Of a stretch of 64,000 bases of DNA, positions 1 through 64,000 are shown piece after piece. Under the pieces are notes generated by a model that saw only the letters and a program-made list of their open reading frames with translations, was not told where the DNA came from and did no database searches. The stretch is taken from contig NZ_NSFV01000002.1 of assembly GCF_002295115.1 (NCBI RefSeq), positions 558,001 through 622,000 on the forward strand, in the 5' to 3' direction. The DNA comes from Mesorhizobium sp. WSM4311. Its GTDB lineage: Bacteria > Pseudomonadota > Alphaproteobacteria > Rhizobiales > Rhizobiaceae. Each line of letters opens with the position of its first letter. Position 1 is the stretch's first letter. The translations under genes were made by a program, and so were the position numbers.

Positions 1-261
1 CATGCAGAAAGCGAAAACTCTGGGTGCAACCTGGGGATGCGCGCGATTGAAAATGCCGTTCTAATTTAGCTGTTGCTTCTTCGTTTTTGAGGATTGACTT
101 AGGGTCAATCAGTACTCGGTTGAAAAGAGCTTACCTCCTGTCTAGTCTCCTGCCACCAGCTGCCGGGGGGAACCGGCGGCACGCTCAAAGGAACCAGGCA
201 TCGGTTCCGGGGCGTCAACACTCAAAGGCGCGCCGCGGGCAGCGCCGACAGGGAGAACTTC
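1..261. promoter_or_regulatory. Leader region of the opp operon with a dyad
   Basis: No convincing gene lies here. A perfect 7-bp inverted repeat, GATTGAC-ttagg-GTCAATC, occupies positions 92-110 and could be an operator or an RNA hairpin. A second short dyad, GCCGG-ggggaa-CCGGC, follows near 162-177. A GGGAG ribosome-binding site at 251-255 serves the oppA start at 262. The first bases may belong to the 3' flank of an upstream gene outside the window. Confidence 0.4.
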
Positions 262-1854
262 ATGCTGAAAAACATGCTGAAGGCGACGGTATTCGCCACC
301 ACCATGGCGGTAGCCGCCGGCGCATTCTACTCGCCGGCGTTCGCCGAGAGCGTCTATAACAGGGGCACCGCCGCCGAATCGGAGTCGGTCGACCCGCACA
401 AGACCTCGACGGTGTATGAAGCCAACGTGCTGCGCGACCTGTTCCAGGGACTGGTCATGCAGGACGAGAAGGCAAACCTCATTCCGGGCGCCGCCGAAAG
501 CTGGACGGTGTCGGATGACGGCACCGTCTACACCTTCAAGCTGCGCAAGGACGGCATGTGGTCGGACGGCAGCCCGGTGACGGCGGACGACTTTGTCTAC
601 GCCTTCCACCGGCTGGAAGATCCGGCGACTGGGGCCGAATACGCCTCGATGCTGTATCCGGTGAAGGGCGCCGAGGACGTCAACACCAAGAAAGGCAAGC
701 CCGAGGACATGGGCGTCAAGGCCATCGACGCCAACACCCTGGAAGTGACCCTGAAGGCGCCGACGCCCTACTTCCTGGAGATGCTGACCCACCAGGCGAC
801 CTATCCGGTCAGCAAGGCTTCGATTGAGAAACTCGGCGCCGACTGGATCAAGCCCGGCAAGCTCGTCTCGAACGGCGCCTACACGCTGGCCGAATGGGTT
901 CCCAACGACCACATGAAGCTGGTCAAGAATCCGAAATTCTGGGACGCCGCAACTGTCAAGTTCGACGTGGTCAACTATATCCCGACCGAAGACCGCTCAT
1001 CGGCGATGAAGCGCTTCGAGGCAGGCGAACTCGACAGCTATGACGATCTGCCGACCGAACAGCTTGCCGACCTCAAGTCCAAGTTCGGCGACCAGATCCA
1101 TGTCGGCCCCTATCTCGGCACCTATTATTACGCCATCAAGACCGACAAGGCGCCGTGGAACAACCCTGAACTGCGCAACGCCATCTCGATGGCGATCGAC
1201 CGCGACTTCATCGCCGAAAAGGTCTGGCAGAACTCGATGCTGCCCGGCTATTCGATGGTGCCTCCCGGCATCGAGGGCTACACGCCCGCAATGGCCAAAT
1301 ATGCCGAGATGCCGCAGATAGACCGCGAGGACGCGGCCAAGAAAATCCTCGAGAAACTCGGCTACACGCCCGAACATCCGCTGAAGATGGAAATCCGCTA
1401 CAACACCTCGGAAAATCACAAGAACACCGCGGTCGCCATCCAGGAGCAACTGAAGCCGCTTGGCGTCGACGTCACGCTGCTCAACACCGACACCAAGACG
1501 CACTACTCCTTCCTCGAGCAGAAGGGCGACTATGACGTGGCGCGTGCCGCCTGGATCGCCGACTACAAGGATCCGGAAACCTTCCTTGGCATCTCGCGCA
1601 AGGCGAGCGGCAACAACTACTCGAACTACAACAGCCCGGCCTATGAAGCAGCGATGGACAAGGCAGCCGCCGCCGGAGGCAAGCCCGAGGAGCGCATGAA
1701 GGAACTCTCCGAGGCCGAACGCATTCTCGTCGACGATGTTGGCCAGATCCCGCTGCTCTACTACAGCTACCACGACATCGTGTCCTCGAAGCTGCATGGC
1801 TTCGTCGACAATGTGATGGATGTCCATCCGTCGCGTTTCGTCAGCAAGGACTGA
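262..1854 (+). CDS. oppA: Peptide ABC transporter substrate-binding protein (OppA family)
   Basis: Periplasmic solute receptor of a peptide importer (SBP_bac_5 family, about 530 residues, the usual size). The first 29 residues form a Sec signal peptide with a hydrophobic stretch ending in SPAFA|ES. The mature protein begins with the family's typical pattern of a dispersed receptor: N-RGTAAESESVDPHK near residue 33, followed by conserved WSDGSPVTADDFVYAF around 107. GGGAG lies 6 bases before the ATG. It is first in oppABC-DF, and a strong stem-loop follows it before oppB. Oligopeptides are the likely ligand; dipeptide, murein-peptide or other ligands are possible. The family call is certain, the ligand is inferred. 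Confidence 0.93.
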   Translation: MLKNMLKATVFATTMAVAAGAFYSPAFAESVYNRGTAAESESVDPHKTSTVYEANVLRDLFQGLVMQDEKANLIPGAAESWTVSDDGTVYTFKLRKDGMWSDGSPVTADDFVYAFHRLEDPATGAEYASMLYPVKGAEDVNTKKGKPEDMGVKAIDANTLEVTLKAPTPYFLEMLTHQATYPVSKASIEKLGADWIKPGKLVSNGAYTLAEWVPNDHMKLVKNPKFWDAATVKFDVVNYIPTEDRSSAMKRFEAGELDSYDDLPTEQLADLKSKFGDQIHVGPYLGTYYYAIKTDKAPWNNPELRNAISMAIDRDFIAEKVWQNSMLPGYSMVPPGIEGYTPAMAKYAEMPQIDREDAAKKILEKLGYTPEHPLKMEIRYNTSENHKNTAVAIQEQLKPLGVDVTLLNTDTKTHYSFLEQKGDYDVARAAWIADYKDPETFLGISRKASGNNYSNYNSPAYEAAMDKAAAAGGKPEERMKELSEAERILVDDVGQIPLLYYSYHDIVSSKLHGFVDNVMDVHPSRFVSKD

Positions 1855-1866
1855 TCCCTGGCCAAG

Positions 1867-1891
1867 CCGCCGCGCACTTCGTGCGCGGCGG
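1867..1891 (+). promoter_or_regulatory. Stem-loop between oppA and oppB
   Basis: A perfect 11-bp stem (CCGCCGCGCAC / GTGCGCGGCGG) closes a TTC loop 12 bases after the oppA stop codon. No T-run follows, so it is not a standard intrinsic terminator. Such hairpins behind binding-protein genes are known to protect the 3' end of the upstream cistron from exonucleases and to raise its level over the permease genes; that role is inferred here. Confidence 0.55.
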
Positions 1892-2016
1892 TGCTGGTTT
1901 GCCATCGCATCGGCCGGGAAGCGCAATCGATTTTCGGAAAATCCGGTGCGAAGATTTGAAGGCTGGAGCACAATGGTCCCATCGGACAGGCGTGTTCCGG
2001 ATCAAGTGGGGCACCG

Positions 2017-2940
2017 ATGCTGCGATACGTATTCCGGCGGCTTTTGACCGCCATACCGACGCTGTTCGTCATCGTGACGATGGCGTTCTTCCTGATGCGC
2101 GTCGCGCCAGGCGGGCCATTCAACCAGGAGCGGGGGCTGAGCCCCGAGATCAAGGCCAACCTTGAAGCCCAGTTCGGCCTCAACGATCCGCTCTGGCTGC
2201 AATATGTCCACTATCTCGGCAATCTCTTGCGCGGCAATTTCGGCCCGAGCTACAACATGCCGGATTTCACCGTCACCGAACTGTTCGCAAAGGGCCTGCC
2301 CATTTCGATGCAGCTCGGCGCCTCGGCCCTGATCCTGGCGCTGCTGCTCGGTTCCGTGCTCGGCTCCATCGCCGCGCTCAACCAGAACAAGCTTGGCGAC
2401 TATACGGTGATTGCGCTGGCCACGGCCGGCAGCACCATCCCCACCTTTGTCATCGCGCCGGTGATCCAGCTTCTCTTCGGCCTGACCTGGAAACTTCTGC
2501 CGATCGGCGGCTGGGGCGATGGCGCCTTCATCAACAAGGTCGGCCCGGTGCTGACGCTTGCCTTGCCGCAGATCGCCATCGTCGCCCGCCTGATGCGCGG
2601 CTCGATGATCGAATCGCTGCGATCCCATCACATCCGCACCGCCCGCGCGCTCGGCCTTTCCGACTGGTCGGTTGTGGTCAAACACGCCTTGCGCGGCGCC
2701 ATCCTGCCGATCGTTTCCTTCACCGGCCCGGCGGCGGCGGCCCTTTTGACCGGCTCCGTCATAGTCGAGACGATCTTCTCCATTCCCGGCGTCGGCCGCT
2801 ACTTCGTCGATGCCGCGCTCAACCGCGATTACACGCTGGTGATGGGAACGGTGGTGGTGATCGCCATCTTCACCATCGTCTTCAACCTGGTCGTCGACGT
2901 CATGTACGCGGTCGTCGACCCGAGGGTGCGCTATGACTGA
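2017..2940 (+). CDS. oppB: Peptide ABC transporter permease OppB
   Basis: Inner-membrane permease of the peptide importer (BPD_transp_1, OppB/DppB group, 307 residues). It begins MLRYVFRRLLTAIPTLFVIV, the hallmark first membrane segment of OppB proteins, and carries VAPGGPF near residue 30. The cytoplasmic EAA loop, which docks on the ATPase, is seen as RTARALGLSDWSVVVKHALR near residue 207-226. A GTGGGGC motif sits about 5 bases before the ATG. The stop overlaps the oppC start by 8 bases, indicating translational coupling. Confidence 0.93.
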   Translation: MLRYVFRRLLTAIPTLFVIVTMAFFLMRVAPGGPFNQERGLSPEIKANLEAQFGLNDPLWLQYVHYLGNLLRGNFGPSYNMPDFTVTELFAKGLPISMQLGASALILALLLGSVLGSIAALNQNKLGDYTVIALATAGSTIPTFVIAPVIQLLFGLTWKLLPIGGWGDGAFINKVGPVLTLALPQIAIVARLMRGSMIESLRSHHIRTARALGLSDWSVVVKHALRGAILPIVSFTGPAAAALLTGSVIVETIFSIPGVGRYFVDAALNRDYTLVMGTVVVIAIFTIVFNLVVDVMYAVVDPRVRYD

Positions 2941-4054
2941 CATCGCAGCCACTGCTCCCGCTATCGTCGGCCGCTCGCTATGGGGCGATGCCTGGGCGCG
3001 TCTCAAGGCCAACCGCGCCGCCATGTTCAGCCTCTACTACCTCGCCTTGATCGGGCTCGTCAGCGTGTTTGGCCCCTGGTTCGTGCCGCATCAGTACACG
3101 ACCATCTATGCCGACTATGTGCGCATGCCGCCAAGCCTGACAGCCTATCCGAAGCCCGACATGATCGAGTCCGCGCTCAATGATGCGATCAAGCGCATGC
3201 GGGTCGATATCAAGGAATGGCACCAGGAGGGCAATCAGGTCTTCGTCACAGTCAAGTCGACCAAGCCGATCGATGACCGCAACATCCGCTACCTCGACCG
3301 CTCCGATGCCTTTGACGACACCAAGATCGAGAGCAAGTCGCCCGACGGTCTGGAAGTGACGATGAGCGCGTCGGTCAAACAGCAATATTTTCTGTTCGGC
3401 ACCGACAACACCGGCCGCGATCTGCTCTCGCGCACGCTGATGGCCGGTCGCATCTCACTGGCCATCGGCCTGCTCGCCGGCGTCGTCGCGGTGGTGATCG
3501 GGGTGGTCTATGGCGCCGCCGCGGGTTTCTCCGGCGGCAGGATCGACGAGGTGATGATGCGCATCGTCGATGTGCTCTATTCCTTGCCGTTCATCTTCTT
3601 CGTCATCATGCTGGTGGTGTTCTTCGGCCGCAACTTCGTGCTGATGTTCCTGGCGGTTGGCGCGGTGCTGTGGCTCGACATGGCGCGCATCGTGCGCGGC
3701 CAGGCGCTGTCGATCCGCCGCCAGGAATATGTCCAGGCGGCGGAAGCCATGGGCGTCGGCCAGCGCGGCATCCTGCTGCGACACGTCATCCCCAATCTGC
3801 TCGGCCCGGTCGTCATCTACATGACCTTGCTGGTGCCGCAGGTCATCATCCTGGAGAGTTTCCTGTCGTTCCTCGGCCTTGGCGTGCAGGAGCCGATGAC
3901 CAGCTGGGGCGTGCTGATTTCGGTCGGCGCCAAGAACATCGGCACCGCCAACTGGCTGCTCCTGTTTCCTGCTTTCTTCCTCGTCTCGACGCTGTTTGCG
4001 CTGAACTTCGTCGGCGATGGCCTGCGCGACGCGCTCGACCCGAGAGATCGATAA
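2933..4054 (+). CDS. oppC: Peptide ABC transporter permease OppC
   Basis: Second inner-membrane permease (OppC/DppC group). At 373 residues it is longer than E. coli OppC (about 300) because a predicted periplasmic insert of roughly 80 residues lies between the first membrane segment (about 27-49) and the FLFGTDNTGRDLLSR motif near 147. That extra loop resembles YejE-type permeases. The EAA loop reads AAEAMGVGQRGILLRHVIPN near 264-283. The gene overlaps oppB by 8 bases, and oppDF follows after 2 bases. Confidence 0.92.
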   Translation: MTDIAATAPAIVGRSLWGDAWARLKANRAAMFSLYYLALIGLVSVFGPWFVPHQYTTIYADYVRMPPSLTAYPKPDMIESALNDAIKRMRVDIKEWHQEGNQVFVTVKSTKPIDDRNIRYLDRSDAFDDTKIESKSPDGLEVTMSASVKQQYFLFGTDNTGRDLLSRTLMAGRISLAIGLLAGVVAVVIGVVYGAAAGFSGGRIDEVMMRIVDVLYSLPFIFFVIMLVVFFGRNFVLMFLAVGAVLWLDMARIVRGQALSIRRQEYVQAAEAMGVGQRGILLRHVIPNLLGPVVIYMTLLVPQVIILESFLSFLGLGVQEPMTSWGVLISVGAKNIGTANWLLLFPAFFLVSTLFALNFVGDGLRDALDPRDR

Positions 4055-4056
4055 AG

Positions 4057-5691
<1,635 letters not shown>

Positions 5692-5733
5692 GACGTTTCA
5701 GGTAAGGCAATCATCTTGGCGGCGTCCGTTCGC

Positions 5734-6084
5734 TCAGCCCGCTGACTTGGGACAATTGCGCGCGCGCGCAGCGGCGATGGCGTCCTGCTGCTGTTTCAGC
5801 CGGTCGATCCGGGCAGTCTCACGGTTGGCGACAGCGGTCTTCACGCGCGAAACACCAAGCAGCCAACGCGGAACACTGGTGTTGACGACCTTGCCCCGGG
5901 TGATGGCGGTCTGTGAGATTTCGGTGGCCTTTTCGCCTAGCGCGCTGTTGAGTTCGGTGCAGCTCATTCTGTCGTACGTCGCCGGATCGGCGGTCCTGCC
6001 GATCGACGAGCAGCCGGTAACGAGAAGCGCCGCAATCACAAGAACCGGTGTCGAGGTCGTCGTCGCGATCAAATTCATGTCCAC
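5734..6084 (-). CDS. Small putative lipoprotein, function unknown
   Basis: A 116-residue protein with a lipoprotein signal: hydrophobic stretch, then lipobox LVTGC with Cys near residue 25, predicting an outer- or inner-membrane lipoprotein. The mature part is polar, with YDRMSCTELNSALGEK and a helical, basic, Gln-rich segment (ETARIDRLKQQQDAIAAARA), ending in a Cys-containing tail. The start is GTG at 6084, with GGTGAG 5 bases upstream; ATG at 6078 is an alternative. It is convergent with oppDF. I do not recognise a functional family. Confidence 0.7.
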   Translation of the reverse strand: MDMNLIATTTSTPVLVIAALLVTGCSSIGRTADPATYDRMSCTELNSALGEKATEISQTAITRGKVVNTSVPRWLLGVSRVKTAVANRETARIDRLKQQQDAIAAARARNCPKSAG

Positions 6085-6401
6085 ACCGGCTCACCGTTTC
6101 ACTGGCTTCATCATATCCACCGAACTATCTGGAGCCGACGATTATTTCGTCAAAGATTGGGCTCGCGAAAGAGCCCTACGGGCATGGACCACAGAGGCCA
6201 GCCGATATGGGAACGTTCCCGGTCCCTCGAAGTTGGTGTCCGTCGCGTGTCTTGATGCAATCACTGGAAACGAAGAGGGGCCGCCTCGGCTGATGCCGGG
6301 GCGGCCTTCCGTCGATTCTTGGCCGACGGTGCGACCTCGGCGGCTCGCGCTGGTTGTGGCGCCCAGCCTTCGTGCCGCCGTTCGTTCAGCCTGCCTGAAA
6401 T
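6085..6401. terminator. Intergenic region with a strong hairpin at 6279-6306
   Basis: This gap of 317 bases holds no convincing gene. At 6279-6306 lies a hairpin with a 7-bp outer stem GGCCGCC/GGCGGCC, a T-G pair and a 4-bp inner stem CGGC/GCCG closed by TGAT. On the minus strand it is followed by CCTCTTCGTTT, a weak U-tract, so it may end the leftward transcript of the two genes at 6402-7071. Confidence 0.5.
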
Positions 6402-6839
6402 TCAGGCTGCTTCGGCGATGAATGCGGTGGGAGCGCAACCGTCCAGCACTGCCTGGGCGATGCCGGTCTCATTTTCATCGACATGCGCCGTCACCAAGAC
6501 GATGCCCTCGGCAACGCTGCGATCATCCGACCTTGCCGCTGTGGTCATGAAGGCACCGAGCAGCCCGCCGGCACCGCCGCCACAGACCGCGCAAACCAGT
6601 GCTGTTGCCGGCAGTCCGGCCGGAGGAGAACTGACGCCGTAGACCGCGAGGGCGCTCACGCAAGCCAATGCCGCACCGACGGCACAAAGGATGACGCCTG
6701 GAGACCTTAGGACTGTTAGTTCGTCCTGGTAGGGCCCGATAATGGCAATCTGAACGCGCGGAACACCGACCGCCACCAGCTCTCCAGCAACCCGGGCGGC
6801 TTCGGCGTGGGAATCAAAAAGCTTGCTGATTGTCCGCAT
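6402..6839 (-). CDS. Putative membrane protein, general-stress-like N-terminus
   Basis: A 145-residue protein. The N-terminal 50 residues (MRTISKLFDSHAEAARVAGE, then VGVPRVQIAIIGP) look like the alpha/beta module of general-stress 17M/YflT-like proteins. Two hydrophobic segments follow, the second very Gly-rich (VCAVCGGGAGGLLGAF), a glycine-zipper-like membrane hairpin. A short soluble tail (EGIVLVTAHVDENETGIAQAV) ends it. The start at 6839 is preferred over the longer frame because it begins the recognisable domain. Its start lies 4 bases after the stop of the upstream small gene, so the two are probably cotranscribed. The exact role is unknown. Confidence 0.7.
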   Translation of the reverse strand: MRTISKLFDSHAEAARVAGELVAVGVPRVQIAIIGPYQDELTVLRSPGVILCAVGAALACVSALAVYGVSSPPAGLPATALVCAVCGGGAGGLLGAFMTTAARSDDRSVAEGIVLVTAHVDENETGIAQAVLDGCAPTAFIAEAA

Positions 6840-6843
6840 GGTT

Positions 6844-7071
6844 TCAGAGCGTTTTCTCGTCCAGGAATGTGTCCGCAACGAAGGACGCGGCGATCAAATC
6901 GTCGCCATCAATGCTGCCTCGTCCGCCGACCATCATGGCCGCGACCTTTTGGAAGGTCTTCATTTCGCTCATGGTAATCCGGGCCTGCCGCATTCTGGCC
7001 TCGAGGTCAGCTACGCGCACCCCCAAGACATCGGATTGTATGGCCTCGCTGTTAGACATGGTGACGTTCAT
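6844..7071 (-). CDS. Small conserved-looking hypothetical protein
   Basis: A 75-residue soluble protein starting MNVTMSNSEAIQSDVLGVRV, with a helical, Arg/Met-rich middle (LEARMRQARITMSEMKTFQK) and no membrane segment. The start at 7071 has GAGGAAG 9 bases upstream; ATG at 7059 is a second candidate. It is the first gene of a leftward pair with the membrane protein at 6402. I do not recognise the family. Confidence 0.6.
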   Translation of the reverse strand: MNVTMSNSEAIQSDVLGVRVADLEARMRQARITMSEMKTFQKVAAMMVGGRGSIDGDDLIAASFVADTFLDEKTL

Positions 7072-7273
7072 CCAGTTTCGCTTCCTCGTTTGATCGTCCC
7101 CGCGCCCAACCACTCGAAACTGAGCCGCAGCGAAAACGTTCCCTGGCTGGGCTTCGGTCCGGCGGAGCGCCGGACCTTGGTCTGGCCGCAAAATGCAATG
7201 GTCCTGCCTGTGGTGCTGCTCGGAACGGCCACCGTTCGTAGCCGTTGTCGCCTACACGTTCGGGAGGAAGCTG

Positions 7274-7366
7274 ATGGACAAGAGTGTTCGCCAGGCACGC
7301 TGGTTGCTTGCAGTGATCTTCGCCATGCCCATCACCTTCATGGCGATTGGAATAGCCTTTGGCTGA
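7274..7366 (+). CDS. 30-residue single-pass membrane peptide
   Basis: A very short frame of 30 codons starting MDKSVRQARWLLAV. Residues 1-9 are polar and positively charged. Residues 10-30 are almost wholly hydrophobic (containing FAMPITFMAIGIAFG), so it should span the membrane once with its N-terminus inside. It has an excellent ribosome-binding site, GGGAGGAAG, ending 3 bases before the ATG. It is divergent from the small gene at 7071. The evidence is the ribosome-binding site plus the clean hydrophobic design; conservation could not be tested. Confidence 0.55.
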   Translation: MDKSVRQARWLLAVIFAMPITFMAIGIAFG

Positions 7367-7609
7367 CCATCCGACGAGTACGAATATTTGGCAGATTGGC
7401 GCAGCTACGTCCCTTCCTGCGCCGATAGGGTTCGTCCGCTGCGCTGGCGTGGTGGGCGAACCCAAATATCTGCAGGCGCCGGTAGCCGGCATCCCAGCCT
7501 ACAAGGCGAGATTTCGCGAGGCCGAATGGCATCGTAATCGCGCGGCCGTTCGTCGATGATGCCTTGTGCGGCACGCAGATCGCCCAGCGGCATTTCAGAT
7601 TTCATGCAG

Positions 7610-7637
7610 AAGGCCCGGCTGTAACGAGCCGGGCCTT
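7610..7637 (-). terminator. Intrinsic terminator after the His-rich protein gene
   Basis: A perfect 11-bp stem, AAGGCCCGGCT / AGCCGGGCCTT, encloses a 6-base loop. It lies 8 bases beyond the stop of the gene at 7646-7927 on the minus strand. The T-run is short (CTT), but stem strength and position support termination. Confidence 0.65.
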
Positions 7638-7645
7638 AGGGCCGA

Positions 7646-7927
7646 TCAATAGTCGTTGTTTTGGATCACCACGGGGCGACGGTGATGGTGCTTGGAGACC
7701 GAGCTCGTGACAATGACGGCATCTGGACGATGGTGCCGGCGGCCATGATCGTAGAACGCTACCGTACCGTGGTGGCGGTGATGCAGGCGCTGGCCGTACT
7801 CGTTGATGATCTTGACGTTGCTGTGGTGGCGATGGTGAGTCCTGATGATGACGTCGGCTTCGGCCGCCGAAGCGACAGCCGGCAATCCGATGGAAAGCGC
7901 CAAGGCGCACATGATAATTGATTTCAT
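7646..7927 (-). CDS. Small exported histidine-rich protein
   Basis: A 93-residue secreted protein. Residues 1-24 are a Sec signal peptide (MKSIIMCALALSIGLPAVAS then AAEA). The mature part is unusually rich in His, about 14 of 70 residues, arranged as HHRHH, HHRHH, RRHH and KHHHRR clusters, suggesting binding of metal or polyanions in the periplasm. The start at 7927 has GGAGAAA 6 bases upstream; longer frames are rejected because they lack a signal peptide. The function is not known. Confidence 0.65.
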   Translation of the reverse strand: MKSIIMCALALSIGLPAVASAAEADVIIRTHHRHHSNVKIINEYGQRLHHRHHGTVAFYDHGRRHHRPDAVIVTSSVSKHHHRRPVVIQNNDY

Positions 7928-8048
7928 TGGAATTTCTCCATTGCCTTGATTAGCCCTTCGTTGGATAACTGCCGCTAGGCCCTTTGGTTCCGGGGTGTCC
8001 CAGGACAGTCGGACCGCCTCCAGCAAACCGAATGGGCCAGCCGTAGGG

Positions 8049-8360
8049 CTAAGGCTGAGAGGGGGCCGCCTCTCGCTGGCGGTACTTGCAAAGAACGAAG
8101 TGGCTCGATGCATCGGACGCGCTCGCGACGGGCAGCACGACGATCTGTGCCCAAAAATCGCAATACCTGGCTATCGCTTCCGGCACCTCTTTGGCGGTGA
8201 CGCCGGCGATGGTGGCGATGTCGCCGTCTCTGCAGTTGGTCTTCCCGGAAAGCAGGGTTGCGGCTGCCATGATCTGGCATGACCGCTCATCGTCCGCCTG
8301 AGAGGGCGCGCAATGGCAGGCAAATGCAAACACCACCGCTGCGAAAACCAGTCTTTTCAT
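8049..8360 (-). CDS. Small exported cysteine-containing protein
   Basis: A 103-residue protein with a Sec signal peptide (MKRLVFAAVVFAFACHCAPS, cleavage after SQA). The mature part has four Cys residues (ERSCQIM, KTNCRDGD, ARYCDFW, VLCKYRQ) that could form two disulfides in the periplasm. The start at 8360 has GGAG 5 bases upstream. It runs in the same direction as the His-rich gene, 121 bases further on. No family recognised. Confidence 0.6.
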   Translation of the reverse strand: MKRLVFAAVVFAFACHCAPSQADDERSCQIMAAATLLSGKTNCRDGDIATIAGVTAKEVPEAIARYCDFWAQIVVLPVASASDASSHFVLCKYRQREAAPSQP

Positions 8361-8507
8361 ATTGGCTCCGATGCCACCGGCATTCTGGCATTCCTCGGGA
8401 AAACATGCCGACGAGCTGTGAGCTTTCAGGAGGTTGTCCATTCGGACCGGACCGAGGAGACTGGAGTTACCAGGCTTCAGCACTCATCGGAGGGTCCGAA
8501 TGAACAT

Positions 8508-8645
8508 TCACAAGAATGCCCGTCTCACGCCGCTGCGTCGAGAGGAGATGGCGATTCGGACATGCGTTCCATCGAGCACGATCGTGTCGCCGTCCAGAAC
8601 GACCGGCCAATTGGCGAGCAGCATCGCAGGAAGCAGGAAGGACAT
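8508..8645 (-). pseudogene. Remnant of a staphylococcal-nuclease-like protein (N-terminal part)
   Basis: A 45-codon frame starts MSFLLPAMLLANWPV and continues VLDGDTIVLDGTHVRIA. The V-x-DGDTI...VRI pattern is the start of the SNase/thermonuclease fold, which normally continues with an IDAPE motif and about 100 more residues. Here it switches to an unrelated short tail and stops. GGGAG lies 9 bases before the ATG. I read it as a truncated remnant next to tRNA-Pro; a functional short peptide is less likely. Confidence 0.45.
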
Positions 8646-8700
8646 AGGGCTACGCTCCCGCTGCGCGTAAAACGCGATCCCAAACCGTGGGCATCGGGAG

Positions 8701-8726
8701 AACAGATATTTAAGTATCTGTTTTTT
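8701..8726. terminator. Terminator-like hairpin beside tRNA-Pro
   Basis: An 8-bp stem AACAGATA / TATCTGTT with a 6-base loop is followed on the plus strand by TTTTTT. It sits one base beyond the CCA end of the minus-strand tRNA. Read in the tRNA direction it has the stem but a poor U-tract (TTCTCC), so its orientation fits plus-strand transcription better, although no plus-strand gene precedes it. Confidence 0.45.
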
Positions 8727-8727
8727 C

Positions 8728-8804
8728 TGGTCGGAGTGGCAGGATTTGAACCTGCGACCCCCTCGTCCCGAACGAGGTGCGCTACCAGGCTGCGCTACAC
8801 TCCG
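8728..8804 (-). tRNA. tRNA-Pro (anticodon CGG)
   Basis: Read on the minus strand, a 77-base cloverleaf begins CGGAGTG and ends CACTCCG-A-CCA, with 7 acceptor pairs and an encoded CCA. The anticodon arm is CCTCG-TTCGGGA-CGAGG, giving anticodon CGG, which reads the proline codon CCG. The T arm has GGTTCAAATCC. The D arm contains AGCGCAGCCTGGTAGCGC. It is flanked on both sides by broken genes. Confidence 0.97.
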
Positions 8805-8879
8805 TGACCAGACGGCGGGCTTATAGCCGCCACACTTCATTCCTGCAAGCGGCAATGGCAGCGCTTCTGTCGCATTTCA

Positions 8880-9058
8880 TCAGCTTTCGCCGCGCAGGCC
8901 GCTGGCGCCCCAGTCGAACGCGTGCGCCCAGTCGGCAAAACCACGCCACCGCACCTCGGGAAATTGCCTGCGCAAGGCCGCGATATCGACAGCGTAGCCG
9001 ACCCGGTCGAACCATTCGAACATCAGTGCCGCGTCGTCGCTCTGCTGTTGTCTGGAGC
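8880..9058 (-). pseudogene. C-terminal remnant of an NmrA-family NAD(P)-binding protein
   Basis: On the minus strand an open stretch encodes DDAALMFEWFDRVGYAVDI followed by AALRRQFPEVRWRGFADW and about 15 more residues before a stop at 8880-8882. This matches the C-terminal end of NmrA-like or azoreductase-type proteins, where (M)F-x-WF-x-x-VGY-x-VDI-x-ALR precedes F-x-W. The frame is closed by a stop codon just upstream, so the Rossmann N-terminus, about 230 residues, is missing. NmrA genes are often divergent from a LysR gene, which is also what remains here. Confidence 0.6.
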
Positions 9059-9124
9059 AAAATTAGGCTCTATCTCGTTGATAATTGCCTATAATTGGAA
9101 AAAATTGTCCCACAAATAAATACA

Positions 9125-9748
9125 ATGATCGATCTCAACGATGTCGTCGTGTTTGCCCGCGTCGTCGAAGCCGGCAGCTTCACCGCTGCCGCGCGCCTGC
9201 TGGCTATGCCCAAGACGACCGTCAGCCGCCGTGTCGACAAGCTCTACCTGATCGAGGACGGCATCGACCTTGCCTTCCGCACCGGAAGGCTCGAGGATTC
9301 GACGCTCATCGCCCGCAAGCTGGGTTCCACCCACAGGCTGCTCTGCGCCAGCCATGATTATCTCGCACGCTACGGAATGCCGGAAGGCCCGGCCGATCTT
9401 GCCCGCCATCGATGCGTCATCGCGGGCCTGTCGGCCTCAGGCGCTCATTGGGTGCTGGATGGACCACAAGGCCAGGAAACTGTCGTGGTCGCCGGGCGCT
9501 TCGCCGCCAACGAGATGCAGGCGGTGGTGGCGGCCGCGCTCGCGGGTTTCGGCATCGCCCAATTGCCCCAGCCGCTGGCCGACGGGCTGATCAACGAGGG
9601 GCGGTTGCGGCGCGTTCTGGACGGCTACACGACGCCGGCCGGCGGCCTGCACGTTCTCTTTCCCAGCAGCCGGCACCTTTCACCCCCGGTTAAGGCCTTC
9701 ATCGACCTGGCGGTCGAGCGGATTTCCAATCGGGCAAACACGGCTTAA
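9125..9748 (+). pseudogene. LysR-type regulator with a large in-frame internal deletion
   Basis: The frame opens with a normal LysR winged-helix start (MIDLNDVVVFARVVEAGSFT, then AAARLLAMPKTTVSRRV) and jumps at residue 36-41 straight to DKLYLIEDGIDLAFRTG, a motif from deep inside the effector domain. The rest (ARKLGSTHRLLCAS to the end) is a normal LysR C-terminus. The whole is 207 residues instead of about 295, so the linker helix and first half of the effector domain, roughly 85 residues, are gone. The reading frame is intact. It is probably non-functional, though a shortened DNA-binding protein cannot be excluded. The ATG at 9125 is preferred over TTG at 9095. Confidence 0.7.
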
Positions 9749-9751
9749 GGC

Positions 9752-12031
9752 ATGTCTGCTACTTCCGACCAACTTCTCAGCGAGACCCGAATGAGTCAGC
9801 GCATCGTCAGTTTTGTCATGAGCGGCGGCGTCGGCTCGCGGCTCTGGCCGTTGTCGCGCGAGGACAATCCGAAGCAGTTTCACGATTTTTCGGGTGATGG
9901 CTCCATGCTGGCCAAGACCTTGCGCCGCCTGGCGGTAAGGCCCGACGGTAAAACTCCGATCTTCCTGATTGCCTCGGAGCGCCACGCCGAACGCGTTCAT
10001 GCCGATCTCGCCGGCCTCGATCTTGCCGGTGGCGGTCCGCTGTTCGAACCCACAGGGCGCAACACCGCCGCGGCGGTGGCCCTTGCAACGCTGCGCACCT
10101 TGTCCGAATTCGGCGACAGCCTGATGCTGGTGGTGCCGTCGGACCACGAAATATCGACGGCAGGGCAATTCTGGCAGAGCGTCGAGGCAGGCGCCGAGGC
10201 GGCGCGCGCCGGCCGGCTCGTTGTGTTCGGCATCAAGCCGACACAGCCCGAAACCGGCTATGGCTATATCGAGGTCTCCGCCGAGAAGGGCGGAGTGTTC
10301 GACGTTTCGCGCTTCGTCGAAAAGCCGGACCTGGCGACCGCGCAGGGCTATCTCGAAGCCGGAAATTTCTATTGGAACACCGGCATCTTTCTGTTTCGCG
10401 CCGGTGCCATGCGCGACGCTTTCGCTATGTTCCAGCCGGACATCTGGCAGTCGACCGAAGCGGCCTACACAGCGGCGACATCGGATCTGTCCGGCCTCTA
10501 TATGCCGCTCGAGCTCTACGCAGCCATCCCGTCGAATTCGATCGACTATGCCATCATGGAGCGGGCGAGCGACATCGCGATGGTGCCGGCGGGCTTCCGC
10601 TGGAACGATCTCGGCTCCTGGCAGTCCCTGCTCGATGTCGGCCCTGCCGATGACCAGGGCAATGTCATTGTCGGCGATGTCGTCGCCATCGATTGCGAGA
10701 ACTCCTACATCCGCAGCGACGGCCGCCTTTTGTCGGCGATCGGCATGAAAGATGTTGCCATCGTCTCGACATCGGACGCCACTTTCGTCGCTCCGGTAAG
10801 CCACAGCCAGCACGTCAAGAAGGTGGTCGAGCAGCTCGAGAAATCGGGCCGGCTGGAAACCAGATTCACCCCGGCGCATGATCGCGTCATCGAAAGCGGC
10901 GCCTGGCGGCGGCGCGTGCACCACTGGCTGTTCCAGGAAACCTTGCCGCTGTGGTCGACATCGGGCGTCGACGAGCGCTATGGCGGCTTCCATGAAGCGC
11001 TTGGCTTCGACGGCTCACCGCTGATAAAGCCGAAGCGCATGCGCACGCAGGCCCGCCAGGTCTATGCCTTCGCGGTTGCCAAGGAGCGCGGCTGGACTGG
11101 CCCGGCCGAGCGGCTGATCTCGCATGGCATCGACTTCATGGCAGGAAAGGGTCGCACCCAACGCGGCGGTTGGGTGCGCACGCTGAATGTCGACGGCGCT
11201 GTCGCCGACGCCACGGAAGACGCCTACGATCATTCCTGCGTGCTCTTGGCGCTGGCGCATGCGCATATGTCAGGCAATCCCGATGCCTTGCGGCTCGGTG
11301 AGGAAACCTTCGCCTTCCTCGACGCCCATCTCGAGGATCATCGCATGACTGGCTTCCTCGAGACATCGGACGGTGAGGGCGAGCGTCGCTCAAATCCGCA
11401 TATGCATTTGCTGGAAGCCTTTCTCGCCTGGTATCAGGCGACCGGCGAGCGCGCCCATCTGCGCCGCGCGGCGCGCATCATCGACCTCTTCCGCAGCCAT
11501 TTCTTCGATGCCGAGAGCTGGACGCTCGGCGAATATTTCGATGCCGAATGGAAGCCGGCCGCAGGCGAAAAAGGCGGCTGGACCGAGCCAGGCCATCACT
11601 TCGAATGGGCTTCGCTCCTGGTCGATTTCGCCGGACGCAGCGGCCAGGCCGAACTGAGCGGCTTCGCCCGGAAACTCTACGCCTCGGCCATCGCCAACGG
11701 CCTCAACCGGGCCACCGGCCTTGCCTATGGCGCCGTCTCCAGGCAAGGCCTGCCGCTCGACCTGATCTCGCGCAGCTGGCCGCAGGCCGAAGCCATCAAG
11801 GCGGCGATCGCGTTGGACGGCTCAGGCGGCCCCGACCTGAAGCCCGAGATCGAGGCCCGTGTCGGCCGGCTGTTCCGCTGGCACATCGACCCGGCCCCGC
11901 TCGGCCTGTGGATCGATCGCATCGACGAACGCGGCCGCTCGCTGGCGTCAGATGTTCCGGCCAGCATTTTTTATCATCTGGTCTGCGCACTGACGCAGTA
12001 TCTGGATGGGACGGCGGCGGAGGCGGTCTAG
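9752..12031 (+). CDS. Mannose-1-phosphate guanylyltransferase fused to AGE-family epimerase/isomerase
   Basis: A 759-residue two-domain enzyme. Residues about 15-365 are a GDP-mannose pyrophosphorylase: nucleotide-binding GGVGSRLWPLSREDNPKQ at 25-42, TGRNTAAAVA near 101, sugar-phosphate motif FVEKPD near 188, then WNDLGSW. Residues about 380-755 are an (alpha/alpha)6-barrel of the N-acylglucosamine 2-epimerase family, with the conserved His motifs PHMHLLEAF near 549 and EPGHHFEW near 612. Common ManC enzymes carry a cupin-type phosphomannose isomerase C-terminus; here an AGE domain takes that place, so it may convert fructose-6-phosphate to mannose-6-phosphate or epimerise another sugar. The product GDP-mannose feeds surface polysaccharides. 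An inner ATG at 9791 is an alternative start. Confidence 0.88.
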   Translation: MSATSDQLLSETRMSQRIVSFVMSGGVGSRLWPLSREDNPKQFHDFSGDGSMLAKTLRRLAVRPDGKTPIFLIASERHAERVHADLAGLDLAGGGPLFEPTGRNTAAAVALATLRTLSEFGDSLMLVVPSDHEISTAGQFWQSVEAGAEAARAGRLVVFGIKPTQPETGYGYIEVSAEKGGVFDVSRFVEKPDLATAQGYLEAGNFYWNTGIFLFRAGAMRDAFAMFQPDIWQSTEAAYTAATSDLSGLYMPLELYAAIPSNSIDYAIMERASDIAMVPAGFRWNDLGSWQSLLDVGPADDQGNVIVGDVVAIDCENSYIRSDGRLLSAIGMKDVAIVSTSDATFVAPVSHSQHVKKVVEQLEKSGRLETRFTPAHDRVIESGAWRRRVHHWLFQETLPLWSTSGVDERYGGFHEALGFDGSPLIKPKRMRTQARQVYAFAVAKERGWTGPAERLISHGIDFMAGKGRTQRGGWVRTLNVDGAVADATEDAYDHSCVLLALAHAHMSGNPDALRLGEETFAFLDAHLEDHRMTGFLETSDGEGERRSNPHMHLLEAFLAWYQATGERAHLRRAARIIDLFRSHFFDAESWTLGEYFDAEWKPAAGEKGGWTEPGHHFEWASLLVDFAGRSGQAELSGFARKLYASAIANGLNRATGLAYGAVSRQGLPLDLISRSWPQAEAIKAAIALDGSGGPDLKPEIEARVGRLFRWHIDPAPLGLWIDRIDERGRSLASDVPASIFYHLVCALTQYLDGTAAEAV

Positions 12032-12038
12032 GCTCGGC

Positions 12039-13502
12039 TCAATACGGGCTCGCCACGTCCCCGGTCTCGACATAGATCGACTTCAGTTGCGAGTAGAGCG
12101 CCAATGCCGCCAGAGAATTCTCGCGGCCGATGCCGGACTGCTTGAAGCCGCCGAAGGGGATTTCCACCGGCGTCAGATTGTAGGCGTTGATCCAGCAGGT
12201 GCCGGCCTGCAGCTCGGCGATGACACGGTGGGCGCGCGGCAGGTCGCGGGTGAAGACGCCGGCGGCAAGGCCGAATTCGGTGTCGTTGGCGCGGTCGATC
12301 ACCTCGTCCTCGCCGTCGAATTTCAGCACGCTCATGACCGGTCCGAAAATCTCCTCGCGGGCGACGCGCATGGTGTCGGTGACACCGGTGAACACCGTCG
12401 GTTCGACGAAGAAGCCGCCCTGGAAACCCTGCAGCGACGGCACGTTGCCGCCACAGGCGAGAACAGCGCCATCCTGCTTGCCGACCGCGATATAGCCGAC
12501 GACCTTGTCGTGCTGTGCCTTGGAGACCAGTGGTCCCATCTGCGTTTCGGGATCGAGCGGGTCGCCGATGCGGATTTTCTTCGTCCGCTCGACCAGCCGC
12601 TCGACGAAGCGGTCGTGGATGCCGCTCTGCACGAAGACCCGCGTGCCATTCGAGCAGATCTGGCCGGTGGAGTAGAAATTGCCGAGCATGGCGCCGCCAA
12701 TGGCGTTTTCGATGTCGGCATCGTCGAAGACGATCAGCGGCGACTTGCCGCCGAGCTCCATCGTCGCATGCTTCATCTTCGAACCGGCAAGCGACAGCAC
12801 CTTGCGCCCGGTCGGCACCGAGCCGGTGACCGAAACCTTGGCGACGACATCGTGGCCGACAAGGCCCGCGCCAACATCGCCATAGCCCTGAACGACGTTG
12901 AACAGCCCGTCGGGCAGGCCGGCCTCGCTGTAGATTTCGGCGAGCGCCAGTGCCGAAAGCGGCGTGTTTTCCGACGGCTTGAAGACCATGGCGTTGCCCA
13001 TGGCGAGCGCCGGCGCGGATTTCCAGCCGGCGATCTGGATCGGATAATTCCAGGCGCCGATGCCGACGCAGACGCCAAGCGCCTCGCGCCGCGTGTAGGC
13101 GAAGGGCCCGCCGAGATCGACGGCCTCGCCATTGTAGGCGGCAATCGCGCCGCCGAAATATTCAAGGCAGTCAGCGGCGGAAGGCGCATCTGCCACCAGC
13201 GTCTCCTGGATCGCCTTACCGGTGTCGAGCGTCTCGATGCGGGCGAGGTCGGCATTGCGGGCACGCAGAATGTCGGCGGCGCGGCGCAGGATGCGGCCGC
13301 GCTCGACCGGCTTCAGCCGCGCCCAGGCCGGCTGCGCGGTGCGTGCGGCCTCGATGGCGAGTTCCAGCACATTCGGCGTCGCCGAGCGCAGCATGGCGAT
13401 GGTCTCGCCGGTTGCCGGATAGATGACCGGCAGCGGCGCTCCTTGCTCGTCGTCGATATAGCGTCCGTTGACATAGTGCGATGCCGTCGGCTGGGCGCGC
13501 AT
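12039..13502 (-). CDS. betB: Betaine aldehyde dehydrogenase
   Basis: Oxidises betaine aldehyde to glycine betaine with NAD(P)+, the last step of osmoprotectant synthesis from choline, in the cytoplasm. The 487-residue length matches BetB. The catalytic general base is Glu249 in MELGGKSP and the nucleophile is Cys283 in [12 protein letters not shown]. The cofactor region GSVPTGRKV and the conserved [10 protein letters not shown] are present. It is the last gene of the leftward bet operon, 79 bases after betA, and is convergent with the guanylyltransferase fusion 7 bases away. Confidence 0.96.
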
Positions 13503-13581
13503 GGGTAGTCTCCGAATGTCTGCGCCCCAAGAATGGGCGGCTCGATCTAGGGACGGTTCAATCTGTCGGGTGGATCATGCT

Positions 13582-15234
13582 CTATCTGTCCGACTGCTGC
13601 CAGCGCGGATTGATCCAGGGCTCCTGGTTGGACGGCGCCAGCGGCGTGCGGCCGAGAATGTGGTCGGACGCCTTCTCGCCGGTCATGATCGACGGCGCGT
13701 TGAGATTGCCGTTGGTGACGCGCGGGAAGATCGAGGAATCAGCGACCCGCAGCCCGTCGACGCCGATGACCCGGCATTCCGGATCGACAACACTCATCAG
13801 ATCATCGGCGCGACCCATCTTGCAGGTGCCGCACGGGTGGTAGGCGCTCTCGGCATGGTCGCGAATGAAGACATCGAGATCGTCGTCCGACCGCACATGG
13901 CTGCCCGGCGAGATTTCCTGGCCGCGAAAGGCGTCGAACGCCGGCTGGCCGAAGATCTCGCGGGTCAGCCGGATGCAGTGGCGGAACTCCGCCCAGTCGT
14001 CCGGATGCGACATGTAGTTGAAGCGGATCACCGGCTTCGCTTTCGGGTCCGGCGAACGCAGCGTCACCGAGCCGCGCGACTTCGAGCGCATCGGCCCGAC
14101 ATGCGCCTGGAAGCCGTGCGACTTCGCCGCCGCCTTGCCGTCATAGCGCACCGCCGCCGGGATGAAGTGGTACTGGATGTCGGGATAATCGACGCCGGCG
14201 CGCGAGCGTACGAAGGCGGCGGCTTCGAAATGGTTTGTGGCGCCGAGGCCGGACTTGAAGAACAGCCACTGCGCGCCGATCAGTGCCTTGGAAAACGGGT
14301 TCAGCACGGAATTCAGCGTGATCGGCTTGGTCGATTCCTGCTGGATATAAAGCTCCATATGGTCCTGCAGATTGCGGCCCACGCCGGGCCGGTCGGCGAC
14401 CACGGCAATGCCGTTTTCGCGCAAATGCTCGGCCGGCCCGATGCCGGACAGCATCAGGATCTTGGGTGAGTTGATCGAAGACGCGGCGACGATCACCTCA
14501 CGTCGCGCCTTAACGACCTGAATCTGTTTGTGAGCCTCGATCTCGACGCCGACGGCCCGTTGATTCTCGATGATCACCCGACGGGCAAAGCCCTTGACCA
14601 GACTCACGTTTTTCCGGTTGAGCGCCGGCTTCAGATAGGCTGATGCCGCCGACCAGCGGCGGCCGCCGCGGATGGTCTGTTCCATCGGCCCGAAACCTTC
14701 CTGCTTCGAGCCGTTGTAGTCGTCGGTCAGTTCGAACCCGGCCTGGCGGCCCGCTTCGACGAAGGCGCCGTAGAGCGGATTTTTACGCGAACCGCGCTGC
14801 ACATGCAGCGGCCCGCCGTGTCCGCGCCAGCCGTCCTCGCCGCCGTCATTGTCCTCCATGCGCTTGAAGTAGGGGAGCACGTCGGCAAAGGCCCAACCCG
14901 TTGCACCTTCTTCGGCCCAATGGTCGAAGTCGCGGGCATGGCCGCGCACATAGACCATGCCGTTGATCGAGGACGAACCACCGATCACCTTGCCGCGCGG
15001 CGTCGCCAGCACGCGGCCGCCGAGATGCGGTTCCGGCTCGCTGGCAAAACCCCAGTCGTAAAGGCTCATATTGAGCGGGATCGACAGCGCCGACGGCATC
15101 TGGATCAGCGGTCCGATATCGCTGCCGCCGAATTCGATGACGATGACCGAATGCTTGCCGTCTTCCGACAGGCGGTAGGCCATGGCCGAGCCGGCGGAGC
15201 CGGAGCCGATGATAACGAAATCCGCTTCAAGCAT
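13582..15234 (-). CDS. betA: Choline dehydrogenase (GMC oxidoreductase)
   Basis: FAD-dependent, membrane-associated enzyme that oxidises choline to betaine aldehyde. The 550-residue protein starts [20 protein letters not shown], the dinucleotide-binding motif of the GMC family. GMC signature 1 lies near [20 protein letters not shown] and signature 2 near [16 protein letters not shown]. The C-terminal active site has the expected His in [12 protein letters not shown] and the [17 protein letters not shown] segment. The start overlaps the end of the PLP dehydratase gene by 8 bases. It acts just before betB. Confidence 0.96.
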
Positions 15235-16231
15235 GGTTCATATGCGCCATAAAATCGGCGAGCGAGACATTGCCGCCGGTAGCCACAACAAGGACGGTTT
15301 TACCCGCCACATCCACCTTGCCGCCGAGCAGCGCCGCCAGCGACGCAGCCCCGGACGGCTCCAGCACCAGCTTCATCCTCTCGAAGGCGATCCGCATGGC
15401 ACGCCGCACCGATTGGTCGTCGACGGTGATGCCGCGAACACCCGCGGTCCTGACCGCCGCGAACGGCGCGTCGCCCGGCCGCCGCGACATCAGCCCGTCG
15501 CAGATCGACTTCGGGCCGATCGGCATGGTCTCGATGCTGCCATGCGCCAGCGACGAGCCCATGCCATCAAAACCTTCCGGCTCGACGCCGATGATCTCTG
15601 TCGCCGGCGACAGATAGTGGAAGGCCAGCGAAACGCCGCCGATCAGCCCGCCGCCGCCGACCGCGCAGAACAACAGGTCGGCGCTGGCACCCTTGGCCTC
15701 AAGCTGGTCGAGCGCTTCGAGGCCGGCGCCAGCTTGGCCGGCGACGATCTCCGGATCGTCGAAGGGATGCAGCAGGGCCAGCCCTTCCGTCTCGGCGATC
15801 TCGCGCGCCTTGGCCGCGGCGACCTCTTCACGCGCGCGCTCGCCATGGTCGGTCAGCACCACGCGCGCACCATAGCCCGCGGTCGCGTCACGCTTGGCGG
15901 CCGGCGCATCGATCGGCATGACGATGGTGACGGGAATACCGAGCGCCTGGCCGGCGGCCGCCAGGCCTTGCGCGAAATTGCCGGAGGAATAGGCGACGAC
16001 GCCCTTCCTCGCCTCGTCGGCCGACAGCCGCTTCAGCCGCCAATAGGCGCCGCGTATCTTGAAGGATCCGGCCCATTGCAGCGATTCCGGCTTGATGAAG
16101 ACGCGCGCCGCACCGGTCTCCCGGGCCAGTGCGGTCGATTCCAGCAGCGGCGTGATCTGCGTCGCCCTGGAGGTGACGGCATAGGCCCGCTTGAGATGAT
16201 CGAGGGAAGGGACGAGAAGGTCTGTCATCAT
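15227..16231 (-). CDS. PLP-dependent threonine/serine dehydratase-like enzyme (EutB-like)
   Basis: A 334-residue fold-type II PLP enzyme. The cofactor lysine sits in SFKIRGA near residue 57, and a glycine-rich phosphate loop is seen as GGGGLIGG near 190. The length fits catabolic threonine dehydratase without a regulatory ACT domain, and also the hydroxyectoine-utilisation dehydratase EutB. It is placed inside the bet operon, overlapping betC by 4 bases and betA by 8, which argues for a role in breakdown of an osmolyte or of serine/threonine formed downstream of betaine demethylation. The family is clear; the substrate is not. Confidence 0.85.
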
Positions 16232-17757
16232 TCGCCTCGCGGAAAGCGTTTCTGCTCTTCGAGCACGTTGAGATCCATGTGGTTGCGCATGTAGCGTTCC
16301 GAGGCCTTCTGCAGCGGCTGGAACTCCCAGGGGTAGTGCGTGCCGTTGCGCAGCGCCGGATAGACCACCCAGCGCCGCGCCTGGCTGGCCCGCACTGCCG
16401 CGTCGAAGGCCGCCATGTCCCAGCGTGCGCGCACCTTTTCAGTGAAAGCCGCCACCAGATCGGCATGCGCCGGATCGGCGGCGAGATTGCTCAATTCATG
16501 TGGGTCGGCTTCGATATCATAGAGTTGCGGCGGATCGATCTCGCAATGGACGAACTTGTAGCGGCCGTCGCGGATCGCCACCAACGGTGCGTTGGACCCC
16601 TCGGCCGCGTATTCCATCAGCACCGGCGCGGTGCGTGGCTTCCCATTCAGCAGCGGCAACAGCGACTGGCCGTCGGTCCATGGCGCGATCGCACTCATGT
16701 CGATGCCGGCGAGATCGCACAGCGTCGGCGTCACGTCGAGATTGGAGACCGGCGCTTCGATCATGCCGGCGGGAATGTCCTTGCCGGCGATCATCAGCGG
16801 CACCCGCGCCGAGCCCTCGAAGAAGCACATCTTGAACCACAGGCCACGCTCGCCGAGCATGTCGCCATGGTCCGAGCAGAACAGGATGATCGTGTCGTCG
16901 AGCATGCGTGTGCGCTCGAGCACGGACAGCAGCTCGCCGACCTTGTCGTCGAGATAGGAGATGTTGGCGAAATAGCCGCGCCGCGAGCGGCGGATTTGCT
17001 CTGCCGTGATGTCGAAACTGTCGTAGTCGGAAGCCTTGTAGAGCCGCTGCGAGTGCGGATCCTGGCCGTCGTAGGGGATGAAGCCCACTTCCGGTTCGAG
17101 CGCTGGGCAATCCTCATAGAGATCCCAGTACTGCCGCCGCGCCACATAGGGGTCGTGCGGATGGGTGAAGGAAACCGTCAGGCACCAGGGCCGGTGCGTC
17201 GCATCGTCGGAGATGCGCGCGAAGTCGTAGAGTTTTTGCACAGCGTGGAAGGCGACTTCGTCGTCATATTCCATCTGGTTCGAGGTTTCGGCGACGCCGG
17301 CGCCGGTCACCGAGCCCAGATTGTGATACCACCAGTCGATGCGCTCGGCGGGCTTGCGGTAGTCCGGCGTCCAGCCGAAATCGGCGGGATAGATGTCGGT
17401 GGTCAGCCGCTCCTCGAAGCCGTGCAACTGGTCCGGTCCGACGAAATGCATCTTGCCCGACAGCACGGTGTGATAGCCGTCGGCGCGCAGGTGATGGGCA
17501 AAGGTCGGGATCGACGAGGCGAATTCGGCGGCGTTGTCATAGACCTCGGTGCGCGACGGCAACTGGCCGCTCATGAACGAGGCGCGGCCCGGCGCGCAGA
17601 GCGGCGAGGCCGTGTAGTTATTCTTGAAACGGGCCGAACGCGCCGCGAGCGCCTTCAAATGCGGCGCACGCAGGAAGCCTGCCGGGCCATCGGCGAAAAA
17701 AGTGCCGTTGAGCTGATCGACCATGACGATCAGGAAATTGGGTCGCTTCGCCGTCAC
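16228..17757 (-). CDS. betC: Choline-sulfatase
   Basis: Hydrolyses choline-O-sulfate to choline and sulfate, feeding betA and betB. The 509-residue protein starts at GTG 17757 ([20 protein letters not shown]), a start that overlaps the betI stop as GTGA. The sulfatase signature CAPGR starts at Cys54, the residue converted to formylglycine, within [16 protein letters not shown]. Other metal-site motifs include MVDQ at 12-15 and [16 protein letters not shown] near 290. The longer open frame upstream lies inside betI and is rejected. Confidence 0.95.
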
Positions 17758-18344
17758 TGTTTTTGCCGCTCGCCGAGTTTGGTTTCGAGATAGTCCTCGA
17801 CCAGCGCGATCGCGGTCGCGGCGTTGGGCACGCCATCCTTCAGCGCACGCCTGATGTAGAGCCCGTCGATCATCGCCGCTGTCGCTTCGGCGGCGCGGTC
17901 GGCCTCTGCCCTGGGCAGGATGCCGGTCAGCCCGCTCATCAGGTTCGAATGCAGCCGCCGCGCATAGATCTTGAGCAATCGGCGCAACGCCGATGATTTC
18001 TGCGCCTCGACATAGAAGGCAAGCCACGCCGCGATGGTTTCGGCCTGGAACTGGATGTCGGAGAAGTTGACGGCGACCACGGCGGCGACGCGTTCGCGCG
18101 GGGACCTGGCGGATTGCAGGGCGCGGCGCATGTCGATGGTCAGTTCGGCGAGGATGTGCCGCATCGTTGCGAACAGCAGTTCGTCCTTGGCGCCGAAATA
18201 GTGATGGGCAAGGGCCGAAGACACGCCGGCGCGCCCGGCGATCTCGGACATGGTCACGTCAAGCGAGCCGCGCTCGCCGATCGCCGAGATCGCAGCGTCG
18301 ATGAGCGCCTTGCGGCGCAGTGGCTCCATTCCGACTTTTGGCAT
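17754..18344 (-). CDS. betI: TetR-family repressor BetI
   Basis: Choline-responsive repressor of the bet operon. The 196-residue protein has an N-terminal TetR helix-turn-helix at about 9-55: [20 protein letters not shown], then [20 protein letters not shown], then FGAKDELL. The rest is the helical ligand domain typical of BetI (about 195 residues). It is first in the leftward operon betI-betC-dehydratase-betA-betB and overlaps betC by 4 bases. A perfect 14-bp palindrome lies 34 bases upstream of its start and is its likely operator. Confidence 0.95.
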
Positions 18345-18377
18345 GCTGTTCCCGATTTTTGCCGGAGGTTATTTTTT

Positions 18378-18391
18378 ATTGACGCGTCAAT
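18378..18391. promoter_or_regulatory. Probable BetI operator
   Basis: ATTGACGCGTCAAT is a perfect 14-bp palindrome set in an AT-rich patch upstream of betI. TetR-family repressors bind such dyads next to their own gene, and BetI is known to bind upstream of bet genes, so autoregulation through this site is likely. The assignment is by position and symmetry only. Confidence 0.65.
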
Positions 18392-18540
18392 CAACAAAAA
18401 ATCGACGTGAGCACGACCTGTACCAAGCGATTGTCCTGTTCCGGCCCTTCACGGTCCGGCTGAGAATGTTTATCTTTGAACAATAAAGGCGAAGTGCGCC
18501 ATGAGCCCGGTATGCTAAGGTGTGTTGAGCTTCAGGTGAG

Positions 18541-18660
18541 GCCGAGCCGAAAACGGTGGTTTTCGAGAACCGGAGCGGAGCGGACATTCAAGTCCGTGAG
18601 CACCGGAAGCGCAGAAAGCCGCCGTTTGCAGGCCGGCATCATCTGAATCCCAATACACCG
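18541..18660. repeat. Possible intergenic repeat element or leader before the thiolase gene
   Basis: This stretch has no gene and shows internal structure: a hairpin CGGAC-attcaa-GTCCG near 18580-18595, and related motifs AACCGGAGC and CACCGGAAGC on either side. Its make-up resembles intergenic elements found in many copies in Mesorhizobium-type genomes, but I see only this one copy in the window. It lies about 30 bases upstream of the thiolase start and could also be its 5' leader. Confidence 0.3.
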
Positions 18661-18688
18661 TTGGGTGGCGCCAAGGATGGAGATTGCC

Positions 18689-19855
18689 ATGACCGCATGC
18701 ATCGTTGGCTGGGCGCATTCGCGCTTCGGCAAGCTCGAGGGCGAGACGCTCGAAAACCTCATCGTCAAGGTCGCGACCGATGCGCTCGACCATGCCGGGA
18801 TCGGCCCGGACGAGGTCGACGAGATCGTGCTCGGTCATTTCAACGCCGGCTTCTCGGCGCAGGATTTCACCGCGAGCCTGGTGCTTCAGGCCGACGACCG
18901 GCTGCGCTTCAAGCCGGCAACGCGTGTCGAGAACGCCTGCGCGACGGGATCGGCGGCGGTCCGGCAAGGCATCCGTGCCATCGACGCCAACGCCGCCCGC
19001 ATCGTGCTGGTGGTCGGTGCCGAGCAGATGACGACGACGCCGGGACCGGAGATCGGCAAGAACCTGCTGAAAGCGTCCTATCTACCTGAAGACGGCGAGA
19101 CACCGGCCGGCTTTGCCGGCGTCTTCGGCAAGATCGCGCAGGCCTATTTCCAGCGCTATGGCGACCAGTCGGACGCGCTGGCGATGATCGCCGCCAAGAA
19201 CCACAAGAACGGCGTCGACAATCCCTATGCACAGATGCGCAAGGATTTCGGCTATGAATTCTGCCGGCAGGAAAGCGAGAAGAACCCCTTCGTCGCCGGT
19301 CCTCTCAAGCGCACCGACTGCTCGCTGGTCTCGGACGGCGCCGCCGCCCTTATCCTTGCCGACACGGCGACCGCCCTGAAGATGCGCCGCGCCGTCGCCT
19401 TCCGCGCCAACGAACATGTGCAGGACTTCCTGCCAATGTCGAAGCGCGACATCCTGGCCTTCGAGGGCTGCGAACAGGCCTGGACTCGCGCGCTGAAGAA
19501 CGCCGGCGTGACACTCGACGACCTGTCCTTTGTCGAGACGCACGACTGCTTCACCATTGCCGAACTGATCGAATACGAGGCGATGGGCCTGGCCAAGCCC
19601 GGCGAGGGCGCGAAGCTGGCGCTTGATGGCACGACGGCCAAGGACGGCCGCCTGCCGGTCAATCCCTCCGGCGGGCTGAAGGCCAAGGGCCACCCGATCG
19701 GCGCCACCGGTGTCTCCATGCACGTCTTGACCGCCATGCAGCTTGTCGGCGAAGCCGGCGGCATCCAGGTCCCGGGTGCGAAGCTTGGCGGCATCTTCAA
19801 CATGGGTGGCGCTGCGGTCGCCAACTACGTTTCCATTCTCGACCGGATCAGGTAA
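18689..19855 (+). CDS. Thiolase-family protein (SCP-x/acetyl-CoA acetyltransferase-like)
   Basis: A 388-residue thiolase-superfamily protein. The nucleophile Cys lies in VENACATGSAAVRQGI near residue 83; the C-terminal part has the His-containing ETHDCFTIAELIEYEAMGL and the NPSGGLKAKGHPIGATGVS motif typical of SCP-x-like thiolases. The second catalytic Cys of classical thiolases (CxG near the C-terminus) appears replaced by NMGG, again an SCP-x-like trait. It may cleave or form 3-ketoacyl-CoA; no partner hydratase or DUF35 protein is adjacent. The ATG at 18689 has GGAG 7 bases upstream. Confidence 0.85.
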   Translation: MTACIVGWAHSRFGKLEGETLENLIVKVATDALDHAGIGPDEVDEIVLGHFNAGFSAQDFTASLVLQADDRLRFKPATRVENACATGSAAVRQGIRAIDANAARIVLVVGAEQMTTTPGPEIGKNLLKASYLPEDGETPAGFAGVFGKIAQAYFQRYGDQSDALAMIAAKNHKNGVDNPYAQMRKDFGYEFCRQESEKNPFVAGPLKRTDCSLVSDGAAALILADTATALKMRRAVAFRANEHVQDFLPMSKRDILAFEGCEQAWTRALKNAGVTLDDLSFVETHDCFTIAELIEYEAMGLAKPGEGAKLALDGTTAKDGRLPVNPSGGLKAKGHPIGATGVSMHVLTAMQLVGEAGGIQVPGAKLGGIFNMGGAAVANYVSILDRIR

Positions 19856-19869
19856 ACCGCCCCGACACT

Positions 19870-19966
19870 ACAGCGCCGCGCGCCTTTTGGGGCGTGCAAA
19901 GGACGCTGTAACACTTTGGTTTTGCGCATGACCCCGCGATCGATTTCGATTTTCGAGGTCATGCGC
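19870..19966. repeat. Rhizobial-type intergenic palindromic repeat
   Basis: This 97-base element contains nested inverted repeats: CAGCG...CGCTG in the left half and a perfect 10-bp GCGCATGACC...GGTCATGCGC pair in the right half (19924-19933 with 19957-19966). The arrangement matches RIME-like elements that occur in many copies between genes of rhizobia. It sits between thiolase and asparaginase and ends 13 bases before the asparaginase start, overlapping its leader. Confidence 0.55.
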
Positions 19967-19979
19967 TGCGGGAGGTGGC

Positions 19980-20984
19980 ATGGCAAATCCGGTTCTGATC
20001 GAGGTCCTGCGCGGCGCGATCGTCGAGAGCGCGCATCGCGGTGCAGTCGCGGTTTTCGACGCCGACGGCAAACCGGTGTTGGAGATCGGCGACACCTCGA
20101 AACCAGTGTTCCCGCGTTCGGCGGTCAAGGCCATCCAGGCCTTGCCGCTGGTCGAAACCGGTGCCGCCGATGCCTATGGCTTCGGCAACCGCGAGCTGGC
20201 GCTGGCCTGCGCCTCGCATTCGGGCGAACCGGAGCATGTCGAACTGGCGCGGTCCATGCTGGCCAGGGCCGGCCTCGACGGGTCCGCGCTCGAATGCGGC
20301 GCGCACTGGCCCTCGAGCCATGCCGCCGAGATTGCACTCGCGCGAGCCGGCGGTTCTCCAAATGCGCTGCACAACAATTGCTCCGGCAAACATTCCGGCT
20401 TTCTCTGCACCTGCGTGCATTCCGGCATTGCGCACAGTGGCTACGTCAAGGCGGGCCACGCCTTGCAGGAAATGGTGCGCGACGCGATGCAGTCGGTCAC
20501 GGGTGCTATCCATGGCGCCGATGAGCGGGCGACCGACGGCTGCTCGATCCCGACCTATGCGGTGCCACTCAGGAGCTTCGCGCTCGGCTTTGCCCGCATG
20601 GCCACGGCAAATGGATTCGGCCCCGAGCGGGCCAAGGCGGCAAAGCGGCTGCTGGCTGCCTGCATGGCGGAGCCTTTCTTTGTCGCCGGCACAGGCCGCG
20701 AGGACGTCGCGCTGATGGAGGCAGCACCTGGGCGGATTTTTGCGAAAGGCGGCGCCGAAGGTGTCCACTGTGCGGCAATTCCGGAACTAGGCCTCGGTAT
20801 TGCGCTCAAATGCGATGATGGCGCCCACCGCGCCAGTGAAGCCATGGTCGCCGCCGTCCTCGCCAAGCTGCTGGGTTCGGACAAGGCCCTGGCGGCGAAA
20901 CTCATCGAACTGGCAAATGCGCCGATCCAAAGCCGGATCGGAGCCAAGGTAGGCGCGGTGAGGCCGACTGCCGCCCTCAACTGA
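19980..20984 (+). CDS. L-asparaginase, class 3 (rhizobial ReAV type)
   Basis: Hydrolyses L-asparagine to aspartate and ammonia. The 334-residue protein belongs to the family of Rhizobium etli ReAV, unrelated to the bacterial type I/II enzymes. The two Ser-Lys elements and metal site can be placed: S47-x-x-K50 in RSAVK, C134 and K137 in NNCSGKHSG, and C188 in TDGCSIP, all one residue off the ReAV numbering (Ser48, Lys51, Cys135, Lys138, Cys189). No signal peptide is seen, so it is cytoplasmic. It ends in an 8-base tail-to-tail overlap with the next gene. Confidence 0.92.
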   Translation: MANPVLIEVLRGAIVESAHRGAVAVFDADGKPVLEIGDTSKPVFPRSAVKAIQALPLVETGAADAYGFGNRELALACASHSGEPEHVELARSMLARAGLDGSALECGAHWPSSHAAEIALARAGGSPNALHNNCSGKHSGFLCTCVHSGIAHSGYVKAGHALQEMVRDAMQSVTGAIHGADERATDGCSIPTYAVPLRSFALGFARMATANGFGPERAKAAKRLLAACMAEPFFVAGTGREDVALMEAAPGRIFAKGGAEGVHCAAIPELGLGIALKCDDGAHRASEAMVAAVLAKLLGSDKALAAKLIELANAPIQSRIGAKVGAVRPTAALN

Positions 20985-22353
20985 CGCGGTTGCGCTCAAC
21001 GGTCAAATGCGCAAAGCCGCTGCTGCTTAGCTGGGTGAGGTCTGACGTCACCGGCTCGGCCCAGCGCTGGCCGATCACGGCGCCGTTCAACGCGCCGTCG
21101 ATGACGTTGTCGGAGATGACGGCCGTGCCCGCACCCTCTACCACGCTGACGACGATGCCTGTGCCGGCCTTGCGGATGATGTTGCCCGTGGCCACGACAT
21201 TGCGCAGATACGGTCCCCAGCCGATCGACATGCCGTAGAGCGGCGCGTTCTCGATGACGTTGTTGGAAGCGATGGTGTCTGCCTCGACGCCGATGCCGAC
21301 GCCGAAGCCTGGCGGATCGGCGGTGTAGGGCCCGCTGGTCGACAGATTGCGCACGATGTTGCCTGAGCAGACACCCATGCGGCCGCCTTCGTTGAAGTTG
21401 ACGATCGAGATGCCGTTGGCCGCGCCGTCGACGATGTTGTTGCTGATGACCGCACCCTCGAACGAGAATTCGGAATAGACCGCGGTCTCGCCCGAGCGCG
21501 AGCAGGTATTGCCGGAAATCTGCAGATTGCTGGAACTGTTGGCGCGGATCGCCGAGAAAGCGCAATCCGAGACGACATTGCCCGAAATGATGACGTTGCC
21601 GGCACGGAAGGCGTTGATGCCATTGCCGTTCTGGCCGGTCCCGCCGCTGCGCGCGCCGATGCGTTCGACACGGTTGCCCGTGACCATCGTGCCGTCTTCG
21701 GCCGCCTGCCAGCGATGCACGAGGATGCCGCCATTGGCACAGTCGGAGACCGTGTTGGCTGATATCGTCAGTCCAGCCGCCTCGACCGAATAGATGCCGG
21801 CGTCCGCCGCGCCCGATATGGCGGAGCGCTCGATGCGGCCTGTCGCATGTTCCAGCGCCAGCCCGTTCTTGCCGCTGCCGGTTATCTGGCAATTGTCGAA
21901 AACGAGATGGCCGACCCGTCGAAGATCGAGTAGTCCTTGCGCATAGTCGCCCATCGAGCGGTTCGAACCGTCGAAGACCAGCCCGCTCAGTTCGATATGG
22001 TCGGCCTGTTCGGCCATGAAGAGATGACCGTCGCCGCCATAGACGATCCGCGTCGCGCCCGGCACGCCGGAAAGGCGCACTCGGCTGGGCAGCGAGAGAT
22101 TGGATACCACATAGGTGCCCGCCGGCAGGAACACCGGCATGTCCCGGTTGTTCGCGTCGCGCAGCAGCTTGGCGAAGGCCTTGCTCTGGTCGTCGAACGT
22201 GCCGGGCTGCACGCCCAGTTCGGTGGCATTGATGGAACCGCGCATCGAGGCTTTTTCGATACCGGTCAGGCCGGCGGCCGCCGCCTTGCCGAGCGCGAGG
22301 CCCACAACGGCAAAGCCGGCGGTTCCGGTTAGCAGCGTTCGTCTGTTCAACAT
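20977..22353 (-). CDS. Tat-exported parallel beta-helix repeat protein (TIGR03808 family)
   Basis: A 458-residue protein with a twin-arginine signal (MLNRRTLLTGTAGFAVVGLA) followed by many degenerate beta-helix repeats of about 22 residues rich in Asn and Gly, such as ISGNVVSDCAFSAIRANSSS and VVATGNIIRKAGTGIVVSVV. This pattern is that of the TIGR03808 family of Rhizobiales, whose function is unknown; pectate-lyase-like folds suggest carbohydrate binding or cleavage in the periplasm. The ATG at 22353 begins the RR motif directly; the longer frame from TTG 22401 is less likely. The 3' end overlaps asparaginase by 8 bases. Confidence 0.85.
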   Translation of the reverse strand: MLNRRTLLTGTAGFAVVGLALGKAAAAGLTGIEKASMRGSINATELGVQPGTFDDQSKAFAKLLRDANNRDMPVFLPAGTYVVSNLSLPSRVRLSGVPGATRIVYGGDGHLFMAEQADHIELSGLVFDGSNRSMGDYAQGLLDLRRVGHLVFDNCQITGSGKNGLALEHATGRIERSAISGAADAGIYSVEAAGLTISANTVSDCANGGILVHRWQAAEDGTMVTGNRVERIGARSGGTGQNGNGINAFRAGNVIISGNVVSDCAFSAIRANSSSNLQISGNTCSRSGETAVYSEFSFEGAVISNNIVDGAANGISIVNFNEGGRMGVCSGNIVRNLSTSGPYTADPPGFGVGIGVEADTIASNNVIENAPLYGMSIGWGPYLRNVVATGNIIRKAGTGIVVSVVEGAGTAVISDNVIDGALNGAVIGQRWAEPVTSDLTQLSSSGFAHLTVERNRVS

Positions 22354-22461
22354 CGGCACAGAATCCCAGCGTTCAACCTGACGTCGCAGGAATCGTGCCA
22401 AACGTTCTGTTCGTTTTCACAATGACTTGTAGAGCAGGCGCTCAAGGCCTAGGTTCAGCCA

Positions 22462-22935
22462 ATGAGCAGAGCTTTTACCCGCGAAGAAGACAGCGAGAAT
22501 GCCATCGCCGGCGTCGGCGAGCGGCCGATCAGCACGCATCGCAATCTTGTGACGGAACGCGGCCTGGCGCAGATCGAGGAGAATCTGGCCGATCTGCGCG
22601 ACGTTCTGGCGAAAGCCGAGAAGAAAGCCGATCGCGAGCGCATCGCGGTGGTGTCACGCGATCTACGCTACTGGACGGCGCGGCGCGAAAACGCCGAGCT
22701 TTCCGTGCCGGAGCCCGGCAGCGACGTCGTCCGCTTCGGCATGGGCGTCACGCTGGAAGGCGACGATGGCAAGAAAGTGCATTGGAAGATTGTCGGCGAG
22801 GACGAGGCCGATCCTACCAAGGGAAGCATTTCGCATGTTTCGCCCATGGCCGTCGCGCTGTTCGGCAAGAAGGTCGGCGACGTGGCCGCGGTCAACGGCA
22901 AGGAATGGGAAATCGTCAAGCTTTCGGACAGTTAG
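22462..22935 (+). CDS. GreA/GreB-family transcript cleavage factor
   Basis: A 157-residue Gre-family protein that helps stalled RNA polymerase by stimulating transcript cleavage. It starts MSRAFTREEDSE, as in GreB-like proteins. The N-terminal coiled coil runs about 28-78 (ERGLAQIEENLADLRDVLAK, then AEKKADRERIAVVSRDL). The C-terminal FKBP-like domain carries VGEDEADPTKGSISHVSPMA near 112-131 and GKKVGD. GreA, GreB and the nucleoside-diphosphate-kinase regulator Rnk share this fold; the length fits GreA/GreB better. It is convergent with the mutase large subunit gene, 11 bases apart. Confidence 0.87.
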   Translation: MSRAFTREEDSENAIAGVGERPISTHRNLVTERGLAQIEENLADLRDVLAKAEKKADRERIAVVSRDLRYWTARRENAELSVPEPGSDVVRFGMGVTLEGDDGKKVHWKIVGEDEADPTKGSISHVSPMAVALFGKKVGDVAAVNGKEWEIVKLSDS

Positions 22936-22946
22936 GGCAGCATAGC

Positions 22947-25070
22947 CTAGTTGGCTGCCAGCAGCCTATCCATCAGCCGATCCGCTGCTTCCGGAATAAC
23001 GGTTCCCGGCGGGAAGATTTCCGCGGCACCCGCCTGCAGCACCGCGTCATAGTCCTGCGGCGGGATGACGCCGCCGGCGACGATCAGCATGTCGTCGTGG
23101 CCGAGTTTCTTCAGCGCATCGCGCAATTGAGGGATCAGTGTCAGGTGTCCCGCCGCCAGCGATGAGGCGCCGATGATATGGACGTCATGCTGGACCGCCA
23201 GTTTGGCGATCTCTTCCGGTGTCTGGAACATCGCGCCGACAGTGACGTCGAAGCCGAGATCGGCGAAAGCGGTGGCGATCACCTTTTGCCCACGATCGTG
23301 GCCATCCTGTCCCATCTTGGCAACGAGGATGCGCGGCTTGCCGCCGTATTTCTTCTCGAAGGCGCTGATCTTGTCCTGCACCCCGTCGACCAAGGGATTG
23401 TCGCCAAGCGCCTTGCGATAGACGCCGGAAATGGTCTGCACCGTTGCGACGTGGCGGCCAAAGGCCCGTTCCAGCGCAAACGAGATTTCGCCGACCGTGG
23501 CATTGGCCCGCGCGGCGCGGACGGCGAACTCCAGGAGGTTCTCATTGCCTTGCGCGGCGCGGGTCAGCGCATCGAGCGCGCTTTCCACCGCAGCGACATC
23601 GCGCGTGCCCTTCAGCCGTTGCAGCTTCGACAGTTGCCGGGCCCTGACCTCGGCATTGTCGATCTTGAGCACATCGACCTCGATGTCGTTCTCGGGGCGA
23701 TGCGCGTTGACGCCGACCAGCATCTGCTCGCCCGAATCGATGCGGGCCTGCGTGCGCGCCGCCGCTTCCTCGATGCGCAGCTTCGGAATGCCTTGTTCGG
23801 TCGCGGCGGCCATGCCACCGAGAGCCTCGACTTCCTCGATATGGCTCAGTGCGCGCGCTGCCAGATCATGCGTCAGCCGTTCCAGATAGGCCGAGCCGCC
23901 CCACGGATCGATGATGCGCGTGGTGCCGGACTCCTTTTGCAGGATGAGCTGCGTGTTGCGGGCGATGCGCGCCGAATGGTCGGTCGGCAGCGCCATCGCC
24001 TCGTCGAAGGAGTTGGTGTGCAGCGACTGGGTATGCCCCTGGGTCGCCGCCATCGCCTCGATCATGGTGCGGATGATGTTGTTGTAGGGGTCCTGCGCCG
24101 TCAGCGACCAGCCGGACGTCTGGCAATGGGTGCGCAGCGACAGCGAGCGCTCGTCCTTCGGCGCGAAATTCTTCTTCATCAGCGTCGCCCACAGCAGGCG
24201 CGCGGCCCTGAGCTTGGCCACTTCCATGAAGAAGTTCATGCCGATCGCCCAAAAAAAGGACAGGCGTGGCGCGAAGCGGTCGATGTCGAGGCCCGCCGCG
24301 ACACCGGCGCGGGCATATTCGATGCCGTCGGCGATCGTATAGGCGAGCTCCAGGTCGGCTGTCGCACCGGCTTCCTGCATGTGATAGCCGGAGATCGATA
24401 TCGAATTGAACTTCGGCATGTTCTTCGACGTGTAGGAGAAGATGTCCGACACGATCCGCATCGAGGGTTTTGGCGGATAGATGTAGGTGTTGCGGACCAT
24501 GAACTCCTTCAGAATGTCGTTCTGAATGGTGCCTGCCAGATCCTTCTGCGCAACGCCCTGTTCTTCCGCCGCGACGATGTAAAGCGCCATGATTGGCAGC
24601 ACAGCGCCGTTCATCGTCATCGACACCGTCATGTCGCCGAGCGGAATGCCGTCGAACAGCTGCCGCATGTCGAGGATGGAATCGATGGCGACGCCCGCCA
24701 TGCCGACATCGCCGGCAACGCGCGGATGGTCGCTGTCATAGCCGCGATGCGTGGCGAGATCGAAGGCGACCGACAATCCTTTCTGGCCGGCGGCAAGATT
24801 GCGCCGGTAAAAGGCATTGGACTCTTCGGCCGTGGAGAAGCCGGCATATTGCCGGATCGTCCAGGGCTGCTGGACATACATGGTCGGGTAGGGGCCGCGA
24901 ACGAAGGGCGGCAGGCCCGGATAGGTGTCGAGATGCGGCAGGCCCTTGAGGTCGCCCTGATTGTACAGATGCTTGACGACAAGCCCTTCCGGCGTTGTCC
25001 GCTGGCCCTTGACCTCGACAGGCGCGCGGCGCGGCGGCGCCCAGCCGATTTGACTGAAATCCGGAATCAA
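22947..25070 (-). CDS. Methylmalonyl-CoA mutase large (alpha) subunit
   Basis: Adenosylcobalamin-dependent enzyme interconverting methylmalonyl-CoA and succinyl-CoA, the end of propionyl-CoA breakdown. The 707-residue chain has the substrate barrel ([20 protein letters not shown] near residue 60, [17 protein letters not shown] near 100) and a C-terminal B12-binding domain with the base-off motif DGHDRG near 594 and [14 protein letters not shown]. The start is TTG at 25070, which gives a TTGA overlap with the small-subunit stop and begins at the usual IPDFSQIGW; no ATG fits. It works as a heterodimer with the next upstream gene. Confidence 0.93.
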
Positions 25071-26509
25071 GAGGCGGCCCCGATGGATTGGTCGATGCGG
25101 ACCGGAAACAGCGGTTCGCACAGCACGACGCCTTCGGTGAAGGCAGGCCGCTGCTTTGCATCCAGCGTCTCGACCGGGCGCTCGCTCTTCTGCGGATAAA
25201 GTGTGGTGCCGATGATGGCCCGCTCACCCGCCTTGAAGGCGGCGTCGCGCCGGGCGGCCGCGGCGTGAACGCGCTGTTGGATGTGTCCGTCCCGAAGGCT
25301 CGACAATACGCCTCCTTCGGCCTCGATCGCCTGCAGCTCCGCCCAGGCGGCTTCGCAAAGGTCTGCCGTAAGCGCTTCGACCGCGCCGGACCCATAGGCG
25401 GGATCGGCGACGTGATCGACATGGCTTTCATTGGCTATGATCAACTGGGCGTTGCGCGCGACGCGGCGGGCAAAAGGCGCCGGCAGGCCGTGCGCCATCG
25501 TGTGCGGCAGGATGGAGATCGAATCGGCTCCTCCAGCCGCCGCCGCGAAGCAGCTGATCGTCGTGCGCAGGATGTTGGTTTCGGGATCCAGCGCCGTCAT
25601 CATGCGGAATGATGTCTCCGCATGGATGTTGGCCGTGGAGTTGGGGATCGAGCAGGTCTCCTGCACACGTGCCCACAGAACGCGCAAGGCCCGCACTTTG
25701 GCCATCGAGAGGAACTGGTCCTGGTCGACGCTGAGCGCGAAGCCGATATGCGGCGCGGCATAGACCAGCGGTTGCCGTGCCTTCTCGAACATTCTGAGAT
25801 ATGAGACCGCCGAAGCCAGCATGATGCCGAGTTCCTGCGCTTCCGTGGCGCCGGCATTGTGGAAGACGCGACCGTCCGCTTCCAGCAGCACGCCGGGAAC
25901 GCCCATCGAGAAGAAATGCGCCAGCGACTGGGGCATCGATTCCTGCAGCGCCTCGATCGACATGCGCAGCCGGCCGGTGCCGGCAAGGATCGCCGCCGGA
26001 TCGATGCCGAAGGACAGGTTGAGCTTTGCCGGATCGGAGCGGCGTTTGCTGAGGAACGCCACCAGCCAGTCGGCCATGGGGCGGCTCCACGGGTGCGTGT
26101 CGATGCGGATCTGGATCCGATTGAGAGGCACGCCCTCCAGCACTGTTTCCAGCGCCTGAGCAGTCCTCGGCAGGCCGTAGCCGAATGCGTTCGGGGCGCC
26201 TTCGAAGACGAGCGACAGTCCTGTCGCGCCCTGCGCGATATCGTCCAGAACCTGGGCCTTGGCGCGATCGACGTTGGGATCGTCGACGCGTTGGCTGACA
26301 ATCCAGGGCGATCGGGGATTCGTGCGCACGAGCGGTTCGGCCCCGGTCGCGCGGTCATAAAGGGGCTCGATGCGGATGGCGTCGTCGGTGTGCGAAACCA
26401 GCTTTTCCTCGAAGGACGCGCCTGCCAGTGCCTTTTCCGCCAGGGCCAGCCATCGCTGGCGCTCGGCGCCAACTGGTTCAATATCCTTGGTCAAGGCTCC
26501 GGCGCCCAT
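25067..26509 (-). CDS. Methylmalonyl-CoA mutase small (beta) subunit
   Basis: A 480-residue homologue of the mutase barrel that lacks the C-terminal cobalamin domain, as expected of the non-catalytic beta subunit. Recognisable family segments are [20 protein letters not shown] near 77, [20 protein letters not shown] and [20 protein letters not shown]. The start at 26509 has GAGGAAG just upstream. The two mutase genes overlap by 4 bases. Many alphaproteobacteria have a single-chain mutase instead, so the two-subunit form is notable. It is divergent from the DUF853 ATPase. Confidence 0.9.
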
Positions 26510-26816
26510 CCATCTTCCTCGTTCATATGGCCGCACCAGCCGGGCGGTTCAGTCTACGGTTCCCGGTCGGTTATCGCAATGCGCATCCCGAGCCTGAATT
26601 CGATCCACCTGATATAGGTCGGCTTGCATGGACGAACCATGAACGATTGCCAAACACCAGCAAAATCCGCAAGTTCCAAAATCCGATTTCGACGATAGGC
26701 CTGATCGGGACGGTTGGCCCCGCTCTGGACAATTGGCATTGTCGCTGTGCAACAGCCTCACTATACCTTCGGGCAAAGGCTGGCTTTTGACACATCAGTT
26801 TGCGGAGACCCGACAT

Positions 26817-28364
26817 ATGGCTGACGACACCAGTATTTTCATCGGCGCCAGCCGCAAGCCCGACGACAGCTATCAGCGCCCGGAGCAACTGCTGCTGCAA
26901 TATGGGAATCGCCACGGCCTGGTGACCGGTGCCACCGGCACCGGCAAGACCGTCACCTTGCAGATCCTGGCCGAAGGTTTTTCGAATGCCGGCGTGCCGG
27001 TGTTTTGCGCTGACATCAAGGGCGACCTGTCCGGTATCGCGATGATGGGCACGGCGCAGGATTTCCTGGTCAAGCGGGCCGCGCAGGTCAAGCTCGACCC
27101 TTACGACTTCCAGGAATTCCCCGTCATCTTCTGGGACCTGTTCGGCGAGCAGGGCCACCCCATCCGCGCCACCATTTCGGAAATGGGACCGCTTCTCCTG
27201 TCGCGGCTGATGAACCTGACCGACGCGCAGGAGGGCATCATGAACATTGCCTTCCGCATTGCCGATGAAGAAGGCCTGCTGCTTCTCGATCTCAAGGACC
27301 TGCAGGCGTTGCTTGCCAACATCGCCGAGCGCGCCGAGGAGATCAGCGCGCGCTACGGCAATGTCACCAAGCCATCGGTGGGTGCCATCCAGCGCACGCT
27401 GCTGGTGCTGGAGCAACAGGGCGCGGCCAACTTCTTCGGCGAGCCGGCCCTGCGCATCTCCGACATCATGCGCACCACGCGTGACGGCAGGGGGGCCGTC
27501 AGCGTGCTGGCCGCCGACAAGCTGATGATGAACCCGCGCCTCTACGCGACCTTCCTGCTCTGGCTGATGTCGGAGCTGTTCGAGGAACTGCCCGAGGTCG
27601 GAGATCCCGACCAGCCGAAGCTGGTGTTCTTCTTCGACGAGGCGCATCTGCTGTTTGACGAGGCGCCGAAGGTGCTGATCGACCGCGTCGAGCAGGTGGT
27701 CCGCCTGATCCGCTCGAAAGGCGTCGGCGTCTATTTCGTCACGCAGAACCCCCTGGATATCCCGGAAAAGGTGTTGGCCCAGCTCGGCAACCGCGTCCAG
27801 CACGCGCTGCGCGCCTATACGCCGCGTGAGCAGCAGGCGGTTCGGACGGCGGCGGAAACGTTCCGCCCCAATCCGGATTTCGACTGTGCCATCACCATCA
27901 CCCAGCTCGCCACCGGCGAGGCGCTGGTCTCGACGCTGGAGGCCAAGGGCGTGCCGTCCATGGTCCAGCGCACGCTGGTCCGGCCGCCATCCTCGCGGCT
28001 TGGACCCATAACCCCCGCCGAGCGGCAAAAGCTGATCGCGGAAAGTCCGGTCACTGGCCAGTATGATCAGGTCATCGACCGCGAATCGGCCTTCGAGATC
28101 CTGCAGAAAAAGGCCAAGGACGCACAGGACGCCGAGCAGCAGGCGCAGCAGGCAGGCACAGGCGGCTCGCGCTGGACCATACCGGGTTTCGGCAATGACG
28201 ATCCCACGCCGCAGTCCGGTGGCCGACGCGCGCCGGCGCCGCGCCCCTCCAATCGCCAGACCGTGGCGGAGGCAGCGATCAAGTCGGTGGTGCGCTCGGT
28301 CGGCTCGTCGGTCGGACGCGCGATCGTGCGCGGGATTTTGGGAAGCCTATCGAGAGGCCGTTAG
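26817..28364 (+). CDS. HerA/FtsK-like ATPase of the DUF853 family
   Basis: A 515-residue P-loop ATPase. Walker A is GATGTGKT at 38-45, Walker B is [16 protein letters not shown] near 274, and a sensor/arginine region reads [20 protein letters not shown] near 310-330. The C-terminal 80 residues are Gln/Ala-, Pro- and Arg-rich and probably flexible. DUF853 proteins resemble the DNA translocase HerA, but their role is not established. The start at 26817 has GGAG at 26803-26806. It ends with a hairpin shared with the convergent L,D-transpeptidase gene. Confidence 0.88.
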
Positions 28365-28366
28365 AC

Positions 28367-28404
28367 CTTAGCGCCGCGCGTTCTCTTGAACGCGGGGCCC
28401 TAAG
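28367..28404. terminator. Hairpin between convergent genes
   Basis: A two-step stem: outer CTTAG/CTAAG and inner CGCGTTC/GAACGCG with a TCTT loop, located 3 bases after the DUF853 stop and 23 bases before the stop of the gene on the other strand. No long T-run follows. Its core resembles a shortened copy of the repeat at 19870-19966. Confidence 0.45.
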
Positions 28405-28426
28405 CATCTGTATAGGCGATGTCGGA

Positions 28427-29257
28427 TCAGAAGATCGCGTCCGTCACCGCCTTGACCGGGCCGAGCAGCACCGATCCGTCCGGCACGCCGGCGTCGATCG
28501 GGATCGCCTTGTGGTTCGCCGTTGCCGCCGCCGCCATTGGCTGGCTGGCATCGCTGGTCACGATCACAGGGGTTTTCGAGGGCACGCGGTCATAGAGGTC
28601 GATGATGTCCTGGTTTATCAGGCGCACGCAGCCCGACGACACCGACTTGCCGATCGACTTCCATTCCGGCGAGCCGTGTAGGCGGTAAAGCGTGTCCACA
28701 TTGCCCTGGAAGAGATAGAGCGCGCGCGCGCCGAGCGGGTTCTTCAGCCCGCCAGGCATGCCGCCATTGTCGGCGCTGTATGGCTTCAATTCCGGCTGCC
28801 GGGCGATCATCTCATCCGGCGGCGTCCATTTCGGCCATTTCTGCTTCCACTGGACGACGGCGTCGCCCGACCATTCGAAGCCGGCACGGCCGAGACCGAC
28901 GCCGTAGCGGATGGCCTGGCCGCCCGGACGAACCAGATAGAGGAAATGGCCCGTCGTATCGACGACGATGGTTCCCGGCTTCTGCCCGGTCGGGTCGGGA
29001 ACGATCTGGCGCAGGAACTGCGGATCGATCCTGTCGAAGGGGATGGCCGGCAGGTCGAAGCCGCCATCGCTGACGGCCGCGTACATCGACGCATAGTCGG
29101 CGAGCGGCGGCTCGACATAGGTTGGCGGCGGAGGCTCGACCGGTCCCGGCCCGGTGGTGGCGCATGCAGAAACCGCGATCGATGCGGCGCCCAATGCTGC
29201 GGCGTTGAGAAAGCCGCGACGGCTCAGGCGATAGGATTCGATTTCGGTTATGGACAT
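28427..29257 (-). CDS. L,D-transpeptidase (YkuD domain), exported
   Basis: A 276-residue periplasmic enzyme that forms 3-3 cross-links in peptidoglycan or attaches proteins to it. A twin-arginine-like signal (SRRGFLNAAALGAASIAVSA) ends in a lipobox-like VSAC, so it may be a lipoprotein. A Pro-rich linker (PVEPPPPTYVEPP) follows. The YkuD domain spans about 95-235 with the catalytic His in YRLHGSPEW and nucleophile Cys210 in SVSSGCVRL. GAAGG lies 6 bases before the ATG. Confidence 0.9.
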   Translation of the reverse strand: MSITEIESYRLSRRGFLNAAALGAASIAVSACATTGPGPVEPPPPTYVEPPLADYASMYAAVSDGGFDLPAIPFDRIDPQFLRQIVPDPTGQKPGTIVVDTTGHFLYLVRPGGQAIRYGVGLGRAGFEWSGDAVVQWKQKWPKWTPPDEMIARQPELKPYSADNGGMPGGLKNPLGARALYLFQGNVDTLYRLHGSPEWKSIGKSVSSGCVRLINQDIIDLYDRVPSKTPVIVTSDASQPMAAAATANHKAIPIDAGVPDGSVLLGPVKAVTDAIF

Positions 29258-29431
29258 GGCTGCCTTCTTTAGGACTCAAATTGCAACAAAGCGTGAATAC
29301 GCTTGCCGCCACGCGGGTGCCTGACAACACCTGAGGCGATAGGCGGTTCCGATTCTGGCCCGAACGTGGACAAACAAAGGCGAAGCTGTGACTGCGCCGC
29401 CACTGTGGCGCCTGGGTCACAGCTCGACAGC

Positions 29432-30091
29432 TCAGGCGGTGACCAACGCCTCGAGGGTCGGCAGGATCAGGGCCGGCGGAAAATCCCGGTATTCCTCGGG
29501 CTGGTTGGAGCGGTTGATCCATACGGTGCGGAAGCCGAATTTGGTGGCGCCGGCAATGTCCCAGCGATTGGAGGACTGGAAGGACACCGCGCCGGGATAG
29601 AGGCGCCAGCCTGTGGCAACCATGTCATAGACCGCCGGGTCGGTCTTGAAGCGCCGCACCGTATCGACCGAATAGATGTCGTCCAGAACCTGATCGAGCG
29701 CGGCCGATTTGACCGCCGCTTCCAGCATTTCGGGCGAGCCGTTCGAGAGGATCGCCAGTCTGGCTCCGGAGGCCTTGAGTGCCTTCAGCACTGCCGGTAC
29801 CTCCGGGTAGCAGTCCAGCCGCCAGTAGGCTTCCAGCAGTTTTGTCCTGAGGCCGGGATCGGCGGAGGGGACCTTGCGCAAGGCGAAGTCGAGCGCCTGC
29901 TCGGTCAGCTGCCAGAAATCGGCATAGGCGCCCATCAGCGAGCGCACCCAGGAATATTCGAGCTGTTTGGCGCGCCAGATTTCGGACAGCAATTGGCCGT
30001 CCGGGCCGATCCGGTCGGCATGCCGGCGCACGGCGGCATGCACGTCGAACAACGTGCCGTAGGCGTCGAAAACATAGGCGGCGTATTGCAT
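29432..30091 (-). CDS. (S)-2-haloacid dehalogenase-type HAD hydrolase
   Basis: A 219-residue HAD-superfamily protein of the haloacid dehalogenase type II group. The nucleophile is Asp9 in YVFDAYGTLFD. Other motifs are LAILSNGSPEML (Ser/Asn pair), the lysine in RRFKTDPAVYDM, and the type II signature SSNRWDIAGATKFGF. In characterised relatives it removes halogen from 2-haloalkanoic acids. The start MQYAAYVFD at 30091 is chosen because the longer frame adds about 140 residues of non-homologous sequence. It is divergent from the aminotransferase gene. Confidence 0.88.
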   Translation of the reverse strand: MQYAAYVFDAYGTLFDVHAAVRRHADRIGPDGQLLSEIWRAKQLEYSWVRSLMGAYADFWQLTEQALDFALRKVPSADPGLRTKLLEAYWRLDCYPEVPAVLKALKASGARLAILSNGSPEMLEAAVKSAALDQVLDDIYSVDTVRRFKTDPAVYDMVATGWRLYPGAVSFQSSNRWDIAGATKFGFRTVWINRSNQPEEYRDFPPALILPTLEALVTA

Positions 30092-30245
30092 GGCGACAGT
30101 TTTGAGGCGAGGCGAGGCAAGGTGCAAGCCTTGATTGCACCGCTGCGCCGCTGGCATCAACAAAACTCCCCAATGCCCGTTGACGGCGACGGCCAAAGCA
30201 TCATCCAATGTTGTCACACAAGATTGATCGGAACGGGATAACGCG

Positions 30246-31124
30246 ATGACACTGGCGGCAGCGGCGCAATCCGCGACATGGACTTTCGTCGACGGCGACT
30301 GGTACGAGGGCAATGTCGCCATTCTGGGCCCGCGCAGCCACGCCATGTGGCTCGGCACCAGCGTGTTCGACGGGGCACGCTGGTTCGAGGGCGTGGCGCC
30401 CGACCTCGACCTCCATGCCAGGCGGGTGAACGCCTCGGCGATCGCGCTCGGCCTCAAGCCGAACATGTCGCCCGAACAGATCGTCGGGCTGACCTGGGAC
30501 GGATTGAAGAAGTTCGACGGCAAGACGGCGGTCTATATCAGGCCGATGTATTGGGCCGAGCATGGCGGCTACATGGGCGTGCCGGCCGATCCCGCTTCGA
30601 CCCGTTTTTGCCTCTGCCTCTATGAATCGCCGATGATCTCGCCGACCGGGTTTTCGGTGACGGTGTCGCCGTTCCGGCGCCCGACGATCGAAACCATGCC
30701 GACCAACGCCAAGGCCGGGTGCCTCTATCCCAACAATGGCCGCGCCATCCTCGAAGCCAAGATGCGCGGCTTCGACAATGCTTTGGTGTTGGACATGCTG
30801 GGCAACGTCGCCGAGACCGGAAGCTCCAACATCTTCCTGGTCAAGGATGGACACGTGCTGACGCCGGCGCCGAATGGCACCTTCCTGTCCGGCATCACAC
30901 GCTCGCGCACGATGACGCTGCTGGGCGAGTACGGATTCAAGACGACGGAAAAGACGCTGTCGGTGCGCGATTTCCTTGAAGCGGACGAAATCTTTTCGAC
31001 CGGCAACCACTCCAAGGTGGTGCCGATCACCCGCATCGAGGATCGCAATCTGCAACCCGGCCCGGTGGCCAAGAAGGCGCGCGAGCTTTATTGGGATTGG
31101 GCGCATTCGCCGTCGGCCGGCTGA
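30246..31124 (+). CDS. Branched-chain amino acid aminotransferase (fold-type IV PLP enzyme)
   Basis: A 292-residue class IV aminotransferase that transfers amino groups between branched-chain amino acids and 2-oxoglutarate. The PLP-binding lysine is K156 in MPTNAKAGCLYPNN, and the phosphate-binding motif is ETGSSNIFLV followed by FLSGITR. D-amino-acid aminotransferase and aminodeoxychorismate lyase share the fold, but the VAETGSSN motif and overall design fit IlvE-like proteins that are common as extra copies in rhizobia. GGGA lies 7 bases before the start. Confidence 0.88.
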   Translation: MTLAAAAQSATWTFVDGDWYEGNVAILGPRSHAMWLGTSVFDGARWFEGVAPDLDLHARRVNASAIALGLKPNMSPEQIVGLTWDGLKKFDGKTAVYIRPMYWAEHGGYMGVPADPASTRFCLCLYESPMISPTGFSVTVSPFRRPTIETMPTNAKAGCLYPNNGRAILEAKMRGFDNALVLDMLGNVAETGSSNIFLVKDGHVLTPAPNGTFLSGITRSRTMTLLGEYGFKTTEKTLSVRDFLEADEIFSTGNHSKVVPITRIEDRNLQPGPVAKKARELYWDWAHSPSAG

Positions 31125-31257
31125 CGCGCTGGTTCGGCCTTTTTGTGGCTGCGCGCTTCGCCGCAGGAAAACCGTGTGACAGTTTTCCGGAACCCGCCTA
31201 GAAAGGGAACCGGCGCTTCACTTCCGGAGTTGTTCCAGCTCAATCCAGTCCTATCTT

Positions 31258-31283
31258 AATCCGGTATCCACACCGGATTTTTT
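31258..31283 (+). terminator. Terminator-like hairpin in the superoxide dismutase leader
   Basis: An 8-bp perfect stem AATCCGGT / ACCGGATT with the 6-base loop ATCCAC runs directly into a T-tract (TTTTTT at 31278-31283). It ends 19 bases before the sodB ATG. It could end transcription from the aminotransferase gene, but by position it lies inside any sodB leader, so it may act as an attenuator or the sodB transcript may start within it. Confidence 0.65.
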
Positions 31284-31302
31284 CCACGAGGGAGTACTAC
31301 CC

Positions 31303-31902
31303 ATGGCTTTTGAATTGCCCGCTCTGCCCTACGACTATGAGGCCTTGCAGCCTTACATGTCGAAAGAGACGCTGGAATATCACCACGACAAGCATCACAA
31401 AGCCTATGTCGACAATGGCAACAAGCTGGCTGCCGAGGCCGGAATGGGCGATCTGTCGGTCGAAGAGGTGGTCAAGCAGTCGTTCGGCAAGAATGCCGGT
31501 CTCTTCAACAATGCCGCGCAGCACTACAATCACATCCATTTCTGGAAGTGGATGAAGAAGGGCGGCGGCGGCAACAAGCTGCCGGGCGCGCTGCAGAAGG
31601 CTTTCGACAGCGATCTCGGCGGCTACGACAAGTTCAAGGCTGATTTCATCGCAGCCGGCACGACGCAGTTCGGTTCGGGCTGGGCCTGGGTTTCGGTCAA
31701 GGACGGCAAGCTGGCGATCTCGAAGACCCCGAACGGCGAAAACCCGCTCGTTCATGGCGCGTCGCCGATCCTCGGCGTCGACGTCTGGGAACACTCCTAT
31801 TACATCGACTACCGCAACGCCCGCCCGAAATATCTCGAGGCATTCGTCGACAGCCTGATCAACTGGGATCATGTGCTGGAGCTCTACGAAAAGGCGAAGT
31901 AG
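31303..31902 (+). CDS. sodB: Superoxide dismutase, Fe/Mn family
   Basis: Converts superoxide to oxygen and hydrogen peroxide in the cytoplasm. The 199-residue protein has the four metal ligands: H27 in LEYHHDKHH, H77 in AAQHYNHIHFWKW, and Asp and His in GVDVWEHSYYIDY. Gln73 in the N-terminal half is the usual sign of Fe-preferring enzymes, although rhizobial relatives can be cambialistic. GAGGGAG lies 8 bases before the ATG. It is flanked by a terminator-like hairpin upstream and a strong terminator downstream, so it is probably monocistronic. Confidence 0.96.
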   Translation: MAFELPALPYDYEALQPYMSKETLEYHHDKHHKAYVDNGNKLAAEAGMGDLSVEEVVKQSFGKNAGLFNNAAQHYNHIHFWKWMKKGGGGNKLPGALQKAFDSDLGGYDKFKADFIAAGTTQFGSGWAWVSVKDGKLAISKTPNGENPLVHGASPILGVDVWEHSYYIDYRNARPKYLEAFVDSLINWDHVLELYEKAK

Positions 31903-31913
31903 TCGACAATCAG

Positions 31914-31947
31914 AAAGGCCCCGGCAATCCCGGGGCTTTTCTTTTTC
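31914..31947 (+). terminator. Intrinsic terminator of sodB
   Basis: A GC-rich stem GCCCCGG / CCGGGGC, extended by a G-T and three A-T pairs, is followed by TTTTCTTTTT. It starts 12 bases after the sodB stop codon. Confidence 0.9.
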
Positions 31948-32063
31948 TGTGCCGATATCAGTGGCTGCGAAGGCCCGGAAAAACCATCCAAGCAGAGGGA
32001 ATATTCCCTCCGCCGCATCCGTTAACGTCGTGTCCCAAATACCTTCATCACGGAGCCAAATGA

Positions 32064-32501
32064 ATGAGAAAGCTTGTCATCGCCATCTCAATGCTCGCCT
32101 TCGCCGGTTCGGCGGCCTTTGCCGATCCGATCATCGACCGGCAGGCTCTGATGAAGGAACGCGGAAAGATCGTCGGCGGCTTGGCGAAGGTCGCCAAGGG
32201 CGAGGACTCCTTTGATGCCGGCGCCGTGCTGACGCAGCTGCAGGCGTTGCAGGCGAATGCCGAGAAGTTCGACGTCGATGCGTTGTTCCCGAAAGGCAGC
32301 GATGCCGGCGACACCACGGCGGGGCCGAAAATCTGGGAAGACACGGCCGGCTTCAAGGCCGCCGAGGACAAGTATCTGTCCAACGTCAAGGCTGCGGTCG
32401 CGGCGGCTCCCGCCGATGTCGACGCGCTGAAGGCGCAAGTCGGCGCCATCGGTTCGGATTGCGGCACCTGCCATCAGGGCTACAGGGTCAAGAAGGGCTG
32501 A
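32064..32501 (+). CDS. Cytochrome c' / c556-type (class II cytochrome c)
   Basis: A 145-residue periplasmic haem protein with a Sec signal peptide (MRKLVIAISMLAFAGSAAFA, cleaved before DP). The haem-binding motif CGTCH is at 133-137, near the C-terminus, as in class II four-helix-bundle cytochromes. The body reads RQALMKERGKIVGGLAKVAK, typical of the CytC' domain. The gene is directly followed by a dihaem cytochrome c, suggesting an electron-transfer pair. Confidence 0.93.
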   Translation: MRKLVIAISMLAFAGSAAFADPIIDRQALMKERGKIVGGLAKVAKGEDSFDAGAVLTQLQALQANAEKFDVDALFPKGSDAGDTTAGPKIWEDTAGFKAAEDKYLSNVKAAVAAAPADVDALKAQVGAIGSDCGTCHQGYRVKKG

Positions 32502-32510
32502 TTGCCTGAT

Positions 32511-33458
32511 ATGGCATGGCTGAAGAAGCTCGTCGGCACGGCCATCATTCTGGGCGGCGTCGGCGCGGTCGGCGGTTGGCTGCTGTCGGCGTCGGTCAAG
32601 CTCGATGCCGCGGCCCTGGCGCAACTCGGGCCGGGCGACGCGATCAAGGGCAAGCGCATTTTCTATGCCGGCGGCTGCACCTCCTGCCATGCGAAGCCGG
32701 GCTCGCAGGGCGATGCCCGGCTTCAGCTGGTCGGCGGCCTCCAACTCAAGACGCCGTTCGGCACCTTTGTCCCGCCCAACATTTCGCAAGACCCCAAAGA
32801 TGGCATCGGTGCGTGGTCGGTCGACGATCTCGCCAACGCCATGCTCAAGGGCGTTTCGCCGTCCGGCGAGCATTTCTATCCGGCCTTTCCCTACGCGTCC
32901 TATGCCCGCATGAAACCGTCGGACATTGCCGATCTCTATGCCTTCCTGAAGACGCTGCCCGCCGTCGCCGGCAAGGCGCCGGACAATTCGCTCAGTTTCC
33001 CCTTCAACATCCGTCGCGGCATCGGCCTGTGGAAACGGCTCTATCTCAACAACCAGCCTGTTGTTGCGTTGGCCAGTAGCGCACCTGATCCGGTGGTAGC
33101 CGGCCGCTATCTGGTCGAGGGGCCGGGTCATTGCGGCGAATGCCACACGCCGCGTGACTTCGCAGGCGGGACGAAGAAAGGCGACTGGCTGGCGGGTGCC
33201 GTGGCGGCCGAGGGCTCAGGCATCGTGCCCAACATCACATCGGGCAAGGGCGGCCTCGCCAATTGGTCGGAAGCCGACATCGCCAACTACCTCGAAACCG
33301 GCTTCACGCCCAATTTCGATTCCGTCGGCGGCGCGATGGTCGACGTCCAGCGCAACATGGCCGAGCTGACAGCAGGGGACCGGGCCGCGATCGCCGCCTA
33401 CCTCAAGGCTGTGCCGCCGCATCCAAACGGTTATCCCGCGCGCAAGCCGGCGAGTTGA
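32511..33458 (+). CDS. Dihaem cytochrome c, membrane-anchored
   Basis: A 315-residue protein with an N-terminal hydrophobic anchor or uncleaved signal (WLKKLVGTAIILGGVGAVGG). It has two class I cytochrome c domains: haem motif CTSCH near residue 56 with later PAFPYASYARM, and CGECH near 210 with a Met-rich C-terminal ligand region. This layout matches the cytochrome subunits of alcohol/aldehyde or gluconate dehydrogenase complexes, but no such dehydrogenase is adjacent. The start ATG at 32511 lies 9 bases after the preceding stop; TTG at 32502 is possible. Confidence 0.88.
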   Translation: MAWLKKLVGTAIILGGVGAVGGWLLSASVKLDAAALAQLGPGDAIKGKRIFYAGGCTSCHAKPGSQGDARLQLVGGLQLKTPFGTFVPPNISQDPKDGIGAWSVDDLANAMLKGVSPSGEHFYPAFPYASYARMKPSDIADLYAFLKTLPAVAGKAPDNSLSFPFNIRRGIGLWKRLYLNNQPVVALASSAPDPVVAGRYLVEGPGHCGECHTPRDFAGGTKKGDWLAGAVAAEGSGIVPNITSGKGGLANWSEADIANYLETGFTPNFDSVGGAMVDVQRNMAELTAGDRAAIAAYLKAVPPHPNGYPARKPAS

Positions 33459-33465
33459 TTGTCGA

Positions 33466-33855
33466 TTAGAGGTGCCGATCGCCGAGGAAATCGAATCCCG
33501 TCTCGAAGAAGTGGTTGTAGTTGCAGGTCAGTTCCTCGCCGGGTGCGATGTCGCGCAAGGCATAGGTCTCCTCGGGTGAGGAGACATCGCAATTCGGCTC
33601 GTCGTCATGGTTCATGTAGCGGGCGTCGTCGGCTTCGAAGACGATATAGGCCGGATCGCGCCGGTCCGGGTAGGAATAGCGGTCGAGATAGTTCTTCACC
33701 GGCCCGCTCTCGCCCTCATAGGTTTCGACGTCGATGATCCGGTCGAAGCGGGGGTCGAGCTTCCAGATCAGCGTGCCCTTGGGGATGGGGTGCTTGGCAA
33801 AGACGCCGATGCCCTGGATCGGCGATTTGTCGAGATAGACGTCGACGAGCAGCAT
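33466..33855 (-). CDS. SET-domain protein
   Basis: A 129-residue protein made of a single compact SET fold: the N-terminal SPIQGIGVFAKHPIPKGTLI, central RYMNHDDEPNCDV (the N-H-x-x-x-x-N-C cofactor knot) and C-terminal GEELTCNYNHFF with the active-site Tyr. SET domains transfer methyl groups from S-adenosylmethionine to lysines, mostly in eukaryotes; short bacterial versions are known but little studied. There is no pre-SET or post-SET Cys cluster. The target is unknown. The 3' end is 7 bases from the convergent dihaem cytochrome gene. Confidence 0.85.
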   Translation of the reverse strand: MLLVDVYLDKSPIQGIGVFAKHPIPKGTLIWKLDPRFDRIIDVETYEGESGPVKNYLDRYSYPDRRDPAYIVFEADDARYMNHDDEPNCDVSSPEETYALRDIAPGEELTCNYNHFFETGFDFLGDRHL

Positions 33856-34007
33856 AATGGACCCTTGTGCGAGTGCGGGCTTCGTCGCCCGGGAAAGTCG
33901 TACCTTGGGTTAACGCGCGACCATCGCAATTGCGAGTGGAAATGAGCAATGCGGAATTCAAAAAGTCATGATTGCCAAATCCAAAAGTGAACGTGCTATC
34001 CGGAGCC

Positions 34008-34634
34008 TCAGCGTTGCTGCAAGGCCAGGCGGACGCCCAAGGCACAGTAGATGCCGCCGACAACCTTGCCCTGCCATTTCAGCACGGTCGGATTTCTTCG
34101 CAGGAAACTGCCGAGGCGCCCGGCGCTCACGGCAAAGGCGACCGTGCTGAAAAGACCCAGCACAACAAAGATAATTCCCAATACGGCCATTTGAAGCATC
34201 ACCGTTCCGTTTTCGGGCCGCACGAACTGAGGCAGGAATGCCAGGAAAAACAGCGCGGTCTTGGGGTTGAGCACTTCGGTCAGGACAGCCTGCCGAAACG
34301 CCTTGCCGGCCGAGATCGCGAGCGCGCCGGCGGAGGGGTCGGTCGGCGTTTTCTCGATGATGGCGCGAATGCCGAGGTAAACGAGGTAGGCCGCGCCGAT
34401 GTATTTTACGATGCTGAAAAGCGTCGCCGACGTGGCGATGATCGCCGAAATGCCGACCATCGCCATGACAGTGTGAAATATGTCGCCAGCGGCGATCCCG
34501 GCGCCGGTCGCGATCCCGACCTTCGTTCCCAAACTCGTCGCCCGGGCGATCGTCAACAGCGTGGCCGGACCCGGGATAAAGACAAAGCCGAGCACGACGG
34601 CGATATAGGCAATCAACGTGGACAGATCGATCAT
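34008..34634 (-). CDS. LysE/RhtB-family amino acid exporter
   Basis: A 208-residue inner-membrane protein with about six hydrophobic segments, starting MIDLSTLIAYIAVVLGFVFI and followed by PGPATLLTIARATSLGTKVG. That P-G-P motif and the LNPKTALFFLAFLPQFV segment near residue 120 define the LysE/RhtB family, which exports lysine, homoserine or threonine. GAGGAGA sits 7 bases before the ATG. The start overlaps the oligopeptidase B stop as ATGA, so export of amino acids released by the peptidase is a reasonable inference. Confidence 0.9.
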   Translation of the reverse strand: MIDLSTLIAYIAVVLGFVFIPGPATLLTIARATSLGTKVGIATGAGIAAGDIFHTVMAMVGISAIIATSATLFSIVKYIGAAYLVYLGIRAIIEKTPTDPSAGALAISAGKAFRQAVLTEVLNPKTALFFLAFLPQFVRPENGTVMLQMAVLGIIFVVLGLFSTVAFAVSAGRLGSFLRRNPTVLKWQGKVVGGIYCALGVRLALQQR

Positions 34635-36754
34635 TTGAGCGTCTCCTCGGCAAGCCGCGCCTTTCCCGTCACCTTCAGCGCGAAGGAATAGGTATAGGCG
34701 ATTTCTTCCAGGCGTGAGAACCGGCCGGACGCGCCGGCATGGCCGGAATCCATGTTGATCTTGAACAGCACCGGATTTTCGCCGCTCTTGCGGTCGCGCA
34801 GCCGCGCCACCCATTTGGCCGGTTCCCAATAGGTGACGCGCGGATCGGTGAGGCCGGCGAGCGCCAGGATCGGCGGATAGTCGAGCGCCGCGACATTGTC
34901 GTAGGGCGAGTAGGCGGCGATGGTGCGGTAGTCATCGGCCGACGCGATCGGATTGCCCCATTCCGGCCATTCCGGCGGCGTCAGCGGCAAGGTCGCGTCG
35001 AGCATGGTGGTGAGCACGTCGACGAAGGGAACTTCGGCGACGATGCCGCCAAAACAGTCCGGCGCCATATTGGCGATGGCACCCATCAGCATGCCGCCGG
35101 CCGAGCCGCCTTGCGCGACCATGCGGTCATGCGCGGTATAGCGCTCGGCAACGAGATGGCGCGCACAGGCGATGAAATCCGTAAACGTGTTCATCTTGTG
35201 CGCCCGCTTGCCGTCATCATACCAGCCGTAACCCTTGTCCTTGCCGCCGCGGACATGAGCGATGGCGTAGACGAAGCCGCGGTCGACCAGCGACAGGCAG
35301 TTGGTGTTGAAGGCGGCCGGCACGGTGATGCCGTAGGAGCCGTAGCCGTAAAGCAGGCAAGGTGCCGATCCATCGAGCGGCGTGTCGCGATGATGCAGAA
35401 GCGAGATCGGCACCAACTCGCCATCGGCGGCGGGCGCCATCAGCCGCCTGGTGACATAATGGTCCGCATCATGGCCGGATGGGACTTCCTGGGTCTTGAG
35501 CAAGGCCCGTTCGCGGGTGCGCATATTGTAGTCGAACACCTGCGCCGGCGTCGTCATCGACGAATAGGAAAAGCGCATGATCTCGGTGTCGTATTCATAG
35601 GAGCCCGACAGGCCGAGCGAGAAAGCCTCCTCATCGAGAGACAGAAGATGCTCTTCGCCACTGGTGCGGTCGCGCACGACAATGCGCGGCAGTCCCTCTT
35701 TGCGCTCGAGCCGGACCATATGGTCCTTGAAGCCGATCACCGACAGGATCAGCCGGCCCGGTTCATGCGGCACCAGCTCCCGCCAGTTGGCGCGGACCGG
35801 ATCGCTTGCTGGCGCCGTCATGATCTTGAAGTCCTTGGCGCCGTCCGCATTGGTCAGGATGAAGAAGATGTCGCCGCCTTCCTCCATCTCATATTGAAGG
35901 CCGGTCTCACGCGCCGCAACCAGTCTGGGTTCGGCAAACGGATCGCTGGCGCTCAACAGGCGATATTCCGAGGTCTCGTGATCGTTGATACCGATCATGA
36001 TCCATTGGTTGTCGCGGGTGCCGTCAACATTCATGAAGAAGCCCGGATCGGTTTCCTCATAGATCAGGCGGTCGGCTTCAGGGTCTTGTCCAAGCGCGTG
36101 GAACAGCACCTTCGAGGGCCGGTGGTTGGGGTCGAGGCGCGTATAGAAGAACCCGTCATTGCCAGCGTCCCACACGCCCGAGCCGCCTGTCGCGGGAATC
36201 CGGTCCGCCAGGTCCTTGCCATCGGCAAGGTCGCGCACGCGCAGCGTGTAGAACTCGGAACCCTTGTCGTCGAAGGCCCACAACAGCCTGCGGTGATCGG
36301 CCGAATGGTCGACACCGCCGAGCCGGAAATAGGGCTTGCCTTGCGCCTCGAGGTCGCCGTCGAGCAGGATCTGCTCGGTTCCGCCCGCGCGCGGCATGCG
36401 GAAATAGCGCGGCTGCTCGCCGCCGAGCTTGAAGGAAGACCCATAGGCATAGGCCCCGTCCTTCATCGGAACGGAAGAATCGTCTTCCTTGATGCGGCCC
36501 TTCATCTCCTTGAAAAGCTGCTTCTGCAGGTCTGAAGTATCGGCCATCAACTTTGACTGGTAGGCATTCTCGGCTTCGAGTTCGGCGCGGATGCCGGCAT
36601 CGAGCAGGGAAGGGTCCCGAAACATCTCCTGCCAGTTGTCGGCCCGCAGCCAGGCATATTCATCGGTTCGCGTGATGCCGTGATGCGTGTCGTAAACCGG
36701 CCGCTTCTGCGGTGTCGGCGGGCTGACGATCGGAAATCGGGAAGTCTCGGTCAT
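34631..36754 (-). CDS. ptrB: Oligopeptidase B (S9A serine peptidase)
   Basis: Cytoplasmic endopeptidase cutting short peptides after Arg or Lys. The 707-residue length fits the family: an N-terminal beta-propeller (about 70-420) and a C-terminal alpha/beta-hydrolase domain. The nucleophile is Ser551 in QGGSAGGML; the catalytic His lies in MDSGHAGASGRF near residue 680, and family motifs include YDTHHGITRTDEYAWLRADN near 20-39 and CLLYGYGSYG. The gene is divergent from the frameshifted gene at 36871 and is followed by a LysE exporter. Confidence 0.93.
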   Translation of the reverse strand: MTETSRFPIVSPPTPQKRPVYDTHHGITRTDEYAWLRADNWQEMFRDPSLLDAGIRAELEAENAYQSKLMADTSDLQKQLFKEMKGRIKEDDSSVPMKDGAYAYGSSFKLGGEQPRYFRMPRAGGTEQILLDGDLEAQGKPYFRLGGVDHSADHRRLLWAFDDKGSEFYTLRVRDLADGKDLADRIPATGGSGVWDAGNDGFFYTRLDPNHRPSKVLFHALGQDPEADRLIYEETDPGFFMNVDGTRDNQWIMIGINDHETSEYRLLSASDPFAEPRLVAARETGLQYEMEEGGDIFFILTNADGAKDFKIMTAPASDPVRANWRELVPHEPGRLILSVIGFKDHMVRLERKEGLPRIVVRDRTSGEEHLLSLDEEAFSLGLSGSYEYDTEIMRFSYSSMTTPAQVFDYNMRTRERALLKTQEVPSGHDADHYVTRRLMAPAADGELVPISLLHHRDTPLDGSAPCLLYGYGSYGITVPAAFNTNCLSLVDRGFVYAIAHVRGGKDKGYGWYDDGKRAHKMNTFTDFIACARHLVAERYTAHDRMVAQGGSAGGMLMGAIANMAPDCFGGIVAEVPFVDVLTTMLDATLPLTPPEWPEWGNPIASADDYRTIAAYSPYDNVAALDYPPILALAGLTDPRVTYWEPAKWVARLRDRKSGENPVLFKINMDSGHAGASGRFSRLEEIAYTYSFALKVTGKARLAEETLK

Positions 36755-36870
36755 TGCGTCTCGCTTGGGAGCTATCTTGAATGATGAATGAACACGCCGA
36801 TCAGCGTGGGTTCAAGGGTCCGTAACGTGGAGGTGTGTCGGCTCCATGAGGTGGGCCGGGAGGAAGGATG

Positions 36871-37237
36871 ATGACTATTCGATCTCGGATCGCTGCGACT
36901 TTCGCCGTTGCTTCGCTGACTCTGGTCTTTGCCGGCCAGTCTCATGCGACCGTATTCGCGGCTTGGCAAGTGGCCAATGTGCCGTTCGGCGACACGCTCA
37001 ACGTGCGCAAATATCCCTCCGGCATCTCCCAGAAGCAGGCCGCATACCCGAACGGGGTCATCCTGCAGATGACCGGGCGATGCACCGGCGGCGTAAACCT
37101 GCTCGACATCGCCAATCAACCGGCATGGAAGCCACCAGACGGTTCGCTATCGCTGGTGCGAGGTCTGGCACGACCCGGCCAAGAACGGCGCTTTCGTCAT
37201 CGGCTGGGCCTATGGCAAGTACATCGCCCCGTATTGA
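36871..37237 (+). pseudogene. Exported SH3-like protein, apparently frameshifted
   Basis: The gene starts with a strong GGGAGGAAGG site and a Sec signal peptide (MTIRSRIAATFAVASLTLVF through SHA). It then reads ANVPFGDTLNVRKYPSG and ITGRCTGG-like text up to IANQPAW at about 37128. From there the family-like ending RYRWCEVWHDPAKNGAFV, then IGWAYGKYIAPY and a stop, is found in another frame (+1, from 37130). One extra base near 37129-37135 would explain it. Read straight, the frame runs on to 37338 with low-complexity basic sequence. The second frame's clean Trp-rich ending makes me favour a frameshift or sequencing error. Confidence 0.65.
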
Positions 37238-37684
37238 TCGACGGTCGTCGATTGATCGTGATGCGGCCGGCGGGACATGTCGCCTGGTTGTCCGCGAAAA
37301 AGATGAGAGGCAACCTATGGTTTTGTGGACAGATGTGAACAACCAAGATTGACGGCGCCCTGGCAAAGCAAACCAGAGCATTGAAAATTGCTTTGTGAGT
37401 TATCGCGAATGTAACGCTCAGCTGACGTAACGTCAGGCGGAACCGGTTTGGCGAACGAAATATCGAAAAATTACATGATGCACGAAAGATTGAAGCTGAC
37501 TGGCGAATAGTTGATCAACTTTCCTAAATATAATGCAAAGGGAGAATTGACTTACTTGCTCCATGGTCGCATTGATGTGCCCACGACACGAATCGTAGAA
37601 ACACTACCTGCTCAAAATTCGTGCGATGCCCTGCCTGTAAAAAAGGGCGCATACCGACGTAACTCTTGTTGGGGCCTGAAGATC
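37238..37684. promoter_or_regulatory. Long AT-richer leader of mucR with a palindrome
   Basis: This stretch of about 450 bases has no convincing gene and is AT-richer than its surroundings. It contains a perfect odd palindrome, CTGACGTAACGTCAG, at 37422-37436. The last 250 bases hold several A/T tracts. Ros/MucR proteins are known to bind AT-rich DNA with T-A steps and to repress their own genes, so autoregulation here is likely. Confidence 0.5.
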
Positions 37685-38110
37685 ATGGATATTGTCGAAA
37701 CACCTTCCAGAAACAACGATGCGCTGATCGAGCTGACCGCCGATGTGGTGGCCGCTTATGTCAGCAACAACCCCGTGCCGGTCGGCGAATTGCCGAACCT
37801 CATATCCGATGTCCATGCCGCTCTCGGGCGTGTGGGCGGAATCGCCGAACAGCCCCCTGCCGACAAGCAGAAGCCGGCAGTCAACCCGAAGCGCTCGGTT
37901 CATGACGATTACATTGTCTGCCTTGAAGACGGCAAGAAATTCAAGTCGCTCAAGCGTCACCTGATGACCCACTATGATCTGACGCCGGAGCAGTATCGCG
38001 AAAAGTGGAATCTCGACCCGAGCTATCCGATGGTTGCTCCGAACTATGCGGCAGCCCGCTCGCAGCTCGCCAAGAAGATGGGCCTTGGCCGCAAGCGCAA
38101 GGCGCGGTAG
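37685..38110 (+). CDS. MucR/Ros-family zinc-finger transcriptional regulator
   Basis: A 141-residue global regulator controlling surface polysaccharide, motility and virulence or symbiosis genes in rhizobia. Residues 10-55 form the N-terminal oligomerisation helices ([20 protein letters not shown]). The DNA-binding prokaryotic zinc finger spans 70-112: C79-LE-D82, then H92-LMT-H96 in [20 protein letters not shown]. The second cysteine of Ros is Asp here, a C-D-H-H set known from Mesorhizobium homologues. The ATG at 37685 is preferred because upstream in-frame sequence is non-homologous. A terminator follows. Confidence 0.94.
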
Positions 38111-38140
38111 TCGCTGTTCCCTCAGGTCGAACCGACATCG

Positions 38141-38168
38141 ACGGCGCCTTCGGGCGCCGTTTGATTTT
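38141..38168 (+). terminator. Intrinsic terminator of mucR
   Basis: An 8-bp stem ACGGCGCC / GGCGCCGT with the stable TTCG tetraloop, followed by TTGATTTT, starts 31 bases after the mucR stop. Confidence 0.88.
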
Positions 38169-38192
38169 GCGGAACAGGCTGGCCGGAGGGCG

Positions 38193-38621
38193 TCAGGCGG
38201 TCTGCTTGAGTGCCATCTCGGCATCGCGCTTGATGCGCTTGACCATCGAGCGAAGGCCATTGGCGCGCTGCGGCGACAGGTGCTCGTCCAGGCCAAGTGC
38301 CTTCAGCGTCGCTTCCGCATCGGTTTTCTGGATTTCGCTGGCGGTCCGTCCGGAAAACAGCGCCAGCATGATGGCGACCAGACCGCGCACGATATGAGCG
38401 TCCGAATCCCCCGTGAAGGTGATGACCGGATCGCTGCCCGGTCCCTGTTCGGTGGTCAACCAGACCTGGCTGACGCAACCCGGGACCTTGTTGGCGGCAT
38501 TGCGCTCCTCATCGGGAAAGGGAGGCAGCGCCTCGCCGAGCTCGATGACGTAGCGATAGCGGTCCTCCCACTCGTCAAGGAAGGAGAAGTCGTCGCGGAT
38601 CGTCTGGATCGTGGTCGTCAT
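38193..38621 (-). CDS. sufE: SufE-family sulfur acceptor for Fe-S cluster assembly
   Basis: Takes persulfide sulfur from the cysteine desulfurase SufS and passes it to the SufBCD scaffold. The 142-residue protein shows the acceptor Cys49 in NKVPGCVSQVW on the exposed loop, preceded by RYRYVIELGEALPPFPDEER. Both are strong SufE signatures. No other suf gene is adjacent, so it is an isolated copy, as often in Rhizobiales. It is convergent with mucR. Confidence 0.94.
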   Translation of the reverse strand: MTTTIQTIRDDFSFLDEWEDRYRYVIELGEALPPFPDEERNAANKVPGCVSQVWLTTEQGPGSDPVITFTGDSDAHIVRGLVAIMLALFSGRTASEIQKTDAEATLKALGLDEHLSPQRANGLRSMVKRIKRDAEMALKQTA

Positions 38622-38658
38622 AACCCGGATATAGTCACGCGGCGGCCCCGCGTCACGG

Positions 38659-38706
38659 AAAAAACAAGGACACCGCGGGCGTCGAGAGGGCAGACGGCCC
38701 GCGGTG
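38659..38706 (-). terminator. Intrinsic terminator of the DUF5330 gene
   Basis: On the minus strand a perfect 10-bp stem CACCGCGGGC / GCCCGCGGTG with a 16-base loop is followed by TCCTTGTTTTTTCC. It begins 15 bases after the stop of the gene at 38722. Confidence 0.85.
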
Positions 38707-38721
38707 CGCCGCCAAGACGGC

Positions 38722-39072
38722 TTAATTCTTGACCGGCAGGTTGACGGTCTCGGGCAGGACGATTTCTTCCGCCACGCTGCCCGTCATTGTCGAGGTATCG
38801 GGGCCGGTGGACTTGTCGTCCAGCATGGCTGCCGCGATCTTGGCGGTTTCCTTGGCACGCGCGGTGATGGTGTGCATCGCCGACTTGCCCGTCTCACAGA
38901 CGTCGGGCTTGCGCTCGCAGATGCCGGCAATGTCGCCCACCGCGTCGCGTGCCGCGAACAGGGCCTGGATCGGCCCGACGCTTTCCTGCCCCGGCTCGTC
39001 GGAACCGACACTCAGCGGCAGCGCCAGCAGCACCAGTGAAAACCAGAAAGCCATTCTTATCAGGAAGAACAT
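38722..39072 (-). CDS. DUF5330-type small exported protein
   Basis: A 116-residue protein with an N-terminal signal or anchor (MFFLIRMAFWFSLVLLALPL). The following helix GPIQALFAARDAVGDIAGIC and two Cys in GICERKPDVCETGK are the recognisable core of a short Rhizobiales family, DUF5330. The C-terminal third is Thr/Asp-rich and probably disordered. The function is unknown; a periplasmic location is likely. Confidence 0.78.
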   Translation of the reverse strand: MFFLIRMAFWFSLVLLALPLSVGSDEPGQESVGPIQALFAARDAVGDIAGICERKPDVCETGKSAMHTITARAKETAKIAAAMLDDKSTGPDTSTMTGSVAEEIVLPETVNLPVKN

Positions 39073-39545
39073 GCCTTGCCTCTCGTCGTGACCGGATCAT
39101 GCATCATATGGCATGACCTCTTTTATGGGCAGGATGTTGGCACACAGGCGCAAAGGACGGCTTGCGCGCACAGCGACAATTTTCCTCAAATTTTAGGCAA
39201 ATTCGAAACGAAGCGTTTTGCCATGGATTTGTTTCATATCGGGACGATTTTGGTTACCTCTTGATAACTATGTATCCTGCTGTTTCCATTGGATTCTTTT
39301 GGAATTCGGCCGGTTCTCTTCTAGTCCATGATCCGGTGACGGCAGGCGTTCGCAGATAACCCTCCATTTACTATGGCGGCATTTGCCCGGGTTTTCGGCC
39401 GCCGCGATCCCGATATTTGCCACGGGCCGGGCTTTGGTCGGCCCTGCCTTATCCATTCCTTAAACGCTGGATGAGAGTTTCGGAGCCAATCAAAACAATC
39501 TGCATAAGCAGAGCTGTTCACGACGAGTGCGAGTGCGTTGAGTTG
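39073..39545. other. Intergenic region before the histidine kinase
   Basis: About 470 bases, AT-rich in the left half, with no convincing gene on either strand. An in-frame extension of the kinase reaches back to 39417 but reads unlike the family. I looked for CtrA-type TTAA-N7-TTAA boxes and did not see a full one. Confidence 0.4.
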
Positions 39546-41354
39546 ATGCCGATCAAGGCCAGATACGCTGAATTGCCTGGCGCGATTGCCGCCGGTTGCG
39601 AACGTATGGTCCATCCCTCCATTCTCGGGCAGAGCGGCCGCGAGCGCCAACGCCGTTTCATCGGTGTCATGCTGGCAGCGCCATTCTTCGCCGCCGGTGC
39701 CGCTGTCACGCTGGTCACATCAGGCATGGGCGCCGCTGTGACCATGGCCGCCATCTTCGCCGCCTTCGGTCTGTGCTGGTTCGTCGCCTTGCTGGTGGCG
39801 GCTACCGGCAAGATGCCCGTGGCGGCACCGATCGTCCTGGCGATGGCGGCTGTTGCCCTTGGCGGTCTGATCGCGGCCGCCGGCGGGTTGAGTTCTCCCG
39901 TCGCCGTGCTTGCCGTGGCGCTGCCCTTCGAAGCTTGGTGGATCGGCGCTTCGCGGCGTGCGGCCCTGTGGGGAGCGGTCTCGGCCATTGCCGCCATTGC
40001 CCTTCAGCCTCTGGCTGCGGCCTTCTTGCCCTTCGCGGGCGCGCAGATCGCGGCCTGGCACTGGCTGGTGCCGCTGGCCTGGGCGCTGACGCTGATCCCG
40101 CGCCTGTCGCCGTTTCGCGATGGCGCCGGTGCGGCCGATACACTCGATACCGGCGATCGGCTGGAAGACATCATCGACGCGGTGATCCTGCGGGTCGCCC
40201 GCCATGGCGAGGTGCTCGATGCGTCCGCCAAGGCACGCACGCTTTTGAAACTGCCGCCGGAACTGCTTTCCGGAACCGGCTTCTTCGACCGTGTCCATCT
40301 GTCGGACCGTGTCTCCTATCTCAGCGCCCTGGCCGACATGCGCGATGGTGCTGCTGCGCGCCGCCTCGAGTTGCGCGTCAGGCTGCCCCAGAACGGCAAT
40401 GGCCAGAATGACACGCGCTCGATGGCCGACAATTACCGGCCATTCCTGCTCGAACTGCTGCGTGGCGAGGAGCAGAGCGACGTCTTCACGCTGGTGCTGC
40501 GGGAGAATGACGAGACTGCCCGGCTGCGTGAGGAACTGGCGCAGGCCAATGAGGCGGCGGCCGCCGCGGAAGTGGCCAAGGGCCGGTTCCTGGCGGTGGT
40601 CAGCCATGAGTTGCGCACGCCGCTGAACGCCATCATAGGCTTCTCGGACATGCTGCTGCATGAGATGTTCGGCGCCTTCAAGGATCCGCGCCAGAAGGAA
40701 TATGTCACCCTGGTGCGGGATTCAGGGCAGCATCTTCTGGCCGTCGTGACATCCATACTCGATGTCTCGAGGATCGAATCGGGTGCCTACACGGCGGACC
40801 CGGAGCCATTCCGGTTCATGGAAGCCGTCGACATGTGCCAGTCGATGATGCGGCTGCAGGCGCAGGCCAAGAACATCGACCTGCAGACGCAGATCGCTCC
40901 CGACGCCGGCGACATCAATGCCGATCGCCGCGCCGTGCAGCAGATGCTGATCAATCTCGTCTCCAATGCGATCAAGTTCACGCCCGACGGCGGCAATGTC
41001 GTCGTTGGCGCCAAGCGGATCGGTTCGCGCCTGCATTTCTGGGTCAGGGACACCGGCATCGGCATTGCCGAGGAGGATTTCGCCAATCTCGGCAAGCCCT
41101 TCACGCAGATCCAGAACGACTATACGCGCCGTTTCGAGGGGACCGGGCTTGGCCTTTCACTGGTGAAGGGGCTGGTGGCGCTGCACGAAGGCACCATGTC
41201 GATCGAAAGCATGCCGGGCGAGGGCACCACGGTGACCATCAGCCTGCCGGTCAACGGGCCGAAGGGTCGCCCGGCGAACGAGGCAGGGGTGCTGACGATG
41301 CCGGTGACGAGGGCGAAAGGGGACAGAAATGGCTCGCTCCGCAAAACAGCCTAA
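39546..41354 (+). CDS. Membrane sensor histidine kinase (PleC/DivJ/PdhS type)
   Basis: A 602-residue hybrid-free kinase. The N-terminus (GQSGRERQRRFIGVMLAAPF near 34) leads into about five or six membrane segments up to residue 190. A PAS-like sensor segment follows (about 205-330). The dimerisation domain has phospho-acceptor His354 in VVSHELRTPLNAIIGFSDML. The ATP domain shows N box INLVSNAIKF, G1 VRDTGIGIAEED and G2 GTGLGLSLVKG. The H-box and membrane layout resemble DivJ/PleC-group kinases of the CtrA cell-cycle circuit. The start at 39546 is a judgement; upstream ATGs exist. It overlaps the next gene by 26 bases. Confidence 0.88.
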   Translation: MPIKARYAELPGAIAAGCERMVHPSILGQSGRERQRRFIGVMLAAPFFAAGAAVTLVTSGMGAAVTMAAIFAAFGLCWFVALLVAATGKMPVAAPIVLAMAAVALGGLIAAAGGLSSPVAVLAVALPFEAWWIGASRRAALWGAVSAIAAIALQPLAAAFLPFAGAQIAAWHWLVPLAWALTLIPRLSPFRDGAGAADTLDTGDRLEDIIDAVILRVARHGEVLDASAKARTLLKLPPELLSGTGFFDRVHLSDRVSYLSALADMRDGAAARRLELRVRLPQNGNGQNDTRSMADNYRPFLLELLRGEEQSDVFTLVLRENDETARLREELAQANEAAAAAEVAKGRFLAVVSHELRTPLNAIIGFSDMLLHEMFGAFKDPRQKEYVTLVRDSGQHLLAVVTSILDVSRIESGAYTADPEPFRFMEAVDMCQSMMRLQAQAKNIDLQTQIAPDAGDINADRRAVQQMLINLVSNAIKFTPDGGNVVVGAKRIGSRLHFWVRDTGIGIAEEDFANLGKPFTQIQNDYTRRFEGTGLGLSLVKGLVALHEGTMSIESMPGEGTTVTISLPVNGPKGRPANEAGVLTMPVTRAKGDRNGSLRKTA

Positions 41355-42141
41355 ACCGGTCAAACGCCGCAGCAACGCCTTCCAGGACGGCGCCATAGCC
41401 GTCGGCGGGATGATTTCGCGCAACCCCGTCCTGGTGGGCGGATCGACGGCATTCCTGGTGACGCTGTTCTATGTCTCGGCGAATGCGCTGTGGTATCAGC
41501 CTTTCCCGCATGCCGGGGCGTTCTTCGCCACCCGCAATTTCCAGGGGTTTCCGCACACTGCCTCCGACGAGCCGGAGACGACGATCAACATCGTGCGGCC
41601 CAATGCGGTGCCCGCACCGATGAAGGGCGATCCGGTGGTCGAGCAGGTGCAGGGCATATTGAAGGACCTCGACTTCTATTCCGGCACGGTCGACGGCATT
41701 TCCGGCCCCAACACGCGCAAGGCCATACAGGCCTACCAGCAGAAGGTCGGTCTCAACGCTTCGGGCGAGATCGATGCCCTGTTGCTCGATCAGCTTGGTG
41801 CAACGCCGAAGACCGCCTCCGTGCCCAAACCGCAGCCGCGCCCCGATACGCAGGCCGCCGTTCCGGTGTCCCTGCAGACAAATTCTGGACAAACGAATTC
41901 CGGGCAGGCGAATTCCGGGCAGACGGATGCCGCCCAGGCCCAGGGACCGGACCCGCGCATCGTCAAGATCCAGGCCGGGCTCAAGGCGTTCGGCAATGAC
42001 GACATGCGGCTGGATGGTGTCGTCGGCGCGCGCACCAAGGCGGCGATCAAGGAATTCCAGTCGCTGTTCGGCCTGCCGCAGACCGGCGAGCCCGACGAGA
42101 TCGTCTACGTCAAGATGCGCGAGATCGGTCTGACCAATTGA
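41329..42141 (+). CDS. Membrane-anchored protein with two peptidoglycan-binding domains
   Basis: A 270-residue bitopic protein. Residues 1-30 are cytoplasmic and basic; one membrane segment lies at about 33-53 (LVGGSTAFLVTLFYVSANAL). Two PG_binding_1 domains follow in the periplasm: VEQVQGILKDLDFYSGTVDG near 104 and RIVKIQAGLKAFGNDDMRLD near 210. They are joined by a Pro/Gln linker with three NSGQ repeats. It begins inside the histidine kinase gene (26-base overlap), so the two are translationally coupled and may link envelope state to signalling. Confidence 0.88.
   Translation: MARSAKQPKPVKRRSNAFQDGAIAVGGMISRNPVLVGGSTAFLVTLFYVSANALWYQPFPHAGAFFATRNFQGFPHTASDEPETTINIVRPNAVPAPMKGDPVVEQVQGILKDLDFYSGTVDGISGPNTRKAIQAYQQKVGLNASGEIDALLLDQLGATPKTASVPKPQPRPDTQAAVPVSLQTNSGQTNSGQANSGQTDAAQAQGPDPRIVKIQAGLKAFGNDDMRLDGVVGARTKAAIKEFQSLFGLPQTGEPDEIVYVKMREIGLTN
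41881..41925 (+). repeat. Three tandem 15-bp repeats in the linker
   Basis: Three copies at 41881-41895, 41896-41910 and 41911-41925 follow the pattern AATTCYGGRCARRCG and encode NSGQ-T/A units. The second and third copies differ at one position; the first is more diverged. Being multiples of three, copy changes would keep the frame and alter linker length between the two peptidoglycan-binding domains. Confidence 0.85.
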
Positions 42142-42224
42142 GGTCCGACCAACGAGGCCGAAACGACGGCTCGCCGAGCGGCGGAATTATCGCTAGATAG
42201 CCCGCACGCTTTCGGAGCTTTCTC

Positions 42225-42572
42225 ATGCGCGTCACATCGGATCTGTGGGTTTCTGCCTTGCTGCGCCGCGTTTTCGGCGCCGGCGGATTTGCCGCCGTGG
42301 TCAACCGCGGCGCGACCGAGGCCGGTGCTGTTTTCGTGCTGACGCGGGGTAGGCTGGGTGACGTCGCCCTCTACGGGCCGGCGCCGCAGACAAGCTACGA
42401 TTCGGCCAAGCCCGACGACCGTTTCTTCAGCCTTCTCACCGCCGGCGATGATCCGGCCGTGCTCGATGCCCGGCTTGAAAGGGAAAAGAAATTCGATCCC
42501 GATATCTGGGTGGTGGAGATCGAGGCCGGCACCGTTCCCGTCGAGGAGCTTATTTCCGTGAAGACGCCCTGA
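42225..42572 (+). CDS. DUF1491 family protein
   Basis: A 115-residue soluble protein found across alphaproteobacteria. Family landmarks are the start MRVTSDLWVSALLRRVFGAG, the central GAVFVLTRGRLGDVALYGPA, and the end REKKFDPDIWVVEIE. The function is unknown. In many genomes it neighbours the same peptidoglycan-binding gene, as here. Its last 23 bases overlap the end of the DUF2336 gene on the other strand. Confidence 0.87.
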   Translation: MRVTSDLWVSALLRRVFGAGGFAAVVNRGATEAGAVFVLTRGRLGDVALYGPAPQTSYDSAKPDDRFFSLLTAGDDPAVLDARLEREKKFDPDIWVVEIEAGTVPVEELISVKTP

Positions 42573-43584
42573 GGGTGGGAGCGGTGGCATCGTCGCTGTA
42601 CGACGCCTGGCGGCTGTCGCTGTTTGCGGGCGACGCATCACGAACCATTCTGGAGAGGGCCTCGGCCTTCCATCCCCGTACCCGGTCCAGAGCCACATCG
42701 CGATGTAGCAGGCGATAGCGGTCGAGATAGGTACGGATGGCCTGGGGATGCGGGAACAGGCTGGGATAGATGGCAACCGTGATCAGGAAGGCCCTGTCTT
42801 CGCTGAAGTCGAGCGAGCGCAGCGCCGCGAGCAATGATGCATAGTTCTGGCCGGCAGTCAGCGAGCGTGCGGTCGAGAAATCAATGTCGAGTGCGTCCGC
42901 AAGCGCGGTCTGGAAAAACGCGGCGTTTCCCGTCAGCGCCGTCTCGCGCAGTTTGACATAGGTATCCGAGCCGGGAAACGCATCGACCCTCGCCGCCGAT
43001 GCTTCGTCGCCGGTGCGCATCATCGAGCGCAGCCTGCGCCGCGCATTCTCGGCGGCAATGCCGGGAGACTGTTGGCTTGAAGCATTGTCCTCGGCAGCTT
43101 CCGCATCCGCGGCTGCGACGGTTGGCGGCGTCGAGGCTTGCACGTCCGGTTCTCGCACCCGCACCAGTGTCGGCCGTTCGAGCGCCCTGATCAGGTCGGC
43201 AATGGTCGGGTTCAGGCCCTTGCGGCGCGCTATGGCGCGCGCATGCGGCAGGCCGTGCCTGCCGATCAGCGCGATGAGGTCGATATCGCTGACGGCGCGT
43301 GAGCGGATCAGCAGCGGCGCGGCAATGTCGACCGGTTCCTCGCAGAGGCGCCGCACGAGTGCTGCGGGCGCATATTCGCATTCGGAAAGGGCGGCGGCGA
43401 CGTACCGTCGCGATTCGACGGACACATCGTCGAACAGCGGCAGCGTCAGGTCTTCGAGCTGGCCGATCTCGCGCCGTGACGGGCGGGTCAGCGAGCAGAA
43501 CGCCGACACCGCGGCGCGGAACAGCCTCTCGGCCTTGCCCGATTCCGTCCGTATCGCGATTTGCCTGAAGTCCGAAGATGACAC
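42550..43584 (-). CDS. DUF2336 family protein
   Basis: A 344-residue helical protein. The N-terminal half matches the HEAT-like DUF2336 repeat region (SRREIGQLEDLTLPLFDDVS, RRYVAAALSECEYAPAALVR and IAAPLLIRSRAVSDIDLIAL). A Ser/Ala/Glu-rich, probably disordered stretch (about 150-180) separates it from a second helical part. DUF2336 proteins are common in alphaproteobacteria; some relatives sit near cell-cycle or flagellar genes, but the role is not settled. It overlaps the DUF1491 gene tail to tail. Confidence 0.85.
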   Translation of the reverse strand: MSSSDFRQIAIRTESGKAERLFRAAVSAFCSLTRPSRREIGQLEDLTLPLFDDVSVESRRYVAAALSECEYAPAALVRRLCEEPVDIAAPLLIRSRAVSDIDLIALIGRHGLPHARAIARRKGLNPTIADLIRALERPTLVRVREPDVQASTPPTVAAADAEAAEDNASSQQSPGIAAENARRRLRSMMRTGDEASAARVDAFPGSDTYVKLRETALTGNAAFFQTALADALDIDFSTARSLTAGQNYASLLAALRSLDFSEDRAFLITVAIYPSLFPHPQAIRTYLDRYRLLHRDVALDRVRGWKAEALSRMVRDASPANSDSRQASYSDDATAPTLRASSRK

Positions 43585-43794
43585 GAAGGATACCCGATAC
43601 TCGATACACAGCCTTGGCCACGCTCAACCGGGACCGTGTCGGTTTCGCGATTGCTCCGGTCAGAACCGCCTGACCTCAAGACAAAGTTCAAGTTAGCGGT
43701 GATCCGTTAGCGCTCCGTTAACCCTCTGCCGGCCTTAATGATATTTGGAGGCGTTGCGTTGTGCTCCGGGGAAACCGAGAGGAATGCGCGAATC

Positions 43795-43980
43795 ATGGGC
43801 ATGGTACTGTCTTTCGTGCCGCGTGCGGCACCGACCAATCGAGCCAAGCAAACCACCGAAATACCGGCGGCGGTGATCATCTTTCCCGGCATCCGTTATG
43901 AGCGGTCCAGCACCGGCGAAGTTCGGCCCGCCGGCCCCGACAAGCCGGGATCGCCACGGACGCCGGTGCCGCACCACTGA
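43795..43980 (+). CDS. Small conserved-type protein of unknown function
   Basis: A 61-residue protein starting MGMVLSFVPRAAPTNRAK, with a hydrophobic core AAVIIFPGIRYER and a Pro/Gly-rich tail. The FFPG/IFPG-x-RYER motif recurs in short rhizobial proteins of unknown role as far as I recall. A GAGAGGA site lies 10 bases upstream of the ATG at 43795; the longer frame from 43738 lacks one. It has no signal peptide. Confidence 0.55.
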   Translation: MGMVLSFVPRAAPTNRAKQTTEIPAAVIIFPGIRYERSSTGEVRPAGPDKPGSPRTPVPHH

Positions 43981-44028
43981 AGCCGCGGCCTAGTCCGTCA
44001 GGCCGTCAGTTCTGCGCCTCTGGCCAGA

Positions 44029-44095
44029 GCAATTCCAGGAAAAGTGTGAAGCGGTTTTCCCGGGAAAAGCGCGCAGTGCTTCCCTGGGGAATTGC
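44029..44095. repeat. Rhizobial-type intergenic palindromic repeat
   Basis: The element is bounded by GCAATTCC at 44029-44036 and GGAATTGC at 44088-44095, with inner arms CCAGGAA and TTCCCTGG and a central AAAGCGGTTTT-like segment. This sequence type, with AGGAAAAGTGTGAAGCGG, is widespread between genes in Rhizobiales. It sits between the small gene and the DUF1254 gene and could act as a bidirectional terminator. Confidence 0.6.
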
Positions 44096-44111
44096 GCCAA
44101 AGACAAAGGGT

Positions 44112-44681
44112 CTAGAAATCCTGCAGCTCGCAGGAACTCTGGTCGAGAAAGCGTGACACGATCGGCTTCCAGCTGTCGTCCGGAACGAAGCTTCGGATGA
44201 CGAAGATGCCCTCGTCGATCGGCGCTTCGACGAAGATCGCTCCCTGTAGGTCCTCGGGCAAATCCTTGCGCACATCGATCATCTGCGCCGGCGTCAGCAC
44301 CACGGCATCAAGCTTGCCGTCGCTCGCCGTATGATCGTTGAAGGAATAGATGTTGTGGCCGTTGCGGTCATAGACCGACACCGACCAGAAGGGGACGTTC
44401 CCCGGCGCCTTGATCCGGACCATGCCTTCCTCGAGATCGAACCGGCAGGCCGCGGCGTAGAACAGCGGGTCGACCGATTTCACCACCGGCGCGCCGCCCG
44501 CCTCGGCATCGAGCCGGTTCATCCGGTAGAGGTCGGATGCCATGGACAGTCGCGACCAGGCATCGCGTTCCGAAAATTCCGGCACCAGAAGCAGCACCAC
44601 GATGTGGACGATGCCGGCACCGACCAGACCGAGCAGGACGGCGTGAAAAAGACGGCGCAGCGCGGCCAGGACATTACGCAT
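44112..44681 (-). CDS. DUF1254-type membrane-anchored protein
   Basis: A 189-residue protein with one N-terminal membrane segment (about 10-32) and a periplasmic domain containing KSVDPLFYAAACRFDLEEGM, VPFWSVSVYDRNGHNIYSFN and a single Cys pair region (SSCELQDF at the end). It matches the short DUF1254 proteins of Rhizobiales that are always next to a DUF1214 partner. It overlaps that partner by 8 bases. Both are thought to be cell-envelope proteins; the function is unknown. Confidence 0.8.
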   Translation of the reverse strand: MRNVLAALRRLFHAVLLGLVGAGIVHIVVLLLVPEFSERDAWSRLSMASDLYRMNRLDAEAGGAPVVKSVDPLFYAAACRFDLEEGMVRIKAPGNVPFWSVSVYDRNGHNIYSFNDHTASDGKLDAVVLTPAQMIDVRKDLPEDLQGAIFVEAPIDEGIFVIRSFVPDDSWKPIVSRFLDQSSCELQDF

Positions 44682-45258
44682 CGCAGCCGGCCTTCACGAT
44701 CCTGGGCAGCGAGACGTCCGACAGGCCGGTGCTGCTGGCGATCGGCGTGTCGTAGAAGGTCAGGACGAAATACATCCGTCCGGAACCATTGGTCAGAAGC
44801 CAGTTGCCGGGCATGGGGTGATGGCCGACCGAGATGGTCACCGAATTGTCGGCCTGGCGCAGTACCTCGTAGGATTGAAGCGCGGCAAGCCGCGGCTTGC
44901 CGGTTTCGACGACGCCGAGCGATTGATCGGCGGCATAGAGCGTCCAGAAGCGGGCGGTCGGGAATCCACCCTCTATCCTGTAGCTGCATTCCCGCTTGAG
45001 CTGGTCGCCGGCAGCGTCATTTTCCGCGACGAAGGACAGGCCTTCGGCGCGGCCGAGCGCAAGCACGCCCTCGCGCGCCACGCGAGCCTTCGAATAGGGA
45101 TCGGCTGCTGGCGTGCCGATGTCGGGGAAGGCCGTCCATTGGCCGATGCGGATGGCGCCGACACCGTCCTGGATCTTCAGCGCATACCAGACGCTGGCGC
45201 CGCCGCCGCCAATGGCTATGGCAAGCGAAAGCAGCATCAGGAAGGCGTTCTTGAGCAT
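44674..45258 (-). CDS. DUF1214-type exported protein
   Basis: A 194-residue protein with an N-terminal membrane segment or signal (MLKNAFLMLLSLAIAIGGGG) and a DUF1214 fold: FWTLYAADQSLGVV, SVTISVGHHPMPGNWLLTNG and MYFVLTFYDTPI, ending in a conserved VSLPRIVKAGC. It is the first gene of the DUF1214-DUF1254 pair, 111 bases downstream of the penicillin-binding protein gene. That position may point to a role in the cell wall, which is inference. Confidence 0.82.
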   Translation of the reverse strand: MLKNAFLMLLSLAIAIGGGGASVWYALKIQDGVGAIRIGQWTAFPDIGTPAADPYSKARVAREGVLALGRAEGLSFVAENDAAGDQLKRECSYRIEGGFPTARFWTLYAADQSLGVVETGKPRLAALQSYEVLRQADNSVTISVGHHPMPGNWLLTNGSGRMYFVLTFYDTPIASSTGLSDVSLPRIVKAGCDA

Positions 45259-45369
45259 GAAGGGCCGCGTGCGCGAAGGATTGCCGTTCGGGGATATCGC
45301 GGCGCGGGGCCTCGTGGCAAGCGGGCGCGATGGATTTGCCTGTTGGCTTGCTCTGCGCCGAGGCCGAAG

Positions 45370-47520
45370 TCACAGCGCCGAGAGCGTTTCGGGCGAGGCG
45401 GCGTCGAGTTTGGGCGCGGATTGGAACAACTGCGTCATGTCCCTCAGCGTCTGCGTGGTCCGGCTGGACAGCACCGCCGGGCGTTCGGCGGCCGCGTCGG
45501 CCGCGGCCTGTTCCTCGCCCTTCTTCTGCGCTTCGGCCGCCTTGGCCGCGATCTCCTCGTCGATGAACGGCTTGTCGATGCCGGGGATCGGCTTCAGGTC
45601 GATGTTCTGGTGCGCGTAGACCATCAGGCGCTGCCACACCATCGCCGGCAGCGAGCCGCCCGTCATGTTCTTGGTCGGGGTGAAATCGTCGTTGCCCAGC
45701 CACACGGCCGCCGTGTAGTTGCCGGTGAAGCCGACGAACCAGGCATCACGATAGGATTGCGTCGTGCCGGTCTTGCCGGCGACGACGATGTTGGGAATTT
45801 GCGCGCGCCGCGCCGTGCCCATCACCGGCACGGCCGCCAGCATGGTGTTCATGGATTTCAGCGCCTGCTCGGACAGCACCCGGTGCGGGGGCGGCGCATC
45901 CTTGGTCCAATCATACACCACGTCGCCGGTGCGGGTGACAAGCTGGGTGATGCCATGCCTGGAACCGACGAAGCCGTTCTGGGCGAACACGCTGTAGCCC
46001 GTCGCCTGGTCCATCACGGTCATGCCCGAAGTGCCGAGCACCATCGTCTTGTGCGCCTCGAGCGGCGATTCCACGCCCATCGCCTCGGCCATCGCCTTGA
46101 TCGGCGCGATGCCGAGATGGTCCTTGGCCAGCCGCACCGGTACGGTGTTGATCGACTTGGCCATCGCCATGATCAGCGTGATGTTGCCGGCCGATTCGCC
46201 GCTGTAATTGTGCGGTGACCAGTTGCCCCAGCTGATTGGCCCGCCTGAAATGATAGAATTGGGCGTAAAGCCGTGTTCCATCGCCGTGGCGTAGACATAG
46301 GGTTTGAAGGACGAGCCGGTCTGACGCAGCGCCTTGGTGGCGCGGTTGAACTGGCTGGCGCCGTAGTCGCGGCCGCCGACGATGGCGCGGACCGCGCCAT
46401 TGGTCTCGATGACCACCACGGCACCTTCGGTGACGTTGTACTCCTTGCCGAACTGGCGCAGGTGGAACTCGACGGACTCTTCCGCGGCCTTCTGGATGTT
46501 GGCGTCGAAGGTGGTGTGGGCAACCAGCGAATGCTGGCCGGGCTTGGCGATCTTCTTGACCTCGTCGAAGGCCCAGTCGAGGAAATAGTCGGGGCTTTTC
46601 TGTTCGCCGCGGTCGACGACGTCGGCCGGATGCAGCCTTGCCTGCAGCACCTGGCCCTCGGTCATGAAGCCGGAATCGACGAGGTTCGACAGCACCACAT
46701 TGGCGCGTGCGCGCGCCGCCGGCAGGTTGATGTGTGGCGCGTATTTGGTCGGCGCCTTGAACAGGCCGGCCAGCATCGCCGCCTCGGCGAGATTAAGATC
46801 CTTGACGCTCTTGCCGAAATAGAAGTCCGCCGCCGCCTCGATGCCGAACGTGCCGCCGCCCATATAGGCGCGGTCGAGATAGAGCTGCAGGATTTCCTTT
46901 TTCGACAGATTGGCTTCGAGCCACAGCGACAGGAAGGCTTCCTTGATCTTGCGCTCGAAGGTGCGCTCATTGGTCAGGAACAGGTTCTTGGCCAGCTGCT
47001 GGGTGATACTTGAGCCACCCTGGACGACCGAATTCGCCCGCACATTCTCGAAGATCGCGCGTGACAGGCCGAGTACGTCGATGCCGTAGTGGTCGAAGAA
47101 GCGCCGGTCCTCGGTGGCCAGCACCGCCTTGATGACATGGTCCGGCATCTCGTCGACCGGCACGGAATCGCGCTGGATGATGCCGCGCTGGCCGATCTCA
47201 TTGCCATAGCGGTCGAGGAAGGTGACGGCGAAGTCGCCTTGGGCGCGCCAGTCGCCGGCCGTGTCCTGGAACGCCGGAATGGCCAGCGCCAGCATCACCA
47301 CCACGCCGCCGGCGCCGAGCGTGAAACCCTCACTCAAGATCTCGATGATGCCGCGCCGCCAGCCCTTGAGACGGAAGCGCCGCGAGAAGATCGTCGCCGC
47401 TTCCCAGAACTGCCGCGCCTTGAACCCGATCTCGTAGAGCGAGGAATCGATCCAGGCGTCCAGCGCCAGAAGGCGCGACGCGATCGGACCTCTTCTCTTG
47501 CGCGGTTCAGGGCTGACCAT
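45370..47520 (-). CDS. Class A penicillin-binding protein (PBP1A-type)
   Basis: Bifunctional peptidoglycan synthase anchored in the inner membrane. After a cytoplasmic basic tail of about 65 residues and one membrane segment (about 70-88), the glycosyltransferase domain has its catalytic Glu in ATEDRRFFDHYGID and GGSSITQQLAKNLFL. The transpeptidase domain has nucleophile Ser403 in TGSSFKP, SIN as the SxN motif and GKTGTTQ as KTG. The Glu/Ala-rich C-terminal tail is probably flexible. The 716-residue length fits the shorter rhizobial PBP1 proteins lacking the OB insert. Confidence 0.94.
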   Translation of the reverse strand: MVSPEPRKRRGPIASRLLALDAWIDSSLYEIGFKARQFWEAATIFSRRFRLKGWRRGIIEILSEGFTLGAGGVVVMLALAIPAFQDTAGDWRAQGDFAVTFLDRYGNEIGQRGIIQRDSVPVDEMPDHVIKAVLATEDRRFFDHYGIDVLGLSRAIFENVRANSVVQGGSSITQQLAKNLFLTNERTFERKIKEAFLSLWLEANLSKKEILQLYLDRAYMGGGTFGIEAAADFYFGKSVKDLNLAEAAMLAGLFKAPTKYAPHINLPAARARANVVLSNLVDSGFMTEGQVLQARLHPADVVDRGEQKSPDYFLDWAFDEVKKIAKPGQHSLVAHTTFDANIQKAAEESVEFHLRQFGKEYNVTEGAVVVIETNGAVRAIVGGRDYGASQFNRATKALRQTGSSFKPYVYATAMEHGFTPNSIISGGPISWGNWSPHNYSGESAGNITLIMAMAKSINTVPVRLAKDHLGIAPIKAMAEAMGVESPLEAHKTMVLGTSGMTVMDQATGYSVFAQNGFVGSRHGITQLVTRTGDVVYDWTKDAPPPHRVLSEQALKSMNTMLAAVPVMGTARRAQIPNIVVAGKTGTTQSYRDAWFVGFTGNYTAAVWLGNDDFTPTKNMTGGSLPAMVWQRLMVYAHQNIDLKPIPGIDKPFIDEEIAAKAAEAQKKGEEQAAADAAAERPAVLSSRTTQTLRDMTQLFQSAPKLDAASPETLSAL

Positions 47521-47756
47521 TCAAAAACCCGGCTCGGCTGTGGCGTGACCTGAAAACCGCAAGCCGGCAATTTCAGGGCAGCGCCCTGTCCCGACTATTC
47601 ATCCATTTTGTGGGTGCCACAAGGGCTGCGAGGACACAGCTGCGAGGTTTGTCGACGAGAGGGCAGGGCAGCCATGATTGGCGACGGTCGCCACCTCGAA
47701 ACCGCGTTTGGTCGACTGACTGCGATCAGCCTGTCAGAGACGGGTGCTATGAATGG

Positions 47757-49001
47757 TCATCGCGGCGAGGCGGCCATGATGGCCGTCCGCAGCAGGACGT
47801 GCGCGCCGATCACTGCGTCGCCAGGTTCCACATACTCCGCCTCGTTGTGGCTAAGCCCGTCACGGCACGGCACGAATATCATTGCGGCGGGCGCGACGCG
47901 GGCGAGGAACAGCGCATCATGGAAAGCGCCCGATATCATCTGCTTGTACTGAAGCTGCAGGGACCTGGCGGCCTCCTCGACGGTGTTGACCATATCCGGC
48001 GAGAAGGCCGCCCCGGGCATATCGAACGATCGCTTGATCACTGCCGTGCAATGCTGGGCCTCTGCTTCCGCCGCGCAGACCTGGCGGACCTCGGCTTCTA
48101 TGACATTGAGCTGCTCTGCCCGCGGATGCCTGATATCGACGGTGAAGGCCACCGATTGCGGTATGGCGTTGATCGATCCCGGCCTGGCGGCGATCCGGCC
48201 CACCGTCAGCCGCGCGCTGCTGTCGAGCGGCATGATTGTCGTTTGCAGCCTGTGTATCGCGGCAATCGCGGCGACCATCGGATCCCTGCGGTAGGCAAGG
48301 TCTGTCGTGCCCGCATGACCGGAAGTGCCCTGGATGGAGACTTCCAGCCAGCGCGTACCCTGGACGGCGGTCACGACACCGATCGGCAACTGCTCCTTTT
48401 CCAGTGATGGGCCCTGTTCGATATGCAGCTCGACATAGCCTGATATCGGCATGCCGGTTGGACGAAGGGCAGCCTCCGGCAAGGCGGTGATCGTCGCCTC
48501 CAACTCAGCTGCGAGGAGTGCACCGTCGGCGCCGACAATGGATTTCCACGCGGCGGTATCCGCACCGGTGAAGGCCATGGAGCCCATGACGCCCGGCGCG
48601 AAGCGGCTGCCTTCTTCATTGGCCCAGGCGACGACCTCGACCGGCATTCGGGTTTCAGCCCGTGCGTCCTCCAGCGCCTCGAGCACCTCGAAGGCGGAAA
48701 GCGTGCCGAGCGCACCGTCGAAGCGCCCGCCTGTCGGCTGGCTGTCGAGATGGCTGCCGATCAGGAACGGTGGCAGCGTGGCATCCGTGCCCTCGCGGCG
48801 AATGAAGAGGTTCGCGATACCGTCCTGAAAGACCGTGAAGCCGCGCTCCAGGGCCAGCTCCGCCAGGAGGCGCCGGGCCCTGCGATCCTCGACGCTGAAC
48901 GCCTGCCGGTTGACACCGCCGGCTGGTGTCGCCCCGATCCTGGCGAAAGCGTCAAGCCGCCCGAGCAGTCTGTCGCCGTCAATCCGAGGCGTCAAACTCA
49001 T
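47757..49001 (-). CDS. M20-family N-carbamoylase/allantoate-amidohydrolase-like enzyme
   Basis: A 414-residue Zn-dependent amidohydrolase of the hydantoinase/carbamoylase (HyuC/AllC) group. Metal-site motifs are IGSHLDSQPTGGRFDGALG near residue 80-98, VEVVAWANEEGSRFAPGVMG near 123-142, ELHIEQGP near 190 and the late His in GLSHNEAEYVEPGDA. Such enzymes release ammonia and CO2 from N-carbamoyl amino acids or ureido acids. Its ATG at 49001 overlaps the BtpA stop as ATGA; it is the last gene of the leftward eight-gene catabolic operon. The substrate is unknown. Confidence 0.88.
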   Translation of the reverse strand: MSLTPRIDGDRLLGRLDAFARIGATPAGGVNRQAFSVEDRRARRLLAELALERGFTVFQDGIANLFIRREGTDATLPPFLIGSHLDSQPTGGRFDGALGTLSAFEVLEALEDARAETRMPVEVVAWANEEGSRFAPGVMGSMAFTGADTAAWKSIVGADGALLAAELEATITALPEAALRPTGMPISGYVELHIEQGPSLEKEQLPIGVVTAVQGTRWLEVSIQGTSGHAGTTDLAYRRDPMVAAIAAIHRLQTTIMPLDSSARLTVGRIAARPGSINAIPQSVAFTVDIRHPRAEQLNVIEAEVRQVCAAEAEAQHCTAVIKRSFDMPGAAFSPDMVNTVEEAARSLQLQYKQMISGAFHDALFLARVAPAAMIFVPCRDGLSHNEAEYVEPGDAVIGAHVLLRTAIMAASPR

Positions 49002-49846
49002 CGCTTGAGGCCGCTGATGAAGGCCTTCACCCGCAGCGGATCGACTTGGTTCCACCAGACGCCATCATGTTTCAGCGAGCTGGCGACGATGACGCCGTCG
49101 ACAATGTCGAGAATGTCGTTGGCATTTTCGGGCGTCACGCCGCTGCCGACAAGCGTCGGCAGCCCGGCCGCGTCCTTGATCATCCTGATGTAGCCGAGGT
49201 CGGCGGCGTGGCCGGTGCGCTGGCCGGTGGCGATCACCGCATCGGCATCGAAGAACACCAGGTCCTTGACCTGTTCCTCGACCGGCCGGTCGCCGACGAT
49301 CGCATGGGCGCCATGCTTGACATGCGCATCGGCGAAGATGCGGATGCCGTTGGCGCGAAGCCTGGCACGGAAGCGCATGGCGCGCGCCGCCTCGCCTTCG
49401 ATAAAGCCCTCATTGGCGACATAGGCATTCGCCCACTGATTGACGCGCACGAAGGAGGCACCCGAGGCGCTGGCGATCGACAGCGCGGGGATGGAGGCAT
49501 TGGCGAGCACATTGATGCCGATCGGCCGGCCGAGTTCCCTGCGGATGCGGTCGGAGACGACGGACATGTAAGCGGAGGTCTCGGGGCCGATATCGTCCGG
49601 CTTGGCAAAGGGCACGTCGCCATGGTTCTCGACGATCACGCCGTCGCAACCGCCATCGAGATAGGCTTTGGCATCGTCGAGGCCGCACTGGTAGATGGCC
49701 TCGACCGCCTCGCCATCGTAGCGCGGCGCGCCCGGCAGGGGCGCCAGATGCACGACGCCGATCACCACTTTCTTTCGACCGAAGATCGATTGCAGCGCGT
49801 CATCGGCGACCTGCTTGGAGCCGATGGAGTTGGGGGATCTTGTCAT
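48998..49846 (-). CDS. BtpA-family TIM-barrel protein
   Basis: A 282-residue protein of the BtpA/SgcQ family: VVIGVVHLAPLPGAPRYDGE near residue 27, DGVIVENHGDVPFAKP near 69, FVRVNQWANAYVANEGFIEG near 130 and GLPTLVGSGVTPENANDIL near 230. It has a phosphate-binding TIM-barrel pattern at its C-terminal strands. BtpA was first linked to photosystem I stability, and SgcQ lies in a sugar-catabolism operon of E. coli; the chemistry is not known. Start and stop both overlap neighbours by 4 bases (ATGA), so translation is tightly coupled. Confidence 0.87.
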   Translation of the reverse strand: MTRSPNSIGSKQVADDALQSIFGRKKVVIGVVHLAPLPGAPRYDGEAVEAIYQCGLDDAKAYLDGGCDGVIVENHGDVPFAKPDDIGPETSAYMSVVSDRIRRELGRPIGINVLANASIPALSIASASGASFVRVNQWANAYVANEGFIEGEAARAMRFRARLRANGIRIFADAHVKHGAHAIVGDRPVEEQVKDLVFFDADAVIATGQRTGHAADLGYIRMIKDAAGLPTLVGSGVTPENANDILDIVDGVIVASSLKHDGVWWNQVDPLRVKAFISGLKR

Positions 49847-50754
49847 GCGGTTTCCGCTTCCGTCGTTTCCATGAGTATCTTCATCTCTTGCCTGTCGGGG
49901 CAGGAGCCGAGCGTGCCGGGGCGACCGACCGAAATGGCCGCGGCTCGTACCGCGATCCGCGCTGCCGCGGCGAGGCCGATCCCGGCCGCAAGGCAGCCTG
50001 AGAGGCAGCCGCAAAAGACATCGCCCGCGCCGCTGGTGTCCACCACGTCCGTCTTGGGCGCCGCGAACCGGTCGATCCGTCCTTCACGGTCGGCAACCAG
50101 GCAGCCGGCCGCGCCAAGTGTCACGATCGCGCTGTCGGCGCCTTGACGGATCAATTCGCGGGTCGCCGCGGCTGCATCGCCGGTTCCGGTCAGTTGCTCT
50201 GCTTCGCCTGCGTTGACGATAGCGAGGCTGACGGCACCCAGACACGGTGTCGAACCGACCGCAAGCGGGCTCGGATTGAGGATTGTCATGGCGCCCGCGC
50301 TGCGCGCCGCTTGCAGGCAGGCTGTCGTTATATCGGGAAGAAGATTGCCTTGCATCACCACGATGTCGCCGCGTTCGATCGACGTCGCGAAACCGCTGTC
50401 GGCCAGCGGATCGAAGGCGGCGGCGCAGCTGGCGCCGGTGACGATGAGGTTTTCGCCCCGCTCATCGACGATGATCGTCGACCGGTCGCTCGGCAGCGCC
50501 AGCATTGTCAGATGGCTGGCGTCGAGGTCGCGGCTCAGCTGTTCCCGTATCCAAAGGCCGGCGGCATCGTCGCCGATCGCCGCATGGAAACGGACATCGG
50601 CTCCGGTGCGGGCGGCGGCCACTGCCTGGTTCGCCCCTTTGCCGCCAAGTCCGTCAACATGACTGGACGCGTTCAACGTCTCGCCAGGCCGCGGAAAGCG
50701 GCCCAGCTGAAACGTCGTATCGACGCAGGCATTGCCGACGACATGGACGCGCAT
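49843..50754 (-). CDS. PfkB-family sugar kinase (ribokinase-like)
   Basis: A 303-residue ATP-dependent sugar kinase. The N-terminal substrate loop GGKGANQAVAAARTGADVRF lies near residue 37-56 and the C-terminal catalytic signature VVDTSGAGDVFCGCLSGCLA near 236-255, with Asp in GAGD as the base. Ribokinase, fructokinase, adenosine kinase and others share these. Next to an RbsABC-like importer it probably phosphorylates the imported sugar moiety. The ATG at 50754 lies 2 bases after the upstream stop. Confidence 0.9.
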   Translation of the reverse strand: MRVHVVGNACVDTTFQLGRFPRPGETLNASSHVDGLGGKGANQAVAAARTGADVRFHAAIGDDAAGLWIREQLSRDLDASHLTMLALPSDRSTIIVDERGENLIVTGASCAAAFDPLADSGFATSIERGDIVVMQGNLLPDITTACLQAARSAGAMTILNPSPLAVGSTPCLGAVSLAIVNAGEAEQLTGTGDAAAATRELIRQGADSAIVTLGAAGCLVADREGRIDRFAAPKTDVVDTSGAGDVFCGCLSGCLAAGIGLAAAARIAVRAAAISVGRPGTLGSCPDRQEMKILMETTEAETA

Positions 50755-50756
50755 GG

Positions 50757-51527
50757 CTAATCCCTGGCTGTCGCCCAGCCCAGCATCTGTTCGAAGAGTG
50801 TCTTGTAGCCATTCCAGGCGATGAAGCCCGGCGGCAGCCAGTGCGGCCCGACATCCGATGTCCAGGCGACGGTGCGGCCCTTGCCATATTTGCCGGTCAC
50901 CAGCAGGGGCATGGATTGGTAGTCGGAAGACACGGTGGCGAGGATTTCGGCGCCCTCCTTGACCGTGACCTCGTTGAAGCCGAGCAGGATCGGCCAATCC
51001 TTGCCCAGGCCCTTCAGGATCGGATGGCTTTGAGGGCCGACAACGACCGGCGCATAGCCCTCGGGCACCTCGACGCGATCGTCCACCGGCAGGCAGGTCA
51101 CCGGCAGAACATCCTCGACCGGCGTCTTGTGGTAGCGTGCGCCGCCATTGATGCCCTGGAAGCTGTAATAGCCGCCGAACATCAGGAGGCCGCCGCCATT
51201 GCCGACATAGTCGCGCAGCAGCCGCAGCCGGTTCGGCGTCGGCTTGGAGTGGACCCAGGTGTCGGGGTGAAGCAACAGCGTATTGGCGCCAAGGTCGGAA
51301 AGCACCACGGCGTCATAGGCCGAAAGCGTCTCCATGGTCTGGGGAAAATTCCGCTGCGCTTCGTGCGCCGGCATGAAGGTGACGTCGAACGGACCATCCT
51401 TCAGCGCCGCCAGCAGTTCATCGGCGCCGGTGTGATAGGTCACGGTCGGGAACTGGTCGAAGCCTTTGATGTGGGTCGCGGTCGAGACCCAGGACTCGCC
51501 GGCGAGAAGAACTTTCTTCCTGGACAT
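50757..51527 (-). CDS. Glutamine-amidotransferase-like (class I GATase fold) protein
   Basis: A 256-residue cytoplasmic protein of the COG5426-type group, with the flavodoxin-like GATase fold: LLAGESWVSTATHIKGFDQF near residue 7-26, LSAYDAVVLSDLGANTLLLH near 68-87 and GNGGGLLMFGGYYSFQG near 109. The place of the usual nucleophile Cys is taken by GGYYSF, so amidotransferase activity is doubtful. A ThuA-like role in sugar metabolism is an alternative. GGGAG lies 5 bases before the ATG. It is fifth in the operon. Confidence 0.78.
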   Translation of the reverse strand: MSRKKVLLAGESWVSTATHIKGFDQFPTVTYHTGADELLAALKDGPFDVTFMPAHEAQRNFPQTMETLSAYDAVVLSDLGANTLLLHPDTWVHSKPTPNRLRLLRDYVGNGGGLLMFGGYYSFQGINGGARYHKTPVEDVLPVTCLPVDDRVEVPEGYAPVVVGPQSHPILKGLGKDWPILLGFNEVTVKEGAEILATVSSDYQSMPLLVTGKYGKGRTVAWTSDVGPHWLPPGFIAWNGYKTLFEQMLGWATARD

Positions 51528-51560
51528 GTAAACTCCCTGTTTTTTGCTGTGGCCGGCAGC

Positions 51561-52649
51561 TCAGAGGCTCGCGGCGAACACGGTCTTTGGGTTGTCGATG
51601 AGCATGCGGTCGATTGCCGATTGCTCGACACCATGGCGTTTCAGCCTTGGCACGAAATGCTTGAGGATGAAGCCGTAGCCGAAGCCGCCGAAGCGCGTCA
51701 GCATGATCTTCAGGAAGACGTCCTGCGACAGCAGGATCCTGTCGACCAGCCCCATGTCGATCAACGAACGGATCGCCTGCGCATTCTGCTCGTCGGAAGG
51801 CGATTGCGCATCCTGGTCGGCATAATAGAAATCCATGCCGATCATGTCGTATTCCAGGAAGGCGCCACGCGCGGCGAGGCTTGTCTGATAGCCAAGATCA
51901 TTGTGGCTCGGATTCATATGGCAAAGGACCGTGTGTCTCAGATCCGCGCCTTCGGCCTCGACCACGTCGAGCACGTCATGCGCCAGCCGTTCCCAGCCGG
52001 GCAGATGGATGGTCAGCGGTACGCCGGTGATCCTGGCCGCGCGCGCTGAAGCCCGCAGCGACTTGCGTTCCTCTTCGGTGAAATCCTTGCTGACGCCGAC
52101 TTCGCCGATGATGCCGGCCATGATTTCGGGCTGCGTCGAGCCGCCGCCGACATCGTTGACGAGAAATTCCGTGACGGCATCGACGTCCATCGCCTTCAGC
52201 CAGTCGGGATGGGTGTGCTGCAGGTAGAAGCCTGTGCCCATGACGATGCGCAATCCGGACGCGCGGGCAATACGCGCCAGTTTCACCGGATCGCGGCCGA
52301 TGCCGATATTGGTCGCGTCGACAACCGTGTGGCCGCCCAGCGCCCGGTACCTGGCGAGCTCGGAAAGCGCCAGGTCGCTGTCGTCGAGCGAGACATTGTC
52401 GCGGTTCATGTAGGGGTTCATCCGCAACTCGCCGATGATCTCCATGCTGACCGGCTGCTCGGCGATCTTCCTGTCGTCGGGATGGCAGGGGCATTTCCAG
52501 GATGTCGAGCCATCGAGCAGGATATGCTCGTGCATCAGCGTCACGCCCATGTCGGCGATCGCGACCGGGCCGGTAACGGTCATCACGGTCCCGGAGCGAA
52601 CACCGATCGGCACCCTTTGCCTTGGCGTGTTGTCGAACAAATGATCCAT
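51561..52649 (-). CDS. Phosphotriesterase-family hydrolase (lactonase-like)
   Basis: A 362-residue metal-dependent amidohydrolase-superfamily enzyme. The first metal ligands are in LMHEHILLD near residue 38. The bridging residue position reads IIGEVGVS, so a Glu sits where phosphotriesterase has a carboxylated Lys, as in E. coli Php. Later ligands appear in LTIHLPGWE, HTVLCHMNPSH and the Asp in ILLSQDVFLK. COG1735 members act on phosphorylated sugar lactones in a characterised Mycoplasma case. Here it is probably hydrolysing a lactone or ester of the imported compound. It lies 1 base from the permease gene. Confidence 0.88.
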   Translation of the reverse strand: MDHLFDNTPRQRVPIGVRSGTVMTVTGPVAIADMGVTLMHEHILLDGSTSWKCPCHPDDRKIAEQPVSMEIIGELRMNPYMNRDNVSLDDSDLALSELARYRALGGHTVVDATNIGIGRDPVKLARIARASGLRIVMGTGFYLQHTHPDWLKAMDVDAVTEFLVNDVGGGSTQPEIMAGIIGEVGVSKDFTEEERKSLRASARAARITGVPLTIHLPGWERLAHDVLDVVEAEGADLRHTVLCHMNPSHNDLGYQTSLAARGAFLEYDMIGMDFYYADQDAQSPSDEQNAQAIRSLIDMGLVDRILLSQDVFLKIMLTRFGGFGYGFILKHFVPRLKRHGVEQSAIDRMLIDNPKTVFAASL

Positions 52650-52650
52650 G

Positions 52651-53664
52651 TCAGCGGCTCCGCGTCGCGCCCTTGAACAGGCGGAAATTCAGCCAGATGG
52701 CAACGAGGATGATAGTGCCGGTGACAATCGGCGTCAGGAAGGGCGACATGTGCGCCAGGATCAGGCCGTTGCCGATGACCGCGACGGTCAATGCACCGAG
52801 CACGGTGCCGATGATCGTACCGCGCCCGCCGAACAGGCTGGTGCCGCCAAGCACCACGGCGGCGATGACATCGAGCTCGAAACCCTGGCCGGAATTGGAC
52901 GAGCCGGAGCCCAGCCGCGCGGCCAGAATGACGCCGGCCGACGCTGCCGCCATGCCCGATAGGACATAGACGAAGAGCGTCATGAAGCGCGTATCGACGC
53001 CGGCGCGGCGCACAGCCTCGGCGTTGGCCCCGATGCCGGTCACATAGCGGCCGAACGGCGTCTGGTTGAAGGCGAGATAGGCGATGGCCAGGACGACAAG
53101 GGCGAGCAAGGCGGGCACAGGCACACCGAGGAACCAGGCCCTGCCGATGTTGACGAAGAAGCTCGTCGGCTCGACCGGGATCGAATAGCCGCCGGTGATC
53201 AGCAGCGCCACGCCACGGATGACCGAGAGCCCGGCAAGCGTGACGATGAAGGCCGGGATGCGCTCATAGGCTATGAAGAAACCCTGCAAGGCGCCGATCG
53301 CCGCGCCAAGCGCCAGCATGCCGACAACGACCAGCGGCCATGGCAAGCCGGCCTGCAGCGCAACGGCCGAAAGTGTCGCCGTCAGTGCCAGCACGGACCC
53401 AACCGAAAGATCGATGCCTCCGGTGGTGATGACGAAGGTCATCGCCGCCGCAACGATCAGCAGCGGCGCCGATTGGCGCACGATGTTGAGCAGATTGGGC
53501 GTGGTCAGGAAGGATCCGGTGACCAGCGAGAAGACCACGCAGACGACGATGAAGAACAGCGCGATGGAAACGACGCTGCCATTGGCTGCCGCCACATCCT
53601 TCCAGGTGCTGTTGTGGGCGCGTTTGGGCGGCGAGGCGCCAACACCGGCGGAGGTGACGTTCAT
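52651..53664 (-). CDS. Sugar ABC transporter permease (RbsC family)
   Basis: A 337-residue inner-membrane permease of the ribose/xylose/AI-2 type (BPD_transp_2). About nine or ten hydrophobic segments; family motifs are TGGIDLSVGSVLALTATLSA near residue 85, IGANAEAVRRAGVDTRF near 209 (EAA-like loop) and GGTSLFGGRGTIIGTVLGAL near 275. It works with the ATPase whose gene overlaps it by 4 bases (ATGA) and the binding protein further upstream. Confidence 0.93.
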   Translation of the reverse strand: MNVTSAGVGASPPKRAHNSTWKDVAAANGSVVSIALFFIVVCVVFSLVTGSFLTTPNLLNIVRQSAPLLIVAAAMTFVITTGGIDLSVGSVLALTATLSAVALQAGLPWPLVVVGMLALGAAIGALQGFFIAYERIPAFIVTLAGLSVIRGVALLITGGYSIPVEPTSFFVNIGRAWFLGVPVPALLALVVLAIAYLAFNQTPFGRYVTGIGANAEAVRRAGVDTRFMTLFVYVLSGMAAASAGVILAARLGSGSSNSGQGFELDVIAAVVLGGTSLFGGRGTIIGTVLGALTVAVIGNGLILAHMSPFLTPIVTGTIILVAIWLNFRLFKGATRSR

Positions 53665-54461
53665 GGCTGTACCCCCTCGTCGCGGCTGGCACGCGCCGAT
53701 CGTGCGGTGAATTTCCGGCCGACGATCAGGTTGACGACCTCCTCGATGCTGGTGTCGCCGATCCTGCGTTCGGCGACGTTGCGGCCCTCATACATGACCT
53801 GGATGCGGTCGCAGACCAGGAACAGGTCTTGCAACCGGTGCGTGATGAGGATGACGCTGACGCCGCGGGCGCTGACGGCGCGGATGAGGTCCAGCACCGC
53901 CTCGACTTCCGCCACCGCGAGGGCGGCTGTCGGTTCGTCCATGATCAGCACCGATGGATCGAAGGAGGCGGCGCGGCCGATGGCGATCGACTGGCGCTGG
54001 CCGCCGGACAGGTTCTCGACCTTGAGCCTGGTATCGGCGATGACGATGCCGAGCCGGTCGAGCATCTCGCGCGTCTGTTCATGCATGCGCCTGTTGTCGA
54101 GAAAGGGGACGCCGAGCACGTGGCGGCGAGGCTCGCGGCCGAGGAAGAGATTGCCGGCCACATCCACCGTGTCGCAGAGCGAAAGGTCCTGGTAGACCAT
54201 CTCCACCCGTGCCGCGCGGGCATCGGCCGGCGAGGAAAAGGACACGGCCTTGCCATCGATCTCGATCGTGCCGGAATCCGGAATGACCGCGCCGGACAGA
54301 ACCTTGCTCAAGGTGGATTTGCCGGCGCCATTGTCGCCGACCAGGCCGAGCACCTCGCCAGGTTTCAGGTTCAGCGAAACATCATCCAGCGTCTGGATCG
54401 GGCCGTATCGTTTGGAAATACCGGTCATCCTGACGCGGCAGGTTTCGCCATCGCTCATCAT
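53661..54461 (-). CDS. Sugar ABC transporter ATPase, single-domain type
   Basis: A 266-residue ATPase with one nucleotide-binding domain: Walker A GDNGAGKST near residue 43, signature LSGGQRQSIAIGRA near 150 and Walker B VLIMDEPTAALAV near 170, then the H-loop ITHRLQD. Typical RbsA has two domains on about 500 residues; single-domain versions (FrcA-like) act as homodimers and are common in rhizobia. Starts at 54461, 54458 or 54476 are possible. The gap of 91 bases to the binding-protein gene is the longest inside the operon. Confidence 0.92.
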   Translation of the reverse strand: MMSDGETCRVRMTGISKRYGPIQTLDDVSLNLKPGEVLGLVGDNGAGKSTLSKVLSGAVIPDSGTIEIDGKAVSFSSPADARAARVEMVYQDLSLCDTVDVAGNLFLGREPRRHVLGVPFLDNRRMHEQTREMLDRLGIVIADTRLKVENLSGGQRQSIAIGRAASFDPSVLIMDEPTAALAVAEVEAVLDLIRAVSARGVSVILITHRLQDLFLVCDRIQVMYEGRNVAERRIGDTSIEEVVNLIVGRKFTARSARASRDEGVQP

Positions 54462-54552
54462 GGTTCCAGTTCTCATGCGGCATGTTCAATCGGTCGCCGG
54501 GCTGCGCGACGACCACAAAGTCGATGCGCGGCCCGGCGGTCTGGGGAGGATC

Positions 54553-55494
54553 TTACTTGAACATGTCCTTGAACTGGCCGACATTTTCCTTGGTTACGAT
54601 GGTGATCGGAACGTTGATGATCGGATCGATCTTCTCGCCCTTCTTGAGTTTGCCGAAGGCTTCGATGGCAGCCTTGCCTTCACCGGCCGGATCCTGCTGG
54701 ACGACGGCGATTACCCAGCCCTCTTCGAGGCCTTGCACCGCGGATTTGGTCAGGTCCCAGCCGAACACCTTGACGTCGCCGGTACGGCCCTGGCTGGTGA
54801 CGGCCGAAACGGCGCCGAGCAAGGCCGGCTCGCCGGTCGCATAAAGCGTCGTCATGTCGGCATTGGCCGTCATCAGGTTTTCGGAGGCCGACAGCGCCAC
54901 GTCCTGCACGTTCTGGCCATCGACCGTGTCGAGGAAAGTCACCTTCTGGCCGCTCTCGGTGACAGCCTTCTTGAAGCCGTCCAGGCGCTGATTCTGGATG
55001 AACGAATTGAGCGCGCCGACAACGCCGATCTTTGCGGTTCCGTTCAGCTTGGTCTTGACGTATTCGGCGTAGAACTTGCCGATATCCTCGCCGGCCTTGG
55101 TGTTGTCGACGCCGACGAAGGCGACATTGTCGCCATTCGGGATCTGCGCGTCGATGGCAATCACTGGAATACCGGCGGCCTTGGCCGCGGTGATCGCGGG
55201 CTTCACGCCGTTGACATCGATGGCGACGAGAATGATGCCGTCGACCTTCTGGGTAATGTAGTTCTCGATCGCGTCGTTTTGCGCGCTCGGCACATTGTTG
55301 GCGTTGAAGATGACGAGGTCGACGCCGGCGGCCTTTGCCGCGGCCTTGGCACCGTCATTGATCTGGTTGAAGAACAGGGCCTGCTGGTTGATGGTGACCA
55401 GCGCATAGGTTTCGGCCATGGCCGAGGCGGAGCCAAGCGCGAGGGTCATGGCGATGGCTGCGGCGCAGCCTGAAAGGATCTTGGTAAGACGCAT
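54553..55494 (-). CDS. Sugar ABC transporter periplasmic binding protein (RbsB family)
   Basis: A 313-residue receptor with a signal peptide (about 27 residues, ending SASAMA|ET). The mature protein has the Peripla_BP_4 pattern: FFNQINDGAKAAAKAAGVDL near 41-60, KVDGIILVAIDVNGVKPAIT near 83-102, GIPVIAIDAQI and FVGVDNTKAGEDIGK. Aromatic ligand-stacking residues are few (FF41-42), so the ligand could be a pentose, a nucleoside-like or a non-sugar compound. First structural gene after the promoter at 55561-55589. Confidence 0.93.
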   Translation of the reverse strand: MRLTKILSGCAAAIAMTLALGSASAMAETYALVTINQQALFFNQINDGAKAAAKAAGVDLVIFNANNVPSAQNDAIENYITQKVDGIILVAIDVNGVKPAITAAKAAGIPVIAIDAQIPNGDNVAFVGVDNTKAGEDIGKFYAEYVKTKLNGTAKIGVVGALNSFIQNQRLDGFKKAVTESGQKVTFLDTVDGQNVQDVALSASENLMTANADMTTLYATGEPALLGAVSAVTSQGRTGDVKVFGWDLTKSAVQGLEEGWVIAVVQQDPAGEGKAAIEAFGKLKKGEKIDPIINVPITIVTKENVGQFKDMFK

Positions 55495-55560
55495 TCCGGT
55501 TCCCCTTGGTTTTGCGGAAAAGGCCCTTGATCGGGCTCATCTGGCGCTGGGCGCAGACGC

Positions 55561-55598
55561 ATAATTCAAGATACTTGATTTCTTGTCAAGTGACTTGA
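55561..55598 (-). promoter_or_regulatory. Promoter with two TCAAG-N3-CTTGA operators
   Basis: On the minus strand a consensus -35 TTGACA (55589-55584) is followed after exactly 17 bases by AATTAT (55566-55561) as -10, about 60 bases before the binding-protein ATG. Two dyads of the form TCAAG-N3-CTTGA lie at 55566-55578 (centre ATA) and 55586-55598 (centre TGA), centre to centre 20 bp apart, two helical turns. One covers the -35, the other sits between the elements. Repressor binding by the upstream XRE-cupin protein is the natural inference. Confidence 0.75.
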
Positions 55599-55634
55599 AT
55601 TGGCGCTGCCGAAAGGAGATGGGGGCCGGCGAGA

Positions 55635-56252
55635 TCAGAATGTCGCCGGCGTATTTACCCAGAAAATGCTGGCGCGTTCGTCGCCGACATTGCGGTACCA
55701 GTGCGGCAGTTCGGAGTTGAAAACGAAGGAATCGCCGGCGGACAGGCGAAACGTCTTTTCACCGACCATCAGTTCAATGGCGCCTTCCAGGAGATAGCCG
55801 ACTTCCTCGCCGGCGTGCTGGATCGGGCCGGCGCTTTCACCGCCCACCTCGATATGATGGATATTGCACTGCAGAAGGTGGCCCGGCGAATAGGGAATGA
55901 CGCGCTCCAGCGATATGCCTTCGCCGCGCCTGAGCGGATCGAGCGCGATCAGCGGCCGTGCTCCGGCGCGAAAGACAATGCCTTCCTCGCCATCGGCTTC
56001 CTCGAACATCCAGCCGATGTTGGTGCCGAGCACCTCGACCAGCCGGTGAAGCATGGGCAGCGAGGGTGAGACCTTGCCGTTCTCGACCTTGGAAAGCAGG
56101 CTTTCAGAGCAGTTGGCGGCAGCCGCGAGCGCCTTCAGGGTCAGGCCACGCGTCTGCCGGGAGAGCTTCAACCTTGTGCCGAGCCGCAGCAGGCTGGTTG
56201 CGGTAGAGCGCTCGTCGGCGCCCTTGCTGTTGTGGCTATCGATCTTGTTCAT
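55635..56252 (-). CDS. XRE-family regulator with cupin sensor domain
   Basis: A 205-residue transcription factor. The helix-turn-helix (about 22-77) reads RLGTRLKLSRQTRGLTLKAL, then AAAANCSESLLSKVENGKVS. The C-terminal cupin (about 125-195) carries the ligand or metal pocket QHAGEEVGYLLEGAIELMVG and SAGDSFVFNSELPHWYRN. This PuuR-like architecture senses small molecules in catabolic operons. It lies upstream of and in the same direction as the importer operon, with the double operator in the 140-base gap between them. Confidence 0.92.
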   Translation of the reverse strand: MNKIDSHNSKGADERSTATSLLRLGTRLKLSRQTRGLTLKALAAAANCSESLLSKVENGKVSPSLPMLHRLVEVLGTNIGWMFEEADGEEGIVFRAGARPLIALDPLRRGEGISLERVIPYSPGHLLQCNIHHIEVGGESAGPIQHAGEEVGYLLEGAIELMVGEKTFRLSAGDSFVFNSELPHWYRNVGDERASIFWVNTPATF

Positions 56253-56374
56253 TGGGGGGCGCGAACATCTCCGCTGGTTGGGCTGACTCGTAAAACCGAT
56301 CCCGGGCGTTGTCCATCCTGTGAAAACGGACGATGCATCGGATCGAGCCTAGAACCCGTCCAGGGCAGTCTCCG

Positions 56375-56402
56375 CGCCCCGCCGTATAACACCGGCGGGG
56401 CG
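56375..56402 (-). terminator. Hairpin after the DDAH-like gene
   Basis: A perfect 10-bp stem CGCCCCGCCG / CGGCGGGGCG with an 8-base loop starts 9 bases beyond the stop of the gene at 56411 on the minus strand. There is no clear T-run, so termination is likely but not certain. Confidence 0.5.
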
Positions 56403-56410
56403 GTGATCTC

Positions 56411-57343
56411 CTACGCTGCTTCGCGCTTCAAGGCCTGCGCCATGCAGTGGATGCCGCCGCCGGTCTTGGAGATCTCGCTCATGTCGACGGCCGCGACCTC
56501 GAAGCCGCGCGCCTTGAGCTGGCCGATCAGCGTCTGGCTGGAGGTCGGCGCGATCACCCGGTCCTTGCCGAGCGACATGAAGTTGCAGCCGAGCGCCATC
56601 GTGTCCTGGAAGGGAACATCGATGATCTCGTGGCCCTTGCCCTTCAGCCAGTCGACGATGCCGGGCTCTGTGCAGGCGAGGCACACTGCAGTGAGCTTTT
56701 CGGCGATCGGCACCACCATCAGGTCGATATGGACATAATATTCGTCGATGAAGGCGATGCGGGTTTCCCAGCCCTCCTTCTCGAACCAGGCCTGCACCTG
56801 GCGGGCGCCTTCTTCCTGGGTGCGGGCGCCGCCGCAGCCGATCAACACCACGCCGTCCTCGATGACGTTGAAGTCGCCGCCCTCGAATGTGCCTGCCGTG
56901 ACCATGTCGTAGATCGGGATGCCGAGCTTCTCGTAGGTGCGGATGGCGGCATAATTTTCGCCGCGCCGCCACCAATTGGCCATGGCGGTAATGATCGCAC
57001 CGTAGGGCGTCATGACGCTGGAATCGCGGGAATAGACCTGCATCGGCAGTTCCGGCGTCGGCTCGTGCCAGTGGATGTTGACGCCGAAATGCTCGTAGGC
57101 GGCGACCAGGTCCTTATGCTGCGCCTGCGCGATCTGGATGTTGCAGGGCGCCTCGCGCAGGTGCTTGCGCGACAGCGAGCTGGTCGACAGATGCCGCAGG
57201 AAATTCGGCGATCCCAGCAGCACGTCGGTCAACATGTCGGTTTCGTTGGCGAAGCCCCACGATGTCAGCGGCTTGGTGCCGCCGGCCGGATTGCGGCGCT
57301 GCAGCGAAAACGGCTCGGCGACGATGCGATCATGAACGGTCAT
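56411..57343 (-). CDS. Dimethylargininase/arginine-deiminase-like hydrolase
   Basis: A 310-residue member of the guanidino-group-modifying superfamily. Catalytic elements: Asp in VYSRDSSVMTPYGAI near residue 104, EGGDFNVIEDGVVLIG near 153, His in EYYVHIDLMVVPIA near 205 and nucleophile Cys300 in GGGIHCMAQA. The length fits dimethylarginine dimethylaminohydrolase (about 255-310) better than arginine deiminase (about 410). It would convert a methylated arginine or related guanidine to citrulline and an amine. Its 5' end overlaps the AbgB-like gene by 14 bases. Confidence 0.85.
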   Translation of the reverse strand: MTVHDRIVAEPFSLQRRNPAGGTKPLTSWGFANETDMLTDVLLGSPNFLRHLSTSSLSRKHLREAPCNIQIAQAQHKDLVAAYEHFGVNIHWHEPTPELPMQVYSRDSSVMTPYGAIITAMANWWRRGENYAAIRTYEKLGIPIYDMVTAGTFEGGDFNVIEDGVVLIGCGGARTQEEGARQVQAWFEKEGWETRIAFIDEYYVHIDLMVVPIAEKLTAVCLACTEPGIVDWLKGKGHEIIDVPFQDTMALGCNFMSLGKDRVIAPTSSQTLIGQLKARGFEVAAVDMSEISKTGGGIHCMAQALKREAA

Positions 57344-58970
57344 GCGGTTCTCCTCGTGGGCTTGTTCTCAAGAGTTGGTCGGGACCTGTCTTGCTTGGGA
57401 TCCACCAGTCGCGGCCGCGCGCCGTGGTGACATATTCCGGCCAGCGGAAGTTGATTGGCGGTTCGTAGTCGCAGAGCGGTGCGATCCAGTTGGTGCCGCC
57501 AATGCCGCCTCCGGTGCGGGTGACGAACTCGTCCATCGCCGCATCGCGGGCTTTTTCGTCCTCGAGCAGGCGCAGCGCCGCCAGCGCGACCGTCTTGGCC
57601 GCACAGGCAACCATCGGATCGATCGTCGCTGAAATGCCGCCCAGCGCATTCATCACCCAGGAGGGATAGGCATGGCCTTTGGCCGAACGCAGCGCCGGAC
57701 GGGCGACGTAAAAGCGTGCTGTCGGCGCGTGCCAGCTCATGTCGGTGTAGTCGTCGGAGGTCGAATTCAGCTGCGAAGGCGGCAGGTCGCGGCGCAGGAT
57801 CGCTTCCGCCTCCTGTGGTGCGATCAGCCGCTCCAGCTCGTCGATGAACGGGTTCTCGGTCGCGGTACCACCGGCATTGACCTGGATTTCGCGCCCGATC
57901 GCCCTGGCGGCCTCGTCCCAGCATGGCGGCCCGACCGTCGACAGCGCTTCATAGGCGATCTCGGCCATGGCGTGATTGGCCAGCCCGGGCCGCGACTTCG
58001 ATACCCAGTGGCGCTCATAACGGCAGCCGCCGATCGCGGCCGCCGCCGCCGCATTTCGGTCCAGCACGGCGGTGACCTGCTCGGCCATCCGAAGCGTCGG
58101 CACGCGGATCATGTACTGGATCTCGGCCAGCCCTGCCGGCAGATTGTCGGCCGTGGCCTGGCCCGCCGTCAGGATCGCCTCGCTGATCGACCAGCCGCCC
58201 TGATGCGGCAGCATGGAATCGCGCAGCGCCTTGGACGCCATGTACATCGTCATCAGCGCGTCGTTGGCGCCCGGCGCGCGGACCGCCGAATGCGCCTGCG
58301 GGATCGGTGCGCCATCGCCTGCGCGAACCCAGTTTTCGGGTTCGTCGCAAACAAAGCGGTAGATCATGGCGTAGGCTGCTCCACAATGCGTGTCCCAGCG
58401 CGCGGTGTTGCAGAGCGGCAGCATGTAGAAGGGATGGAAGGAGATCATGCCGGCAAGGCCGTCATAATAACCCTTGGCCGCATGGATAGGTTTCGAGCCG
58501 CGCACCTTTTCGGCCGGCTCGCCGGTAAAGCGCAACGTGCCTGGAATGCCATGGTGCTGCATCGCCGCCTTGGTGGCCAGCAGGCCGCCGAGGCTTGCCA
58601 TGCCGAGCCCCGAATGCGGGTCGGTGTGGCCGCCGGCCTCGACGCCAAGGCCGGGCCGCGGCTGCTTGACCGTGACCGCGTCCTGGCAGTTGCCGGGAAC
58701 CGCGTCATATTCGGCATACAGGCCGACCGTCGGCCCGGCGCCATTCGTCCAGTGGGCGCAGAAGGCGGTCGGCATGCCGCCGGAACCTTCCTCGACGGCA
58801 AAGCCTTCCCGCTTCAGTCGCTCCACATACCACGCGGCGGACTGATACTCGCGCCAGGCGGTCTCGCCGAAATCGAAGATGGTGCGCGTCCACGCCGACA
58901 GCAGCGGCTGGATGCCGTCGAGGCAGGCAAGGGCGGTCTCTTGCGCCGATGTCGTCACCGGTTTGTCCAT
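57330..58970 (-). CDS. M20 amidohydrolase, AbgB-like
   Basis: A 546-residue metallopeptidase/amidohydrolase related to subunit B of p-aminobenzoyl-glutamate hydrolase. The catalytic core has FGETAWREYQSAAWYVERLK near residue 34, TVGLYAEYDAVPGNCQDAV near 80 and the metal-site AGGHTDPHSGLGMASLGGL near 112-130; the dimerisation domain is in the middle (about 210-330), and late ligand residues follow (STSDDYTDMSW). It should cut an amide bond in an N-acyl amino acid or peptide-like compound. It is divergent from the LysR gene and overlaps the DDAH-like gene. Confidence 0.88.
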   Translation of the reverse strand: MDKPVTTSAQETALACLDGIQPLLSAWTRTIFDFGETAWREYQSAAWYVERLKREGFAVEEGSGGMPTAFCAHWTNGAGPTVGLYAEYDAVPGNCQDAVTVKQPRPGLGVEAGGHTDPHSGLGMASLGGLLATKAAMQHHGIPGTLRFTGEPAEKVRGSKPIHAAKGYYDGLAGMISFHPFYMLPLCNTARWDTHCGAAYAMIYRFVCDEPENWVRAGDGAPIPQAHSAVRAPGANDALMTMYMASKALRDSMLPHQGGWSISEAILTAGQATADNLPAGLAEIQYMIRVPTLRMAEQVTAVLDRNAAAAAAIGGCRYERHWVSKSRPGLANHAMAEIAYEALSTVGPPCWDEAARAIGREIQVNAGGTATENPFIDELERLIAPQEAEAILRRDLPPSQLNSTSDDYTDMSWHAPTARFYVARPALRSAKGHAYPSWVMNALGGISATIDPMVACAAKTVALAALRLLEDEKARDAAMDEFVTRTGGGIGGTNWIAPLCDYEPPINFRWPEYVTTARGRDWWIPSKTGPDQLLRTSPRGEPHDRS

Positions 58971-59045
58971 GCATCAAAGAAAGCAGTGAAGCGGCTCGCC
59001 AAAAAGTGATATGTTTTCCCGGTTCATGCAAATTCGGTTCACCTC

Positions 59046-59933
59046 TTGAGAATTCCATCCACACAGGCGCTGCGCGCCCTCGACAGTTTCGCCCGCCACG
59101 GCAGCGTCTGGCGTGCCGCCGACGAACTGCACCTTACCCGCAGCGCGGTAAGCCACCAGCTGCGGCTTTTGGAACGCGATCTCGGCTTCGATCTGCTGCA
59201 GCGCATCGGCAAGGGGGTGGCGCTGACGCCGCGTGGCCAGCGCTACGCAGCCGATGTTAGGAAGGCGCTGACCGTGCTCGGCGACGCGGGAGCGCAGACG
59301 AACGGCGCCGGCGTCGGCGGCTCCTTTGCCATCTCCTGTCCGCCCGGCTTCGCCTCCATGTTCCTGTGCACCCATATCGGCGAGTTCCAGCAGATGTACC
59401 CTGACGTGGCGCTCTCGGTGCTGACGCCGCGCCGGCTCGATGACGTCTCGAACCCGGACGCCGACGCCTTCATCGCCTTCGGCGTCGGCAACTGGCCGAA
59501 CCGGGTGGTGGAGCTGCTCTGCGAAGTCCACTTCACGCCGCTCTGCAGCCCGACATTGCTCAACAAGGTCGGCGGCTTTTCCAAACCGGCGGACGTCCTG
59601 CGCGCCAACCTGCTGCATCTCTCCGACACCGAGGACTGGGCGCGCTGGCTGGCGCTGTCCAAGGTGGAAAACCCGGATACCGAAGGCGGTATCTTCTTTT
59701 CCGACATGAACCTCGTCTTCTCGGCGGCGGTCGCCGGCCAGGGAATTGCCATGGGCGACGAGCTGACCGGCCGCCGGGCGCTGAGCGAAGGCCGGCTGGT
59801 CAAGCCGTTTGAAGCGTCAGTGCCCTCGCCACGCTCCTATTTCCTTGTTTTCGAGCACGCCAAGGCCGGTCATCCCGTGCTCAACGCCTTCAGCGACTGG
59901 CTCAGGGCGAAGCTGTCGGAGAACAGACTCTGA
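59046..59933 (+). CDS. LysR-type transcriptional regulator (GcvA-like)
   Basis: A 295-residue LysR regulator, complete in length, unlike the deleted one at 9125. The helix-turn-helix lies at about 4-60 (QALRALDSFARHGSVWRAAD, then LTRSAVSHQLRLLERDL). The effector domain follows from about 90 (SFAISCPPGFASMFLCTHIG). The start is TTG at 59046, matching the usual RIPSTQALRALDSF beginning. It is divergent from the AbgB-DDAH pair, so it probably controls them from the 75-base gap, and perhaps also the Pot-type importer downstream. Confidence 0.92.
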   Translation: MRIPSTQALRALDSFARHGSVWRAADELHLTRSAVSHQLRLLERDLGFDLLQRIGKGVALTPRGQRYAADVRKALTVLGDAGAQTNGAGVGGSFAISCPPGFASMFLCTHIGEFQQMYPDVALSVLTPRRLDDVSNPDADAFIAFGVGNWPNRVVELLCEVHFTPLCSPTLLNKVGGFSKPADVLRANLLHLSDTEDWARWLALSKVENPDTEGGIFFSDMNLVFSAAVAGQGIAMGDELTGRRALSEGRLVKPFEASVPSPRSYFLVFEHAKAGHPVLNAFSDWLRAKLSENRL

Positions 59934-59936
59934 TCT

Positions 59937-59952
59937 GTCCCTCTTAAGGGAC
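59937..59952 (+). terminator. Small hairpin after the LysR gene
   Basis: A 6-bp stem GTCCCT / AGGGAC with CTTA loop lies 4 bases after the LysR stop; no T-run follows. It could be a weak terminator between the regulator and the importer genes. Confidence 0.4.
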
Positions 59953-60083
59953 CCTCGATGCGGAGATTTGGCGCGTCCCGACTGCCAGACGTGAATCAAA
60001 TTTGCCGATCAGGCGAAAACTATTCGGTTGCGGTGAGCCGCCAGCCTGCCTACGATTTCACCTGGGACTGAGGAAGAGGCAGG

Positions 60084-61178
60084 ATGCAGCAACCCGGCCG
60101 GGCCGCAGAGATCAAGGCAATTGGAATCGGCAAGAGCTTCGGCTCGTTCCGTGCGTTGGACAATCTGTCGCTCAATATCGGCCGCGGCGAATTCCTGACG
60201 CTGCTCGGCCCTTCCGGTTCGGGCAAGACCACCTTCCTGATGATCCTGGCCGGCTTCGTGCAGCCGACAGACGGCAAGCTTTTCAGCGACGGCACCGACA
60301 TCACCGACCGCCCGGCCGAGCAGCGCGCCGCCGGCATGGTGTTCCAGGGCTATGCGCTGTTCCCGCATATGAGCGTCGAGGCCAACATCGCCTTCCCGCT
60401 CAAAGTGCGCAAGAAATCGGCCGCAGACATCAAGAAGCGCGTCGGCGAGATGATCGAGCGCGTCGGCCTGATCGGCCATGAGAAGAAACTGCCCTCGCAG
60501 CTCTCCGGTGGCCAGCAGCAACGCGTGGCGCTCGCGCGCGCACTGGTGTTCGAGCCGGGGGTGCTTCTGCTCGACGAGCCGTTCTCGGCGCTGGACAAGA
60601 GCCTGCGCGGCCAGATGCAGGCCGAGATGAAGCGCCTGCACCAGGAAACCGGCACCACTTTCGTCTTCGTCACCCACGACCAGAGCGAGGCGCTGGCGCT
60701 GTCTTCCCGCGTCGCCATCTTCAACCACGGCAAATTGCTGCAGGTCGGGGCGCCGGATGAAGTCTACGACCGGCCGGACAACCGCTTCGTCGCCGAATTC
60801 CTTGGCGAGATCAACATGCTGCCGCTGAAGGGGGTCAAGCCTGCCGACAATGGCTCGACGGGCCTTTGCGAAGACCGCGCGGTCAATATGCACTGCAAGG
60901 CCGAGAAGGTCCGTGGCGACGCCATCCTGGCGATCCGGCCCGAGCATATGTCGATCGCGCGCGAAGCGGCCGCCGGTGAAAACGGCATCGCGGCGACCGC
61001 CATTGCCTCGACTTATCTGGGCGCCGCCACAAAGCTCGATCTGACCACGCGCCAAGGCGCGAAGGTGACCGTCTCGGTGCCGAACGAGGTTGCCGCTGCG
61101 GCACTGAGCAAAGGCAATTCCGTCTGGCTGACCTGGCCGGCGGAAAAGGGTTTCCTCCTTCCGGACGGAGGACAATGA
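60084..61178 (+). CDS. Polyamine-type ABC transporter ATPase (PotA family)
   Basis: A 364-residue ATPase. Walker A is GPSGSGKT at 42-49, the signature LSGGQQQRVALARAL near 140, Walker B VLLLDEPFSALDKSLR near 160. The C-terminal third is a TOBE/OB regulatory domain (AILAIRPEHMSIAR near 283), as in PotA, which binds the permease and sometimes a ligand. It heads the order potA-potD-potB-potC. The start of 60084 places the family's usual lead-in before the Walker A motif. Confidence 0.92.
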   Translation: MQQPGRAAEIKAIGIGKSFGSFRALDNLSLNIGRGEFLTLLGPSGSGKTTFLMILAGFVQPTDGKLFSDGTDITDRPAEQRAAGMVFQGYALFPHMSVEANIAFPLKVRKKSAADIKKRVGEMIERVGLIGHEKKLPSQLSGGQQQRVALARALVFEPGVLLLDEPFSALDKSLRGQMQAEMKRLHQETGTTFVFVTHDQSEALALSSRVAIFNHGKLLQVGAPDEVYDRPDNRFVAEFLGEINMLPLKGVKPADNGSTGLCEDRAVNMHCKAEKVRGDAILAIRPEHMSIAREAAAGENGIAATAIASTYLGAATKLDLTTRQGAKVTVSVPNEVAAAALSKGNSVWLTWPAEKGFLLPDGGQ

Positions 61179-61248
61179 GCACCGGCGCGGCCTGATCCGC
61201 CGCACCGGCTTCCGGACTGAAATCAACGAAAAACAAAGGGGAACTGAC

Positions 61249-62361
61249 ATGAACGACACCAAGAAACACGCCATCGAGACGCTGTCCGAAAGGACCAGAC
61301 GCGGCGAGATCTCGCGCCGCCAGTTCACGCAGCTGGCAGCCCTCGTGCTTGCCGGCACGCCGATGCTGCTGCGCTCGACCGGAGCCTTTGCCGCGGCCAA
61401 GGAACTGGTGCTGGTCAATTGGGGTGGCGACGCCATCACCGCCTATGATGCGGCCTATGGTCAGGCTTTCACCAAGGACACCGGCATCACCGTCAAGATG
61501 GACGGCTCGGGCCCGACCGAAGGCGCCATTTCGGCGCAGTTCAAGAGCGGCGCGCCGACCTGGGACCTGGTCGACGTCGATCCGTTCTCGGCAATCACCC
61601 TCGGCGCCCAGGGTGCGCTCGAGCCGATCGACTACAACATTGTCGACAAGAAGAAGATGCGCCCCGGCTTCGGCTGGGAATATGCCGCCTCGACCTATTT
61701 CTTCTCCTACGTCATCGCCTATGATTCCGAGAAATACGGCAAGGACGCCCCGACCGGCATGGCCGATTTCTTCGACGTGAAGAAGTTCCCCGGCAAGCGC
61801 TCGCTCTACAAATGGGGCGTGTCGAGCTGGGAAGCGGCGCTTTTGGCCGACGGCATCGCGCCGGCTTCGCTCTACCCGCTCGACCTCAAGCGGGCGCATG
61901 ACAAGATCGCCGCCTTCAAGGAAAACGTCGTCGCCTACTGGGGTGGCGGCGCCGAGAGCCAGAGCGTGCTGCTCAACGGCGAAGCTTCGATGGCCATCGT
62001 CTGGTCAACCCGCGCGTCGCTGATCGAGCAGGATTCCGGCGGCAAGATCAAGTTCATCTGGGACCAGGGCCTGATCTCGCCCGGTGCGCTGGCCGTGCTC
62101 AAGAACAATCCCGGCGGCAAGGACGCGGCGATGAAGTTCATCGCCAGCGCGCAGGATCCGCAAAAGCAGCTCGTCATGTTCGACAAGCTCGGCCAGGGTC
62201 CGGCCAACCCGGCGGCCGACGCGCTGATCCCGGCCGACAAGAAGCGCATCAACCCCGTCGATCCCGAAAACATGAAGAAGCAGATCGCGCTCGACATGGA
62301 CTGGTACGCCAAGAACTACGGCGCGGCGCTCGACGAATACACCAAGATCATCTCCGCCTGA
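61249..62361 (+). CDS. Polyamine-type ABC transporter substrate-binding protein (PotD family)
   Basis: A 370-residue receptor with a twin-arginine-type signal (SRRQFTQLAALVLAGTPMLL, cleavage near FAAA). The mature protein starts LVLVNWGGDAITAYDAAYG, a hallmark of the spermidine/putrescine receptor group, with later SAQFKSGAPTWDLVDVDPFS and EAALLADGIAPASLYPLDLK. The ligand need not be a polyamine; relatives take opines, phosphonates and amino compounds. A strong AAAGGGG site lies before the ATG. Confidence 0.92.
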   Translation: MNDTKKHAIETLSERTRRGEISRRQFTQLAALVLAGTPMLLRSTGAFAAAKELVLVNWGGDAITAYDAAYGQAFTKDTGITVKMDGSGPTEGAISAQFKSGAPTWDLVDVDPFSAITLGAQGALEPIDYNIVDKKKMRPGFGWEYAASTYFFSYVIAYDSEKYGKDAPTGMADFFDVKKFPGKRSLYKWGVSSWEAALLADGIAPASLYPLDLKRAHDKIAAFKENVVAYWGGGAESQSVLLNGEASMAIVWSTRASLIEQDSGGKIKFIWDQGLISPGALAVLKNNPGGKDAAMKFIASAQDPQKQLVMFDKLGQGPANPAADALIPADKKRINPVDPENMKKQIALDMDWYAKNYGAALDEYTKIISA

Positions 62362-62380
62362 TCGGCAGCGATGATCTGAG

Positions 62381-63214
62381 ATGAGAGGCGTTCTCTCAGA
62401 CAGGATGGGCGCGGCGCTGTTGATGGCGCCGCTGCTCCTGTTCCTCGTCCTGGCCTATGCCTGGCCGTTTCTCGGCGTGGTGAAGTGGAGCTTTACTCTG
62501 CCGACGCCGGGGCTTGGCCAGTATGATGCCTTGCTTACCGACGATCTGGTGCAGTCGGTGTTCATCCGCACGCTGCGCATCGCGGCGATCGTCACGGTTG
62601 TGTCGGTCGCCGCCGCCTACGCCATCACGGTCGTCTGGGTGCGCGGCAGCCCGGCGCAGCGTCTCATCGCCGAATTCTGCATCCTGGTCCCGTTCTGGAT
62701 CTCTGTGCTGACGCGCGCCTTCGGCTGGGTGGCGCTTTTGTCCAATCGCGGCCTGATCAACACCTGGCTGCAGTCGATCGGTTTCATTTCCGAACCGCTG
62801 ACCCTGGTGCGCAATGAGTTCGGCGTCGTCGTCGGCATGACGCATTTCCTCATTCCTTTCGCTGTCTTTCCGCTGGCGTCCGCCATGCGCAGTCTCGACG
62901 ACCGCGTGCTGCTTGCGGCGCGTGGGCTTGGCTCCAGCCGCACGCGCACATTCTGGACGGTGTTCGTGCCGATGACACGCTCCGGCATCATCGGTTCGGC
63001 GCTGATCGTGTTCGTCTTCTCGCTCGGCTTCTTCGTCACGCCGGCGATCCTTGGCGGCGGCCGCAGCGTGATGATCGCCGAACTGATCTATCTCAGGATC
63101 TTCCAGAGCCCGGACTGGGGGCTGGGAGCTGCGATCAGCGTCGTGCTGGTGGTGTTCGTCGGGGCGCTGATGGGGCTGCTGTTCCGCTATGTCAGACCCA
63201 AGCAGTTGATCTGA
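62381..63214 (+). CDS. Polyamine-type ABC transporter permease (PotB family)
   Basis: A 277-residue inner-membrane permease with about six hydrophobic segments (first MGAALLMAPLLLFLVLAYAW). The EAA loop, which contacts the ATPase, is LLAARGLGSSRTRTFWTVFV near 182-201. The stop codon overlaps the next start (TGATG). Partner of the permease running off the right edge. Confidence 0.92.
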   Translation: MRGVLSDRMGAALLMAPLLLFLVLAYAWPFLGVVKWSFTLPTPGLGQYDALLTDDLVQSVFIRTLRIAAIVTVVSVAAAYAITVVWVRGSPAQRLIAEFCILVPFWISVLTRAFGWVALLSNRGLINTWLQSIGFISEPLTLVRNEFGVVVGMTHFLIPFAVFPLASAMRSLDDRVLLAARGLGSSRTRTFWTVFVPMTRSGIIGSALIVFVFSLGFFVTPAILGGGRSVMIAELIYLRIFQSPDWGLGAAISVVLVVFVGALMGLLFRYVRPKQLI

Positions 63215-64000
63215 TGCCGACCTATCGCCCCGGACCCGTCTCGCTGATCCTCGCCGCCCTTGTGGCGCTTTTCCTGCTGATGCCGCTGCTTGCGGTCATC
63301 CCGGTGTCGCTGACGCCGAGCCGCATGCTGGCGATGCCGACAGGCGAACTGTCGCTGCGCCACTATCGCTCGCTGATCGAGGATCCTCGCTGGCTCCAGT
63401 CGATCCTGTTGTCGATCCGCATCGGTATCGTCAGCAGTGCGATTTCCACGGTGCTGGCGCTTTGCTTCAGCCTCGGTGTCTGGATGTTCCAACCGCGCTT
63501 TACCGCAGCACTGGTCGGTTTCGTGCTGTTGCCGATGGTTGTGCCGCCGGTGGTCTCGGCGATCACGCTTTACTTCCTGCTGACCTCGATCTCCGGCTTC
63601 AGCTCGTTCTTCGGCTACGACACCTGGCTCGGCGTCGCCATGGCCCATTCGGTCATGACGGTGCCTTTCGCCACGGTGCTGATCCTGGTCTCGCTCAGCC
63701 AGCTCGACCGCCGCATCGACCTTGCCGCGCGCGGCCTTGGCGCAACTGTCTGGGAGCGCGCCACCCGCATCATCATGCCCAACATCAAGTTCGGCATCAT
63801 CACAGCAGCGCTTTTGTCCTTCGTGCTGTCATGGGAAGAAATCGGCGTCACCCTGTTCATCACCTCGGTCAACGCCATCACGCTGCCCCGCCTGATGTGG
63901 ATGGGCCTGCGCGACAATATCGACCCGGCGATCGCCGCCCTCTCGGTGATCCTGATCATCATCACGGTGCTGGTGCTGGCGGTGCGCAGTGTGATGACCA
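63214..64000 (+). CDS. Polyamine-type ABC transporter permease (PotC family), cut by the window end
   Basis: The last 787 bases encode at least 262 residues of a second permease: start MPTYRPGPVSLILAALVALF, a second hydrophobic stretch LLPMVVPPVVSAITLYFLLT and the EAA loop LAARGLGATVWERATRIIMP near 170. The ATG overlaps the previous stop by one base (TGATG). The protein has reached its final membrane segment at the edge, so few residues are missing. It completes the importer with the preceding three genes. Confidence 0.9.
   Translation, partial: MPTYRPGPVSLILAALVALFLLMPLLAVIPVSLTPSRMLAMPTGELSLRHYRSLIEDPRWLQSILLSIRIGIVSSAISTVLALCFSLGVWMFQPRFTAALVGFVLLPMVVPPVVSAITLYFLLTSISGFSSFFGYDTWLGVAMAHSVMTVPFATVLILVSLSQLDRRIDLAARGLGATVWERATRIIMPNIKFGIITAALLSFVLSWEEIGVTLFITSVNAITLPRLMWMGLRDNIDPAIAALSVILIIITVLVLAVRSVMT

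Follow-up and report, generated by a model that had tools for sequence, protein, structure and literature searches.

A conserved nine-gene operon of Mesorhizobium sp. WSM4311, possibly for catabolism of a ribose-like compound with a nitrogen-rich part

What compound is imported and dismantled by an operon that combines a sugar importer and a sugar kinase with proteins of the BtpA and PF07090 families, and what reaction would BtpA contribute? BtpA is known from photosystem I work in cyanobacteria, and for PF07090 no chemistry was found in the open-licence papers searched. The operon considered here lies in the window, i.e. the whole 64,000-nucleotide stretch of Mesorhizobium sp. WSM4311 DNA that was analysed, and brings both families together with a kinase, a receptor amenable to ligand screening and a conserved operator-like motif. 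The favoured reading, given a probability of roughly 0.4, is inducible catabolism of a compound joining a ribose-like unit to a nitrogen-rich part, which would be trimmed, phosphorylated by the PfkB kinase and cleaved by BtpA. Candidates are ribosides resembling nucleosides, and amides or ureides that carry a ribosyl group.

Layout, conservation and promoter of the operon

The locus is an operon of nine genes on the minus strand, encoding in order an XRE-cupin transcription regulator, the receptor, ATPase and permease of an importer, a COG1735/phosphotriesterase-family hydrolase (PTE), a PF07090 'GATase1-like' protein (GAT), a PfkB/ribokinase-like sugar kinase, BtpA and an M20 hydantoinase/carbamoylase-family amidase (M20c). 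The preliminary description of eight leftward genes had the operon right and the count one short, and its family calls, the sugar kinase among them, all held in Pfam and NCBIfam profile searches. Its observation that junctions are tight over most of the operon is borne out at five of the eight, which lie within 4 bases: BtpA/M20, PfkB/BtpA and ATPase/permease are each at -4, permease/PTE is at +1, and GAT/PfkB is at +2 from the ATG start or -4 from an alternative TTG start at 50760. The remaining three are at +33, +76 and +140.

Related loci were those of the 80 top-ranking BtpA relatives among 351, a sample biased to close relatives. In 76 of them the available sequence reaches 8 kb or more up to the end of BtpA, and 71 of these carry the eight core genes (XRE-cupin through BtpA) in identical order. 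The commonest flanking genes, a DDAH/AbgB pair, occur at 12/80 loci, and the most widely shared flanking cluster apart from that pair at 11/80. Because the core order is kept while the flanks vary, chance clustering was ruled out; a gene set private to this genome, which the preliminary description had named as grounds for abandoning its proposal, is not what these loci display. The PfkB kinase is the least conserved core protein (median identity 54%, compared with 80-87% for the others), and no kinase was detectable in two loci (L035 and L052), which weighs against the favoured reading.

Upstream and on the same strand lie the DDAH and AbgB-like genes (56411-58970), which recur beside a related operon (L186). 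They were considered as operon members and not included, as they accompany the operon in only the 12 loci above. Within the order-level sample, a close DDAH relative was also found without the operon, for example in G071, where GAT and BtpA matches are absent, and on another contig or distant from GAT in G472, G571, G529 and G503. A 28-base hairpin without a T run (56375-56402) separates these genes from the operon.

The regulator (55635-56252, minus strand, 205 aa; Pfam HTH_31 and Cupin_2, i.e. HTH and cupin) is PuuR-like, scoring 89.6 bits against the PuuR model, under the 211 cut-off. The promoter of the receptor gene is covered by a newly found operator-like motif, TCAAGTNNCTTGA, which is present in at least one copy, with up to one mismatch, in all 75 loci that have both the XRE and receptor genes. 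Here copy 1 (TCAAGTCACTTGA, 55586-55598, minus strand) overlaps the proposed -35 element TTGACA (55584-55589), and copy 2 (TCAAGTATCTTGA, 55566-55578, minus strand) lies 20 bases further downstream and shares one base with the proposed -10 element AATTAT (55561-55566), the spacer being 17 bases; a spacing of exactly 20 recurs in 43/75 loci. The conservation of the motif is observed, and it suggests that the cupin regulator would bind this double near-palindrome, cover the promoter and repress it. Genome-wide, the exact pattern occurs at two sites in the operon and three elsewhere. The latter may be chance, because a backwards control pattern yields five matches, and a regulon spread over the genome was rejected. 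In two other genomes (loci L187 and L188), a similar regulator and the same motif flank M20c, which there has an NMT1-type importer and an M24 enzyme beside it, as well as GAT, which is accompanied by a nitrilase; this arrangement suggests a link between the M20 gene and GAT through regulator and motif.

Importer, hydrolases and kinase

The receptor (54553-55494, 313 aa; PF13407, 188.9 bits), ATPase (53661-54476, 271 aa; PF00005) and permease (52651-53664, 337 aa; PF02653), all on the minus strand, belong to the Pfam families of CUT2 (RbsBAC-type) importers. The ATPase has a single nucleotide-binding domain rather than two fused domains as in RbsA, covering positions 6-252 of an RbsA model that is 501 positions long, and the permease reaches 226.1 bits against the ribose permease model, under its cut-off of 398. 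The receptor, of RbsB type, has its best PDB match in 5hsg (334.7 bits), falls under the ribose-specific NCBIfam cut-off and can be aligned to a ribose-binding protein, from which it differs at several ribose-contact positions. Uptake of a sugar-like compound followed by its breakdown, as proposed in the preliminary description, is supported by these families, and the receptor and importer would be the route by which the compound enters.

PTE (51561-52649, minus strand, 362 aa) scores 223.9 bits against PF02126 (cut-off 22.4), and all five scored metal-site motifs are found in 77 of 79 relatives. It lies far under the organophosphate hydrolase model (OPH, NF041153; 101.2 against 500 bits). Among its relatives are two esterase-active proteins and the chain of PDB 9efa, a close match named phosphotriesterase-related protein. 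That is the name of PTER, which the cited reports present as an animal hydrolase of N-acetyltaurine and N-acetyl-beta-alanine, i.e. a PTE-family metalloenzyme acting on an amide (PMC13311154; PMC11374699). The operon enzyme, in contrast, is much nearer to 3k2g (429.9 bits) than to 9efa (228.1 bits). The 'lactonase-like' step first envisaged for PTE stands as one option, the esterase and amidase-named relatives leaving others.

GAT (50757-51527, minus strand, 256 aa; 379.5 bits) matches 3soz and 2gk3, solved structures of PF07090. At what is presumably the nucleophile elbow, GGY[YF]SF is present in 79/79 proteins; an alignment to 3soz contains zero aligned cysteines, and the window protein does not have the catalytic cysteine of class I glutamine amidotransferases. 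Across a wider sample of 49 GAT copies on hand-picked loci, 23 are without PTE and 28 without BtpA nearby, and seven are without any of the ten partners scored, which again weighs against the favoured reading. Partners in sister clusters include TenA, a nitrilase and M24, which were counted for nitrogen chemistry. Together, PTE as a metal hydrolase and GAT may open or trim an ester, lactone or amide bond.

The kinase (49843-50754, minus strand; PF00294, 153.2 bits) scores best to ribokinase models, with 209.9 bits against an equivalog cut-off of 299.65 for TIGR02152, and belongs to the PfkB family. QGN stands in 75/78 of these PfkB proteins where ribokinase 4x8f aligns QLE, and the BtpA-linked kinase of locus L170 has a 455.7-bit match in PDB 3i3y/3ikh, entries that bear the name carbohydrate kinase. 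PfkB matches occur at 19 places across the 7 Mb of the window genome. Judging from its family and the precedent of the Salmonella kinase RikA, discussed below, the operon kinase would phosphorylate the ribose-like part.

BtpA as a predicted phosphate-binding barrel

BtpA (48998-49846, minus strand, 282 aa) belongs to the BtpA/SgcQ family, with 248.8 bits against PF03437 (cut-off 30) and 231.7 against TIGR00259 (cut-off 153.4), and lies under the equivalog for photosystem I biogenesis BtpA (NF045918; 206.2 against 400 bits). Its structural model, whose loops are weak and whose overall confidence is only moderate (mean pLDDT 76.8), gives Z 18-20 against 3-hexulose-6-phosphate synthase, HisF and HisA-type enzymes, and Foldseek adds TrpA, RPE, PRAI and thiamin-phosphate synthase. 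These enzymes act on phosphorylated sugars or similar compounds. BtpA is predicted to be a phosphate-binding TIM barrel of the HisF/HisA/TrpA class, a fold that alone proves no reaction. Residues H32, N73, D76, N111, R133, D201, G235 and K258 (add 1 for numbering in the 282-residue protein) are conserved in 38 or more of the 41 aligned BtpAs and mostly lie, in the model, at or just past strand ends. A Schiff-base aldolase using the HVKH lysine was rejected, this lysine being absent from a second subfamily.

A PfkB or FGGY kinase is near 36 of the 41 BtpA entries, or 27/31 of those found through BtpA itself; the FGGY cases are ten, all within one BtpA subfamily. The five entries with neither kinase in the scanned stretch include one with a PTS and one on a short contig. 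The earlier suggestion that this operon may give BtpA a role gains from its being testable here, modelled as a phosphate-binding barrel and accompanied by kinases. On the favoured reading, BtpA would grip the phosphate and cleave or rearrange a phosphorylated conjugate into a pentose phosphate, which would enter central metabolism, and a nitrogen part. A broader and rather doubtful extension is that BtpA/SgcQ proteins in general are barrels cleaving phosphosugar conjugates after a phosphorylating step, with PfkB partnering one subfamily and an FGGY kinase or PTS the other; PfkB and BtpA would here replace nucleoside phosphorylases and hydrolases, the riboside being phosphorylated before it is split. 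If true, this would be the first catalytic role for the BtpA family, perhaps also in cyanobacteria and archaea.

Related gene clusters and alternative substrates

No described pathway was found in the open-licence literature, in agreement with the preliminary description, although earlier work on transport in Sinorhizobium or Rhizobium, published elsewhere, may contain one. The nearest system is the Salmonella cluster rikA-STM3548-STM3549-STM3550, published in 2026 with its substrate stated to be unknown (PMC13432705), which likewise groups a PfkB kinase, a PF07090 GAT and a PTE-family hydrolase. It has a DMT transporter where the window operon has an ABC importer, so that the full kinase-GAT-DMT-PTE set is not present here; BtpA, M20 and the XRE-cupin regulator are in turn absent from the four Salmonella genes described (PMC13432705). 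A Proteus locus (L115) displays the Salmonella layout. A ligand for the receptor would name the substrate of the window operon and perhaps also that of the Salmonella cluster. The kinase product would then become a test substrate for BtpA, reducing an old family question to a few assays.

RikA phosphorylates D-ribose and supports growth on it (PMC13432705), and since it acts on free ribose a plain pentose has to be weighed as well. Ordinary uptake through the receptor of free ribose, another pentose or a sugar lactone, in which PTE would serve as a lactonase, PfkB would act as ribokinase and BtpA would isomerise or epimerise the sugar phosphate, would fit the ribokinase-leaning scores of the kinase, a gene with the annotation N-acyl homoserine lactonase family adjoining GAT in Monoglobus, and a ribulose-phosphate-epimerase-family gene two genes from BtpA in an sgc-type locus (L155). 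It is nevertheless considered unlikely: kinase and receptor are below ribose-specific cut-offs, the presumed ribose contacts of the receptor are altered, C-N hydrolases recur as partners that a plain sugar would make superfluous, and the RikA authors themselves note that its ribose activity may be off-target (PMC13432705).

The M20 enzyme (47757-49001, minus strand, 414 aa), the optional last gene, bears on the original idea of a compound in which a ureido or carbamoyl group is linked to a sugar, the carbamoylase being integral to the pathway. It belongs to the hydantoinase/carbamoylase subfamily (TIGR01879, 393.3 bits, cut-off 204), and all five scored metal-site motifs are found in 58/62 relatives. 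Directly after BtpA it is present in 62 of 77 loci, with identities of 54-95%, and in L187 and L188 the operator motif is common to it and GAT. However, 15/77 loci are without it at that position, TenA or a different M20 enzyme occupies the slot in other versions of the operon, and neither the allantoate amidohydrolase model (AllC, TIGR03176; 230.4 against 597.75 bits) nor the N-carbamyl-glutamate model is reached. The carbamoyl idea finds partial support, and in full appears quite unlikely; where present, the enzyme may strip a carbamoyl or acyl group from the nitrogen part. That the operon salvages a pyrimidine of the thiamin type, such as formylaminopyrimidine or a related compound, is suggested by the TenA-family gene that R. 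leguminosarum, Pantoea, Roseivivax and Sagittula have right after BtpA, an ArgE/DapE deacylase in Pantoea, and NMT1/THI5-like receptors accompanying GAT in sister clusters. It is improbable, as TenA was not found in the window genome, the two TenAs scored reach 44.4 and 75.2 bits against the thiaminase II cut-off of 130 (the one checked passes the broad Pfam family), scans of 20 kb of the window and of six sister loci gave no Rfam match, TPP riboswitch included, and a ribokinase-type kinase would be superfluous.

The favoured conjugate reading can also be set beside two familiar systems. The ribose operon has the layout rbsDACBK and, like the window operon, pairs a CUT2 importer with a ribokinase-like kinase; the window operon adds PTE, GAT, BtpA, M20c and the cupin regulator, has a single-domain ATPase, and differs in a kinase and receptor that score below the ribose-specific cut-offs. 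The E. coli sgcABCEQX genes, whose substrate was called unestablished in 2026, share with it the BtpA-family SgcQ, uptake of a sugar, a phosphorylation step and a metallohydrolase, with a PTS in place of the ABC importer and kinase, and also an M42 hydrolase and an epimerase, as given in that account (PMC13343008). In the sgc-type locus L155, BtpA is of another subfamily than that of the window operon.

Composition and conservation of the operon

The operon is real and conserved and is centred on two families of unknown chemistry; it is probably regulated and, as far as our literature searches go, is a catabolic operon without a published description. Nine minus-strand genes run leftward from 56252 to 47757 and encode an XRE-cupin regulator, an RbsB-type receptor, an ATPase, an RbsC-type permease, a phosphotriesterase-family (COG1735) hydrolase (PTE), a PF07090 'GATase1-like' protein (GAT), a PfkB kinase, BtpA and an M20 hydantoinase/carbamoylase-family enzyme (M20c), with five of the eight junctions at most 4 bases. 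The family calls of the preliminary description all agreed with profile matches, while its count of eight genes is corrected here to nine. Of the RbsA model, only the N-terminal half was matched by the ATPase. The 'GATase' label of the PF07090 protein is misleading, since GGY[YF]SF occupies the position where we presume an amidotransferase cysteine would sit in 79 of 79 relatives.

A scan with the window BtpA, using one genome per species, gave 351 confirmed relatives, of which the best 80 were kept; the operon hosts among these were Mesorhizobium, Rhizobium, Labrys, Aureimonas, Shinella and relatives. Within this set, the eight-gene order from regulator to BtpA was identical in 71 of the 76 loci whose sequence spans 8 kb or more before the BtpA end. 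The exceptions were L034, in which the upstream part was absent, L035 and L052, where a search for the kinase found none, L046, where a search for the regulator found none, and L081, where GAT was missing from its usual place and a 62% identical copy lay elsewhere in the same stretch. Identity to the window was 69-99% for GAT, PTE and the permease, 79-98% for BtpA, 41-96% for the kinase and 54-95% for M20c. Across 398 sampled Pseudomonadota genomes, BtpA was above cut-off in 18 and PF07090 in 24, the latter strongly (>200 bits) in only 15, with the remaining nine giving weak partial matches within frames of ~700 residues or more.

The adjoining region, 56411-63999, carries a DDAH-like guanidino hydrolase and an AbgB-like M20 amidohydrolase opposite a LysR-type gene and an ABC-importer set (ATPase, receptor and permease frames, the receptor and permease families being judged by eye). 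The gap from the DDAH stop codon to the regulator gene contains a perfect 10-base-pair hairpin with no T run (56375-56402). The DDAH/AbgB pair was the commonest shared flank (12/80 loci; beyond that, one cluster in 11/80) and adjoins a related operon in locus L186, but is apart in several genomes, and the set therefore looks like an independent import-and-hydrolysis unit.

An operator-like motif and its sister set

Two motif copies lie in the 140-base interval between the regulator and receptor genes: TCAAGTCACTTGA (55586-55598) overlaps a proposed -35 box TTGACA, and TCAAGTATCTTGA (55566-55578), 20 bases beyond, has a one-base overlap with a -10-like AATTAT spaced 17 bases from TTGACA. Relatives were scored on the operon strand of this interval, allowing at most one mismatch. 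Each of the 75 loci in which the two genes could be identified had one copy or more, and 43 of them had a pair spaced by exactly 20 bases; there were 118 matches in 16.4 kb of interval versus 21 in the remainder of 1.5 Mb. The exact pattern occurred in the window genome at two sites at the operon and three elsewhere; a backwards control pattern gave five matches. The XRE-cupin regulator is inferred to bind the motif.

A regulator 75-76% identical to that of the window was found in a different gene set in two loci (L187:8103-14461 and L188:4425-10838), where it is flanked by GAT and a nitrilase to one side and, to the opposite side, by M20c, the receptor of an NMT1-type importer and an M24 enzyme, with no kinase or BtpA alongside. 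In both, the motif precedes GAT and also lies at the M20c start (in L188, just inside the longest M20c frame), and M20c is therefore likely to be tied to GAT by regulation, beyond mere position. This set perhaps handles the same nitrogen compound minus its sugar. No such site was found on searching L179, which has a more distant regulator (52%).

Gene neighbourhoods of GAT and BtpA

Sister operons on annotated plasmids varied in composition. Those of R. leguminosarum and R. johnstonii combine importer-PTE-GAT-BtpA-TenA-ribokinase, R. johnstonii having a LacI regulator as well, and that of Roseivivax has LacI-importer-PTE-GAT, a kinase and BtpA-TenA. Paracoccus has an M20 enzyme of a different kind after BtpA, Pantoea a two-part set (M20-GAT-PTE-permease-ATPase, and kinase with BtpA-TenA-second importer-deacylase), and Roseomonas LacI-GAT-BtpA-kinase with an oligopeptide-type importer, while Proteus kinase-GAT-DMT-PTE is the layout published for Salmonella. 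GAT neighbours were scored in 68 loci (22 hand-chosen annotated-record loci and 46 genome stretches, some from genomes recurring in the 80-locus BtpA set). Near the 49 GAT copies of this uneven sample were PTE (26), BtpA (21), an RbsB-type importer (32) and a PfkB-like gene (27, at identity of at least 26%, a few possibly false), and seven copies had none of the ten scored partners nearby. GAT is thus distributed more broadly than the operon.

An AlphaFold2 model of BtpA, with 33 close relatives as input, was an eight-stranded barrel (mean pLDDT 76.8, pTM 0.81) that aligned with 3-hexulose-6-phosphate synthase, HisF and HisA-type enzymes at Z 18-20 (VIA-align). The Foldseek list held pyridoxine-phosphate synthase, TrpA, ribulose-phosphate epimerase, thiamin-phosphate synthase and PRAI; these fold relatives are phosphate-binding barrels. 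Alignment of 41 BtpAs resolved two main subfamilies, the window type with ENHGD-, DxHVKH- and GSGVTPEN-like motifs and a second (12 rows, including the sgc-type protein of L155) with GNENDRPY-, NxSAEF- and ANTGV-like motifs; those of L132 and L172 were divergent.

In a distinct set of 41 BtpA entries from the scanned loci, a PfkB kinase was nearby in 26 (25 by script and L168 by Pfam) and an FGGY kinase in 10 (nine by script and L118 by annotation, 6.1 kb off), L165, which has both, being entered under FGGY. Neither kinase was found near the other five: L130, L131, L132, L155 (an sgc-type locus with a PTS) and L194 (a short contig). Among the 31 entries found via BtpA itself, the other ten being found via GAT, 27 had a PfkB or FGGY kinase. 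The background for PfkB only in the window genome is 19 match places in 7 Mb, or ~0.03 per 12-kb stretch. All ten FGGY cases fell in the second subfamily, members of which also adjoin M42 aminopeptidase-like hydrolase genes in L155 (6291-11047; PTS) and L160 (8157-10120; FGGY context). Given these kinase or PTS and hydrolase partners, BtpA is read as acting downstream of a phosphorylating step, on a conjugate also requiring hydrolases.

Indications of the substrate

The top-scoring models for the operon kinase were ribokinases, with scores below their cut-off. QGN was present in 75 of 78 kinase relatives where ribokinase 4x8f has QLE, and at the same place in kinase 3i3y/3ikh, presumably from Klebsiella, which the BtpA-linked kinase of L170 matched at 455.7 bits. 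The QLE glutamate, which we take to contact ribose O1, is replaced in QGN; a substrate substituted at the anomeric carbon would be consistent with this change, as a lead only. The best relative of solved structure for the receptor was 5hsg, and the positions of ribose-binding protein 2gx6 presumed to contact ribose were partly kept and partly changed.

M20c falls within the carbamoylase family, scoring below threshold for each of the specific models listed. The nearest structures to PTE were 3k2g, which we take to be Rsp3690, followed by Pmi1525 and a chain named phosphotriesterase-related protein. Esterase activity is described for Rsp3690 and Pmi1525 (PMC5341072). The TenA, nitrilase and M24 partners further point to C-N bonds, and a nitrogen-rich aglycone fits the evidence better than a plain sugar. 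The pathway originally proposed, import and breakdown of a sugar-linked ureido or carbamoyl compound, is plausible in outline, but its carbamoylase step is an optional extension, with M20c after BtpA in 62 of the 77 loci with room for it among the best 80 of 351.

On a Sagittula plasmid (L128:3132-10481), a pair of BtpA genes, together with a PfkB kinase and TenA, adjoins a ureidoglycine aminohydrolase, a RidA-family gene (2735-3130) and a Zn-dependent hydrolase that shares 36% identity with M20c, a possible ureide link. On an Agrobacterium pTi plasmid (L126:7998-15578), GAT lies near hydantoinase/oxoprolinase, SIS-domain and fructoselysine 6-kinase genes.
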